A stretch of 45,684 nucleotides of DNA, taken from Bacteroidota bacterium. Lineage in GTDB: Bacteria > Bacteroidota > Ignavibacteria > Ignavibacteriales > Ignavibacteriaceae. The notes beneath the pieces were generated by a model that saw nothing but the letters and a program-made list of their open reading frames with translations, made no database searches and was not told the DNA's origin. Location: NCBI GenBank assembly GCA_021777835.1, contig JAJYDC010000021.1:1-45684 (forward strand), given 5' to 3'. A program made the translations under genes and the position numbers. Below are positions 1-45,684 of the stretch, piece after piece (position 1 is the stretch's first letter; each line of letters begins with the position of its first letter).

Positions 1-1623
1 CATTGCTCCGGCTACGTATAATATCCATGGTGCCGGCTGACTTTCCATTAACGGCTTTATAACCGCTGCCATTGCATTTGCCTGCGGAGCTACAAGCGCA
101 TTTGGTCCCGTAAATCCATATATATTATTCAAAAGTAAAATAACATATCCTACTGTTGCTGCTGATACTAAAGTTCCTAAAAATTTCCAACTCTCTTGTT
201 TGTACGGTGAAGAACCTAACCAATAACCTATTTTTAAGTCTGTTATGAAACTTCCGGATATTGATAACGCTGTACAAACTACTCCGCCTATCAATAATGC
301 AGCAACCATTCCGCTCGTACCCTTTAGACCAATTGCTACCAATATTATTGATGATAATATCAATGTCATTAATGTCATTCCTGAAACAGGATTCGTTCCT
401 ACTATAGCCGTTGCTGTCGCCGCAACTGTTGTAAATAAGAATGCAATTATTAAGACTATTAGTAATCCAACAATTGCGTATAGAAACGTGCCAACTACAC
501 CAAGTAAGAAAAAGATAAATATTGCAATAGCAGTAGCTATAATAGATATTGCTATTACCTTCATCGTTATATCTCGGTTTGTTCTTAATTTTTCCTTTAC
601 CGCGTCCTTTTTACCAACTATCTCTTTGACGGCTAATGAAAATGCTGTGCCTATTATTTTTGATGATCGAATAATCCCGATGATTCCTGCCATAGCAATC
701 CCGCCAATTCCGACGTGTCGTATGTAATTAGAAAAAATCTGATCTGCTGACATATCCTTTATAAGCAAAGTTACGTTTGCACCTAGCGGCGCAGTCAGGC
801 TATGACCTATGTATGCAGTTAATGGAATTAATACGTACCACGATACGAAAGAACCTGCACAAATAATTGCTGCGTAACGAAGTCCTATAATGTAACCCAA
901 TCCCATTACTGCAGCCCCTACATCCATCTTAAAAATCATTTTATATTTATCTGCAATTCTATCACCGATTGGAAGTACTCTTGATGTAAACACCTCATTC
1001 CACCAGCCGGTCGAAGCTACGATAAAGTCATATACTCCGCCGATTATTCCACTGACTATTAATACAACAGCCTGATTGCCTCCTTTTTCCCCTGCAACTA
1101 ATACCTCCGTTGTTGCCGTCGCTTCTGGGAAAGGATATTGTCCGTGCATCTCCTTGACAAAATATTTTCTGAATGGAATTAAGAATAAGATTCCCAAAAT
1201 TCCGCCGAATAATGAAGCTAAAAATATTTTGTAAAAGTCTGCATTTAAATTCAAGATGTATAATGCCGGTATTGTAAAGATTGCCCCCGCTACTACTCCT
1301 CCTGAGGTTGAACCTATCGACTGAATAATTACATTCTCACCGAGTGCATTTTTCCTCTTCGTTGCAGTGGACAAACCAACTGCAATTATTGCAATCGGTA
1401 TCGCTGCTTCGAATACTTGCCCTATCTTTAATCCAAGATAGGCTGCGGCTGCCGAAAAAAGTACTGCCATCAAAAGTCCTGTTAAGACAGAATAAAAACT
1501 AACTTCAGGAACTTTGACGTGTGGCGGCATGACCGGTACGTACTCTTCGCCCGCTTTTAGTTCTGTGTATGCATTTGCCGGCAAGCCTTTTAAATTTTCT
1601 CCATTGATGTGTTCTTCGCTCAT
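1..1623 (-). CDS. OPT family oligopeptide transporter, C-terminus cut by window edge
   Basis: My reverse-strand translation from ATG at 1623 stays open to base 1 (541 codons) without a stop, so the gene runs out of the window; bacterial OPT proteins are usually about 650 residues, so roughly 100 C-terminal residues are missing. After a hydrophilic N-terminus of about 40 residues come repeated hydrophobic, Gly/Ala-rich membrane segments. Recognisable OPT features are the early stretch AAAAYLGLKIGQVFEAAIP, the motif GQYPFPEATATTEVL near residue 165, and a late stretch GFTGPNALVAPQANAMA. The family moves oligopeptides or metal chelates across the inner membrane, probably with protons; the substrate here is unknown. 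No clear Shine-Dalgarno precedes the start. It is divergent from the rsmI-like gene, sharing a 149-bp intergenic region. Confidence 0.88.
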   Translation of the reverse strand, partial: MSEEHINGENLKGLPANAYTELKAGEEYVPVMPPHVKVPEVSFYSVLTGLLMAVLFSAAAAYLGLKIGQVFEAAIPIAIIAVGLSTATKRKNALGENVIIQSIGSTSGGVVAGAIFTIPALYILNLNADFYKIFLASLFGGILGILFLIPFRKYFVKEMHGQYPFPEATATTEVLVAGEKGGNQAVVLIVSGIIGGVYDFIVASTGWWNEVFTSRVLPIGDRIADKYKMIFKMDVGAAVMGLGYIIGLRYAAIICAGSFVSWYVLIPLTAYIGHSLTAPLGANVTLLIKDMSADQIFSNYIRHVGIGGIAMAGIIGIIRSSKIIGTAFSLAVKEIVGKKDAVKEKLRTNRDITMKVIAISIIATAIAIFIFFLLGVVGTFLYAIVGLLIVLIIAFLFTTVAATATAIVGTNPVSGMTLMTLILSSIILVAIGLKGTSGMVAALLIGGVVCTALSISGSFITDLKIGYWLGSSPYKQESWKFLGTLVSAATVGYVILLLNNIYGFTGPNALVAPQANAMAAVIKPLMESQPAPWILYVAGAM

Positions 1624-1704
1624 AGTTTTTCCCAATCAATTTAATAGTGAATATAAACTGAATTATTAATTCCCCATTTAATACTTAATAAAATTAAGAA
1701 GATT

Positions 1705-1770
1705 TATTAAGATAAGACAACAAAAAATATTATTTGTTCAAAGATTAACTTCAGTTTGCTTATCTTAATA
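1705..1770. promoter_or_regulatory. 12-bp inverted repeat in divergent promoter region
   Basis: TATTAAGATAAG (1705-1716) is repeated as its exact reverse complement at 1759-1770, the second arm ending two bases before the rsmI-like ATG. The pair lies between two divergent genes. A 12-base version of the same word, TTATTAAGATAA, is found at 39035-39046 in another divergent intergenic region. It could be a shared promoter element read in both directions or a binding site for a regulator. No experimental role is known to me. Confidence 0.35.
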
Positions 1771-1772
1771 TT

Positions 1773-2456
1773 ATGAATGGAAAACTTTTTTTAGTCTCAA
1801 CTCCTATTGGAAATTGGGACGATATTACACTGCGCGCTTTAAGAATACTTCGTGAGGTTGACTTTATAATTTGCGAAGAGTTCAAGGAAGCCAGACGCCT
1901 TCTTGCTGAATATAAAATTGAAAAGGAACTTAATTCTCTTAACGAACATAACGAGAAGGAAGTAGCCGATGATATTCTTATGAGAATATTAGAAGGGAAG
2001 TCAGCTGCATTAATATCCGACTGCGGAACTCCGCTGTTCTCCGATCCGGGACATCTCCTTGTTGATCTTTGCATTTCTCAAAACATTCAGGTCATTCCCG
2101 TGCCCGGCGCTAATTCTCTTCTGCCTGCTCTATCAGGATCCGGATTAGATTTTGAAAAGTTCTATTATTATGGATGGCTTTCGCCTAAAAAAGAAATACG
2201 GCAGCAGCAATTATTGCAAATCAAAAAAATAAATGAAGTCATTATCCTTCTCGACACACCATATAGATTAAAAAGTCTGCTTGCTGATGTTGTAAAAATA
2301 TTAGGAAAAAACATACATGTAGTGCTTGCGTATCAGCTTACAATGGGAAATGAAAGGTTTTACAGAGGCTCAGCAGAAGAGGTTTTATCCATCGCCGAAA
2401 GAACAAATTTGAAAGGTGAGTTTGTGCTGATCTTAAATAACAAAAAAACGTATTAG
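1773..2456 (+). CDS. rsmI: RsmI-family SAM-dependent methyltransferase
   Basis: A 227-residue protein of the tetrapyrrole-methylase fold, closest to RsmI, the enzyme that 2'-O-methylates C1402 of 16S rRNA in the ribosomal decoding centre. The N-terminal STPIGNWDDITLRAL matches the family PTPIGN(L)xDIT motif; SDCGTPLFSDPG and the PVPGANSLLPALSGSGL segment are the SAM-site signatures. Two points differ from E. coli RsmI: it is about 60 residues shorter, lacking the C-terminal extension, and the usual EDTRxT motif reads EEFKEA (residues 36-41). It could therefore be a paralogue with a changed target rather than the canonical enzyme. ATG start with no obvious Shine-Dalgarno; single gene facing a minus-strand module. 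Confidence 0.8.
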   Translation: MNGKLFLVSTPIGNWDDITLRALRILREVDFIICEEFKEARRLLAEYKIEKELNSLNEHNEKEVADDILMRILEGKSAALISDCGTPLFSDPGHLLVDLCISQNIQVIPVPGANSLLPALSGSGLDFEKFYYYGWLSPKKEIRQQQLLQIKKINEVIILLDTPYRLKSLLADVVKILGKNIHVVLAYQLTMGNERFYRGSAEEVLSIAERTNLKGEFVLILNNKKTY

Positions 2457-2539
2457 ATTTCTACCTTATAGTTTGCCCTTGGAAAAAAAATATACAATAA
2501 GATGATTCTCGAAAAATGAATTAGTACTTTTTATTGGTT

Positions 2540-2980
2540 TTATTCTAAGTTTTCAATATCAGCCAGGTCTTGAAACCTTCCGACTGCTTTTTTATTTCTC
2601 TTCAAATTTTCCAGATCTATAAAATTGATTTCTAAGTCATCAATGTTAATCTTTACTCTTTGTGTAAAGCACGATCGAAAATCAACACCTGATAAGTCTG
2701 TAATTATATCGATACGATTTGGCGGATATCCTAACTGTATAACTAAATTGGGATCTAAAAAATCATTTTCAGTTAATCCAAGCTTTTCAAAGCCAAAATC
2801 CTTAAGTGCAGTAAGAAGTCTTGAAGCATTTTTCATTTCAAGCCAGATCCAGACATCTAAATCTTTTGTATAACGAGGATATCCATGAAACGCTACTGCG
2901 TAACCGCCGACAATGAGGTATTCTACTTTATGCTCGTTTAATAATTTTATAAACTCTTTGAAATCTTTGCTGATTACCAT
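2540..2980 (-). CDS. Minimal nucleotidyltransferase (DUF6036/MNT-like), possible TA partner
   Basis: A 146-residue protein with the minimal nucleotidyltransferase core: GGYAVAFHGYPRYTKDLDVWI (near residues 25-45) carries the GG and the DxD of the DNA polymerase beta-like superfamily. Relatives are often annotated as a nucleotidyltransferase or DUF6036 protein and sit with a very small upstream gene, as here: the upstream 65-aa gene overlaps it by 53 bases in another frame, so the two are probably translated together. Members of this broad superfamily act as AMP-transferring antitoxins, as toxins, or in antibiotic modification; which applies here cannot be read from sequence. The conserved third acidic residue may be in the segment LGYPPNRIDIITD (second D of the strand). 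Confidence 0.75.
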   Translation of the reverse strand: MVISKDFKEFIKLLNEHKVEYLIVGGYAVAFHGYPRYTKDLDVWIWLEMKNASRLLTALKDFGFEKLGLTENDFLDPNLVIQLGYPPNRIDIITDLSGVDFRSCFTQRVKINIDDLEINFIDLENLKRNKKAVGRFQDLADIENLE

Positions 2981-3125
2981 ATTTCCAATTATTAAATTCC
3001 TCCCGGATAGATTCTAATACTTCAAGTCTCGCTTGAGGTGTTTGTGTTTGCCAAAATAAGAAGTCGTTATTTTTCTGGTCTTTCCTTACCTTGCGAACAA
3101 AAGTTCTATCTATAGAATTATTCAT
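2928..3125 (-). CDS. Small partner of nucleotidyltransferase
   Basis: A 65-residue basic protein from ATG 3125. It begins NNSIDRTFVRKV and contains WQTQTPQARLEVLESIREEF followed by QRFQRVYKIIKR. I recognise the general pattern (an RT-V start, a 'TPxxRLExLxxIR' helix and an 'RVYxII' end) from small genes found directly upstream of DUF6036-type nucleotidyltransferases in many bacteria. Its 3' end overlaps the downstream gene by 53 bases, a strong sign that the pair works as a unit. The size and coupling suggest a toxin-antitoxin-like module, but neither the direction of toxicity nor any activity can be deduced. Confidence 0.65.
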   Translation of the reverse strand: MNNSIDRTFVRKVRKDQKNNDFLFWQTQTPQARLEVLESIREEFNNWKYGNQQRFQRVYKIIKRA

Positions 3126-3215
3126 TTTCGATAAAAATATTATTAATATAAATTACTTTATTTAGTTCCCAAAGTCCACACTTAAAAAACCATCAATAAA
3201 AATTATCTTCATCTA

Positions 3216-4658
3216 CTAACTAAACTCTTTTTCCAGCAATGCTACATTTTCAATATGATAAGTATGGGGGAACATATCAACCGGACGAATCTTAACCAAC
3301 TTATATCCCAATGCACAGAACAGTTTTATATCCCTTACTTGTGTAGCTGGATTACAGCTTACATATACTATTGCGCGGGGACTTAGCTTGATCACGTCAT
3401 CAACCGTGTTTGTATGCATACCATTGCGCGGCGGATCTAATATTACAACGTCAGGCTTGGGCATTTGCTTCTCTTCAACTTCCGGCAAAAATGATTTATA
3501 TAGGTCGGCTTTTATAAAGTTAACATTCTCAATTTTATTTAACTTTTTATTTTCCTCGGCATCTGATACGGCTGATTCAACTGTTTCAAATCCATATACT
3601 TGTTTTGCTTTTGATGATATAAAGATTGAAATTGTGCCCGCACCCGAGTATAAATCGTAAACTACCTCGTTACCGGTTAACCCTGCAAAGTCCATTGCCG
3701 TCTGATAAAGCTTTTCTGCCTGTAAAGAATTTGTCTGGAAGAATGAATTTGCACTGATCCTGAATTTATAATTGCCTATTGAATCAAAAATATATCCGTT
3801 CCCGTAATATACTTTCTCATAATCTCCCGTTGCAATCAAGGCCTTCTTTAAGTTGATATTATTAATAACAGTAGTTATTTGCGGAATTTCTTTTACCATC
3901 TTTCCGGTATATTCATTCATTAAATCATCATCTTCATTAAAGGTAACAAGGTTAACCATTAAATCTTCTGTGTTATGCGATTGTTTGATGACAAGATTTC
4001 TTAAATATCCCGAATTAGTCTTTGAAGAATATATAGAGATTGATCTGCTCTTAAAAAAATCTCTTGTAAAGTTTAATATTTGATTGCTGACATTTGATTG
4101 TAAAAAACATTCGTCGATATCTAGTACTTTGTCAAATATATTTGGGATGTGCAAACCAAGCGCAAAATTACGATCAATTTCCTCACCTGTATTTATTTCA
4201 ACCTGAGTTAGCCACCTTCTATCGGCTAAAGAGAACTCCATTTTATTTCTGTAAAAAAATATATTATTAGAAGGGATAATTGATTCGGAATTTAAATTCT
4301 CAAACCCACCCATCTTCCAAAAAATTTGCTCAACTTGTTCTTGTTTAAACTTCGTCTGCGCTTCATAATCAAGATCCTGTTGTTTGCATCCTCCGCAAAC
4401 TCCGAAATATTTGCATCTTGCCTTTACCCTGAACTGTGAAGCCGAAATCACCTTAACCGCTTTCGCTTCGGCATAAGATTTTTTAATCTTAACAAGCTGC
4501 GCTTCAACTGTATCGCCCGGATATGCACCGTGAACAAAAATTACATATTTAGAGGTCTCACCTTTCCCGTCAACCGGGTCTTTTATTATCTTTGCTATTC
4601 CTTTTCCTTCAAAAGCAAAACCTTCAATTTCTAACTCAAGTATGTCGCCTTTCTTCAT
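3216..4658 (-). CDS. rlmD: 23S rRNA (uracil-5-)-methyltransferase, RlmD/RumA family
   Basis: A 480-residue TrmA/RumA-family enzyme that methylates C5 of a uridine in 23S rRNA (U1939 in E. coli RlmD). An N-terminal TRAM RNA-binding domain (about residues 1-65) is followed by the cysteines of a 4Fe-4S cluster in CKYFGVCGGCKQQ (about 82-91), with the fourth probably in DIDECFLQS (about 184). The Rossmann methyltransferase domain has DLYSGAGTISIF and DPPRNGMH, and the catalytic cysteine lies in YVSCNPATQVRD. An upstream in-frame TTG exists at 4661, but ATG at 4658 shares its A with the TGA of the preceding gene (TGATG), a classic coupled start. RlmD rather than RlmC or a dual RlmCD is a guess. 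Confidence 0.85.
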   Translation of the reverse strand: MKKGDILELEIEGFAFEGKGIAKIIKDPVDGKGETSKYVIFVHGAYPGDTVEAQLVKIKKSYAEAKAVKVISASQFRVKARCKYFGVCGGCKQQDLDYEAQTKFKQEQVEQIFWKMGGFENLNSESIIPSNNIFFYRNKMEFSLADRRWLTQVEINTGEEIDRNFALGLHIPNIFDKVLDIDECFLQSNVSNQILNFTRDFFKSRSISIYSSKTNSGYLRNLVIKQSHNTEDLMVNLVTFNEDDDLMNEYTGKMVKEIPQITTVINNINLKKALIATGDYEKVYYGNGYIFDSIGNYKFRISANSFFQTNSLQAEKLYQTAMDFAGLTGNEVVYDLYSGAGTISIFISSKAKQVYGFETVESAVSDAEENKKLNKIENVNFIKADLYKSFLPEVEEKQMPKPDVVILDPPRNGMHTNTVDDVIKLSPRAIVYVSCNPATQVRDIKLFCALGYKLVKIRPVDMFPHTYHIENVALLEKEFS

Positions 4659-5371
4659 CAAACAGCTTTCTGCAATATCAGCATCATGAAGCCAAAATAA
4701 TTGTCTCCACCAAGGTTAAGAAAAGCATTAGACTCATGACTCATCTTCTTAATTAACTTTTTATAGTATGACTTTTCATTATCTGTAAGCGTATCTATAT
4801 TATCCTGCAAAAGGGAAGCACTCATTTTATAAAAGTCCTTCAGTGTTGAAGACAAATCATGCTGATACAAAACATCAAATTTTCTTTCTGTAAAGTATTT
4901 TGGAAAATTATCTTTAAGCAGCGGAATAATCCCGGAGCTTTGAAATATATCATTTACGAACTTTGGAAGTTCTTCGGTGAAAACAACATTTTCGCCTACG
5001 CACAAAATGCCCTTAGGCTTTAATATCCTCTTTACTTCTTTTAATATCTTATTTCTCTCAGAATTAGAGATTGACGCCTGTGCGTAAACCAAATCAAAAT
5101 CTTCATCATTAAAATCGGTATTTGTAAACTCCATCATTTTGGCAGAAATTGACTTATTATTGCCGATCAATAGTCGTGTCTGAAGCAGAGAATCATTATC
5201 CTCTACTACTATTATAACTTGAGAAGCTCCTCTAGCTATAAATTCATTTGCTAATTCGGAAGTATTTCCACCGATAATTAAAATTCTTTTTCCTTCAAGA
5301 GCTACTTGTGAAGAAAGGATTGTGAATTGTCTGTCCGTACCCGGAAGAAAAATGGGTTTTATTGTTTTCAC
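4658..5371 (-). CDS. Class I SAM-dependent methyltransferase-like protein
   Basis: A 237-residue protein with a class I methyltransferase core: GKRILIIGGNTSELANEFI as the nucleotide-binding strand-loop (motif I), an acidic EDNDSL at the end of strand 2, FDLVYAQASI as the motif IV region, and an EVKRILKPKGILCVGE motif of the Methyltransf_11 type. The C-terminal half is helical and unrecognised. The start is GTG at 5371; an ATG just upstream is followed at once by a stop. It overlaps the rlmD start by one base, so the two are co-translated and a role in RNA or translation-related methylation is plausible. The substrate is unknown. Confidence 0.65.
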   Translation of the reverse strand: MKTIKPIFLPGTDRQFTILSSQVALEGKRILIIGGNTSELANEFIARGASQVIIVVEDNDSLLQTRLLIGNNKSISAKMMEFTNTDFNDEDFDLVYAQASISNSERNKILKEVKRILKPKGILCVGENVVFTEELPKFVNDIFQSSGIIPLLKDNFPKYFTERKFDVLYQHDLSSTLKDFYKMSASLLQDNIDTLTDNEKSYYKKLIKKMSHESNAFLNLGGDNYFGFMMLILQKAV

Positions 5372-5897
5372 TTATTACATTCAAAAACTGGTAAGAAAAA
5401 TTTTCTATATTGCGGCATCTAAAAAACCGCACTGCAATTTAACTAAAGCCCTTTTAAGTTGAAAAGGTTTACTCTCTAAAACTTAATCGCCTTATTTCTA
5501 TTTCCTTCTTGATTCGCATATTGCAATTTAATATTTTGGGTATAGTTAAACATCAGTTCTTTATCTCTGCATACTATAGCTTTATAGCTAATGCCTATGA
5601 ATTCTTCAAATTCCTTTCAAAAAAGGAATGCCAAATCAAAACTAATTCCACAAGAAATATGAATGCACTCTGAATGCACTGTGAATACACTCTGAATGCG
5701 CAGTGATAGGCATTATAAAGGCCTTCTCTTATACCCTTAATACACCCCAACACCCCTGCTCCCACCTTTCGACATTTATCTGTCACCCCTTATCCTTACA
5801 CTTGAATCTTTCTCCCTACTTCACAAAGTAATGAATTGCCTTTCTATACAAGTTCTGCTATTTTTATTACCAAAAATTGAAACCAATCGAGGCAATA
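5372..5897. other. Non-coding 526-bp gap with repeats
   Basis: Between the minus-strand methyltransferase and the plus-strand peptidase no convincing gene is seen. A 63-codon minus-strand frame at 5595-5786 is produced by the tandem repeat described separately and I do not accept it. The stretch also holds a perfect 8-bp hairpin with a CAAA loop (ATTCCTTT at 5610-5617 pairing with 5622-5629) and a pyrimidine-rich stretch at 5737-5815. Promoters for both divergent genes must lie here but no consensus was clear. Confidence 0.5.
5589..5715. repeat. 11-bp tandem repeat framed by a 10-bp inverted repeat
   Basis: Four 11-base units, each starting TGAAT, run head to tail: 5660-5670 (TGAATGCACTC), 5671-5681, 5682-5692 and 5693-5703, with a degenerate fifth at 5704. 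Around them, TAATGCCTAT at 5589-5598 is the exact reverse complement of 5706-5715, and on both sides the arm continues into TTTATA with a small offset. A short perfect hairpin lies inside at 5610-5629. The arrangement suggests a small folded or mobile repeat unit, or a structured RNA, rather than a gene. Confidence 0.6.
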
Positions 5898-7925
5898 ATG
5901 AAAAAGCTTTTTCTAATCCTTACTTTACTTCCTATTATGTTAATCGCCCAAACAAAACGACCTATGACTGTAGAAGATCTATGGGCAATGAAAAGAATTG
6001 ATCAGCTTGTACTTTCACCTGATGGAAAGACAATTGCTTTCTCTGTCAGTACTTACAATCTTGATGCAAACAAGGGAAAGACAGAAATATATTTAGTAAA
6101 TGTGGATGGCTCTGATATGCATCCATTGAATAATTCGGACAAGTCCGAAAGTGATCCAAGATTTTCACCGGATGGAAAAAAGATTGCTTATATCGAAAAT
6201 GACCAGGTAATGGATTGTAATCTTGATGGATCGGGAAGTCAGCAAATCACCGACTTATATACCGGTGTAACTGATTTCAAATGGTCAAATGATGGAAGCA
6301 AAATTCTTTTAACCTCTACCGTCTATGCTGACTGCAAGGATCAAGCTTGTAATAAAAATAAAGATGAAGAAAAAAGGGCAGAGAAATATGACGCAAGAAT
6401 TATTACTCACCTAATGTTTCGCCATTGGAATGAATGGCTAAACGGCAAGCGAAGTCATTTGTTTCTGTTTGATATAGCAGCAAAGAAATATATTGACCTT
6501 AATTATTTAATGCATAATGATGTTCCGCCTCTTGACTTAGGTAGCGCAAATGACTTTAACTTCTCTCCCGGCGGCAAAGAAATAGCATATACAATGAATC
6601 CTAACAGTGTAGTAGCAAACAGCACGAACAATGATGTGTTCACTGTAAACATGAGTGATGTTAAAGCAGATTCCAAAATCCCTGCAAAGAAAATCTCCGT
6701 AAGCTTAGGAAACGATAATCAACCTGTTTATTCACCTGATGGGAAATATATTGCTTTTGCTTCCATGCTTGTACCGGGTCATGAATCGGATAAACAATGT
6801 CTGGTCCTTTATGACCGTGCTTCTGGAAAGCTAAAAAACCTTACAGAAAAATTTGATCGTTCTGTGGCTGAAATAGTGTGGTCACCTGATTCTAAATCAA
6901 TCTATTTTACTGCCAACAATGAGATTTATAATTCAATCTATAAAATAGATATTGAGACAGGCAAAGTATCCTTGCTTCTAAAAGAACATAGTAATGCAGA
7001 CATAGCAGTTTCACCTGATGGAAAAACAATTTATTTTAAGCAGCAACGCGCCGAGCTTCCTTATGAAATATTTGCAATGAATAATGATGGGAGTAACGTC
7101 CATCAAATTACCTTTATTAATAAAGACCTTTTATCTAAGCTTGAACTAAATCCTGTTGAGACATTCTGGTCTATGGGAGCAGACGGTAAAAAGATAGAGT
7201 CAATATTAGTAAAACCTCCATTCTTTGATGCATCGAAAAAATATCCCATGATCTTCTTAATTCACGGAGGACCACAGGATAACTGGCAGGATGAATTTCA
7301 TTATCGTTGGAACTTAAATCTATTTGCTTCCAAAGGATATGTGGTTGTTGCCCCTAATCCAACCGGAAGCACCGGATACGGGCAAAAATTCACTAATGAT
7401 ATATCCCGTAATTGGGGCGGAAGACCTTATATCGATTTAATGGACGCCTGTGACTATGCAATAAAGCATTATAAGTTTATTGATCCCAAAAATACTTTTG
7501 CTGCTGGCGCCTCTTACGGCGGATACATGATTGATTGGCTTGAAGGTCACACTGCCCGATTTAACGCAATGGTCTCTCACGATGGAGTATTTAACACCAT
7601 AAGTATGTGGGGAACTACTGAAGAGCTCTGGTTCCCGAACTGGGAGTTTGGCGGAACTCCTTATACCAATCGTGCCTTGTATGAAAAATGGAACCCTGAA
7701 AGGTTTATTCAAAATGCTAAAACACCTTTACTAATAGTTGAAGGAGCACATGATTACCGTGTTCCTGAAGAACAAGCTTTCCAGCTTTTTACTTCGCTTC
7801 AAACACTCGGTGTTGAAAGCAAGCTATTATATTTCAATAATGAGTTCCATTTTGTAGTTAAGCCGCAAGATTCTAAGCTTTGGTGGGATACAGTCTTTGA
7901 TTGGTTCCAGCAACATAAAAAGTAA
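5898..7925 (+). CDS. S9 family serine peptidase (dipeptidyl/acylaminoacyl-peptidase type), secreted
   Basis: A 675-residue prolyl-oligopeptidase-family enzyme that cleaves short peptides, probably in the periplasm. The N-terminus (MKKLFLILTLLPIMLIAQ) is a signal peptide. Residues about 40-400 form a TolB-like beta-propeller with repeated (L/F/Y/W/V)SPDGK motifs. The C-terminal alpha/beta-hydrolase domain has GASYGGYM with nucleophile Ser539, Asp619 in EGAHDYRVP and His651 in NEFHF. The frame is open from a TTG at 5877, but ATG 5898 is preferred: it has GAGG six bases upstream and begins exactly at the signal peptide. A short gap of 21 bases leads to the YkvA gene. Confidence 0.9.
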   Translation: MKKLFLILTLLPIMLIAQTKRPMTVEDLWAMKRIDQLVLSPDGKTIAFSVSTYNLDANKGKTEIYLVNVDGSDMHPLNNSDKSESDPRFSPDGKKIAYIENDQVMDCNLDGSGSQQITDLYTGVTDFKWSNDGSKILLTSTVYADCKDQACNKNKDEEKRAEKYDARIITHLMFRHWNEWLNGKRSHLFLFDIAAKKYIDLNYLMHNDVPPLDLGSANDFNFSPGGKEIAYTMNPNSVVANSTNNDVFTVNMSDVKADSKIPAKKISVSLGNDNQPVYSPDGKYIAFASMLVPGHESDKQCLVLYDRASGKLKNLTEKFDRSVAEIVWSPDSKSIYFTANNEIYNSIYKIDIETGKVSLLLKEHSNADIAVSPDGKTIYFKQQRAELPYEIFAMNNDGSNVHQITFINKDLLSKLELNPVETFWSMGADGKKIESILVKPPFFDASKKYPMIFLIHGGPQDNWQDEFHYRWNLNLFASKGYVVVAPNPTGSTGYGQKFTNDISRNWGGRPYIDLMDACDYAIKHYKFIDPKNTFAAGASYGGYMIDWLEGHTARFNAMVSHDGVFNTISMWGTTEELWFPNWEFGGTPYTNRALYEKWNPERFIQNAKTPLLIVEGAHDYRVPEEQAFQLFTSLQTLGVESKLLYFNNEFHFVVKPQDSKLWWDTVFDWFQQHKK

Positions 7926-7946
7926 AAATCCGAAAGGGTTCTGACT

Positions 7947-8309
7947 ATGGATAATCAGAAGTATGATCTCGATGACTTTACTGAACTTACGGAATTAGAT
8001 TTTGGCGGTACTACCGAAAGCGAAGTAAGTAAAAATATAGGTTATGTCGAGAATAATCTTTGGGAAAAACTTGCAAAGGTTAAAAGGAAAATATCCTTTG
8101 CAAGAGATGTATTGGCACTATATAAATATATGCGTGACCCTGCTGTTGCCTGGTATAAAAAATCAGTAGTAATTGCAGGACTGATATATTTTATCACTCC
8201 AATAGATGCAATCCCGGATTTTACCCCTGTAGTCGGGTTTCTTGATGACCTAGGAATAATTGCAGCATTGACTAAATATTTAGGGCATGAGCTAGTCCCT
8301 TATTACTAA
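7947..8309 (+). CDS. YkvA/DUF1232 family membrane protein
   Basis: A 120-residue protein with the DUF1232 (YkvA) domain at about residues 65-115, including the hallmark hydrophobic segment GLIYFITPIDAIPDFTPVVGFLDDLG. The N-terminal 40 residues are acidic and unrecognised. DUF1232 proteins are small membrane-associated proteins of unknown function. AAAGGG lies about 10 bases before the ATG. It follows the S9 peptidase by 21 bases and precedes the NUDIX gene by 50, so the three may share a transcript. Confidence 0.8.
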   Translation: MDNQKYDLDDFTELTELDFGGTTESEVSKNIGYVENNLWEKLAKVKRKISFARDVLALYKYMRDPAVAWYKKSVVIAGLIYFITPIDAIPDFTPVVGFLDDLGIIAALTKYLGHELVPYY

Positions 8310-8359
8310 GCCCAGGTTTAGTATTGCAAATATGTTTATACAAGTTATATAGGGATGAA

Positions 8360-8890
8360 ATGAATTATAAGTTAATAAATACTGCAGTCCTATTTAAGGG
8401 AAAAGTATTTGATCTTCAGGTAGATGAAATTGAATACGACAGTGGGAACAAAGGAATTAGGGAAATAGCAATACATTACGGTGGAGCTGTTGCTGTTCCA
8501 ATTACCAACGAAGGCAAAATTATACTTGTTAAGCAGTTTCGTTATCCACTACAAAAAACATTACTTGAACTTCCGGCAGGGAAGTTAGAAAAGGATGAAG
8601 ATCCCCTAATTTGTGCAACTAGAGAATTAGAAGAAGAAACCGGGTTCAAAGCTAAAACAATTATAAAACTAGGAGCAATTTGCACAACCCCGGGTTTTTG
8701 TACAGAGATTCTTCACATTTATTTAGCTCAAGATTTAACTCCCGGTAATCATAACCGTGAAGAAGGTGAATACGAAATGGAAATCTATGAATTTACCATT
8801 GATGAAGTTGAACAAAAGATTTTATCAGGTGAAATATATGATGCAAAGACTATCTGCGGCATCCATCTTGCAAAAAGCTACTTGAAGTAA
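8360..8890 (+). CDS. NUDIX hydrolase, ADP-ribose pyrophosphatase type
   Basis: A 176-residue NUDIX protein. The Nudix box runs from GKLEKDEDPL through RELEEETGF and fits the GX5EX7REUXEEXGU consensus, and the Pro-containing segment KLGAICTTPGFCTEILHIYLA after the box is typical of ADP-ribose pyrophosphatases (NudF group), which hydrolyse ADP-ribose to AMP and ribose 5-phosphate. The frame is open from a TTG at 8324, but ATG 8360 has AGGG five bases upstream and gives a family-like N-terminus (NYKLINTAVLFKGKVFDL). A 52-bp gap separates it from recN. Confidence 0.85.
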   Translation: MNYKLINTAVLFKGKVFDLQVDEIEYDSGNKGIREIAIHYGGAVAVPITNEGKIILVKQFRYPLQKTLLELPAGKLEKDEDPLICATRELEEETGFKAKTIIKLGAICTTPGFCTEILHIYLAQDLTPGNHNREEGEYEMEIYEFTIDEVEQKILSGEIYDAKTICGIHLAKSYLK

Positions 8891-8942
8891 AATAAGTATC
8901 CATAATTAATGAATTAATAGTTAATTAAACTGTCAACGATAT

Positions 8943-10646
8943 ATGATTAAGTCATTAGAAGTAAAAGACTATGCGCTGATTGAGCATGTTAACGTAGAAT
9001 TCGGCAATGGTTTGAACATAATAACAGGCGAAACAGGAGCAGGTAAATCAATCCTTATTGATGCAATGGGTTTATTGTTAGGTGATCGTGCATCAACCGA
9101 AGTAGTGCGCAAAGGTGCTTCTAAATCAATCGTTGAAGGAATATTTAATGTAGAAGGAAATAAAAAGGTTAAAGCCATTCTTGAAGAAAACGAAATAGAA
9201 TTCCTTTCGGAATTGATAATGAGAAGAGAAATTTCCCTAAAAGGATCTAACCGTTGTTTCTTAAATGATACCCCTGTCTCATTAAATCAAATTAAGGAAG
9301 TGGGTAATTTACTGGTTGATTTACACGGTCAGCATGAACATCAGTCTCTTCTTCGTACAGAAACTCATATAGAATTTTTAGATGAGTATGGGAATTACGA
9401 TGCAGATATTCAAAATTATAAGTCAATATATTCTGATCTTTCCAAAATGACAGGAGAATTAAAGACACTTAGAGAAAAAGAATCTTCTCTCAAGGAGAAG
9501 GAAGATATTTATTCTTACCAAATCAAAGAAATAGATTCTGTATCACCTATAGAAGGTGAAGAAGCAAAATTAATCGAAGAGCTGAATATTTTAGAAAACT
9601 CAGAAAAACTTCTCGAATTAACTTCATCTGTCTATGAAAAACTTTACGAATCAGAGAATTCTATATATGATTCATTAGTAAAAATAAAAGTTGAAATAGA
9701 AGATTTAACGAAAATCGATAAAGCATTTACAGAGAACAATTCAGAATGCGAAACTGCACTTGCACTTCTAAATGATATTTCGGAATTCATAAGAAATTAC
9801 AATTCAAAGATAGAATTAGAACCGGAAAGCCTGGGAACAATTAGAGAACGGTTAGGTTCCCTAAGCTTACTGAAAAAGAAATACGGTGGATCAATTAGTT
9901 CAATTTTAGAATTCAGAAAAAGAATCGGAAATGAATTTGATCTAGCGTCTCATTTCACGGAAAGAATTCTTGAGTTAGAAGAACAGATTAAAAAGTTAAG
10001 AAATGAATGCGGCTTTGCTGCAGAAAAGCTATCTAAGAAACGTAAAACGGTTGCAGAAAAAATTCAAAAGGAAGTAGCAGATGCATTAAGCGGACTTGGT
10101 ATTTCAAATGCCTTATTTAAGGTGAGAATCAATCATAGTGCAATAGAAACCACAAATGATGATCATATTATTATTAATGGGAAACCATTTAAATACACTT
10201 CTACAGGCTATGATGAAGTTGAATTTTACATATCGACAAATATTGGAGAAGACCCGAAGCCTCTTTCAAGGGTTGCCTCCGGAGGTGAAGTATCCCGGAT
10301 TATGCTTGCTTTGAAAACCATTCTTGCTAAGAATGATAAGCTCCCATTATTAATATTTGACGAGATTGATACCGGAGTTAGCGGAAGAGTTGCTCAGAAA
10401 GTGGGGCAATCATTAAAATCTTTAGCAGCTTTACATCAAATAATTTCTATAACACATTTACCTCAAATTGCCGGATTAGCCGATCACCACTTTGCTGTTT
10501 CAAAAAGCTCTAAAGGAGAAAGAGTAGTAAGCTCGATCAAACAACTCGATAAAGAAGGAAGAATCAAAGAAGTGGCAAAACTTATAAGTGGTGAAGAGAT
10601 TACTGAGGCAAGCCTTACCGGCGCTAAAGAACTTATGGGGTTTTAA
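8943..10646 (+). CDS. recN: DNA repair protein RecN
   Basis: A 567-residue SMC-like ATPase of recombinational double-strand-break repair. The Walker A motif GETGAGKS is at residues 29-36; long acidic/basic helices at about 150-370 form the coiled coil; the ABC signature is in SRVASGGEVSRIMLALK and Walker B in LLIFDEIDTGVSG, followed by the H-loop ITHLPQIAGLA. Length and domain order match RecN (E. coli 553 aa). It acts in the cytoplasm, joining broken DNA ends with RecA. HemW follows after six bases, suggesting co-transcription. No SOS-box-like operator was recognised upstream. Confidence 0.95.
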   Translation: MIKSLEVKDYALIEHVNVEFGNGLNIITGETGAGKSILIDAMGLLLGDRASTEVVRKGASKSIVEGIFNVEGNKKVKAILEENEIEFLSELIMRREISLKGSNRCFLNDTPVSLNQIKEVGNLLVDLHGQHEHQSLLRTETHIEFLDEYGNYDADIQNYKSIYSDLSKMTGELKTLREKESSLKEKEDIYSYQIKEIDSVSPIEGEEAKLIEELNILENSEKLLELTSSVYEKLYESENSIYDSLVKIKVEIEDLTKIDKAFTENNSECETALALLNDISEFIRNYNSKIELEPESLGTIRERLGSLSLLKKKYGGSISSILEFRKRIGNEFDLASHFTERILELEEQIKKLRNECGFAAEKLSKKRKTVAEKIQKEVADALSGLGISNALFKVRINHSAIETTNDDHIIINGKPFKYTSTGYDEVEFYISTNIGEDPKPLSRVASGGEVSRIMLALKTILAKNDKLPLLIFDEIDTGVSGRVAQKVGQSLKSLAALHQIISITHLPQIAGLADHHFAVSKSSKGERVVSSIKQLDKEGRIKEVAKLISGEEITEASLTGAKELMGF

Positions 10647-10652
10647 TTTCCA

Positions 10653-11783
10653 ATGGAAGAAACTGCTCTCTATGTTCACATTCCATTTTGCGATCACAAA
10701 TGTATTTACTGTGATTTCTATTCAATTATAACTTCAGATAATATCAATAATTTTCTTCAAGCAATTAAGAAAGAAATAGAATTTTATTCTTATAAATATT
10801 CTTCCGCACGATATTTTTCTTCAATATTCTTTGGCGGCGGAACTCCTTCGCTAATGAATCCTGATTATATCGGTGATATCATTTCTACTCTGAGAGATCA
10901 TTTTAGAATAGCCGACAATGCTGAAATTACGATGGAGACGAATCCAGGAACAGTCGATAAGAATAAATTAGATATGTTTCGCAAGATAGGAATAAATCGA
11001 TTAAGCTTTGGTGTACAATCTTTTCATAACGATGAACTAAAATTTCTAACAAGAATTCATGATAAAGAGACCGCTATACGAGCAGTTAACGAGGCAAAAG
11101 AAGTAGGCTTTGATAATATTAGTATTGATTTAATATTCAACCTTCCAAAACAAACTAAAGAAAAATGGAAACAGAATTTAGAAACTGCGTTGAGTCTTCC
11201 GATAAAGCATATTTCTACCTACAGTCTGATTTTAGAACGTGGGACAATACTCAATAAAATGATTCTTGATGGAAAGTTTACACTTCAAGGTGAAGATTAT
11301 GACGCTGAGCTTTATGAGATAACGATCGACTATCTTACCGCGTTAGGTTTTGAGCAATATGAGGTCTCCAATTTTGCCAAGTCGGGTTTTGAATGCCGCC
11401 ACAACAATGCTTACTGGCGGTATAATGAATACTTAAGTTTCGGTCCGTCAGCACATTCCTTTGCTGACAATAAGCGTTGGTGGAATTACTCAAGTCTAAA
11501 GCGATATATATCAGAGATAGAAAAAAATAGTTTTGCCCAGGCTAATCATGAGTTTATAAGCAGCGAACAGAAATTTAACGAATATGTTATGCTTGCATTA
11601 AGAAGTAAAGGGATTGATAGAACAGATTTCCAAAAAAGATTTGGGATTGAATGGCTGGAGGAAAAAGAGAGCATTCTCAATTCCTTTGTCGATAACAGCT
11701 TCATGGAAATGAAGGGCAATCTTATAAGCTTTACCAAACATGGCTACGCTATCTGTGACGAAATATTAAGCAAGCTTCTCTGA
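10653..11783 (+). CDS. hemW: Radical SAM heme chaperone HemW
   Basis: A 376-residue radical SAM protein of the HemN/HemW family. The cluster cysteines are C13, C17 and C20 in FCDHKCIYCDF (CX3CX2C), with FFGGGTPSLM as the SAM-binding GGE-like strand and NPGTVDKNKL and GVQSFHNDELKFLTRIHD as family signatures. It has the short HemW N-terminus and the HemN_C C-terminal domain, so a heme-transfer chaperone is more likely than an oxygen-independent coproporphyrinogen oxidase, although databases often use the latter name. It starts six bases after recN and its last 18 bases overlap the convergent HAD gene. Confidence 0.88.
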   Translation: MEETALYVHIPFCDHKCIYCDFYSIITSDNINNFLQAIKKEIEFYSYKYSSARYFSSIFFGGGTPSLMNPDYIGDIISTLRDHFRIADNAEITMETNPGTVDKNKLDMFRKIGINRLSFGVQSFHNDELKFLTRIHDKETAIRAVNEAKEVGFDNISIDLIFNLPKQTKEKWKQNLETALSLPIKHISTYSLILERGTILNKMILDGKFTLQGEDYDAELYEITIDYLTALGFEQYEVSNFAKSGFECRHNNAYWRYNEYLSFGPSAHSFADNKRWWNYSSLKRYISEIEKNSFAQANHEFISSEQKFNEYVMLALRSKGIDRTDFQKRFGIEWLEEKESILNSFVDNSFMEMKGNLISFTKHGYAICDEILSKLL

Positions 11784-12434
11784 TATCAAATTTTCATTAT
11801 AGACTATTTTCAACAGATCATTTATACCGGAGATTAAAAAGTCAGGCTTTTCTGCCTCAAGGCTTTCTTTTGATCGATAGCCATAATAACATCCGCAAGT
11901 TATTGCACCTGCATTTTTCCCGCATTGTATATCAAGCTCCGTATCACCAACCATTAAGGTCTCTTCTGGCTTCACATTCAATTCCTTACAGATTAGCAAA
12001 AGCGGTTCTGCTGATGGTTTGTTTTCAATGCCTTCCCTTCTTCCCATAACAAAAGAAAAGTATTTTCGCAGATTAAAGTAGTCAATTATTTTATCTGCCT
12101 GATCTTGTCCTTTTGTAGTTAATAGAGAAACTGCAATTCCCTCGCTCTTCAGAAATTCCAATAAGTTTATTAGGCCGCTGTAAAGTGTAGATTCTCCGAT
12201 AAAATCGAAATAATATTGCTTGTATATTTCTATAAACCCATTAAAATCCGTAACGGGAATGTCAAGTTCCTTAAATATATCGATGAAATGATGCCCAATC
12301 CTTTTATAAAATTTCTCCTTATCAAGAGACCTTGAAACACCGAGTTGTTGAAGTACTTTTTCAGTTGTTTTATAAATTGTATTGAATGAATCAATTAACG
12401 TTCCATCCAGGTCAAAGGCAATATTCTTAATCAT
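11766..12434 (-). CDS. HAD-superfamily phosphatase, phosphoglycolate phosphatase-like
   Basis: A 222-residue HAD hydrolase. Motif I is FDLDGTLIDS (nucleophile Asp8, acid Asp10), motif II the LLTTKG segment, motif III the lysine near NKPSAEPLLL, and motif IV VGDTELDIQCGKNAGA. The helical cap between motifs I and II is of the Gph/PGMB subclass. Likely substrates are phosphoglycolate or another small phosphomonoester; the neighbour genes do not settle it. It converges on hemW with an 18-base overlap, and its start overlaps the end of the upstream Cys-rich mini-gene by eight bases, so these two minus-strand genes are co-translated. Confidence 0.85.
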   Translation of the reverse strand: MIKNIAFDLDGTLIDSFNTIYKTTEKVLQQLGVSRSLDKEKFYKRIGHHFIDIFKELDIPVTDFNGFIEIYKQYYFDFIGESTLYSGLINLLEFLKSEGIAVSLLTTKGQDQADKIIDYFNLRKYFSFVMGRREGIENKPSAEPLLLICKELNVKPEETLMVGDTELDIQCGKNAGAITCGCYYGYRSKESLEAEKPDFLISGINDLLKIVYNENLISEKLA

Positions 12435-12621
12435 TAGACGAATCCAAGTTTATTTCTTGAGAAGAAGGTATATGGCTGGGGTATTGTTGACAATTTTCTC
12501 CACGGCAGCATTCATCAATGTTTGTTCCGCAAACAGAGCATTGACCGTGACCATGCACCCAAACAATTGTTGAAGGCTGACCGCACCATTCACACAACAC
12601 AATTCGATTTTGTTTATCCAT
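12427..12621 (-). CDS. Small Cys-rich (zinc-ribbon-like) protein
   Basis: A 64-residue protein. C10-x2-C13 and C28-x2-C31 make a probable treble-clef or zinc-ribbon pair, with H23 and H25 between them (VHGHGQCSVC), and C38, C39 and C44 beyond. The C-terminal 20 residues are polar and probably disordered. No known function is recognised. It overlaps the downstream HAD phosphatase by eight bases, and such coupling suggests a metal-dependent or regulatory role with that enzyme, which is an inference only. Confidence 0.6.
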   Translation of the reverse strand: MDKQNRIVLCEWCGQPSTIVWVHGHGQCSVCGTNIDECCRGENCQQYPSHIPSSQEINLDSSND

Positions 12622-12799
12622 AAAAACTTTAAGAATTCTTATTTAATAAAATAATTATAAATCAGGTAATGGACAATTTAATTATAGCTAAACTATAAAA
12701 CCTAACATAGAATTTAAGTGCCGGGCATAACAGGGACACATTCATGTGGTGGCTATTTAATGTAAATCAAATAAATTCTCTTAATAAATGTTTAAATTA

Positions 12800-12823
12800 T
12801 TAATGCAAGATTATTTGCATTAA
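12800..12823. promoter_or_regulatory. Perfect palindromic operator/hairpin before ypdA-like gene
   Basis: TTAATGCAA (12800-12808) and TTGCATTAA (12815-12823) are exact reverse complements separated by six bases, ending 13 bases before the ATG at 12837. The size and symmetry fit a dimeric repressor operator; the close position to the ribosome binding site would also permit control at the RNA level. No regulator gene is adjacent. Confidence 0.5.
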
Positions 12824-12836
12824 CAATAGGATGAAT

Positions 12837-13808
12837 ATGTCAGGAAATTATTTTGATGTGATTGTAATCGGAGGCGGTCCTATCGGATTAACATGTGGTA
12901 TTGAAGCGGTAAAAAGGAACCAGTCTCATTTGATACTTGAAAAAGGATGTCTTGTAAATTCTATTTTTCATTATCCTACAAATATGACTTTTTTTTCAAC
13001 ATCCGAAAGATTAGAAATTGGGAATGTACCATTTGTTTCACATAGCGATAAACCAACGCGCAGGGAAGCCTTAGAGTATTTTCGTAGGGTTAAACAATCC
13101 TGGAACCTTAATGTTCATAATTATGAAACAGTTCTTGATTTGAAAAAAGAAAAGGACTTATTCCATGTAATTTCAGATAAAGGTAATTATGTTTCTAAAA
13201 GTGTAATAATCTCAACAGGATTTTATGATGTACCTAATTATTTAGAAATTCCAGGTGAAAACTTACCAAAAGTAAAACATTATTTTGACGAAGCACATCC
13301 GTACGCATATTTAAAAGTGATCGTTATCGGCGCGGCTAATTCAGCGGTTGATGTTGCGCTTGAAACATACCGTCGCGGATCAGAAGTAACCATGATAATT
13401 CGTGAAGATAGAATTAAGGAAAATGTAAAATATTGGGTTAAACCGGATATTGATAACCGCATAAAAGAGGGAAGTATAAAAGCATTTGTCAATTCGGAAC
13501 TAGTTAATATAAGAGAACAAGAGGTTGACATAAAGACTCCTCAAGGAATGATAACCATTAAGAATGATTTTGTTTTTGCGATGATAGGCTACCATTCTGA
13601 TTTTTGTTTCCTTGAGAAAGCCGGAATAAAGATTTCAACAGATGAACAACGTACCCCATATTTTAACGAAGACACTTTTGAAACAAATGTTAAAGGAATG
13701 TTTTTAGCCGGTGTGGTTTGCGGAGGAATGGATAATGGGAAATGGTTTATTGAAAATTCACGCTACCATGCCAAAAATATATTTGATTATATAGCCAGAT
13801 CAGGTTAA
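12837..13808 (+). CDS. YpdA-family FAD/NAD(P)-dependent disulfide reductase
   Basis: A 323-residue flavoprotein closely resembling YpdA (Bdr), the putative bacillithiol-disulfide reductase of Firmicutes: IGGGPIG near the start binds FAD, YPTNMTFFSTSERLEIG and the PKVKHYFDEAHPY segment are family hallmarks, IGAANSAVDVALE is the second Rossmann motif and FAMIGYHSDF and the late FLAGVV segment follow. It lacks the thioredoxin-reductase CxxC. The Firmicute enzymes have Cys in GGGPCG (Cys14 in S. aureus); here that residue is Ile16 and the nearest cysteine is Cys20. The ATG at 12831 is also in frame, but AGG at 12828 is best placed (six bases) for 12837. A palindrome lies just upstream; bshA is 25 kb away in this window. 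Confidence 0.8.
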   Translation: MSGNYFDVIVIGGGPIGLTCGIEAVKRNQSHLILEKGCLVNSIFHYPTNMTFFSTSERLEIGNVPFVSHSDKPTRREALEYFRRVKQSWNLNVHNYETVLDLKKEKDLFHVISDKGNYVSKSVIISTGFYDVPNYLEIPGENLPKVKHYFDEAHPYAYLKVIVIGAANSAVDVALETYRRGSEVTMIIREDRIKENVKYWVKPDIDNRIKEGSIKAFVNSELVNIREQEVDIKTPQGMITIKNDFVFAMIGYHSDFCFLEKAGIKISTDEQRTPYFNEDTFETNVKGMFLAGVVCGGMDNGKWFIENSRYHAKNIFDYIARSG

Positions 13809-13824
13809 GAGATTATCAGATGTG

Positions 13825-13851
13825 CTGAAAAACATTTAGGTCGTTTTTCAG
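13825..13851 (+). terminator. Stem-loop, probable terminator of ypdA-like gene
   Basis: CTGAAAAAC (13825-13833) pairs perfectly with GTTTTTCAG (13843-13851) around a nine-base loop, 17 bases after the ypdA-like stop. A T-run (TTTTTTT) appears nine bases after the stem, so it is a weak intrinsic terminator or mRNA 3' end. Confidence 0.4.
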
Positions 13852-14011
13852 TATTGAAACTTTTTTTGCTTAAATCTATGTTTTCTAATGAAAATTTGAA
13901 AGCAACGTATAAAGTAATTTGTTAAAGGCATAATTAATTTTGCTCAACTTAAGACGCCTTTAATAATTTATTGTACTGTTGCTTTTTTTTATTAATAATT
14001 TAAGGAGAGAC

Positions 14012-14485
14012 ATGAAGATTACAAGGAGAAACTTTTTTTTAAAAACTGCACAAAGTACGCTTGTATTAGTAATCCCCTCTTTATTCGGCTCCTTCTTAGA
14101 GAGCTGTTCAAATCCTACTGGTCCGGGATCTGCTGCCGGCCTGCAATCGATTCAAGGCACAACATCCGGATCGAATGTTATAGTCAACGTTGATTCATCC
14201 TCGCCTATATCTAAAACAGGGACAGCCGCAATGGTAAATTTTTCAAATGGTTCTGTATTAGTAGACCATCCTTCCACAAATGTTTTTAATGCGCTTTCTT
14301 CGATTTGTACACATCAAGGTTGTCAAATTAATAGTTACGATTCGGGCAGCAGTCAGTTTGTATGTCCTTGCCATGGCTCTCGTTTTGATGTAAACGGACA
14401 AGTAACCCAAGGTCCTGCTGGGGCGCCGCTACAAAAATATCAAACGTCTATTTCAGGGACACAGCTTATTATAAAAGTAGGTTAA
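14012..14485 (+). CDS. Rieske [2Fe-2S] protein, Tat-type lipoprotein
   Basis: A 157-residue exported Rieske protein. Residues 4-10 (TRRNFFL) resemble a twin-arginine signal, followed by a hydrophobic stretch and a possible lipobox ending at Cys32 (LESC, with an unusual Glu). The cluster ligands are C99 and H101 in CTHQGC and C118 and H121 in CPCHGSRF, with C104 and C120 able to form the usual disulfide. Such proteins serve bc-complexes, arsenite oxidases or periplasmic oxidases; no cytochrome b or oxidase partner is next to it, so its electron partner is unknown. ATG 14012 is chosen over an upstream TTG because AAGGAGAG lies just before it. Confidence 0.88.
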   Translation: MKITRRNFFLKTAQSTLVLVIPSLFGSFLESCSNPTGPGSAAGLQSIQGTTSGSNVIVNVDSSSPISKTGTAAMVNFSNGSVLVDHPSTNVFNALSSICTHQGCQINSYDSGSSQFVCPCHGSRFDVNGQVTQGPAGAPLQKYQTSISGTQLIIKVG

Positions 14486-14771
14486 GATATTTCTCGCAAT
14501 TGTGGATTTTGAATGAAACTTATGGAAGTATGTGGATTGTTAGAACAATAAGCAAAAATCAATAAGGCAATTTCTGTATTTTTCCAAGGTTAGTTTGAGA
14601 GATAGCGATATATAAGGGATTTCTCTCCTCGCCTGACCGCCAATGGAGAGGTCCAAAGACAATAATATTGAGTAATTCTAGCTAGCCTCTTTCCTGAGGA
14701 CTTGTATTTGCTGGTATGTGAAACTATCTATGATCTTGTGTAACTTCAATAAACTAACATAAAGGATACAT

Positions 14772-15488
14772 ATGGTAAAGATAAAAACAGAAATTATTTC
14801 AGTAAAAGTATCGGACGGAACTTCAATGGATGCTTATGTGGCTATTCCCGACGATAATAACAAATATCCCGGTTTGCTTCTTTTCCAAGAAGCCTTCGGC
14901 GTTAATGGACATATTAAAGATTTAAGTGAAAGATTTTCCCGGGAAGGATATGTCGTAATTTCGCCTGAATTATTTCACCGCACTGAGCCGGGCTTTCAGG
15001 GAAGCTATTCAGATTTTCAAGCCACAAGGCAGCATATTCAAGCTTTAACCGAACCAGGTCTGATTGCAGATATTCTAGCATCATACTTATGGCTTGAATC
15101 AAATTCAAAGGTTCTTAAATCTCAAATAGGGTCTACCGGATACTGTTTGGGAGGAAGAGTCTCTGTTCTGGCAAACGTAACTGTTCCGCTAAAAGCCGCA
15201 GCTTCTTATTACGGCAGTAATATTGCTGCTACGATTGCAGATAGGCTCCAAACTGCAACAGGTCCTCTATTGTTATTTTGGGGTGGACTCGATAAGCATC
15301 TTGGAAAAGATCAAATAAATGATTTAACTTTTAAGCTTGATGAATATGGAAAAGAATATACCAATGTTGTATTTTCAAAAGCCGATCATGGTTTTTTCTG
15401 TGACGTGCGCGCAAGTTATAACCCTATTGCAGCAAAACAAGCATGGGATTTAACAAATACATTTTTTAACTTGCATCTAAAAGTTTAA
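14772..15488 (+). CDS. Dienelactone hydrolase family protein
   Basis: A 238-residue alpha/beta hydrolase with the full dienelactone hydrolase triad: Cys125 in GYCLGGR, Asp174 in WGGLDKH and His206 in KADHGFFCD, plus the accessory Glu40. The family opens cyclic esters such as dienelactone in aromatic degradation, but many members have other substrates. No other aromatic-degradation genes are seen here; it is followed after 23 bases by an aldo/keto reductase, so a carbonyl- or lactone-detoxification unit is as likely. AAAGGAT precedes the ATG. The 286 bases before it hold no recognised gene. Confidence 0.87.
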
Positions 15489-15511
15489 GACAATTAAAGG
15501 GTAATAGAATA

Positions 15512-16495
15512 ATGAAATATAGAGAATTAGGAAACGACGGATTAAAGGTTACCGAACTCGGTTTAGGTTGCATGGGGATGTCAGAATTTTATGGCGAAAG
15601 AAATGACAAAGAATCTGTCGCAACAATTCACCGCGCAATTGAACTCGGAATAAATTTTTTTGATACGGCTGATATGTATGGAGTTGGGCATAATGAAGAA
15701 CTTTTAGGAAAAGCGCTAAAAGGTATGCGGGGTAAAGCTGTTCTTGCAACCAAATTCGGTATTATAAGAAATCCAGATGGTTCTCGTGGAGTAAGCGGAA
15801 AACCTGAATATGTTAAAAAAGCTTGCGAATCTAGTTTGAAAAGACTAGGTGTTGAGGTAATAGACCTTTATTATCAACATCGTGTGGATCCAACTGTCCC
15901 GATTGAAGAAACAATAGGTGCAATGGCTGAGCTAATTAAAGAAGGAAAAGTCAAATTTCTTGGATTGTCGGAAGCTTCTTCCAATACAATTAGAAGGGCA
16001 AATAAAATTCACAAGATATCGGCACTTCAAACAGAATATTCTTTATGGACACGAGATCCCGAAGATGAAATATTTGATACATGCAAAGAGCTTGGTATTG
16101 GGTTTGTTGCATATAGCCCTCTTGGTAGAGGATTCTTGGCGGGCAAAATTAGGGCGCATTCCGATTTGCCTAAAGATGATTACCGAATGCATTCACCTCG
16201 ATTCCAGGATAGAAATTTAAAAGAAAATCTAAAGATTGTGAAAGTAATAGAGGAAATTTCATCTGAAAAGAAATGTACCCCGGCTCAGCTTGCGCTTTCC
16301 TGGGTACTTGCCCAGCGAGATTTTATCGTACCAATTGCTGGTACCAAAAGAATTAAATATCTCGAAGAGAATATTGGAGCAGTTGCTATAACTTTGACAA
16401 TTGAAGAAGTTAAGTATTTGAATGAAGCAGTTCCTCGTGATGCAGCAAGGGGAATGCGTTATCCCGAAGCAATGATGAAATCAATAAACGGATAA
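15512..16495 (+). CDS. Aldo/keto reductase (AKR13-like)
   Basis: A 327-residue NADPH-dependent oxidoreductase with a TIM-barrel fold. The catalytic tetrad is Asp51, Tyr56, Lys81 and His123 ([23 protein letters not shown]), and the C-terminal [17 protein letters not shown] binds the cofactor. The start [27 protein letters not shown] is typical of the YajO/AKR13 branch. It probably reduces aldehydes or ketones. It follows the dienelactone hydrolase by 23 bases with an AAAGGG ribosome site, so the two form an operon. Confidence 0.92.
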
Positions 16496-16675
16496 AAGGG
16501 AATTATGTTGCATTGATCCCTGCAGCAAATAAAAATGTAATTTTAAAAATTATTAATTTATTTGAAGCAGATGGTTAAATAGCATTTAGCGTTTGATTAT
16601 TTTCTTTAGCAGGAAGAAATAACTCAAATTCTAATAACAAAGGAATTATTTTGTAAAAAATTTAAGGAGATTTAT

Positions 16676-17647
16676 ATGGAATATACTCACCTTGGTAGAA
16701 CCGGATTGAAGGTAAGCAGAATTTGTTTGGGGACAATGAACTTTGGCTCATTTGCTTCCGATGAAGAGAGTTTTAATATAATGGATAGGGCATTAGAGCT
16801 TGGTATTAATTTTTTTGATACTGCAAATGTATATGGTAGTGAAAAAGGAGTTGGATACACCGAAAACTTAATCGGTAGATGGCTTGAACAAGGGGGAAGA
16901 AGGGATAAAATTGTTTTAGCGACAAAAGTGCACAATAAAATGGGCGAAGGAGTTAACGATTTGAAATTATCCGCCTATAATATTCGTAGAGCCTGCGAAG
17001 ATAGCTTGCGAAGATTGAAAACAGATCACATAGATCTTTATCAAATGCATCATATTGACCGGGAAACTCCATGGGATGAAATATGGCAAGCAATGGAGAG
17101 GCTGGTTAGTGAAGGGAAAATTACTTATGTAGGAAGCAGCAATTTTGCAGCGTGGAATATTGTTGAGGCTAACTATACAGCCAAGCAAAGAAATTTCTTA
17201 GGGTTAGTTTCTGAACAAAGTATATATAGTCTGCGTAATCGTCACATTGAACTAGAAGTAGTCCCTGCATGCAAAGCCATGGGAGTCGGCTTGATTCCAT
17301 GGAGTCCGATTGGGGGCGGAATACTTGGCGGAGTGCTTAGCAAAACAAATGATAAGCAAAGACGTGGTCGCGAAGCATTGCAAAAATCAGTAGAAAAGCT
17401 TCGTCCACAAATTGAAGCATACGAAAAACTGTGTAAAGAAATTAATCATCACCCAGCTGATGTTGCTCTTGCATGGATGTTAAATAACCCAGTAGTTACA
17501 TGCCCGATTGCTGGACCAAGAACTGTTCAGCAAATTGAAGAGAATGTGATGGCATCAAGTCTAAAGTTGTCAGAAGACGTAATAAAAAAACTTGATGAAA
17601 TTTGGCCAGGACCTGGTAATCAGGCCCCCGAAGCTTACGCATGGTAG
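16676..17647 (+). CDS. Aldo/keto reductase (second copy)
   Basis: A 323-residue aldo/keto reductase with tetrad Asp48, Tyr53, Lys84 and His125 (FFDTANVYG, LATKVHNKMG, YQMHHID). Compared with its upstream neighbour it has a longer region around residues 55-90 and a PIAGPRTVQQIEENVMA cofactor motif, placing it in a different branch, so this is not a recent duplication. TAAGGAG sits before the ATG. The 180-base gap upstream suggests its own promoter; the GNAT gene begins 22 bases after its stop. Confidence 0.92.
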   Translation: MEYTHLGRTGLKVSRICLGTMNFGSFASDEESFNIMDRALELGINFFDTANVYGSEKGVGYTENLIGRWLEQGGRRDKIVLATKVHNKMGEGVNDLKLSAYNIRRACEDSLRRLKTDHIDLYQMHHIDRETPWDEIWQAMERLVSEGKITYVGSSNFAAWNIVEANYTAKQRNFLGLVSEQSIYSLRNRHIELEVVPACKAMGVGLIPWSPIGGGILGGVLSKTNDKQRRGREALQKSVEKLRPQIEAYEKLCKEINHHPADVALAWMLNNPVVTCPIAGPRTVQQIEENVMASSLKLSEDVIKKLDEIWPGPGNQAPEAYAW

Positions 17648-17669
17648 GAATTTGTAAAAAATTATTTTG

Positions 17670-18266
17670 ATGAAGAAACTACCGTGCGTACCCAATATTG
17701 ATATCAAATTGCTTAGCTATCATCCAGTTGATAAGAGCAAATGGAAAGACTTTGAAAAACTCTTTGGTGAAAGAGGAGCGTGTGGCGGGTGCTGGTGTAT
17801 GGCATGGCGATTAAAGAACTCGGACTTTCAAATGCAGAAAGGTGCTGCTAATAAAAATGCAATTAAGAAAGCAATTTATTCTAATGAACATCCAGGCATA
17901 CTTGCATATTATGCGAAACAAGCCATTGGTTGGTGCGCTGTTGCTCCCAGAGAAAAATATATAAGATTAGAAAAGTCAAAAGTTCTTAGAAGAATTGATA
18001 ACAAACCAACTTGGTCGATTTCATGTTTCTTTATTGCAAAAGAATTTAGAAGGAAGGGTATTTCAAGTGAATTATTAAAAGCAGCAGTAGAATTTTGCAA
18101 ATCGCAGGGAGCAAAAATAGTTGAGGTATATCCGATTGTCCCTTACTCAGAAAATATCCCGGCATCATTTGCGTGGACAGGTATACCTTCCGCATGTGAA
18201 AAAGCAGGGTTCAAAGAAGTTGCACGAAGATCAAAATCACGTCCGATAATGCGCTATTATATATAA
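17670..18266 (+). CDS. GNAT family N-acetyltransferase
   Basis: A 198-residue GNAT protein. The acetyl-CoA binding segment is CFFIAKEFRRKGISSELLKAAVEF (RxxG-type loop). An N-terminal Cys-rich motif ACGGCWCMAWRL marks a known but uncharacterised GNAT branch. ATG 17670 is preferred to the TTG just before it, though no Shine-Dalgarno is visible. It follows the second aldo/keto reductase closely and may be co-transcribed. The acceptor is unknown. Confidence 0.8.
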   Translation: MKKLPCVPNIDIKLLSYHPVDKSKWKDFEKLFGERGACGGCWCMAWRLKNSDFQMQKGAANKNAIKKAIYSNEHPGILAYYAKQAIGWCAVAPREKYIRLEKSKVLRRIDNKPTWSISCFFIAKEFRRKGISSELLKAAVEFCKSQGAKIVEVYPIVPYSENIPASFAWTGIPSACEKAGFKEVARRSKSRPIMRYYI

Positions 18267-18396
18267 TCGAATAAAGCAACAGTAAAGTTTTCTTTTTATT
18301 TATACTCCAATTTACTTTATTTTTCCTTCACCTTTGCCTAATTTTGAAATGCAACTATGGTGAAATAGTTCAAAAAACGTTCAAATTAAAAATTAA

Positions 18397-19707
<1,311 letters not shown>

Positions 19708-19722
19708 AATGTAAGTAATAAG

Positions 19723-19752
19723 CCCGGTTTCACACGAAGCCGGGTTCAATTT
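19723..19752 (+). terminator. Intrinsic terminator of eno
   Basis: CCCGGTTTC (19723-19731) pairs with GAAGCCGGG (19736-19744), nine pairs with one T-G wobble and an ACAC loop, 15 bases after the enolase stop. The following TTCAATTTA is a weak T-tract. Confidence 0.65.
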
Positions 19753-19839
19753 ACGGATGTGATGTTATCATTTCTTTTACTATTCTTTCGACTTTTTAAT
19801 TCAAGGCTTTATTGTATATAAATAACCAAGAAAAATAAA

Positions 19840-20733
19840 TTGATATCATATATTGGTGAGCTTAGTGCTTTGTTAACTGCTTTCCTGTGGTCGGGGTCGT
19901 CATTCGCTTTTACTGCTGCTGCTGAAAGGCTTAGCTCTCTTCAATTAAATATAAATAGAATTTTCATTGCTGCGATCTTTCTTTATGCGACAATTATTTT
20001 ATCGGGAATCCAATTTTCAGTTTCTAGTACGCAAGTATATTATCTTGCATTAAGCGGTTTTATAGGATTAGTTTTTGGGGATACGTTTTTATTTAAGGCA
20101 TATCAGCATGTTGGTGCGCGAATTGGCATGTTATTAATGGCACTTTCACCGGCTATGAGCGCTGTGTTAGCTTACATTTTTTTGAAAGAATATTTATCTT
20201 TTTGGGGAATAGTTGGGATGTTAATTACGATGAGTGGAATTGCTCTTGTAATTTTTGAACGTAATGAAACTCCAGCTTCAAAATATAAAATAAGCAAAGC
20301 CGGAATATTCTTTGGGCTAATGGGCGCTCTAGGACAGGCCGGTGGTTTGATATTTGCAAAAATTGCTTTTAATTTAGGCACAATAAATGGATTTCTGGCG
20401 ACTTTTATAAGAATAGTTGCGGCATTTATAATTATGCTTCCTTTCTCTTTTGCTATTAGAAGATTTCAGAATCCATTTAAGTTTTATGCTAAGGATTTGA
20501 AAGCGCTAACCTTTACAATTGCAGGAACAATATTTGGACCTTATCTCGGAATAACATTTAGTCTGATTGCTGTTGAATACACTAAGGTGGGAATTGCCTC
20601 AACTTTAATGTCAATGATGCCGATTATTATGCTGCCAATTGTAAGATATTATTATAAAGAAAATCTAAAATGGCGATCAATAATTGGAGCAATTGTAGCT
20701 GTAGGTGGTGTATCAATCTTATTCTTGAGATAA
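19840..20733 (+). CDS. EamA/DMT-family transporter
   Basis: A 297-residue integral membrane protein with two EamA repeats and about ten membrane segments (for example LSALLTAFLWSGSSFAF at the start and IIGAIVAVGGVSILFL at the end). The family exports metabolites such as amino acids or nucleosides; the substrate is not predictable. No ATG is available near the N-terminus; the TTG at 19840 directly before ISYIGELSALLTAF gives a sensible first membrane helix. It lies 95 bases beyond the eno terminator. Confidence 0.85.
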   Translation: MISYIGELSALLTAFLWSGSSFAFTAAAERLSSLQLNINRIFIAAIFLYATIILSGIQFSVSSTQVYYLALSGFIGLVFGDTFLFKAYQHVGARIGMLLMALSPAMSAVLAYIFLKEYLSFWGIVGMLITMSGIALVIFERNETPASKYKISKAGIFFGLMGALGQAGGLIFAKIAFNLGTINGFLATFIRIVAAFIIMLPFSFAIRRFQNPFKFYAKDLKALTFTIAGTIFGPYLGITFSLIAVEYTKVGIASTLMSMMPIIMLPIVRYYYKENLKWRSIIGAIVAVGGVSILFLR

Positions 20734-21150
20734 AGAGTATTGGCCAATATTCGTAAGATTATTATTTATAAGAGTAATATAATGGGTTACATTTTGGGTA
20801 GTGCTTTAATCTAGAGTATGAATATAAGCACTAACGATCATTTCAGGTTACTGAATTGTATTAACAAAATATATAGCACGGTTTATTATTTTAACTTGGA
20901 GCATTTAGTCTATTCTGAAGAAGATTGACTCCCATACAAAGGGATATAGTCTCAAAAAATTTTTGCTTGCATGGAAATCATGTGTAGTAATTTCACGTCA
21001 ATATTATTTTGACATTTATAATAAGTTAGGTATAAACTGTAATAGTTATTATTCTATACAATTATTGTAACATCATGAATTTAATTCCAATATTTAAGTT
21101 ATGCTGAAAAATTACTCGATAGTTTATTTTAATAATATTTTATTTTCATC
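20734..21150. other. 417-bp intergenic region, no gene seen
   Basis: This AT-rich stretch contains stops in all frames I followed and no tRNA-like or long hairpin structure. Its only notable content is a sigma70-like promoter near the right end (21009-21036), overlapping a short GTCAA/TTGAC inverted pair beginning near 20998. Confidence 0.4.
21009..21036 (+). promoter_or_regulatory. Candidate sigma70-type promoter
   Basis: TTGACA (21009-21014) and TATAAA (21031-21036) are separated by 16 bases and face the small basic protein gene at 21151 and the glycosyltransferase at 21302. The match is good, but the background is very AT-rich. Confidence 0.35.
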
Positions 21151-21294
21151 ATGAAAAAAACTATAATAAAAATCAAAAGTATTGAAAAAAGAATCCCAGT
21201 CCCAAGGAAACCTCCCAAAGTAGAAGATGATTCTAAAAAATATAACCGTAAAAAAGAAATTGACAAAATTAGGAAAAACAGAAATAAAACATAA
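21151..21294 (+). CDS. Small basic protein (47 aa)
   Basis: ATG AAA AAA at 21151 opens a 47-codon frame ending at TAA 21292-21294, seven bases before the glycosyltransferase ATG. The product is strongly basic, begins KKTIIKIKSIEKR and contains VPRKPPKVEDDSKKYNRKK and a Lys/Arg-rich tail. The Pro-Arg-Lys-Pro-Pro segment and low hydrophobicity suggest a disordered, nucleic-acid-binding peptide. No Shine-Dalgarno is visible. I have only a general impression of similar small proteins in related genomes, so coding status is moderate. Confidence 0.5.
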   Translation: MKKTIIKIKSIEKRIPVPRKPPKVEDDSKKYNRKKEIDKIRKNRNKT

Positions 21295-21301
21295 AAATTA
21301 A

Positions 21302-22114
21302 ATGATAAAAGCTACAATTATACTATCCTTTTATAAGAGAATTGATTATTTAAAGTTAGTATTTGCAGGACTAGAAAGACAGACATTCAAAGATTTTGAG
21401 GTGGTTATTGCTGATGATGGTTCGCCTGGCGATGTGATAGCAGAAATTGAAAAGTTATCGGTTAAAGTCAAATTTCCCGTTATACATATATGGCATGAAG
21501 ACAAAGGTTTTAGGAAAAACAAAATCTTGAATAGTGCAATTAAAATTTCTAATTCGGATTTACTAATATTTGTAGATGCAGACTGTATACCGCATTCAGA
21601 ATTTATTTTGGAACATTATAAAAATAAAAAGGAGAAGTTATGTAATACAGGAAGAAGGGTAAATCTTTCGAATAGTATAACCCGTATACTATCTGAAGAA
21701 AATGTTAAGTCAGGTTTCTTAGAAAAGAATAAATTACGATTGATCATAGATGGATTATTTGGACATTCTTTTGATGTGGAAAAAGGTTTTTATTTTCAGA
21801 ATAAAATTTTACGAAAATACTTTAATTCAAAAAAGAGGGGTATTCTCGGATGTAACTTTTCAATATCTAAACAAGACTTTCTTGAAATTAACGGATTTGA
21901 TGAAAGATACGAAGCTCCTTCGATTGGAGAGGATTCTGATGTTCAATTTCGACTTGAATTGAATAATGTAAAAATAAATTCCTTAAACAATATTGCGGTG
22001 CAATATCATCTTAATCATAAAATTCAAAATCGACCGCAAATAAACCTCGATCTCTTTGAGGAAGTAAAAAAGTCAAAACTAAGCTTTACCCCCTTTGGAA
22101 TAGTGCGATTGTAA
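21302..22114 (+). CDS. Family 2 glycosyltransferase
   Basis: A 270-residue GT-A glycosyltransferase. The N-terminal ATIILSFYKRIDYLKLVFAG and VVIADDGSPGD form the nucleotide-sugar site; FVDADCIPH is the DXD metal site (about residues 91-96); GCNFSISKQDFLEINGFDERYE and GEDSDVQFRL match the C-terminal galactosyltransferase-like region with its catalytic ED. No signal peptide, so it acts in the cytoplasm, probably on surface glycans. It follows a 47-aa gene by seven bases. It is not in a glycan cluster, so the product is unknown. Confidence 0.87.
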   Translation: MIKATIILSFYKRIDYLKLVFAGLERQTFKDFEVVIADDGSPGDVIAEIEKLSVKVKFPVIHIWHEDKGFRKNKILNSAIKISNSDLLIFVDADCIPHSEFILEHYKNKKEKLCNTGRRVNLSNSITRILSEENVKSGFLEKNKLRLIIDGLFGHSFDVEKGFYFQNKILRKYFNSKKRGILGCNFSISKQDFLEINGFDERYEAPSIGEDSDVQFRLELNNVKINSLNNIAVQYHLNHKIQNRPQINLDLFEEVKKSKLSFTPFGIVRL

Positions 22115-22254
22115 CTTTAAGCACATAAAATCTATTTTTTGACCTAGTCTGATATTATTTTAACAAATATTCTCACCAAGTCTTGTTTTTTTTTAACCTA
22201 CGCCTTATATTTAAAGTCAAGAAGCCAATAAATCCTTAAAAATTTAGGTGACAA

Positions 22255-22701
22255 ATGTTAGACGATTTAGACATTAAAATATTAAATATTCTACAAAAGA
22301 ACGGCAGAACAAAAAGAAATGAAATTGCCGAGGCTATCGGTCTTTCTATACCTTCTGTAAGCGAAAGACTTCATAAACTTGAAGAAAGAGGCGTAATTGA
22401 GGGATATTATACAAAAGTAAATAAAAAAGCGTTCGGGTATGACATAATGGCTTATATTCTAGTGACAATGGAGTCATCCAAACATTATAAATCATTCATC
22501 CCCCGAGTAGAAAAAACTCCGCAGATTATCGAATGCCACTCTGTTCTTGGCGAAGGCTCTCATTTATTAAAAGCAATTGTAAAAAAAACTGAATCTTTGG
22601 AAAACCTTCTTAGCGAAATTCAATCTTGGCCCGGAGTAATTTCCACAAAAACAACTTTTGTTCTTTCCACAATAAAGGAAACAACAGCAATAGACATTTA
22701 A
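22255..22701 (+). CDS. Lrp/AsnC family transcriptional regulator
   Basis: A 148-residue regulator. Residues 1-60 form the Lrp helix-turn-helix (LDDLDIKILNILQKNGRTKRNEIAEAIGLS followed by SVSERLHKLEERGVIEGY), and the rest is an AsnC/RAM ligand-binding domain (CHSVLGEGSHLLKAIVK). It is 33 bases upstream of glutamine synthetase on the same strand, so it likely senses an amino acid and controls the glnA operon, possibly also itself. AGGTG precedes the ATG. Confidence 0.92.
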   Translation: MLDDLDIKILNILQKNGRTKRNEIAEAIGLSIPSVSERLHKLEERGVIEGYYTKVNKKAFGYDIMAYILVTMESSKHYKSFIPRVEKTPQIIECHSVLGEGSHLLKAIVKKTESLENLLSEIQSWPGVISTKTTFVLSTIKETTAIDI

Positions 22702-22734
22702 TTAATTATAAAAAAATAATATAAAGGAAATAAT

Positions 22735-24162
22735 ATGGCAAAAACAAATTCTCCATTAGATGGTGTTTTTAGTTTTATCAAAACTAAGGGGGTTAAATTT
22801 GTAGATCTTAAATTTATGGACTTTCCAGGTCAATGGCAGCATTTTACAGTACCAGTATCGCAGTTCAAAGAAAATTCATTTGTGGATGGATTCGGCTTTG
22901 ATGGGTCTTCAATACGCGGTTGGAAAGCAATCAATGAAAGTGATATGTTAATTATTCCAGATTCTAAAACAATGAATATGGATCCTTTCGTAGAATCTCC
23001 TACTGTCAGTTTTATTTGCGATGTTTATGAACCCTCAACGAAAGAAAAATATTCCAGATGCCCCAGAAATATAGCTCATAAAGCGGAAGCATATTTAATT
23101 TCAACAGGAATTGCGGATACAGCCTTTTTTGGTCCTGAAGCTGAATTCTTTATTTTTGACGATGTAAGATTTGATTCACAGCCTAACAGCAGTTTCTACT
23201 TTGTAGATTCTATTGAAGGAAAGTGGAATAGCGGAAGGGAAGAGTCTCCAAACTTAGGTTATAAACCAAGGTACAAAGAAGGATATTTCCCCGTGCCGCC
23301 TACAGATTCTCTGGTCGACCTTCGTAATGAAATGGTGCTTAATTTGATAGATGCCGGTATTGATGTTGAGGCACAACATCACGAAGTGGCAAGCGGAGGT
23401 CAATGCGAAATTGACTTACGTTTTGAACCACTTGTAAAAGCAGCAGACCAGCTAATGTTGTTTAAATATATTGTTAAGAATACTGCTAAAAAGAACAACA
23501 AAACCGTTACTTATATGCCTAAACCAATTTTTGGAGATAATGGAAGCGGTATGCACGTCCACTCAAGTTTGTGGAAAAAAGGGAAACCACTTTTTGCAGG
23601 TTCCGGATATGCTGGTTTAAGTGAAATGGCTTTATATTTTATCGGGGGACTGTTAAAACATGCACCGTCACTTCTTGCATTTACAAATCCGACGACAAAT
23701 TCTTATAAAAGACTTGTTCCAGGATTTGAAGCGCCAGTTAATTTGGCATATTCTCAACGCAATAGAAGCGCTTCTTGCAGAATTCCGATGTACTCGAACA
23801 GCCCAAAGGCTAAAAGAGTCGAATTTAGATGCCCTGATCCAGCTGCAAATCCTTATTTAGCATTCCCAGCAATTTTATTAGCAGGAATAGATGGTATCAT
23901 CAATAGAATTGATCCGGGTGAACCACTTGACAAAGATATATATGATATGTCTCCAGAAGAATTAAAGGATGTTCCGTCAACTCCGGGAAGCTTAGGAGAA
24001 GCGTTAAAAGCCTTAGCAGATGATCATGAATATCTGTTGAAGGGCGATGTTTTTACTTCCGACGTAATTGAAACATGGATTCAATATAAAACCGATAAGG
24101 AAATTAAACCGATGGCTTTGCAGCCACATCCTTATGAGTTCTCTTTATACTATGATGTTTAG
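22735..24162 (+). CDS. glnA: Glutamine synthetase type I
   Basis: A 475-residue GSI enzyme joining ammonia to glutamate with ATP. Signatures in order are [55 protein letters not shown], the long [22 protein letters not shown] stretch and [15 protein letters not shown]. Near the end [12 protein letters not shown] keeps the tyrosine that is adenylylated in GSI-beta enzymes, so covalent regulation is possible. It is the last gene of an Lrp-glnA unit and is followed by a strong terminator. Confidence 0.97.
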
Positions 24163-24183
24163 TTTGATGATCCGATAAAAATG

Positions 24184-24213
24184 AAGGGCGAATTTCATTC
24201 GCCCTTTTTTATT
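24184..24213 (+). terminator. Strong intrinsic terminator of glnA
   Basis: AAGGGCGAAT (24184-24193) pairs perfectly with ATTCGCCCTT (24197-24206) around a TTC loop, followed by a T-rich tract (TTTTATTTTT), 21 bases after the glnA stop. This is the clearest rho-independent terminator in the window. Confidence 0.92.
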
Positions 24214-24270
24214 TTTAAAATATATTGAAATAATCTAATTTATTATAATACAATAAGATAATAATATAAA

Positions 24271-24304
24271 AGTCACAAATAAGTAACAAAATACTTTGAA
24301 AAAA
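24271..24304 (+). repeat. Candidate left attachment site / integrase arm repeat
   Basis: AGTCACAAA (24271-24279) is followed 12 bases on by AGTAACAAAA (24283-24292) and then by TTTGAAAAAA. The same order and spacing occurs at 30335-30368 in direct orientation, just beyond the integrase start. 27 of 34 bases agree without gaps. Short repeats next to an integrase are typical of its binding sites. Confidence 0.45.
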
Positions 24305-24337
24305 CAACAGATATAATGGAAAAAAATATAAATTAAA

Positions 24338-24369
24338 TGGTTGCGCAAACCTCATGATTTGCTCAACCA
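24338..24369 (-). terminator. Stem-loop after lipoprotein pseudogene
   Basis: TGGTTGCGCAAA (24338-24349) pairs with TTTGCTCAACCA (24358-24369), 11 of 12 positions, around an eight-base loop. Read on the minus strand it lies 25 bases after the pseudogene stop and is followed by T-rich DNA (a run of seven T further on), so it may end transcription of the cargo genes. Confidence 0.5.
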
Positions 24370-24394
24370 CTTATAAAAATCATTATCAAATATA

Positions 24395-24770
24395 TTATTG
24401 CTGTTTCTCTAAAATTGCATTTACATTATTTTGATCGAATCTATACCGGGCTCCGGTAACTATATCAATTCTACTGGAACCAAGCCACCTATAATATCTA
24501 AGATTACTCAGCCAGCCCCTACACCGTTTGTAATTCGGTAACTCTTAGTCTGATAACCAGTTTTTTTGAACTCGACAGTATATTCTTGGTTTCATTTAAG
24601 CCTATCTTACAAGGCGTATCTCCAGTTTTCGCTCCGTTTGTTCTAACTTCGGCAGAGCCTTGACCTCCATCAAAACTCATATTCTCATTAGTACCTTGAA
24701 AAATAAAAGCACAACCATTGAAGATAAATGCGGCTACTGCAATTAAACAAAAAAAGTCCCTAACTTGCAC
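24395..24770 (-). pseudogene. Decayed PEGA-type lipoprotein gene
   Basis: The reading frame from GTG 24770 encodes a lipoprotein signal ending FNGC, then AFIFQGTNENMSF and AEVRTNGAKTGDTP, which fit the family pattern 'GCAxIFxGTxxxVxFxSxPxGAxVxxNGxxxGxTP'. After LNETK (near 24585) the frame is lost, but a one-base shift restores YTVEFKKTGYQTKSYRITNG as expected for the family. That frame meets TGA at 24508-24510 where Trp is expected, continues VILDIIGGLVPVE, and after a second shift near 24450 resumes DIVTGARYRFDQNNVNAIL to a TAA at 24395. Two frameshifts and one stop make it a pseudogene (or sequencing errors, less likely with three lesions). Confidence 0.8.
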
Positions 24771-24876
24771 ATTTGTTCAATTATCTTCACTTTTCGTATT
24801 ATTTTCTTATCATTTATCTTAAAGAAATCATTTTACAAAAGCGCCGCAATATATTTTACGGCACTTATAAATATAA

Positions 24877-25545
24877 TTATGGATTGAATTGATAAGTATA
24901 AGTATAGCCACTCAACCAACCCCAAATGGTACCTGTTAGTGCACCCAAGGGAATACCAACGATATAAATAAATATATTCTTGTGGCTTCGGTTATAGACA
25001 TCATTTCTGTTTACAAATTGATCTAGGATGTAACTTACACCAAATCCTGATACTGCACCAATTAGAAATCCTGACGGAATACCAAGCCAGTGATTTTTGT
25101 AATTTACTTCTTTTACTTTTTTAAGTGGAATTTTTTCACCAAATACGTTTTCCCTTACAGTATATTCTATTGAAGAATCAGGAAGTATTCTGACGTCATC
25201 ACCTTTTAATTTCTTTCCGTTTGTCAAAATAACTTCATGCAATGGATAGGTAAAATCCGTATCATAATATTCTTTTATTTCTTTAACAGAACTTCGCCTT
25301 AATATAACCGTATGTTTTATGTTCGTTATAGCCAGAAGGCTATCATCGGATAAAATAGCACCGTAAGGAACTGAAAATGAGCTGTCGTTTGATAAAGTAA
25401 CATTTATATTTTTATATTTAACTGAATTATTAAAATCTTCATAGAATTTTTCTTTAGAAGAAAAATCTTTAATTGTATAAGTTGAGGAGCAGCCTAAAAT
25501 GACTAAGGAAGAAAATAATACTATTAAATAATAAATTGATTTCAT
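24877..25545 (-). CDS. Lipoprotein of unknown function with C-terminal glycine-rich membrane segments
   Basis: A 222-residue protein from ATG 25545; a longer upstream frame exists but this start directly gives a lipoprotein signal (KSIYYLIVLFSSLVILGCSS, lipid-attached Cys19). The middle part is strand-rich and polar, with two 'VILRRSSVKEIKEY' and 'VILTNGKKLKGDDV' elements resembling repeats found in envelope proteins with small beta-domains. The C-terminus has two glycine-rich hydrophobic segments (about residues 155-178 and 195-215). It starts 16 bases after the preceding lipoprotein gene. Function unknown. Confidence 0.75.
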   Translation of the reverse strand: MKSIYYLIVLFSSLVILGCSSTYTIKDFSSKEKFYEDFNNSVKYKNINVTLSNDSSFSVPYGAILSDDSLLAITNIKHTVILRRSSVKEIKEYYDTDFTYPLHEVILTNGKKLKGDDVRILPDSSIEYTVRENVFGEKIPLKKVKEVNYKNHWLGIPSGFLIGAVSGFGVSYILDQFVNRNDVYNRSHKNIFIYIVGIPLGALTGTIWGWLSGYTYTYQFNP

Positions 25546-25561
25546 AACAGTCCTTCTTAAA

Positions 25562-26761
25562 TTAATTAGCGACGTATTGAACGCGGCCCGTATAATATGA
25601 ATCGGATATATACCAGATACCATAGGGCCAAATACAATTTGTACATGGATTAGAAGTATCACACTTCCATATAATTTCAATCTGTTTTTCCTGCCTTAAA
25701 AGCCATCCGTTTTCCCATGCATCTGTACAGAAACTTTGTAATGCAGTTAAATCACCTGTTCCTGCCCAAAGCCATATCTGGTTAATATTTTGATCTGTGC
25801 CATTCGCTAATTTAAAACAACAGTCCCAATATCCCCAATGTGCCAAAACATTATCTAGCCAATTTGAAAAAACGTGAGCAGGGCTGTAATAATTTGTATA
25901 TTCATTCCAATAATCACAAGGGCTCCCACAGGCATCTGCTGCATATGTGTCGCACATTACATAATAATTACTGCCCTGATATAATCCTAATTGCGCACCC
26001 CAATTATACCATTTTGCGCATGCTGTTTTTTCTGGCCAATTAAAATCAGTAAGCAAAACTTTGGCACCAGTGTTCCAATTGTTGATCAAAGACTCCAAGC
26101 TTTTAGTATCTGTGTACGAATAACTATATTTTGCAGGTTCATCAATCTCATAATACCCACATTTTGAATAGTGCTTAGAAGTATCTTGAAGTATTGCAAG
26201 TGCATTAGTAGGATTTAAGTAGGAGACCATAATATTAGAATAGGGAAATCCAGCACCATGTACTGTTTCAATATTATCAAAACTAGAAGCTGCATATAAA
26301 GAAAACCCATAAATGTTTTTAGCATCAGAACACGATATTAAATTCAAATCATTTGAAATTCCTAAAGATTTTCCGGCGACAGCTTGAAAATCCATTTCTT
26401 GTTCATAATCGTATTCTAAATGAACTCCACATGTTAAAAGGTTAGGAGATATAACATTAGTCCTGGTAGAAATATTTTTATGAGTAGAGAAATATTTATC
26501 TACCATTGCAATCTTTTCAGCAGACATGCTTCTGCTTACTAGTATTGTTTTCTTGCTTAACGGCAAGTAGACAGAAGTGTCGGGTGAAATGGAATTTGTA
26601 TTAGTTATTTGCTTAGCCATAGATTTTGTATTAAGCGAAGTGGTTTTGCTTTGTGTGTTAGGTGGCGAAGTGATTGCATTTTCGCTGCTGCAACTTTGCA
26701 AAATAACAGTGAAAAGGGAAAGAAGAACAAAAAGGATTGAAACGTGGATTAAGTTTTTCAT
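25562..26761 (-). CDS. Large secreted lipoprotein of unknown function
   Basis: A 399-residue protein. ATG 26761 is chosen over 26773 because GGGAG lies five bases before it; the signal ends in a lipobox LQSC (Cys24). A Ser/Thr-rich linker (about 25-75) is followed by a domain very rich in Trp, Tyr and Cys, including YYEIDEPAKYSYSY, VLLTDFNWPEK, and WDCCFKLANG, and a Cys-rich C-terminus (CDTSNPCTNC). The EIDEP and VLLTDFNWP strands recall TIM-barrel glycosidase-like folds, but no known family is recognised. It is the first of a two-gene lipoprotein unit inside or beside the mobile element. Confidence 0.75.
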   Translation of the reverse strand: MKNLIHVSILFVLLSLFTVILQSCSSENAITSPPNTQSKTTSLNTKSMAKQITNTNSISPDTSVYLPLSKKTILVSRSMSAEKIAMVDKYFSTHKNISTRTNVISPNLLTCGVHLEYDYEQEMDFQAVAGKSLGISNDLNLISCSDAKNIYGFSLYAASSFDNIETVHGAGFPYSNIMVSYLNPTNALAILQDTSKHYSKCGYYEIDEPAKYSYSYTDTKSLESLINNWNTGAKVLLTDFNWPEKTACAKWYNWGAQLGLYQGSNYYVMCDTYAADACGSPCDYWNEYTNYYSPAHVFSNWLDNVLAHWGYWDCCFKLANGTDQNINQIWLWAGTGDLTALQSFCTDAWENGWLLRQEKQIEIIWKCDTSNPCTNCIWPYGIWYISDSYYTGRVQYVAN

Positions 26762-27039
26762 ATTAACTCCCATTAAAATTAAAAAAAAATAATTTTGTAT
26801 AATATACGTTATAAGAAGGTGCGAAGCAAAAAAGCCCCTTTCTATACTTAAATTTAGCTAATTTTTACTAAAATAAGGAAATCTTAAAGTTAAAAATTAC
26901 AAAACAATAGGTAAAATTTAGCATTTTACTGATAAATTTAATGAAACATAATTTGCTTAAGATGATTTTTCATTGGAAAAGAACAAAATTTTAACGATTT
27001 ACATTACTTATGAAACTTTATTCTTTTTTTTGACTTGAA

Positions 27040-27058
27040 AGTCGAAAATAGTTACAAG
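27040..27058 (+). repeat. Weaker copy of the att-like repeat beside rep
   Basis: AGTCGAAAATAGTTACAAG (27040-27058) resembles AGTCACAAAATAGTAACAAA at the right end, with one gap and two or three mismatches. It ends three bases before the rep stop codon, so it could mark a smaller element of about 3.3 kb, or be an internal integrase site. The rest of 26774-27061 shows no gene. Confidence 0.3.
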
Positions 27059-27061
27059 TTT

Positions 27062-27991
27062 TTATAATTTTTTCCTTCTTGCTTTTTCAAGTTTTAGTTT
27101 TTCATAGTCTTGATCTTGCACAAAAATTTCACCGGTCTTATCATTAATCCAATTCTTTTCCTTATTCATATAATTAAAGGTCTCAATTAATTTAGCATCC
27201 TCAATATCATTGAATTTTTCTTCTTTTGATTCAATTGTTTCTTTAGTTAAATGAATATTTTTTGCAGTAAATAATCTCTTTCCCTCTATTGCTTTTAATA
27301 AATGATATACCATTCTTATATTACTTACTGTTATATCATTTATCTTAAATAAATATTTAAAATTTTCTAATATACTTTTTTCTTGCTTTTCTAAATATTG
27401 AGCTTTGATATTAGCTTTTTCCTTAAAGTATTTAAGCCAAAAATCTATTAGTAATTTCCCGTATTCAATTACCTCTGTCTCTTTTTGACCGGCTAACAAA
27501 ATATGAAAATGAACATTATAAGTATTTGACTTTTCATTTAATGTAGTTTCAAAACTTCTAAACATTTTTATTGTTTTATTTAGTCCCCTATAGGCTTTAT
27601 CCTTTCTAAGAGATGAGTTATTAAAGAAGTCATACATTTTATCAATCGTTGACTTTAAATCGCTCTGACCTGGATTTCTGACCGTTAAAACCATATGATA
27701 TTTAATGTTCTCTCCTTTAATAGGGTCTAAATATTTATCTAAAAACTTTGCTAACCTAATAGAATTACAAACTGAGCAAGTTTTTTCTTTACAAAATATA
27801 GATTTTACAACACCGTTAGAATAGATTTCCAAACGAGAAGAACATTTAATTTGTCTAATCATTCTTTTTATCATCATTTCATCATTGGGAAAATTTGCCT
27901 TTACAAAAGCTAACATTTTATAAGCAAACTTAGAGGATAATTTTTTCTTTAGACCTCTTTTGGCAATCAGAGATTTATCAGTGAGAAGCAT
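27062..27991 (-). CDS. Rolling-circle replication initiator (HUH endonuclease, Rep_1-like)
   Basis: A 309-residue protein with rolling-circle Rep motifs: a Cys cluster C67, C72, C75 (CKEKTCSVCNSIR), motif 1 YHMVLTVRNPGQ (about 98-109), the metal-binding HFH at 161-163 (motif 2, HUH) and the tyrosine motif KYLFK with Tyr213 and Lys216 (motif 3). These fit Rep proteins of pC194/pUB110-type plasmids, which nick one strand at an origin and stay joined to the 5' end. Lys-rich C-terminus. It starts 18 bases after the HTH gene, so it shares a transcript. No ssDNA primase or mobilization protein is near. A 21-bp-stem hairpin at 29144 is a candidate origin. Confidence 0.8.
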   Translation of the reverse strand: MLLTDKSLIAKRGLKKKLSSKFAYKMLAFVKANFPNDEMMIKRMIRQIKCSSRLEIYSNGVVKSIFCKEKTCSVCNSIRLAKFLDKYLDPIKGENIKYHMVLTVRNPGQSDLKSTIDKMYDFFNNSSLRKDKAYRGLNKTIKMFRSFETTLNEKSNTYNVHFHILLAGQKETEVIEYGKLLIDFWLKYFKEKANIKAQYLEKQEKSILENFKYLFKINDITVSNIRMVYHLLKAIEGKRLFTAKNIHLTKETIESKEEKFNDIEDAKLIETFNYMNKEKNWINDKTGEIFVQDQDYEKLKLEKARRKKL

Positions 27992-28009
27992 CTTTGCCTG
28001 ACTTGTTTC

Positions 28010-28315
28010 TTACTTGTCAAGAGAAGGCAAAGTATTTGAGTTTTGCTCATGCTTTTGGGCAAATTCTTCTAAAGTGTCTAACCTGGATTTTGTTATCCAC
28101 TGGCTTAATTCAGCTTTATTGAAATAAAGTTTCTTCCCGGATGGTTTGTAGAAAGGAATTTTGTTTTTATAAACTAAATTATAAAGGTAAGATTTTTTTA
28201 GCCTTAAATATATGGCTGCTTCATCTGCATTGATAAATTCATTGGTTTGAGCTGTTAATTTAGAATTTATTTCTTGTAATGAATTATAAATATTAGAAAT
28301 ATTTTTTGAATACAT
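28010..28315 (-). CDS. Excisionase-family helix-turn-helix protein
   Basis: A 101-residue protein with a MerR-like HTH_17 domain in its second half: FINADEAAIYLRLKKSYLYNLVYK, then IPFYKPSGKKLYFNKAELSQWI. Such proteins serve as excisionase or repressor in small Bacteroidetes elements. Its N-terminal 25 residues are helical. The ATG lies just beside a perfect 12-bp inverted repeat that includes the GGAG ribosome site. It is followed by rep, so it probably controls rep and recombination. Confidence 0.87.
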   Translation of the reverse strand: MYSKNISNIYNSLQEINSKLTAQTNEFINADEAAIYLRLKKSYLYNLVYKNKIPFYKPSGKKLYFNKAELSQWITKSRLDTLEEFAQKHEQNSNTLPSLDK

Positions 28316-28316
28316 T

Positions 28317-28352
28317 TTTCACTCCATTTCATTTTATTTTAATGGAGTGAAA
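28317..28352 (-). promoter_or_regulatory. Perfect 12-bp inverted repeat enclosing the HTH ribosome site
   Basis: TTTCACTCCATT (28317-28328) and AATGGAGTGAAA (28341-28352) are exact reverse complements, separated by 12 bases and ending one base before the HTH start codon. Read on the minus strand, the downstream arm contains GGAG five to ten bases before the ATG. If the RNA folds, the ribosome site is hidden; as DNA it could be a repressor operator. Confidence 0.6.
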
Positions 28353-28370
28353 TTATATTACTGCATGTCT

Positions 28371-28413
28371 GTTATACGGAAGGATATTTTATCCGTTATA
28401 CGTAAAACGGATA
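28371..28413. promoter_or_regulatory. Operator-like repeats GTTATACG
   Basis: GTTATACG occurs at 28371-28378 and again at 28395-28402 (24 bases apart), and TATCCGTT pairs with AACGGATA in the stretch 28390-28413 as a perfect 8-bp inverted repeat. All lie between the stop of the 227-aa gene and the HTH gene, where a repressor or recombination factor would bind. Confidence 0.5.
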
Positions 28414-28415
28414 AA

Positions 28416-29099
28416 TTATTTTTGCTTCTTATTTTTATAGTTCAAAAATCGTTTATAAAATTTTTGTTGCTCTGATTCTTGATCTAATCCAAAAGCTTTT
28501 GCAACGTTAAAAGTAATTGACCTTAATGATCTTTTATCGTTTACTTTTTCTGATTCTTTATGCTTTTGAAGTATCTTTTCAAATTCCTCTATTTCTGAAT
28601 TTATAAAACTTTTCCCTAGAAATTTTTCTCCCTGTGTTGCTTTTCTCTTAAGCTCTTCAATATTATTACTAGTTAAACTTAATTGGTAATCAAAAGTTGC
28701 AAAACAATTTTGCATTGATTCAGTACTACTTTTCTTAATCAATTCATTCATTTGCTCATTTGATTTAATGGTTCCTGTTTCCATATTTCTACAAATAATA
28801 AATAAATTCCAAAATATATGAGGCATTGTAATGGCAGCTAAACTAGTTTTAAATGAAATCTTATTAGCCATAAATAATTTTATATTTTTAGGTACGCCTA
28901 AATTTTCCCAGTGAGTTTTAAACTCGTTATTAAAAATATTATAGATCAATTTCCAATCTACTTGTGAGATGAATTTATTGTCATTATGAAAAAGAAATGA
29001 TTCTTTAAGAAAATGTTTAAAATTATCTTTAAAGGCTACTATAAATTTTTCTTCAGTTAATTTCTCTAGATCATTTAATAGTTTAGTTTGTTCATCCAT
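28416..29099 (-). CDS. Unknown protein of the integrative element
   Basis: A 227-residue, mostly helical protein rich in Lys, Glu, Asn and Phe. No catalytic motif, signal peptide or clear membrane segment is seen; a short hydrophobic stretch (LAAITMPHIFWNLFIIC, about residues 90-106) might be a buried helix. The C-terminus (about 145-227) looks like a coiled coil followed by a basic segment. AGGAG lies just before the ATG. It sits between the integrase and the HTH/rep genes, so a role in replication, mobilization or host-cell control of the element is possible. It may also be unrelated cargo. Confidence 0.6.
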   Translation of the reverse strand: MDEQTKLLNDLEKLTEEKFIVAFKDNFKHFLKESFLFHNDNKFISQVDWKLIYNIFNNEFKTHWENLGVPKNIKLFMANKISFKTSLAAITMPHIFWNLFIICRNMETGTIKSNEQMNELIKKSSTESMQNCFATFDYQLSLTSNNIEELKRKATQGEKFLGKSFINSEIEEFEKILQKHKESEKVNDKRSLRSITFNVAKAFGLDQESEQQKFYKRFLNYKNKKQK

Positions 29100-29143
29100 T
29101 TGACACTCCTATTTTTTCCCCTTCGCTAAATAAAAGATATATC

Positions 29144-29206
29144 GTACAGAAAAAGATGCAACCCTATACAAGCTCGCTTCGCTCGGGGTTGCATCTTTTC
29201 CTGTAC
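29144..29206. other. Near-perfect 21-bp stem with structured loop (candidate origin or ncRNA)
   Basis: Bases 29144-29164 pair with 29186-29206, 20 of 21 positions (one A-C mismatch), around a 21-base loop rich in CG (AGCTCGCTTCGCTCG). A shorter outer pairing of TTTTTCCCC (29113-29121) with GGGGAAAAA (29230-29238) encloses it. It is the largest hairpin in the window and is GC-rich against the surrounding DNA. It lies between the integrase and the unknown gene in an element with a rolling-circle Rep, so it is a good candidate for the replication origin or nick site, or for an RNA element; a terminator role is less likely as no T-run follows. Confidence 0.55.
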
Positions 29207-29271
29207 TCAAAACGCAGTTTTTACGCTTCGGGGAAAAATATTTTGTTTTATAATTCATTTTTTTTTTAATC

Positions 29272-30315
29272 TTAAATGCTTGGTAATTTTGTCATTGCTT
29301 CTTCTACCGTCTTATTAATAATCTTTGCATAGATTTCAGTCATCTTTATTGATTTATGTCCCATCATTTTACTCACTGTATAAATATCAATTCCTGAGCT
29401 TAAAGATAAAGTTGCAAACGTGTGTCTTGCTGAATGAAAAGTGAGAGATTTATTTATGTTAGCATTCTTAGACCATTTTCTTATTTCATTATTTATTGTT
29501 TTCTCTTGCTTAAGTTTAAATACTTTTTCATCTTGATTTATACTCCTTTTATCAATATTTATATATAAATATTTTATAGCGGTTTTAGCTAAAGGTAAAT
29601 ATTCTATTCTCTTTGTCTTCATTTGCCGGAAAGATATTTTGTCTTCATTAATTTCTGACCAGGTCATTTTTTTTATATCTGAAATTCTTAATCCTGTAAA
29701 GCAAGAAAAAATAAATGCTCTCTTAGTTTCAATATTTTTAGTTTCAGTATCTGCCATAGCTTGTATTTCTTCTTTTGTCAAATAGACTCTTTCAATTTCA
29801 TTTAGTTTAACCTTTACATATTTAGCAGGACTTTGTAATATCAATTTATCTTTGACTGCTTTATTAAGTATTGTTTTTATTTTTAATAAGTAAGCCCAAG
29901 CAGTAGAATTTTTATGAACCTTTTCCATTTCAGATTTATAATCCTCAATAAGTTTTTCAGTAATAAGTTTAAATGGTAGCTTTCCATTAATTGTTTTGGG
30001 CTTTACAAAGTTGCTAAAATTATTAAAAACAGATTGAGCAGATTTATTTTTTATATTGACCTTAAAATATTCTAAGAAGTCTTCACCGCCATTTAAATTT
30101 CTTGGTATGTCATTATAATCTGAAATTATTTCAATTTCTCTTTTTGACCGTTTTGTTTCCGCAATTTGCTTTTTAAGCTTTCTCTCCGGATCATTTTTTT
30201 TAATTTTAATATCTAAAAATTCGTAGTGTCTTGAACCTTTGGAATAAATATCCAGGTAAAGAGATTCAGAATTATTGGAAAGTTTCTTTGATCTTAGTTT
30301 AACACTCATTTGCAT
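29272..30315 (-). CDS. Tyrosine recombinase/integrase
   Basis: A 347-residue integrase of the Bacteroidetes type. An N-terminal arm-DNA-binding region (about 1-75), a SAM-like core-binding domain (about 85-160), and the catalytic domain follow in order. Catalytic residues are Arg210 (FTGLRISDI), Lys233 or 235, His294 and Arg297 (HSARHTFA), His320 (MGHKSIKMT) and the nucleophile Tyr329 (EIYAKI). All are intact, so the enzyme should be active. ATG 30309 is an equal candidate start (two codons in). It lies at the right end of the element, next to a repeat shared with the far left end. Confidence 0.92.
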   Translation of the reverse strand: MQMSVKLRSKKLSNNSESLYLDIYSKGSRHYEFLDIKIKKNDPERKLKKQIAETKRSKREIEIISDYNDIPRNLNGGEDFLEYFKVNIKNKSAQSVFNNFSNFVKPKTINGKLPFKLITEKLIEDYKSEMEKVHKNSTAWAYLLKIKTILNKAVKDKLILQSPAKYVKVKLNEIERVYLTKEEIQAMADTETKNIETKRAFIFSCFTGLRISDIKKMTWSEINEDKISFRQMKTKRIEYLPLAKTAIKYLYINIDKRSINQDEKVFKLKQEKTINNEIRKWSKNANINKSLTFHSARHTFATLSLSSGIDIYTVSKMMGHKSIKMTEIYAKIINKTVEEAMTKLPSI

Positions 30316-30334
30316 TTACTCTAATATTTGAACC

Positions 30335-30368
30335 AGTCACAAAATAGTAACAAAAATAATTGAAAGAA
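30335..30368 (+). repeat. Candidate right attachment site / integrase arm repeat
   Basis: AGTCACAAA (30335-30343) then AGTAACAAAA (30346-30355) lie 20 bases upstream of the integrase start. The 34-base stretch agrees with 24271-24304 at 27 positions without gaps, in direct orientation. Confidence 0.45.
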
Positions 30369-30510
30369 AGTGAAAAATGATTAAAGCAAGTGAAGTGGTT
30401 TTTAAGGAAGGAAAGAGAAAAACGTTAAATATGTCATATAATCGGAACTATTTTACATTATATTTCATTTAGCATCAGACTAAATAACTGCTAAAATGTT
30501 ATGCTGTATT

Positions 30511-33500
30511 TTATTTTAAAATTCTAACGAAACCGCCATAACGATTGTTAGGTCTGAAATTTAATTTTTGAAAGAATGCCTTTAAGTAAAAGTGTGTGGT
30601 AACAGTTTTTATCCCATCAGAACTTAATCTAGCACAAAAGTCTTCTATAAGCTTTCCTGCAAGACCGCGACTACGATATTGCCTTGCGATTTCAATTCCT
30701 TCAATTTGAGCAATTTTTGGAAAGAGTAATTTATAACATAAACCGCCGACAATTGTGTCTTCATTGTCGTTATCAACTATTAATAAATAATGAAGATCAT
30801 TCTCAATCTTTAACGGATAATTATCAAGAATAAATAATTTGTAGAGACCGCCTGTTTCCGATGGAGTAACTGGTCTCCTAATAGAGTAAGTTAATCCTAA
30901 AGAGTCCTTAATCATTGTTTTGATTACAAGCTTTGAACTTTCTTCTTCACCACTCGCTGATAGCTCCAAATTAGAATTATAGGATAATTTAGGAAAAGCA
31001 ATTTTGTTAAAAACTTCTTTGTCGGTTTTATCTGTTAGCAATTCAATCAGTTCTAATAATTCTAATCTTTTAACGGCAGGTTGATCCGGAAATTTATTTA
31101 GCGAAAAAATAAGTTTGTCAAACAAAGACAATATATTTCTAGGATAAAAAGAAAAATAAGTTTCTTTGTAAAAAGTGTATCTCATTACTTCAGGATATTT
31201 TTCTAACCGGTATACGGTATACATATTATTTACAAACTCCGCCTTTGCTTTTTTTGTAACCATTGGATCTTCGTTCAACCAATTCCTGTAATCATGGATA
31301 GCACTTGAAACGAAGGAATTTATAAATGGCTGTGACGTTAATTTTTCTAAATAAGGGTCTATTCTTACTGCCAATTCTCTAGTCACAGAGTTTATAGATT
31401 TATTTTGAAATTCATTTTTAATCTTTTTAAGGAATGCAATCCCGTCTTGCAATCCTAGACCTTCCAAACAAGAATCAAAAATCCATTCTGTATAAATATA
31501 GCCCTTACTTTGCGGGTAATTTGAAATTGTTTGTAAATAAAAATTATTGAATAGTGATTCAACCAATTCAGATGGACTTGAGTAATTGTGCCAACCGCTA
31601 ATAGACAATATCTTTGTGCCTTCTTTGAAATAAGGCTCCTGGACGACTACGTTTGATGGAGAAATATGACCGGGGATTACTTCGTAATTGCTGTTCTTTA
31701 GTAAAACGAAAAATGCCGTCATACTCCTTCTAAATAAAATCTCCCATTCACTTATATAATAATTGTTTTGTGAAAAATTGCTTATAGAAGAAAGTTGGCG
31801 AATCTTTTCCCAAACAGAAAGATCATTTATAAAATCAAACGAAACTATTCCCAAGGTTGATCTAAAATTGCCAAGCTTTGGCAGAACATATCCCCCTGAT
31901 GATTTTTGTGCAATTTTAATCATCAAATAGATTGTATCTAAAACTTTTTTACGTGTTATATCCGGTGTAATTAAAATAATAAAATCATAATGATTGAAAT
32001 TTTTCTTATTAATACTTAAGCGGTATAAGAATCTTTTATGTGAAGCGCTAAGCTTTGTAATGTATATTCCGTAATCGCTTACCTCGTTTAGGTTAAAATT
32101 ATCTTCATCAAAAATTAAAAGGAAGGCCTCTTTTAAAAAAGTAGATGTAAATAAAATATTCTCAATACGTTCAACTTCTTTGCCGGAAATAGTATCCTGG
32201 AAAACGATTTTATTTCGCCAATTTTCATGAATTTTTTCATATGAAGAAAGCTTAAGTCTTGCTTCAAACCATTGTGAAAGTTCTTTATAAAGAATTTTTG
32301 CATATTTTGAAATTCTCTTGTCCTGCTTATGCAAAATCCAATTGATCAATTCAGTTCTTATTAAGGGATAAGAAGTTGGATGATGATAAGCATACTTTGT
32401 TATTAAATCTAAAATAAGTTTGAATTGTGAAATAGCTATATCCGAGACTGGCCAACTTAATGTATTGCGATATGATTCCAATCTTTGCCTAATTGCACCT
32501 AAGCGGAATCCTTCCATCTTATCAAAGCTAATTTCTTCAATAATATTTTTATTCAAAAAAGTTTTACCGCTGTTTATAAAAGAAGGTAAATATCTGTTGA
32601 AATCAATTTGTGGTTGGTTCAAAAGAAGAATTTTATAGGCGTAACTTCTTACAGAAAACTTTGGATGGTTAGCAAGACATTCAAGACGCCTGCTGAGAAG
32701 ATTTTCAACCTTGTGCTCAACATTCGGGAAAACGGATTCGATCTTTTTTAGTGATTCAAGAATATCCATTTCTTTTCCAAACAACAATACCGTAATTACG
32801 TTATTTAAATCTTCAATGCCGATAGCGACATGAGAAATATTCACGGTCGAATTATTTTTGTTGCTTTTATTATTACCTCCGAAATCAAAAAATATTTGCG
32901 ATGATATATTTGAGAAATCCATTTCCCAATCTTCTTTACAAACTGCAAAATTAATCAAGTTGCTATTCCCAACCCAAAGAATCGGCTGGCGAACGAATAT
33001 TCCCAGATCAATAGAATCTGACTTTATAACATATTCGAAATCGCCAATACGGGTTCTATTGTGAACGGGATTATTTATGATGTTTAAAAAAATATTTTTA
33101 TTCTTAATTAAAATTCCATTTGGTTTGCATTCAAAATCCTCTTCAGTTAAACTGAGGTCCTTAAGTATCCACAAAGGAATAATTACTTTTTTTGTTCCGC
33201 ATGAAATTCTCAAATCTGATTTTTTATACAATTCATTAATTTCATGTTGAAAATTAGTTTCGATAATTTTTCTTTTGAAAGTACCCTTTGGAGTAAGTTC
33301 TCCTTTGTTTTCTTCAAAATTTCTATTAATAATAGAAAATTTAACAATTCTTTCATATGCGCTTAAACCTAAATTAACTGAAGAGACAATTGAGCTAAAG
33401 TAGTCTCTTAACTTTCCTTGTGATTTAGCTTGGTTTATAAAAGGTTCATTATAATCAGGAACAATTAGAAGCGTGTTATATGGTTTCATATCTCCCGCAA

Positions 33501-35109
33501 CAAAGGCTCGCTTTAAACCGGGTATGTTTTCAAATTTCTTTTCGATAAATGCAGGCGCAACAGTCTGTCCCTTGATATTCTTATAAATATCCTTAACGCG
33601 GTCAATGATAAATAAATAGCCATTTTCATCTTGCTTAAATAAATCTCCGGTTGAAAGCCATTTTGGTTGTTGAGAACCAGCAGGTAAATCGTCTAGATAT
33701 TTTGCAATATATTCACCAGCAATTTGAAGTTCACCGTCATCTGTAAATCTTATTGAGACGCCCGGTAGAGGTTTGCCGACAGAATCCTTTATATATTTTC
33801 CGGGAGGAGTCATGCAAACTCCGCCGGTAGCCTCTGTCATTCCAAAACCACTGCATAGATCAATTCCGCTTGCATTAAAAAACCTGAATACTTTTGGCTC
33901 CAAATACCCAGCTGCAGAAATTCCCCATCTTAAATTGTTTCCGACTAAACCGGATAACACACTTTGTTTAGATAGAATATCCTTCTTTAGAATTATTTCT
34001 TCTTTAAATTTATCATAAATTTGATTCCACCTTAGGGGAATGCTAACGAGACCGGTGGGATTAATTTCCTTCATTAAATTCATTAAGGAATCAACATCAT
34101 TTTTACCAGCAAAAACATACGTTCCGCTCCAGAAAATTGCGCCCATCATTTCAAAATATCTTCCGAATGTATGAAATAAGGGAAGATAGCATAAGAGAAC
34201 TTCATTGTTACCTACCTTTGGCAAAACTGCTGCTCTTGCAAACCTTTTTGATAGAATATTATGGTTTGAAAAGGCAACACCTTTCGGCATTCCAGTGCTG
34301 CCGGAAGTGAACATTACCGTAGATATTTCATCAGATGGAAAATGTTTTCTGTTCCCTAACAGCTTTTGAATTTCATATTCATTAACGTTAGAAAGCATTG
34401 ATTGATAGTTTATTATTTCTTCTTCCTTCGGCAATTCTGAAAGTCCGGTATACACTATTAAAAAAAATGTTTCTGATTTTTCTCTAACTTTTCTTAAAAT
34501 CTCCATGCGCTTTTCTGAGTCGGTAACTACAATATTAAAATAAAGTTTGTTAAAGATGTATAAGAGAGTCTCAATGTTAAAGTGTATATGCAAAGGAGAA
34601 ATAAAGATATCGTATGAAAGGCAAGCCAAGTCGCAGCATGCTGTTTCAAGTGAATTATCAGAATAAATTGCTACTTTGGGGCTAGAGCCTTTCAGCTTGA
34701 AAAATGAAACTGCAATATTTTTGAGAATAGAATCGATCCGTTTATAGGAATAATTATTCCTTATTTTGTCGTTAAAACGAGAGAATAAAATTTTATCGGG
34801 GTGGGTAGATACTCTTTGTTCAAATAGTTTTTGAAACGAATAGTCTGATAGCTTGATAATTTTAAAAACAACTCCAGCCCAACGGTATGTTTCATCAGTT
34901 TGACTTAGATTTAGAAGGAAAGTTGGGTATCTAGTCAAATCTAAAAATTTGTGCCATGTATCGTTTTCGATTTCGGAGGATTTACCAGAGGCAATAATTT
35001 CTTCGGCTGTTTTTAAGATTTCCTTTGCAAGTTGCGGTTCAATGGAATCTGGTAAAGTTACGCCGGCAAGTTTTAATCTCTCCTTAAAGGTGACTGTTAG
35101 TTCTTCCAT
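30511..35109 (-). CDS. Acyl-CoA ligase / unknown central region / GNAT fusion (1532 aa)
   Basis: A very large cytoplasmic protein with three parts. Residues about 90-625 form an AMP-binding adenylation domain of the long-chain acyl-CoA ligase type: P-loop VMFTSGSTGMPKG (265-277), GFGMTEATGG (421-430), STGDL with Asp489, IDRVKD with Arg504, and catalytic Lys near 612 in LTPKGTFKRK. Residues about 635-1390 match no domain I recognise; the sequence is mixed helix and strand, with one short motif-like stretch IPGHISPSNVVVQ. Residues 1394-1532 are a GNAT acyltransferase with the acyl-CoA loop RQYRSRGLAG (1476-1485). A ligase that makes acyl-CoA joined to an enzyme that spends it suggests substrate channelling; alternatively the GNAT could acylate the ligase lysine, as Pat does with Acs. 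ArsC-like gene is 17 bases upstream. Confidence 0.85.
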   Translation of the reverse strand: MEELTVTFKERLKLAGVTLPDSIEPQLAKEILKTAEEIIASGKSSEIENDTWHKFLDLTRYPTFLLNLSQTDETYRWAGVVFKIIKLSDYSFQKLFEQRVSTHPDKILFSRFNDKIRNNYSYKRIDSILKNIAVSFFKLKGSSPKVAIYSDNSLETACCDLACLSYDIFISPLHIHFNIETLLYIFNKLYFNIVVTDSEKRMEILRKVREKSETFFLIVYTGLSELPKEEEIINYQSMLSNVNEYEIQKLLGNRKHFPSDEISTVMFTSGSTGMPKGVAFSNHNILSKRFARAAVLPKVGNNEVLLCYLPLFHTFGRYFEMMGAIFWSGTYVFAGKNDVDSLMNLMKEINPTGLVSIPLRWNQIYDKFKEEIILKKDILSKQSVLSGLVGNNLRWGISAAGYLEPKVFRFFNASGIDLCSGFGMTEATGGVCMTPPGKYIKDSVGKPLPGVSIRFTDDGELQIAGEYIAKYLDDLPAGSQQPKWLSTGDLFKQDENGYLFIIDRVKDIYKNIKGQTVAPAFIEKKFENIPGLKRAFVAGDMKPYNTLLIVPDYNEPFINQAKSQGKLRDYFSSIVSSVNLGLSAYERIVKFSIINRNFEENKGELTPKGTFKRKIIETNFQHEINELYKKSDLRISCGTKKVIIPLWILKDLSLTEEDFECKPNGILIKNKNIFLNIINNPVHNRTRIGDFEYVIKSDSIDLGIFVRQPILWVGNSNLINFAVCKEDWEMDFSNISSQIFFDFGGNNKSNKNNSTVNISHVAIGIEDLNNVITVLLFGKEMDILESLKKIESVFPNVEHKVENLLSRRLECLANHPKFSVRSYAYKILLLNQPQIDFNRYLPSFINSGKTFLNKNIIEEISFDKMEGFRLGAIRQRLESYRNTLSWPVSDIAISQFKLILDLITKYAYHHPTSYPLIRTELINWILHKQDKRISKYAKILYKELSQWFEARLKLSSYEKIHENWRNKIVFQDTISGKEVERIENILFTSTFLKEAFLLIFDEDNFNLNEVSDYGIYITKLSASHKRFLYRLSINKKNFNHYDFIILITPDITRKKVLDTIYLMIKIAQKSSGGYVLPKLGNFRSTLGIVSFDFINDLSVWEKIRQLSSISNFSQNNYYISEWEILFRRSMTAFFVLLKNSNYEVIPGHISPSNVVVQEPYFKEGTKILSISGWHNYSSPSELVESLFNNFYLQTISNYPQSKGYIYTEWIFDSCLEGLGLQDGIAFLKKIKNEFQNKSINSVTRELAVRIDPYLEKLTSQPFINSFVSSAIHDYRNWLNEDPMVTKKAKAEFVNNMYTVYRLEKYPEVMRYTFYKETYFSFYPRNILSLFDKLIFSLNKFPDQPAVKRLELLELIELLTDKTDKEVFNKIAFPKLSYNSNLELSASGEEESSKLVIKTMIKDSLGLTYSIRRPVTPSETGGLYKLFILDNYPLKIENDLHYLLIVDNDNEDTIVGGLCYKLLFPKIAQIEGIEIARQYRSRGLAGKLIEDFCARLSSDGIKTVTTHFYLKAFFQKLNFRPNNRYGGFVRILK

Positions 35110-35126
35110 AGATTCTTCTCAACTTT

Positions 35127-35462
35127 TTATTTTATCCACTCTTTCCAAATCTCCGGCCGGTATCCAATTGTAGCTATATTATGATTCCGCACAACCGGTG
35201 TTTTAAATAAGAGAGGATCGTTAAGCAGTTCGAACATAATATCATAAACCATAAAGCCAAAATTTCGTTTACGGAATTTGGTACCGTTTTTGTCAATCAG
35301 ATCTTCCAAAGAAACAGTGCGCAATATATTTTCAAGTTCGCCTTTTGAAATTCCTTTTTCGGATAGGTCTCTAAATTGAAATTGGATATTCCTCTCCTTA
35401 AAAAAGCGTTCGGCTTTTCGAGTATCATTGCATCTTTTCGTACCGAAAATTTGAATATTCAT
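35127..35462 (-). CDS. ArsC/Spx-family thioredoxin-fold protein
   Basis: A 111-residue ArsC-like protein beginning NIQIFGTKRCNDTRKAERFF, with a single Cys11 and no CxxC, and a C-terminal PVVRNHNIATIGYRPE segment with the cis-Pro and the family's Arg. It may be an arsenate-reductase-like enzyme, a YffB-type protein or a redox adaptor; Spx-like function is unlikely as it lacks CxxC. Bacillithiol-type redox genes are nearby (bshA 2.4 kb upstream). Its stop is 17 bases before the fusion gene, which it likely shares a transcript with. Confidence 0.8.
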   Translation of the reverse strand: MNIQIFGTKRCNDTRKAERFFKERNIQFQFRDLSEKGISKGELENILRTVSLEDLIDKNGTKFRKRNFGFMVYDIMFELLNDPLLFKTPVVRNHNIATIGYRPEIWKEWIK

Positions 35463-35574
35463 ATTTATTAAAATTTATCTATTGAAAAATAGGAAAAATA
35501 ATCGTGAATAATTCCACGTAAGCATTTGTCTGTAAATTCAAAAATATTCTAAAGGAAATATGTTGGGAATGAGT

Positions 35575-37008
35575 TTATAAAAATGAAATTTCTTGCGTTC
35601 TTTTTGAGCGAGGGAACCTACTTTTAACTCCGCCGTTTGCAATTACTGCCGTGCCAAGGATATAGTCACGATACTTAACAACGCATTGTCCATCAATGGG
35701 AGTATCTTTTCTGATTATTCCTCCTTCAAGATATTTCTTGAGATCGTCATGATTTTCAATTACGTATATTTTTTTTGAAATGTATTTTTCAAGAACCTGT
35801 GCTGCTTGGGTGTGAAGTGTTATTTTATTCCCTTTATCAATAAGGCCAAATTTTGTACCGATCCTTTCAAAAAGGTCCAAATTATTTTCTTCCCATTTAT
35901 TGTTAACGAAATAGATATCATTTTTTTTCTTAAGGAATTTATAGCTTGATAGGATATTGTTTTCAATACCGAATTCTTGTTCAACCATTTCCAGAAGTTT
36001 TCTTACATCTTTATGCTCGTGATTCAATAATCGTGTTACGCTAGATTTTAAATCTAAAAGATCTGGTGAATTAGTTGTCCCAGTTTTCTTTAATTTCACT
36101 ATAAAAAATCCGTCTGAATCAACTTCCCAAGGAACAATTCTTCGTGCCTTAGAAAGCGAAGGATGAAAAATATCACCATTGTAGCTCGTGAAAGCTTCTC
36201 TCGATTTAACGGGCAATTCGATCTCTTCAATTTCCACAGGGTATTTATGCAAGACTTTATTTATAACGAATTCATTTTCTTCGGGAGTAAGTGTACATGT
36301 TGAATACACGATTTCTCCGCCGACTTTCGCCATTTTAATAGCAGCAATTAGTAGTCGCAGTTGAAGTTCTCCAAGTCTAGCAACTCGCTCAAGCGACCAC
36401 CAGTTACTGACTTCTTCCTTTTTTTGAATAATCCCCAAACCGCTGCAAGGCGCATCGACTAATATTTTGTCAAAATATTCTGTAAATGTTTTACTTAATG
36501 ATTCACCCTTAAAATGCATTACTCCGGTGTTCATCAAATTCATTCTATCAATATTATAAACAAGCATCTTCACTCTTTCAAGTGCAATTTCATTTGCTAA
36601 CAATGTTCCTCTATTATTCATCATTTCGCCAAGCCCGGTTGTTTTAGAGCCGGGAGCAGAACAAAGATCCAGAACTATATCGTTTGAAGATGGGTTTAAA
36701 ATCAACGGCGGTATCATTGAAGATAAACCTTGAATATAATATTGACCGATTATATGCTCTATCGTTTTTCCGAGAAATTGATTGCCAGATTTTATTTTTA
36801 AAGCGTTCGGAATCAGTTCGATTTCTTCAGTACTAATAGACAAATCATCTCTCAGCCTTTTCATTAGGCTTTTCTTATTTGCTTTTAAATTATTAACCCG
36901 GATGTATTGAGTTGGCTCATGCCTTATGAAATAGACATATTCATCCGCAGAATTTTTCCCATAAAGCGATGTTAAATATGATTTAATATTTTCACTAACT
37001 TCAATCAA
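35575..37008 (-). CDS. RsmF/Nol1-Nop2-Sun family RNA m5C methyltransferase
   Basis: A 477-residue RNA (cytosine-5)-methyltransferase. Residues about 85-285 hold the core: SAM-binding LDLCSAPGSKT (113-123), VDAPCSGLG with Cys188, and STCTLTPEENE with catalytic Cys238. The N-terminus (VRVNN-type motif at about 35-45) is the RsmB/F family start. The C-terminal 190 residues carry the RsmF-type RNA-binding extension. RsmF targets 16S rRNA, and RsmF-like or YebU-like proteins can differ. Start is TTG 37008, as no ATG fits; it follows the unknown 142-aa gene by eight bases, within the bshA operon. Confidence 0.88.
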   Translation of the reverse strand: MIEVSENIKSYLTSLYGKNSADEYVYFIRHEPTQYIRVNNLKANKKSLMKRLRDDLSISTEEIELIPNALKIKSGNQFLGKTIEHIIGQYYIQGLSSMIPPLILNPSSNDIVLDLCSAPGSKTTGLGEMMNNRGTLLANEIALERVKMLVYNIDRMNLMNTGVMHFKGESLSKTFTEYFDKILVDAPCSGLGIIQKKEEVSNWWSLERVARLGELQLRLLIAAIKMAKVGGEIVYSTCTLTPEENEFVINKVLHKYPVEIEEIELPVKSREAFTSYNGDIFHPSLSKARRIVPWEVDSDGFFIVKLKKTGTTNSPDLLDLKSSVTRLLNHEHKDVRKLLEMVEQEFGIENNILSSYKFLKKKNDIYFVNNKWEENNLDLFERIGTKFGLIDKGNKITLHTQAAQVLEKYISKKIYVIENHDDLKKYLEGGIIRKDTPIDGQCVVKYRDYILGTAVIANGGVKSRFPRSKRTQEISFL

Positions 37009-37016
37009 AATTGCTT

Positions 37017-37445
37017 CTAATGCCTTACCAAGTTTAAGTGCCTAAAAATTTCATTGACTACATAACTTGAATTTTTCATACCGGGAAAATTCTTTTTGTA
37101 ATCAGTCTCGATATGCCTAATTAAATTATCCAAATATTCCTGATAAAGTGTAATAGTTTCTAACATTTTTTCCTTTTTTGCAGGGAAAAGTATTTCTTTT
37201 GGTCTTGTCCTGTTGGCATAAATAAAATATTTCGCTTCATTATAATCAGATGCTTGGTGCACAGACTTACCATCCGTCGTTAAAATTTCGTAACTGCCGA
37301 AGAATTCTTGCCCTACAACTAGAGTTTTTTCAGGAAGGTTTATTGTTTTTGCTTCGTCAGTTTTTAGAAAATCGACAGGAAACTCCTTCAACCCTTCCTC
37401 TGATAACTTAATTACCCAGTCTGTAATAAACTTTTTTTCGTTCAA
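37017..37445 (-). CDS. Unknown protein between DNPH1-like and RsmF-like genes
   Basis: A 142-residue soluble protein with no recognised family. The centre is strand-rich (INLPEKTLVVGQEFFGSYEILTTDGKSV), then a helical C-terminus. The pattern, with a conserved-looking EFFGSYEI and NEAKYFIYANR, suggests a small alpha/beta fold, but no catalytic residues can be named. The start is TTG at 37445, three bases after the previous stop. The tight spacing shows it is part of the bshA-DNPH1-rsmF operon. Confidence 0.65.
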   Translation of the reverse strand: MNEKKFITDWVIKLSEEGLKEFPVDFLKTDEAKTINLPEKTLVVGQEFFGSYEILTTDGKSVHQASDYNEAKYFIYANRTRPKEILFPAKKEKMLETITLYQEYLDNLIRHIETDYKKNFPGMKNSSYVVNEIFRHLNLVRH

Positions 37446-37448
37446 TTA

Positions 37449-37865
37449 TTATTCGAGATTTTTTATAAATGTGGAAATGCTATTTTTCAAGTCGCTGCTA
37501 TTTGTGTAGCCTATAACTGTGAGAAGCTTCGAATTACATCCAGTAATCATAGCAGAAACTTTTTTTACTTCCTTATTATAAAGCGCGAGTACTGGGATAT
37601 TAAGCTGGTACAATCCAAAAGCAATTTCAAAGCCTACGCCTAAACTTGGTCCGGACACTTCAGCTATTATTAAGCCACTTTTTTTTATCCAGCTGATATC
37701 ACGTTTGAATATTTCTTCTGCAGTTAAAGACTCCTTCTCAGAGAATTTATTATTTAATTCAGATAATGCCGTTAACCCTAAGGAATCAATGTGTGAAATA
37801 ATTTCAGTATAAAATTTCTGATAACTAACATCTCCATTAATTGGGCCGGCACAATAAATATTCAT
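37449..37865 (-). CDS. 2'-deoxynucleoside 5'-phosphate N-hydrolase (DNPH1-like)
   Basis: A 138-residue protein of the nucleoside 2-deoxyribosyltransferase superfamily. NIYCAGPINGD at the start and the segment IAEVSGPSLGVGFEIAFG with its catalytic Glu in GFEIA match DNPH1/RCL enzymes, which remove bases from deoxynucleoside monophosphates and so clean the nucleotide pool. A plain deoxyribosyltransferase is possible. The ATG begins the base after the bshA stop (no gap), and the next gene follows by three bases. Confidence 0.82.
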   Translation of the reverse strand: MNIYCAGPINGDVSYQKFYTEIISHIDSLGLTALSELNNKFSEKESLTAEEIFKRDISWIKKSGLIIAEVSGPSLGVGFEIAFGLYQLNIPVLALYNKEVKKVSAMITGCNSKLLTVIGYTNSSDLKNSISTFIKNLE

Positions 37866-38990
37866 TTAGGATTTTAATATTTCTTGATAAAGGTTTTCAT
37901 ACAACGGAATAATTTTTTCTTTACTGAAATTCTCCACTGATCTTTTCCGAGCATTAGTAGAGAAAATTTCATATTTCTTGTCATTTGTCAAGAGATCAAT
38001 TGCATATTTAGCCATCCTATCAATATCGCCTATTTCTGCAATATAACCAGTTTCATTATGCTTTACTAACTCGGGCAAACCACCCACACTTGATGAAATT
38101 ACCGGAAGACCACAAGACATTGCTTCAAGTGCGGCAAGTCCGAAGCTTTCAGACTGTGAGGGAATTATGAAAAGATCTGCAGCGTTCAATAGTTCTACAA
38201 GAGCCTCCTGCTTCCCTAAAAATTTTATATGCTCACATAAGCTAAGTTCACGGCATAATCTTTCACATTCGGAACGATCTGGGCCGTCACCAACTAAAAT
38301 TAATTTTGCAGGGATCTCCTTTATGACCTTTTCAAATATTCTTATCGTATCGGTAACTCTTTTTACAGGTCTGAAATTGGAAGTATGAATTAATATTTTT
38401 TCGCCCTTTGGTGCCACATGCTTCCTGAAACTACATGCACTAGCAGGCTTAAATAATTCAGTGTCGACAAAGTTAGGAATTACTTCTATTTCTTTTTCAA
38501 TTGAATAATTTGTTAAAGTTTTTTCTTTTAAGAATCTTGATACCGCCGTTACTCCGTTGCTTTGTTCAATACTAAATTTTACAAGAGGAAGAAATGACGG
38601 TTCCAGTCCGATTAAAGTTATATCAGTTCCATGAAGTGTGGTAATGACTTTAAGGTCTCTTTTTCCTTTTAAGATTTGCTTTGCCAAATATGCGCTGCTA
38701 GCATGCGGAATAGCATAGTGAACATGAAGCAAATCCAACTTTTCAAACTCAGCAATCTCGGACATCTTGCTGGCTAGTGCAAGACTATACAGTGGAAACT
38801 CAAACAGCGGATAGCTACTCATCTCAACTTCATGGAAAAAAATATTTTCAACAAAATCTGTAAGACGAAAAGGAAGTGCATAGCTAATAAAGTGAACCTG
38901 GTGCCCCTTTAATGCCAATTCTTTTCCGAGTTCGGTCGCAATTACACCGCTACCGCCGTAAGTAGGGTAGCAAGTTATTCCTATTTTCAT
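37866..38990 (-). CDS. bshA: N-acetyl-alpha-D-glucosaminyl L-malate synthase
   Basis: A 374-residue GT4 glycosyltransferase and first enzyme of bacillithiol synthesis: it joins GlcNAc from UDP-GlcNAc to L-malate. The N-terminus KIGITCYPTYGGSGVIATELG is the BshA signature, HVHYAIPHASSAYLA and HGTDITL follow, and the C-terminal donor site is SESFGLAALEAMSCGLPVISSS with its EX7E pair. Full length. It leads a compact minus-strand operon with a DNPH1-like hydrolase, an unknown protein and an RsmF-like methyltransferase. bshB and bshC are not in the window. A YpdA-like reductase is at 12837. Confidence 0.93.
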   Translation of the reverse strand: MKIGITCYPTYGGSGVIATELGKELALKGHQVHFISYALPFRLTDFVENIFFHEVEMSSYPLFEFPLYSLALASKMSEIAEFEKLDLLHVHYAIPHASSAYLAKQILKGKRDLKVITTLHGTDITLIGLEPSFLPLVKFSIEQSNGVTAVSRFLKEKTLTNYSIEKEIEVIPNFVDTELFKPASACSFRKHVAPKGEKILIHTSNFRPVKRVTDTIRIFEKVIKEIPAKLILVGDGPDRSECERLCRELSLCEHIKFLGKQEALVELLNAADLFIIPSQSESFGLAALEAMSCGLPVISSSVGGLPELVKHNETGYIAEIGDIDRMAKYAIDLLTNDKKYEIFSTNARKRSVENFSKEKIIPLYENLYQEILKS

Positions 38991-39034
38991 AAAATTCTAA
39001 TTTCCGTAACTTTAATTTATATAATAAATCTGTT

Positions 39035-39046
39035 TTATTAAGATAA
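39035..39046. promoter_or_regulatory. Second copy of TTATTAAGATAA word in bshA-sugar kinase gap
   Basis: TTATTAAGATAA in the divergent gap between bshA and the PfkB-type kinase. It matches the arms of the 1705-1770 inverted repeat. Read on the minus strand (TTATCTTAATAA) it could be the -10 region of bshA. It may also be chance in AT-rich DNA. Confidence 0.25.
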
Positions 39047-39157
39047 ATACAAATTTAATAACAATTATTGTTTAGTCTCAAACCAAATACATAAACTCAA
39101 TTTTATTTAATAGATTAACGTATCAATGCATTTTATTTTAAAAGAATATCAGCCTTT

Positions 39158-40045
39158 ATGAAAATATTAGTAATCGGGCATTCAGTAGAAGATCACATTA
39201 ATTACGAGGGTAGAAATAAAATAGCACCAGGCGGAATATTTTATACTGCACTTACTCTTTTAAGTTTTAAAGAAGAAAAAGATGAAATATTTTTGAATAC
39301 CTCTGTGCAAAAGGAAAATTATAATTTGTTTTCTTCGGTATACGATCTTTTTGATCACAGATATTTTACTTTTGTCGAAAGCATACCTAAAGTCTTCATA
39401 AATGTGCACCATTCAAAGGAGAGGGGAGAAACTTATAAAAACATTACTGATAAACTCGAAATATTTCCTTCTGATTTTTCCAAGTTTGATGGAATTCTTA
39501 TTAATATGATTACCGGTTTTGATTTAACTATTGAGCAATTAAGTGAAATTAGGGATAGCTATAGAGGTTTAATTTATTTCGATGTTCATACTCTTGCACG
39601 AGGGCTTGATGAAAATTTTCATAGGGAGTTTAGAAAAATCCCAAACTTCAAGAAATGGGCTTCTTTTCTAGACATAATTCAAGTTAATGAAAATGAATTA
39701 CTAACTCTTTTTGATATAAATGACGAAATTGAAATAGCTAGCGAAGTGTTAAGCTGCGGTCCGAAACTCTTGATTGTTACAAAAGGCGAGATCGGTTCAA
39801 AGATTTATTCTATGAACAATAACGAATTATCCTCGACTTTTGTTTCTTCGATAAAAATCAAAACAGAAAATAAAATAGGTTGCGGTGATGCCTTTGGGGC
39901 AGTGTTTTTTTATGCTTATATTCAATCCGAAAATTTTAATAAAGCTTTACGAATTGCAAATAACGCCGCAGGTTGTGTAGCCTCTTATGCGGATGTCTCC
40001 GAATTTAAGAATTTGAAATATGATGTTTTCACACAACATAATTAA
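39158..40045 (+). CDS. PfkB-family sugar kinase
   Basis: A 295-residue carbohydrate kinase. The N-terminal KILVIGHSVEDHINYEGRNKIAPGGIFYTAL carries the substrate-binding Gly-Gly motif (shorter than usual), and the C-terminal KIGCGDAFGAVFFYAY has the GXGD-type anion hole with the catalytic Asp. The substrate is unclear (ribokinase, fructokinase or nucleoside kinase). It overlaps the next gene by 26 bases, so it starts a translationally coupled run with the RmlD-like and GH13 genes. Confidence 0.85.
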   Translation: MKILVIGHSVEDHINYEGRNKIAPGGIFYTALTLLSFKEEKDEIFLNTSVQKENYNLFSSVYDLFDHRYFTFVESIPKVFINVHHSKERGETYKNITDKLEIFPSDFSKFDGILINMITGFDLTIEQLSEIRDSYRGLIYFDVHTLARGLDENFHREFRKIPNFKKWASFLDIIQVNENELLTLFDINDEIEIASEVLSCGPKLLIVTKGEIGSKIYSMNNNELSSTFVSSIKIKTENKIGCGDAFGAVFFYAYIQSENFNKALRIANNAAGCVASYADVSEFKNLKYDVFTQHN

Positions 40046-40937
40046 AAATAGGATTCTCGTTGTAGGCGCAAATGGGATGCTTGGATTGAGAACGATAGAT
40101 TTTTTTTCAAAAAAACAGAATGTCCAATTATTAGGTTGTTCTATTGAGGAAAATCCACTTTATAAGGATGTAGACTATATATCCTGTGATATTTCAAAAA
40201 GAGAGAATATAAAGAAGATCATTTCTGATTTTTATCCTGATTTCATAATTAATGCAGCCGCTTATACTAATGTTGATAAAAGCGAAACTGAAAGAGAGCT
40301 TGCCTGGAAAATAAATGTTAAAGGTGTTGAGTATCTTGCTGAATCTGCCCGTAACATAGATGCACATTTAATCCATATCTCCTCTGATTATATATTTGAC
40401 GGTAAGAATGGTCCATATCATGAAAATGAGAAACCAAACCCCCTTGGTTATTATGGTAGAACAAAACTTGCTAGCGAAAATGCATTAAGAATTTCCGGGG
40501 CTATGAATACAATCCTTAGAACTAATGTACTTTATGGATTAGCCGCCCAAAGCAGACCGGACTTTGTTAGATGGGTTATTCAAACCGTCGGCGATAAGAA
40601 ACCTGTTAGAATTGTAACTGACCAAATAAACAATCCTACTTTTATTGATGATCTTGTCCAAGCAATCAGTATTGTAATTGAATTTCGTAAAGTCGGGATT
40701 TTTAATATTGGGGGACAAGAATTTCTTTCACGTTTCGATTTTACATCCATTATTGCTGATTATTTTAATCTCGATAAAGGACTTATTATACCTATTCTTA
40801 CAGTAGAACTTCATCAGCCGGCAAAAAGGCCGCTTAAATCAGGTCTAATTACACTTAAAGCTCAAACGGAAATTGGTTATAAACCTTGTTCAATTATTGA
40901 ATCGCTTTCTAAAATGAAAAGAGAATTGTCTTTATGA
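40020..40937 (+). CDS. RmlD-like NAD(P)-dependent sugar reductase
   Basis: A 305-residue extended SDR resembling dTDP-4-dehydrorhamnose reductase. VVGANGMLGLRTIDF is the dinucleotide-binding GxxGxxG; INAAAYTNVDKSE, ISSDYIFDG and YYGRTKLASEN (Tyr/Lys pair) are all RmlD signatures. No other rhamnose genes are adjacent, so it may make another deoxysugar, or be MAT2B-like. The start may be at 40020 or the next ATG at 40023; both overlap the kinase end. It overlaps the GH13 start by four bases (ATGA). Confidence 0.85.
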   Translation: MMFSHNIIKNRILVVGANGMLGLRTIDFFSKKQNVQLLGCSIEENPLYKDVDYISCDISKRENIKKIISDFYPDFIINAAAYTNVDKSETERELAWKINVKGVEYLAESARNIDAHLIHISSDYIFDGKNGPYHENEKPNPLGYYGRTKLASENALRISGAMNTILRTNVLYGLAAQSRPDFVRWVIQTVGDKKPVRIVTDQINNPTFIDDLVQAISIVIEFRKVGIFNIGGQEFLSRFDFTSIIADYFNLDKGLIIPILTVELHQPAKRPLKSGLITLKAQTEIGYKPCSIIESLSKMKRELSL

Positions 40938-42763
40938 AAAGATTTTTCAGTTTCGCTCTATTATTAATTGTTATTGTATCAAATATGTTGCTTTCTCAAG
41001 ATAAGTTTCCTGAATGGGCGAAAGGAATAGTTTGGTACCAAATATTTCCAGAACGTTTTGCAGATGGTGATACTCAAAATGACTCATCATTAGTAGATAA
41101 AATAAAGCTTGAGGCAAAACGGAATATACCTGAGTGGCATGTAACAAAATGGACAAGTAATTGGTTTGCTGAATCTGATTGGGAAAAACAATTAGGGGGA
41201 AATTACCGAAGAGGATTATCTTTGAGGCGTTATGGTGGAGATTTGCAAGGAATAATCAATCATCTCGATTATTTAAAAAAACTTGGAATCGGAGCAATAT
41301 ATATAAATCCTATATTCGATGCTGTTTCACTTCATAAGTATGACGGTTCAACTTATCACCATATCGATGTTAATTTTGGGCCTGACCCAGAAGGCGATAA
41401 AAAATTAATTGCTTCGGAAAACCCCGACGATCCTTCTACATGGGTTTGGACTTCGGCAGATAAATTATTCTTGAAATTGATTCAAGAAGTTCATAAGCGA
41501 GGTATGAAGATTATAATCGACGGAGTTTTTAATCATACCGGAACTCAATTTTGGGCTTTTAAGGATATTGTTAAAAACGAAAAAGAATCTAAGTACATAA
41601 ACTGGTATGAAATTAAGTCCTTTGGCAACAAAGATAATGAGAACAAAAAACTTGATTATAAAGGATGGTCTGGGATTAAATCGCTTCCCATTTTTAATAG
41701 GACAGTAAATGATCTATACCCGGATGTACGCAAATATATATTCAGTGCGACTAGAAGATGGATGGACCCTTTTGGTAATCCTGCCGATGGGATAGACGGA
41801 TGGCGCTTAGATGTTGCTAATGAAATTCCTCTAGGCTTTTGGAATAAATGGAGGCGGCTAGTTAAAAGTATAAATCCTCAAGCAATTATTATTGGAGAAC
41901 TCTGGCAGTTATCGCCCCAATATGTTAGCGCTGACGGTCCATTTGATGCACTTATGAATTACAATTTTGCTTTTGCAGTAAACGACTTTTTTATAGCTAA
42001 AAAGAAAAAAGTCTCAGTTGAGAAATTTATAAATGAATTAAAGAAAATTGATCAAACATATCCGTATAAAAACTTATTTGTTCTCCAAAATTTGATTGAC
42101 AGTCATGATACTGAGAGGTTATCATCAATGATTGCCAATCCAGATCGCCAATATGATCATGACGCAAATCCCTCTAATTCAAATTATAACCCTGGTAAAC
42201 CGTCTCAAAAAGATTATGAGATGCAGAAATTAATTCTAGCTTTTCAAATGACATATCGGGGCGCACCCATGATTTATTATGGCGATGAGGTTGGTATGTG
42301 GGGCGCAGATGATCCTGATGACCGTAAACCAATGATATGGAATAACTTAAAATATGATAATGAAGTTATTACACCGGAAAGCGGGTATAAAATGGGACTC
42401 GGCTCATATAAAGTTGAACAAAATAAAAACTTGCTTTTGTTTTATAAAGAGTTGATAGCAATTCACAATAATAATGATGCGTTAAAATTTGGTGATCTTG
42501 CGTTTATATATTCAAATAATGCACAAAATACTTTTGCTTTTAGAAGATGTTATCTAAATGAAACAATTATAACAGTATTCAATTTAGGAAAAAACTTCTC
42601 GGAGTTTGAGCTTCCAATAGTGAGCAAGGCAAATTCTTGCAAAGAACTTATTTCAGGAAATATAAGTAGTTTGGTCAAAATGGGTAAAAGTGAAAGACAA
42701 TTGGTTGTTCAACTAGCCCCTAATACTGTGAAGATATTTAAACTGATTGAGCCTTTAAATTAA
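40934..42763 (+). CDS. Secreted GH13 alpha-amylase-family glycosidase
   Basis: A 609-residue GH13 enzyme. MKRFFSFALLLIVIVSNMLLSQ is a signal peptide, and the mature part begins DKFPEWAKGIVWYQIFPERFADGD. The TIM-barrel has catalytic Asp293 (DGWRLDVANE), Glu322 (IIGELWQ) and Asp392 (LIDSHDTE), with IIIDGVFNHTG for the second conserved region. GH13_20-type neopullulanase or maltogenic amylase seems the closest group, acting on maltodextrin or cyclic glucans outside the cytoplasm. It overlaps the SDR by four bases and meets the convergent acyl-ligase gene four bases from its stop. Confidence 0.92.
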   Translation: MKRFFSFALLLIVIVSNMLLSQDKFPEWAKGIVWYQIFPERFADGDTQNDSSLVDKIKLEAKRNIPEWHVTKWTSNWFAESDWEKQLGGNYRRGLSLRRYGGDLQGIINHLDYLKKLGIGAIYINPIFDAVSLHKYDGSTYHHIDVNFGPDPEGDKKLIASENPDDPSTWVWTSADKLFLKLIQEVHKRGMKIIIDGVFNHTGTQFWAFKDIVKNEKESKYINWYEIKSFGNKDNENKKLDYKGWSGIKSLPIFNRTVNDLYPDVRKYIFSATRRWMDPFGNPADGIDGWRLDVANEIPLGFWNKWRRLVKSINPQAIIIGELWQLSPQYVSADGPFDALMNYNFAFAVNDFFIAKKKKVSVEKFINELKKIDQTYPYKNLFVLQNLIDSHDTERLSSMIANPDRQYDHDANPSNSNYNPGKPSQKDYEMQKLILAFQMTYRGAPMIYYGDEVGMWGADDPDDRKPMIWNNLKYDNEVITPESGYKMGLGSYKVEQNKNLLLFYKELIAIHNNNDALKFGDLAFIYSNNAQNTFAFRRCYLNETIITVFNLGKNFSEFELPIVSKANSCKELISGNISSLVKMGKSERQLVVQLAPNTVKIFKLIEPLN

Positions 42764-42767
42764 ATCA

Positions 42768-45227
42768 TTATGCTAATTCTTTAGATAAACGTTGTCGAAC
42801 TATGTTTACCAAAGAATCATAATTCTGGCCTTCAGGATAGACAGGCTTAAGAAATTTTATATTGATTTTCTTCCAAGGTCTTGGGATAATACTTCCCCTC
42901 GGCAATGCTTTATAAGCTCCGTTTATTGAAACCGGAACAATCGGAACATTTAGTTCCTGACTTAAAATTGCAAAAGATTTCTTAAACTCTCCCAAAGAGC
43001 CAGTTCTTGTCCTCGTACCTTCTGGAAATATTATTATATTTTTCCCTTTCCTAAGTACTTCTGCTAATTTTTGTAGCGATTCCTTTAAGTCACGATTCAA
43101 ATCCATTATTATAACATTATTCCTATTTGCAAAAGCTTTTACCCATTGGTTTCTAAGATGTTTTTCTTTTGCATAAAAATAAGTATTCTTCATTACCTTG
43201 TTTTTCAAGTACATGGAAACAAATAATCCGTCAAAAAAGCTTTGATGGTTGGGAGCAATAATAAACGGGCCTTCCGGTAAATTTTCTGTTCCTTCACTCT
43301 TCAGTCTAAAATAAAGTTTGAATAAAATCTTAGATATATTTTTAAAAAGATTCTGAGTAAACCAACTTTGGGGAAGCTTTAGTTCTACCTTTTCCTTAAA
43401 TATTTCTGCCCACTTGACTGTCTCTACAGTAAGCCTGTTCTTTTTCTCTCTCATAAATTGGGAAAGTTTCTCAACAGTCGGATGGTAAATCAAAACATCA
43501 TTCTGAATTTTAATGCCAAAAGTTGATTCAAGAAAAACGTGAAGGTTAACTTTATCCAATGAATCAAGTCCTAAGTCAATCTCGAAGTGATCATCGGGAG
43601 AAATGTCGTTTTTCTTTTGTTCTTTTAGAAAATCCCGGATTACCAGGTATTCCTCGAATTGTGGTTCATTTAATACTTGTTTCTTGACCCCAGTATTTTC
43701 ACTTATTATCTCTGCTAATTTGAAGCGCTGTATTTTCCCGAGCCTCGTTTTAGGCAGTTCATCTTTATAAAGAATAAATTTATTAATCTTTTTGTAAGAG
43801 GAAACACTATGATTATATTTATCAATTATTTCCCATCGGAATATTTCTTCAATAGTCTGAATTGAGTCTTCCGCAAGTCTCTTAAAATTCGGATAGATAA
43901 CGGCTGTTAGAATATCATTCTGCATGAACACGCCAACTTCTGAAGTATAGTCTGACAATATCTTAATTTTATTTTCAATTTCTTCCGGATTAATGTTTTT
44001 CCCATTCGATAATACAATTATTTCTTTTGAACGGCCTGTAATATGAATAAATCCTTCATTATCGAAGTAGCCTAGATCGCCTGTGTACAGCCAACCGTCT
44101 TTTAACACCGCTTTAGTTTCTTCTGGGCGATTGTAGTATCCTTGCATAATGTTGCGCCCTCGTGCAACTATCTCGCCATCTCTTGTTGCCATTTCCAAAC
44201 ACGATAATGGTTTACCTGCAGAGCCTATTTTCCAATTTCCTGGATGAGTGAAGGTTATCATTGGAGCGGCCTCTGTCATTCCAAATCCTTCTAACATTTC
44301 AAAACCAAGTGTCTTAAAATCTCTTGCTAAACCTTCGTCCAGCTTAGCTCCTCCGCAAACCATGTATTCAATGTATCCGCCAAACTTATCATGAACCTTT
44401 CTAAATATTACTTTCGAAAAGGTTCTTGAGTTTATAAACCTCGCAAGTCTGAAAATTGATTTGGTAAGAATGCTTTTATTAATTTGATTTATAATTCCCT
44501 GGTGAATCGCAGAATATAAGCGAGGGACACCAATGATTATTGCTATCTGATTTTTTTGCAACGTTCCAATTATATCTTCTGAGGTCATTGATGGAGCAAA
44601 AGCAATTGTAGCACCGACAAATAATGGTGCGATTAGCGTTCCAATTAATGGAAATATATGATGAAGAGGTAATAAAGCTAATACGTTTCTTTGCTGTGTA
44701 AAAATTGGAATTTCGACCGATACTGCTTCTAAGTTGGCTAGTATATTATCGTAAGATAGCATAACGCCTTTTGGCTCACCAGTGGTGCCTGATGTATAAA
44801 TTATTACAGCAGTATCGAAAACATTTTTACTTACAATTTCATCGGGAGTATAGTTGCTATAATTATAGTTTAGTTCCTCAAAAATGAAATCAACTATATC
44901 ATACTTTAATAATTTGCGTGCATTATTAAAAATATCAATTGTATCTTGTGAGCAGAAAATTACTTCAGGCCTGCAATCGTTTAGCATGTATGCAACTTCT
45001 TCTGCTGGAGCCAGAGAGTCAATCGGAACTGCTATTGCACTGTTCTTCCAGGCAGAATAGAATGCATAGCTCCATTCTGGTCTATTCGAAGAGAAGATAG
45101 CAGCTTTAGTAACTTTCTTACCTTTATATAATGTAGAATAGAAATGGATATGTCTTAGAAGTTCATCGTAAGAGATTCTGTCATTCTGCCAGACTATTGC
45201 TGTCTTTTCAAGTTGTTTTATATACAA
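42768..45227 (-). CDS. Acyl-activating enzyme / ACP / PlsC acyltransferase fusion
   Basis: An 819-residue three-part protein for fatty acid recycling into lipids. Residues 1-505 are an AMP-binding domain (TSGTTGEPKG 145-154, GFGMTEA 314-320, YTGDL with Asp384, GRSKE 398-402, catalytic Lys498 in PKTRLGKIQRF). Residues about 525-595 are an acyl-carrier domain with GLDSLDKV and phosphopantetheine Ser556. Residues about 645-815 are PlsC (1-acylglycerol-3-phosphate acyltransferase): NHQSFFDG (His661, Asp666) and FPEGTRTR. E. coli Aas has only ligase and PlsC in the opposite order; here the ACP sits between. The start is TTG 45227 with AGAGGG nine bases upstream. A 4-base gap separates its stop from the convergent GH13 gene. 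Confidence 0.92.
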   Translation of the reverse strand: MYIKQLEKTAIVWQNDRISYDELLRHIHFYSTLYKGKKVTKAAIFSSNRPEWSYAFYSAWKNSAIAVPIDSLAPAEEVAYMLNDCRPEVIFCSQDTIDIFNNARKLLKYDIVDFIFEELNYNYSNYTPDEIVSKNVFDTAVIIYTSGTTGEPKGVMLSYDNILANLEAVSVEIPIFTQQRNVLALLPLHHIFPLIGTLIAPLFVGATIAFAPSMTSEDIIGTLQKNQIAIIIGVPRLYSAIHQGIINQINKSILTKSIFRLARFINSRTFSKVIFRKVHDKFGGYIEYMVCGGAKLDEGLARDFKTLGFEMLEGFGMTEAAPMITFTHPGNWKIGSAGKPLSCLEMATRDGEIVARGRNIMQGYYNRPEETKAVLKDGWLYTGDLGYFDNEGFIHITGRSKEIIVLSNGKNINPEEIENKIKILSDYTSEVGVFMQNDILTAVIYPNFKRLAEDSIQTIEEIFRWEIIDKYNHSVSSYKKINKFILYKDELPKTRLGKIQRFKLAEIISENTGVKKQVLNEPQFEEYLVIRDFLKEQKKNDISPDDHFEIDLGLDSLDKVNLHVFLESTFGIKIQNDVLIYHPTVEKLSQFMREKKNRLTVETVKWAEIFKEKVELKLPQSWFTQNLFKNISKILFKLYFRLKSEGTENLPEGPFIIAPNHQSFFDGLFVSMYLKNKVMKNTYFYAKEKHLRNQWVKAFANRNNVIIMDLNRDLKESLQKLAEVLRKGKNIIIFPEGTRTRTGSLGEFKKSFAILSQELNVPIVPVSINGAYKALPRGSIIPRPWKKINIKFLKPVYPEGQNYDSLVNIVRQRLSKELA

Positions 45228-45244
45228 ATTTATTGTCCCTCTTC

Positions 45245-45296
45245 AAAGATCACATACAATTTAACGAAAAACAAAGTGTGTTTAAAGATCTCATAC
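45245..45296. repeat. Direct repeat AAAGATC(A/T)CATAC upstream of the fusion gene
   Basis: AAAGATCACATAC (45245-45257) and AAAGATCTCATAC (45284-45296) differ at one base and are 39 bases apart, about 18 and 57 bases upstream of the TTG start. They may be regulator sites or remains of a duplication. The rest of the gap to 45424 holds no gene. Confidence 0.4.
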
Positions 45297-45424
45297 TATG
45301 TCCATTCTGGTTTCATCGAAAGGTTGCCTATTAACTGAAGTTCTGCGAGACTGTAAATAATGTAATGCTTCAAGGGAAAAGTTACAATTCATAAAAAATA
45401 ATATAGACAAAAAGTTTTCATAAT

Positions 45425-45684
45425 TTAAGCTGCTTGATTCATAGAGTTCCAATAATCTGCTCTTTTTATTTCTGCTTTTTCTAGTTTTAATTCTCTTTCA
45501 AGTAATTTTCCCTTATTCTTTCCCAGGAGATAATCTTCCGGTGTAAGATAATTCAGAGAAGCATGAAGTCTTTTTGTGTTATAGAAATTTATATAATCTT
45601 CGATATAAATCTTAAAGTCATCAAAGTTAACAGGTGATTTTATTCTTAAACATTCTTCACTAATAGTCCTATGATAACGTTCTA
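45425..45684 (-). CDS. DDE transposase, C-terminal part (IS3/IS481 superfamily), cut by window edge
   Basis: My minus-strand translation of the last 260 bases gives 85 residues ending in a stop at 45425-45427. It begins ERYHRTISEECLR, with the last catalytic Glu of the DDE triad, continues YINFYNTKRLHASLNYLTPEDYL, and ends in a charged helix. This is the rve core of an IS transposase, probably IS3-type. Its start and the far terminus are beyond the window, so intactness and the inverted repeats cannot be judged. Confidence 0.88.
   Translation of the reverse strand, partial: ERYHRTISEECLRIKSPVNFDDFKIYIEDYINFYNTKRLHASLNYLTPEDYLLGKNKGKLLERELKLEKAEIKRADYWNSMNQAA

Follow-up and report, generated by a model that had tools for sequence, protein, structure and literature searches.

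A conserved bacterial fusion of an AMP-forming ligase, a kinase-like fold and a GNAT domain, and its possible link to the citrate cycle

The window, that is, the whole stretch of 45,684 nucleotides that was analysed, carries on its minus strand a gene that runs in a single unbroken frame from an ATG at 35109 to a stop at 30511. The predicted protein consists, from the N to the C terminus, of an AMP-forming ligase of the LACS type, a small beta-rich piece, an ARM/HEAT-like helical repeat, a kinase-like fold, a helical extension and a GNAT domain. The features of the gene and of its neighbourhood are as follows.

30511..35109, minus strand: whole fusion gene, 1532 aa (ORF translation, full-length homologues)
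33217..34824, minus strand: AMP-forming LACS-type ligase, residues 96-631 (Pfam, invariant residues)
33280..33288, minus strand: residues 608-610, with Lys608 and Thr610 (alignment to homologues and carboxylic acid reductases)
32890..33216, minus strand: small beta-rich piece, residues 632-740 (model; hardly touched by fold matches)
32248..32832, minus strand: ARM/HEAT-like helical repeat, residues about 760-954 (model pLDDT 86.4, fold matches)
31387..32184, minus strand: Bud32/RIO-like protein-kinase-like fold, residues about 976-1241 (model pLDDT 85.3, fold matches)
30925..31386, minus strand: helical extension, residues about 1242-1395 (model, homologue alignment)
30514..30924, minus strand: GNAT domain, residues 1396-1532 (Pfam, profile and residue counts)
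35127..35462, minus strand: ArsC/Spx-like protein, 111 aa, 17 bp upstream of the fusion gene on the same strand
22735..24162, plus strand: type I glutamine synthetase GlnA, convergent with the fusion gene and 6.3 kb away
22255..22701, plus strand: Lrp/AsnC-like regulator beside glnA (neighbourhood annotation)

The Pfam matches at both ends and the intact frame bear out the original prediction that a ligase and a GNAT share one 1532-aa chain. The window's class, Calditrichota and the KSB1 phylum all retain the fused chain, with 25-28% identity, and a frame of 1532 aa that keeps its domain order in other phyla is far beyond chance. When the starting genome is included in each count, the fusion was found in 21 of the 395 genomes sampled from the window's phylum (all 21 belong to its class; the number may be low, because two first-look candidates were scored per genome), in 28 of 59 relatives, in 10 of 82 genomes from the phylum of the KSB1 genome and in 22 of 40 Calditrichota. 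A profile search over the sample with the same places returned the same loci and, in addition, G428. The phyla searched whole were those of the window, G426 and G427; a contig scan, for its part, detects near relatives only. No homologue was found in which ligase and GNAT are split into unlinked genes. The short frames (L013/L068, L018, L065, L073/L077, L074, L090, L095, L119/L136, L191, L192, L194 and L195) abut contig ends, L191, L192 and L194 being judged by positions at most 20 bases from the contig start, and were rejected as natural split homologues; the single in-frame stop in G529 and the frame break near a contig end in G544 were taken for sequencing errors or damaged copies. The pairing of the two domains is durable, in line with the original interpretation: the fusion is old, no clean split was seen, and both domains keep most of their family residues.

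In the ligase, Pfam recognizes AMP-binding (PF00501) at residues 96-462 (8e-49; 166.8 bits against a cut-off of 29.9) and AMP-binding_C_3 (PF23562) at residues 512-631 (2e-13; 51.2 bits against 20.8). The P-loop residues T268, S269, G270, T272, K276 and G277 are invariant in the 31 aligned homologues, and so are T425, E426, D489, D503, R504 and K506 of the TE, TGD and DRxK motifs, which confirms the intact P-loop, Asp489 and Arg504 noticed at first. The intact A10 lysine claimed with them did not hold up. In a gap-free HMMER alignment to four carboxylic acid reductase (CAR) sequences, the column of the canonical lysine is Thr610 (Thr in 26 and Ser in 5 of the 31 homologues), and an invariant lysine, Lys608, lies two residues towards the N terminus. 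The turnover of the ligase is uncertain because the canonical lysine is absent. The displacement may nevertheless be harmless, since the same displacement, as a Lys/Ser pattern, occurs in three ordinary stand-alone LACS genes (L144, L166 and L128, the last being the same as L142), a minority pattern found in four of 35 ordinary LACS rows, among which some genes appear twice. For this reason we rejected the idea that adenylation is dead through loss of A10. When one of these shifted ordinary LACS sequences was searched against the PDB, a single alignment was printed, and it ends before A10. From its conserved motifs, the LACS-type domain is predicted to activate, or at least to bind and sense, a fatty or other carboxylic acid.

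At the other end of the chain, Acetyltransf_1 matches residues 1434-1518 of the window protein (5e-7; 30.4 bits against a cut-off of 20.7), and the acyl-CoA loop RQYRSRGLAG is present as first described. G1455, G1456 and an acidic residue at 1470 (E/D) are found in all 31 homologues, R1479 in 28 and G1482 in 29. Residue 1484 is Ala in the window protein and Ser, Gly or Ala in 20, 7 and 4 members of the family, so that the last residue of the R/QxxGxG/A loop is other than G/A in 20 of the 31. Among solved chains, the best match of the GNAT profile is the protein acetyltransferase GCN5 (1.2e-10). The glutamate of GCN5 serves as the general base; its column (1468) is variable here, and the conserved E/D stands two residues later in all 31 homologues. 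The domain is a candidate for moving acetyl or another acyl group from CoA onto an amine.

The region between the ligase and the GNAT domain had been described as matching nothing over residues 635-1390. It is true that no Pfam match lies above cut-off between 635 and 1400, but the predicted folds are those of a helical repeat and a kinase-like domain. Pfam searches with the middle of 31 homologues gave no family in more than one of them (best, Yos9_DD at 0.0014), and NCBIfam and Pfam searches with the whole protein placed no family above cut-off in the middle; thus, of the proposed structure prediction and profile search, the former yielded folds and the latter no consistent family. No match to a known unrelated active enzyme was obtained. 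P645, W647, G689, Y693, G714 and N715 are invariant in the beta-rich piece, and W1277, Y1300, R1310 and T1317 in the helical extension. The ARM/HEAT call comes from Foldseek rows that all have E > 0.02 and from VIA Z scores (at most 10.0) in the range that helical repeats can reach through their shared general arrangement.

For the fold at about 976-1241, Foldseek gave a probability of 1.00, and VIA gave a Z score of 10.7 to the KEOPS chain 8k20_B, of the Bud32 type (rmsd 3.3 A over 194 residues). The best eleven VIA rows are Bud32/PRPK proteins or complexes with identities of 11-15%. The top three Foldseek rows are PI3-kinase-type chains (3e-5 to 3e-4) with an rmsd of 16-18 over about 600 columns, and Bud32 ranks fifth and seventh; with the VIA result, we think the Bud32-like reading likelier than a PI3K-like one of helical repeat plus kinase. 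The kinase-shaped domain is probably inactive. At positions deduced from the order of the predicted elements, no column in the strand 1040-1048 has the beta3 Lys in more than 3 of the 31 homologues, the HRD Asp (1148) is present in just 8, and 1168-1173 contain no conserved DFG Asp; Asn1153 is kept in 27. This part has no Pfam kinase match. A relation to AceK, the isocitrate dehydrogenase kinase/phosphatase, was considered as a possibility: no AceK family came up when the 31 homologues were matched to Pfam at E 0.1, and AceK is not among the fold matches listed. The sole PDB profile match of the middle, to the fibrinogen-binding protein 6leb (4e-4), falls inside the kinase-like part and was set aside as probably due to chance, because the model shows the kinase-like fold at the same place. 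Among 16 related genomes, an APH kinase occurs in one and an ABC1 kinase in two. Helical-repeat and kinase-like folds are often protein-binding.

A survey of co-occurring genes, as originally proposed, found a gene for citrate synthase (CS), aconitase or isocitrate dehydrogenase (ICDH) at most two genes away in 17 of 60 loci; 35, including the window, have none, and 8 have too few neighbours to judge. The 17 positive loci are spread over three parts of the family tree (a quick tree with SH-aLRT only, in which unequal letter make-up was flagged in 27 rows), and 13 of them form one related set. The arrangements differ. In the window's class, CS lies upstream of the fusion gene and is co-directional with it; CS is divergent from it in L101, CS and ICDH are convergent with it in L102, a divergent CS-aconitase pair is accompanied by a downstream ICDH in L237, and aconitase is divergent with ICDH downstream in L012. 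The close kin of the window lack the CS link. None of 19 stretches fetched from Calditrichota has a citrate-cycle gene, and the recurring neighbours there (an Ig-repeat protein and MFS) are unrelated. As a control, none of 20 neighbourhoods of ordinary LACS genes from one phylum contained CS, aconitase, ICDH or glutamine synthetase. In the window's genus, glnA directly adjoins the fusion gene in L011, L013, L107 and L109. The ArsC-like gene, thought at first to be transcribed with the fusion gene, probably is so, but it is not a lasting partner: among the fetched neighbourhoods it is common only to the window, L009, L010 and L011, which are closely related loci, and it was set aside as a functional partner. 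HpnCDE were likewise set aside, since their 11 loci belong to one related set and probably reflect synteny. Apart from hpnCDE, the lipid-assembly genes among the annotated neighbours are represented by an LpxC/FabZ gene beside L043, and none recurs widely.

Several known systems resemble parts of the fusion. LACS models of the PRK06187/FadD11 type and the adenylation domains of CARs have PF00501 and PF23562 and the motifs TSG[ST]TG, TGD, DRxK and ELT..KR in common with it, whereas the fusion carries 900 extra residues and Thr/Ser at the A10 column; its scores fall far short of the curated cut-offs of all 25 NCBIfam models listed. Its residues 976-1241 (approximately) resemble in fold the atypical kinases Bud32/PRPK and RIO, but without the conserved beta3 Lys, HRD Asp and DFG Asp. 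In eukaryotic SAGA and NuA4, helical repeats and a dead kinase fold occur in Tra1-TRRAP, a pseudokinase that cooperates with GCN5 in SAGA. The fusion may be likened to this joint action of helical repeats, dead kinase fold and GCN5-type GNAT, by analogy and with no claim of homology, although those are separate eukaryotic subunits with a kinase fold of the PI3K type and no ligase. Closer in plan are the bacterial GNATs of types I and II (Pat/PatZ, SlPatA), which, according to the available part of PMC8556138, also join a large module of the acyl-CoA-synthetase type to a GNAT on one chain, with a presumed link to the level of acyl-CoA. Their synthetase module is described there as NDP-forming and inactive, whereas that of the fusion, an AMP-forming PF00501 module of the LACS class, has nearly all of its motifs, and the same text describes for Pat no middle of helical repeats and kinase-like fold. 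Of the five architectures into which bacterial protein acetyltransferases have been classed, the accessible portions of PMC8556138 and PMC11254643 name none that includes a ligase of the AMP-forming type or a domain resembling a kinase. A literature search of sources available in part found no paper on a ligase-pseudokinase-GNAT architecture. The conserved fusion, which part of its family carries beside citrate-cycle genes, suggests an undescribed means of tying the control of central metabolism to the activation of fatty acids. As a candidate for such coupling to central carbon and nitrogen flux in little-studied bacteria it is specific and cheap to test, and it brings a further bacterial family of kinase-fold domains that escapes Pfam.

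Our favoured reading, which we put forward tentatively, is that the fusion is a single-chain, ligase-coupled protein (or else amino-acid) N-acyltransferase that works at the citrate-to-glutamine node. The LACS-type domain would use ATP and CoA to activate a carboxylic acid, fatty or other, or would at least bind and sense it; the helical repeat and the pseudokinase would form a dock for a partner protein; and the GCN5-like GNAT would pass acetyl or another acyl group carried by CoA to an amine, the likeliest acceptors being lysines of citrate synthase, aconitase, isocitrate dehydrogenase and glutamine synthetase. In this way the supply of acyl-CoA would be linked with how acetyl units enter the citrate cycle, in whichever direction the regulation may run. 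This reading is favoured by the presence of the fusion in three phylum-level groups, the invariance of the ligase motifs other than A10, the GCN5-like GNAT, the folds of the middle, and the citrate-cycle neighbours together with their absence from the control; the accessible part of PMC11254643 reports that bacterial citrate synthase and ICDH change in activity when acetylated. Against it stand the 35 of 52 judgeable loci with no citrate-cycle gene, the Calditrichota stretches that lack one and have unrelated recurring neighbours, the indirect nature of evidence from gene neighbourhoods, the concentration of the positive loci in one set, the variable column of the GCN5 glutamate and the missing A10 lysine. 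A stronger form, which we think unlikely, holds that the enzyme itself produces the acyl-CoA from a free acid, perhaps a long-chain one, and passes it along the same chain to the GCN5-like domain, the pseudokinase/ARM scaffold capturing one of these four enzymes. It would be a sixth bacterial protein acyltransferase architecture, and, if true, the supply of fatty acids would leave its mark straight on the enzymes of that node.

Citrate synthase, aconitase and ICDH also feed the glutamate supply, so that a small-molecule acceptor fits the same gene context. N-acylation of a small molecule and the built-in switch discussed below are the two models first put forward; acylation of citrate-cycle and nitrogen enzymes is a third, added from the gene context. 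With a small acceptor, the GNAT might acylate an amine such as an amino acid, conceivably the glutamate or glutamine provided by the neighbouring enzymes, with acyl-CoA from the ligase, while the middle binds the acceptor or ties the domains together. The permanent fusion of a maker and a user of acyl-CoA agrees with such a synthase, as do neighbours (with GlnA in the window's genus) that lead to 2-oxoglutarate, glutamate and glutamine. We nevertheless regard it as doubtful, if possible, since the GNAT profile is nearest to GCN5 among solved chains, a scaffold of 750 residues is rather large for a small acceptor, and no lipid-assembly gene is widely recurrent among the annotated neighbours.

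It is somewhat improbable that the ligase domain is a sensor which binds fatty acid, acyl-AMP or acyl-CoA with little turnover and toggles the GNAT, by analogy with the inactive NDP-forming domain of type I/II Pat (a precedent taken from the available part of PMC8556138). Thr/Ser at the A10 column in all 31 homologues would suit such a sensor, yet the remaining motifs and Lys608 are invariant, and the same Lys/Ser pattern is found in the three distinct stand-alone LACS genes. In a built-in Pat/Acs switch, the GNAT would turn off the ligase on its own chain by acylating one of that domain's lysines. Such a switch has the sharing of one chain in its favour, and AMP-forming ligases are GNAT acylation targets according to the parts of PMC4053389 and PMC11255334 that are available. 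The column of the canonical target lysine is Thr/Ser, however, Lys608 lies in another motif context, and the citrate-cycle neighbours would be left unexplained; we consider the switch highly improbable. Equally poor is the prospect that the domains came together fortuitously and that inherited synteny, with no functional meaning, accounts for the neighbourhoods: 13 of the 17 citrate-cycle loci are one related set, in which 11 loci share hpnCDE, and the CS link is missing from the window's close kin, but the placements are distinct, with differing orientations on distant branches, the control gave 0 of 20, and the domain order is held at 25-28% identity.

The fusion gene is a single open reading frame on the minus strand, which begins with an ATG at 35109, stops at 30511 and encodes 1532 amino acids; the plus strand over the same coordinates contains many stops. 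The window's genome has a single copy, and the remaining matches to the protein in this genome cover the ligase domain only. Pfam placed the following domains in the protein.

Residues 96-462, minus strand: AMP-binding
Residues 512-631, minus strand: AMP-binding_C_3, the C-terminal ligase subdomain
Residues 1434-1518, minus strand: Acetyltransf_1, the GNAT domain

The best NCBIfam matches are acyl-CoA ligases, and since all 25 listed are far below the curated cut-offs, the ligase part is, as judged from its sequence, similar to long-chain acyl-CoA synthetases (LACS) but outside any named equivalog.

Between the C-terminal ligase subdomain and the GNAT, no Pfam match exceeded the cut-off. The original prediction that residues 635-1390 match nothing was not supported, however, as structural models of the region show kinase-like and ARM/HEAT-like folds. 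An AlphaFold2 model of residues 632-1400, computed with 31 sequences, had a mean pLDDT of 85.3 and a pTM of 0.79. The best Foldseek rows for this model were PI3-kinase-type chains with poor rmsd, followed by protein kinases including Bud32; VIA-align 2 placed Bud32/PRPK clearly at the top (Z 10.7, rmsd 3.3, 194 aligned), with RIO1 second. The Bud32/PRPK match spans model residues of about 345-610 (protein residues 976-1241), and the predicted order of elements is compatible with a kinase: three N-lobe strands, helix C, two strands, helices D and E, and an equivalent of the catalytic loop. Among the 31 homologues, there is no conserved lysine in the strand at 1040-1048 and no conserved Asp at 1168-1173, position 1148 is Asp in only 8, and Asn1153 is present in 27. 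Because the kinase catalytic residues are absent from the family, the kinase-like part is a putative pseudokinase. Residues 632-962, modelled separately (pLDDT 86.4, pTM 0.84), matched ARM/HEAT-like helical repeats at protein residues of about 760-954; since none of the Foldseek E-values is below 0.02 and the VIA Z scores reach at most 10.0, this predicted similarity is assigned as a fold class and not as homology. Residues 632-740 form a small beta-rich piece scarcely covered by the fold matches. A PDB sequence profile search with residues 632-1400 (30910-33216) also matched a fibrinogen-binding protein chain (6leb, 4e-4), probably by chance.

In an alignment of the 31 homologues, the P-loop, TE, TGD and DRxK positions of the ligase are invariant. 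The A10 lysine is the catalytic residue of ANL enzymes, and the original prediction regarded it as intact. When the C-terminal ligase subdomain of the family was aligned by HMMER with four sequences of carboxylic acid reductases, the alignment had no gap at this place, and the residue that aligns with the reductase lysine is Thr610 (Thr in 26 and Ser in 5 of the 31 homologues), and an invariant lysine, Lys608, lies two residues upstream; the prediction therefore failed at this position. When 54 loci were scanned for the motif, 38 were readable and 16 had no motif, some ordinary genes being counted twice; 31 of the 38 have lysine in the column, including most ordinary LACS read alike, and seven have the shifted pattern. 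These seven are three family members (L119, L121 and L136) and four ordinary LACS rows, which represent three distinct stand-alone genes (L128, identical to L142; L144; L166) with the lysine two residues before the column and Ser in it. Since these ordinary genes share it, the shift appears to be a minority natural pattern and no proof of ligase inactivity.

The GNAT is GCN5-like at the level of profile comparison: a profile built from 30 rows matched 33 solved chains, of which GCN5 chains were the best (1.2e-10) and others were KAT2A/PCAF and bacterial GNATs. The CoA-loop residues are largely conserved, the last being Ser in 20/31 homologues. In GCN5 a glutamate acts as the base; the column aligned with it is variable in the family, so the likeness to GCN5 need not extend to the mechanism, and two residues later, position 1470 is acidic in all 31.

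A pattern scan of one genome per species (84,980 species) found 11 loci, labelled Bacteroidetes, Bacteroidales, KSB1, Caldithrix, Ignavibacteriales and, in two cases, unclassified bacteria. Whole-genome searches with residues 624-1532, with the window's genome included in the counts, found the family in 28 of 59 relatives; of 395 genomes sampled from the window's phylum, 21 have it, all of them in the window's class. Searches with a profile of the middle region, each count including the starting genome, gave 10/82 genomes for the phylum of the KSB1 genome, 22/40 for that of the Caldithrix genome, and 21/395 for that of G428, in the same places as before, which identifies this last phylum as the window's. 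Frames not cut by contig ends encode 1515-1638 amino acids, and the most distant copies are 25-28% identical overall to the protein in the window. Homologues with the ligase and the GNAT in separate genes would have refuted the original prediction, but we found none in these searches: the shorter frames start or finish at contig ends, apart from two apparently damaged copies (G529, with a single in-frame stop, and G544, whose frame is interrupted close to the end of a contig). The two domains form a lasting pair. In the maximum likelihood tree of the family, L094 and L101, from two KSB1-phylum genomes, group with rows from the window's phylum; the gene may have crossed between phyla, or a genome may be misplaced.

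ORFs were clustered in stretches around 66 loci. A citrate-cycle gene is present in 19 of these stretches and a glutamine synthetase gene (glnA) in five others, whereas a control of 20 neighbourhoods of ordinary LACS genes (278 kb in total, one stretch being 3.9 kb; one phylum, the window's, and one gene type) had no match at 1e-10 to citrate synthase, aconitase, isocitrate dehydrogenase or glutamine synthetase. A co-directional citrate (Si)-synthase gene frequently precedes the fusion gene in the window's class, with a total of 15 such loci, two of which have two or three genes between. Upstream of this pair, 11 loci (L045, L048, L051, L052, L054-L057, L060, L061 and L017) have two squalene-synthase-type genes (HpnC/HpnD) and hpnE. 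Citrate synthase is divergently upstream in L101, and in L102, also of the KSB1 genome's phylum, a citrate synthase of a different type and isocitrate dehydrogenase are convergently downstream. The fusion gene lies between aconitase and isocitrate dehydrogenase in L012, and between citrate synthase-aconitase and isocitrate dehydrogenase (named by clustering) in L237; these two copies are from one genome (G428, labelled Bacteroidales). Among 60 loci with a long anchor, 17 have a citrate-cycle gene within two genes, 35 do not, and at 8 the neighbours were too few for a verdict; in one set of 20 stretches (19 Calditrichota and L237), only L237 has one. The 17 loci occupy three parts of the tree. 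One comprises L101, L012 and L237, which lie inside the subfamily of 15 rows to which the window belongs; the second is L102; and the third consists of 13 rows from the window's class or from BRH_c32. The label requires 7 changes on the tree, compared with 15.0 for shuffled labels (0/500 shuffles as low), but near relatives inflate such clustering, and the different orientations and citrate synthase types therefore weigh more. At L014, a KSB1 copy, an acetate/propionate kinase gene convergently adjoins the fusion gene. In the window's genus, a type I glnA follows on the opposite strand, beside an Lrp/AsnC-like regulator, at 46 bp (L011), 47 bp (L013), 65 bp (L107), 266 bp (L109) or 1099 bp (L010); L108 has other genes in its place.

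The strongest statement that this evidence bears is that the ligase, the scaffold and the GNAT act as one unit, tied at least in part of the family to the step from citrate synthase to glutamate and glutamine. We think that protein acylation is somewhat likelier than acylation of a small molecule, since the GNAT is GCN5-like, the middle region has folds that often bind proteins, and acetylation is reported, in the accessible part of one review (PMC11254643), to affect citrate synthase and isocitrate dehydrogenase of bacteria. Small-molecule acylation stays close behind, because the neighbouring genes also make the likeliest acceptor amines. The protein may work on a plan similar to that of bacterial GNAT protein acetyltransferases, for which the accessible parts of two reviews give five types (PMC8556138, PMC11254643). 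In types I and II, a large synthetase module that is NDP-forming and inactive shares a chain with the GNAT (PMC8556138); the AMP-forming synthetase of the present protein and its pseudokinase and helical-repeat middle set it apart from them. The recognised parts are known folds; for their combination and gene context we found no description in the accessible literature, nor for a ligase-pseudokinase-GNAT architecture.

The window's own fusion gene has no citrate-cycle gene in its neighbourhood, and its glnA is 6.3 kb away because other genes lie between. Within 24163-30510 these include the following.

27062-27991: Rep_1-type replication protein
28010-28315: HTH_17 protein
29272-30315: integrase

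A mobile element thus seems to separate the two genes. A near-repeat of 15 nt, with 93% likeness between 26633-26647 and 30388-30402, could be an attachment site or may be due to chance. The window shares the ArsC-like gene beside the fusion gene, among the neighbourhoods compared, only with L009, L010 and L011. At 42768-45227, the window has a second fusion of acyl activation and acyl transfer, an 819-aa protein with an AMP-binding ligase, a phosphopantetheine carrier and a PlsC-type acyltransferase.
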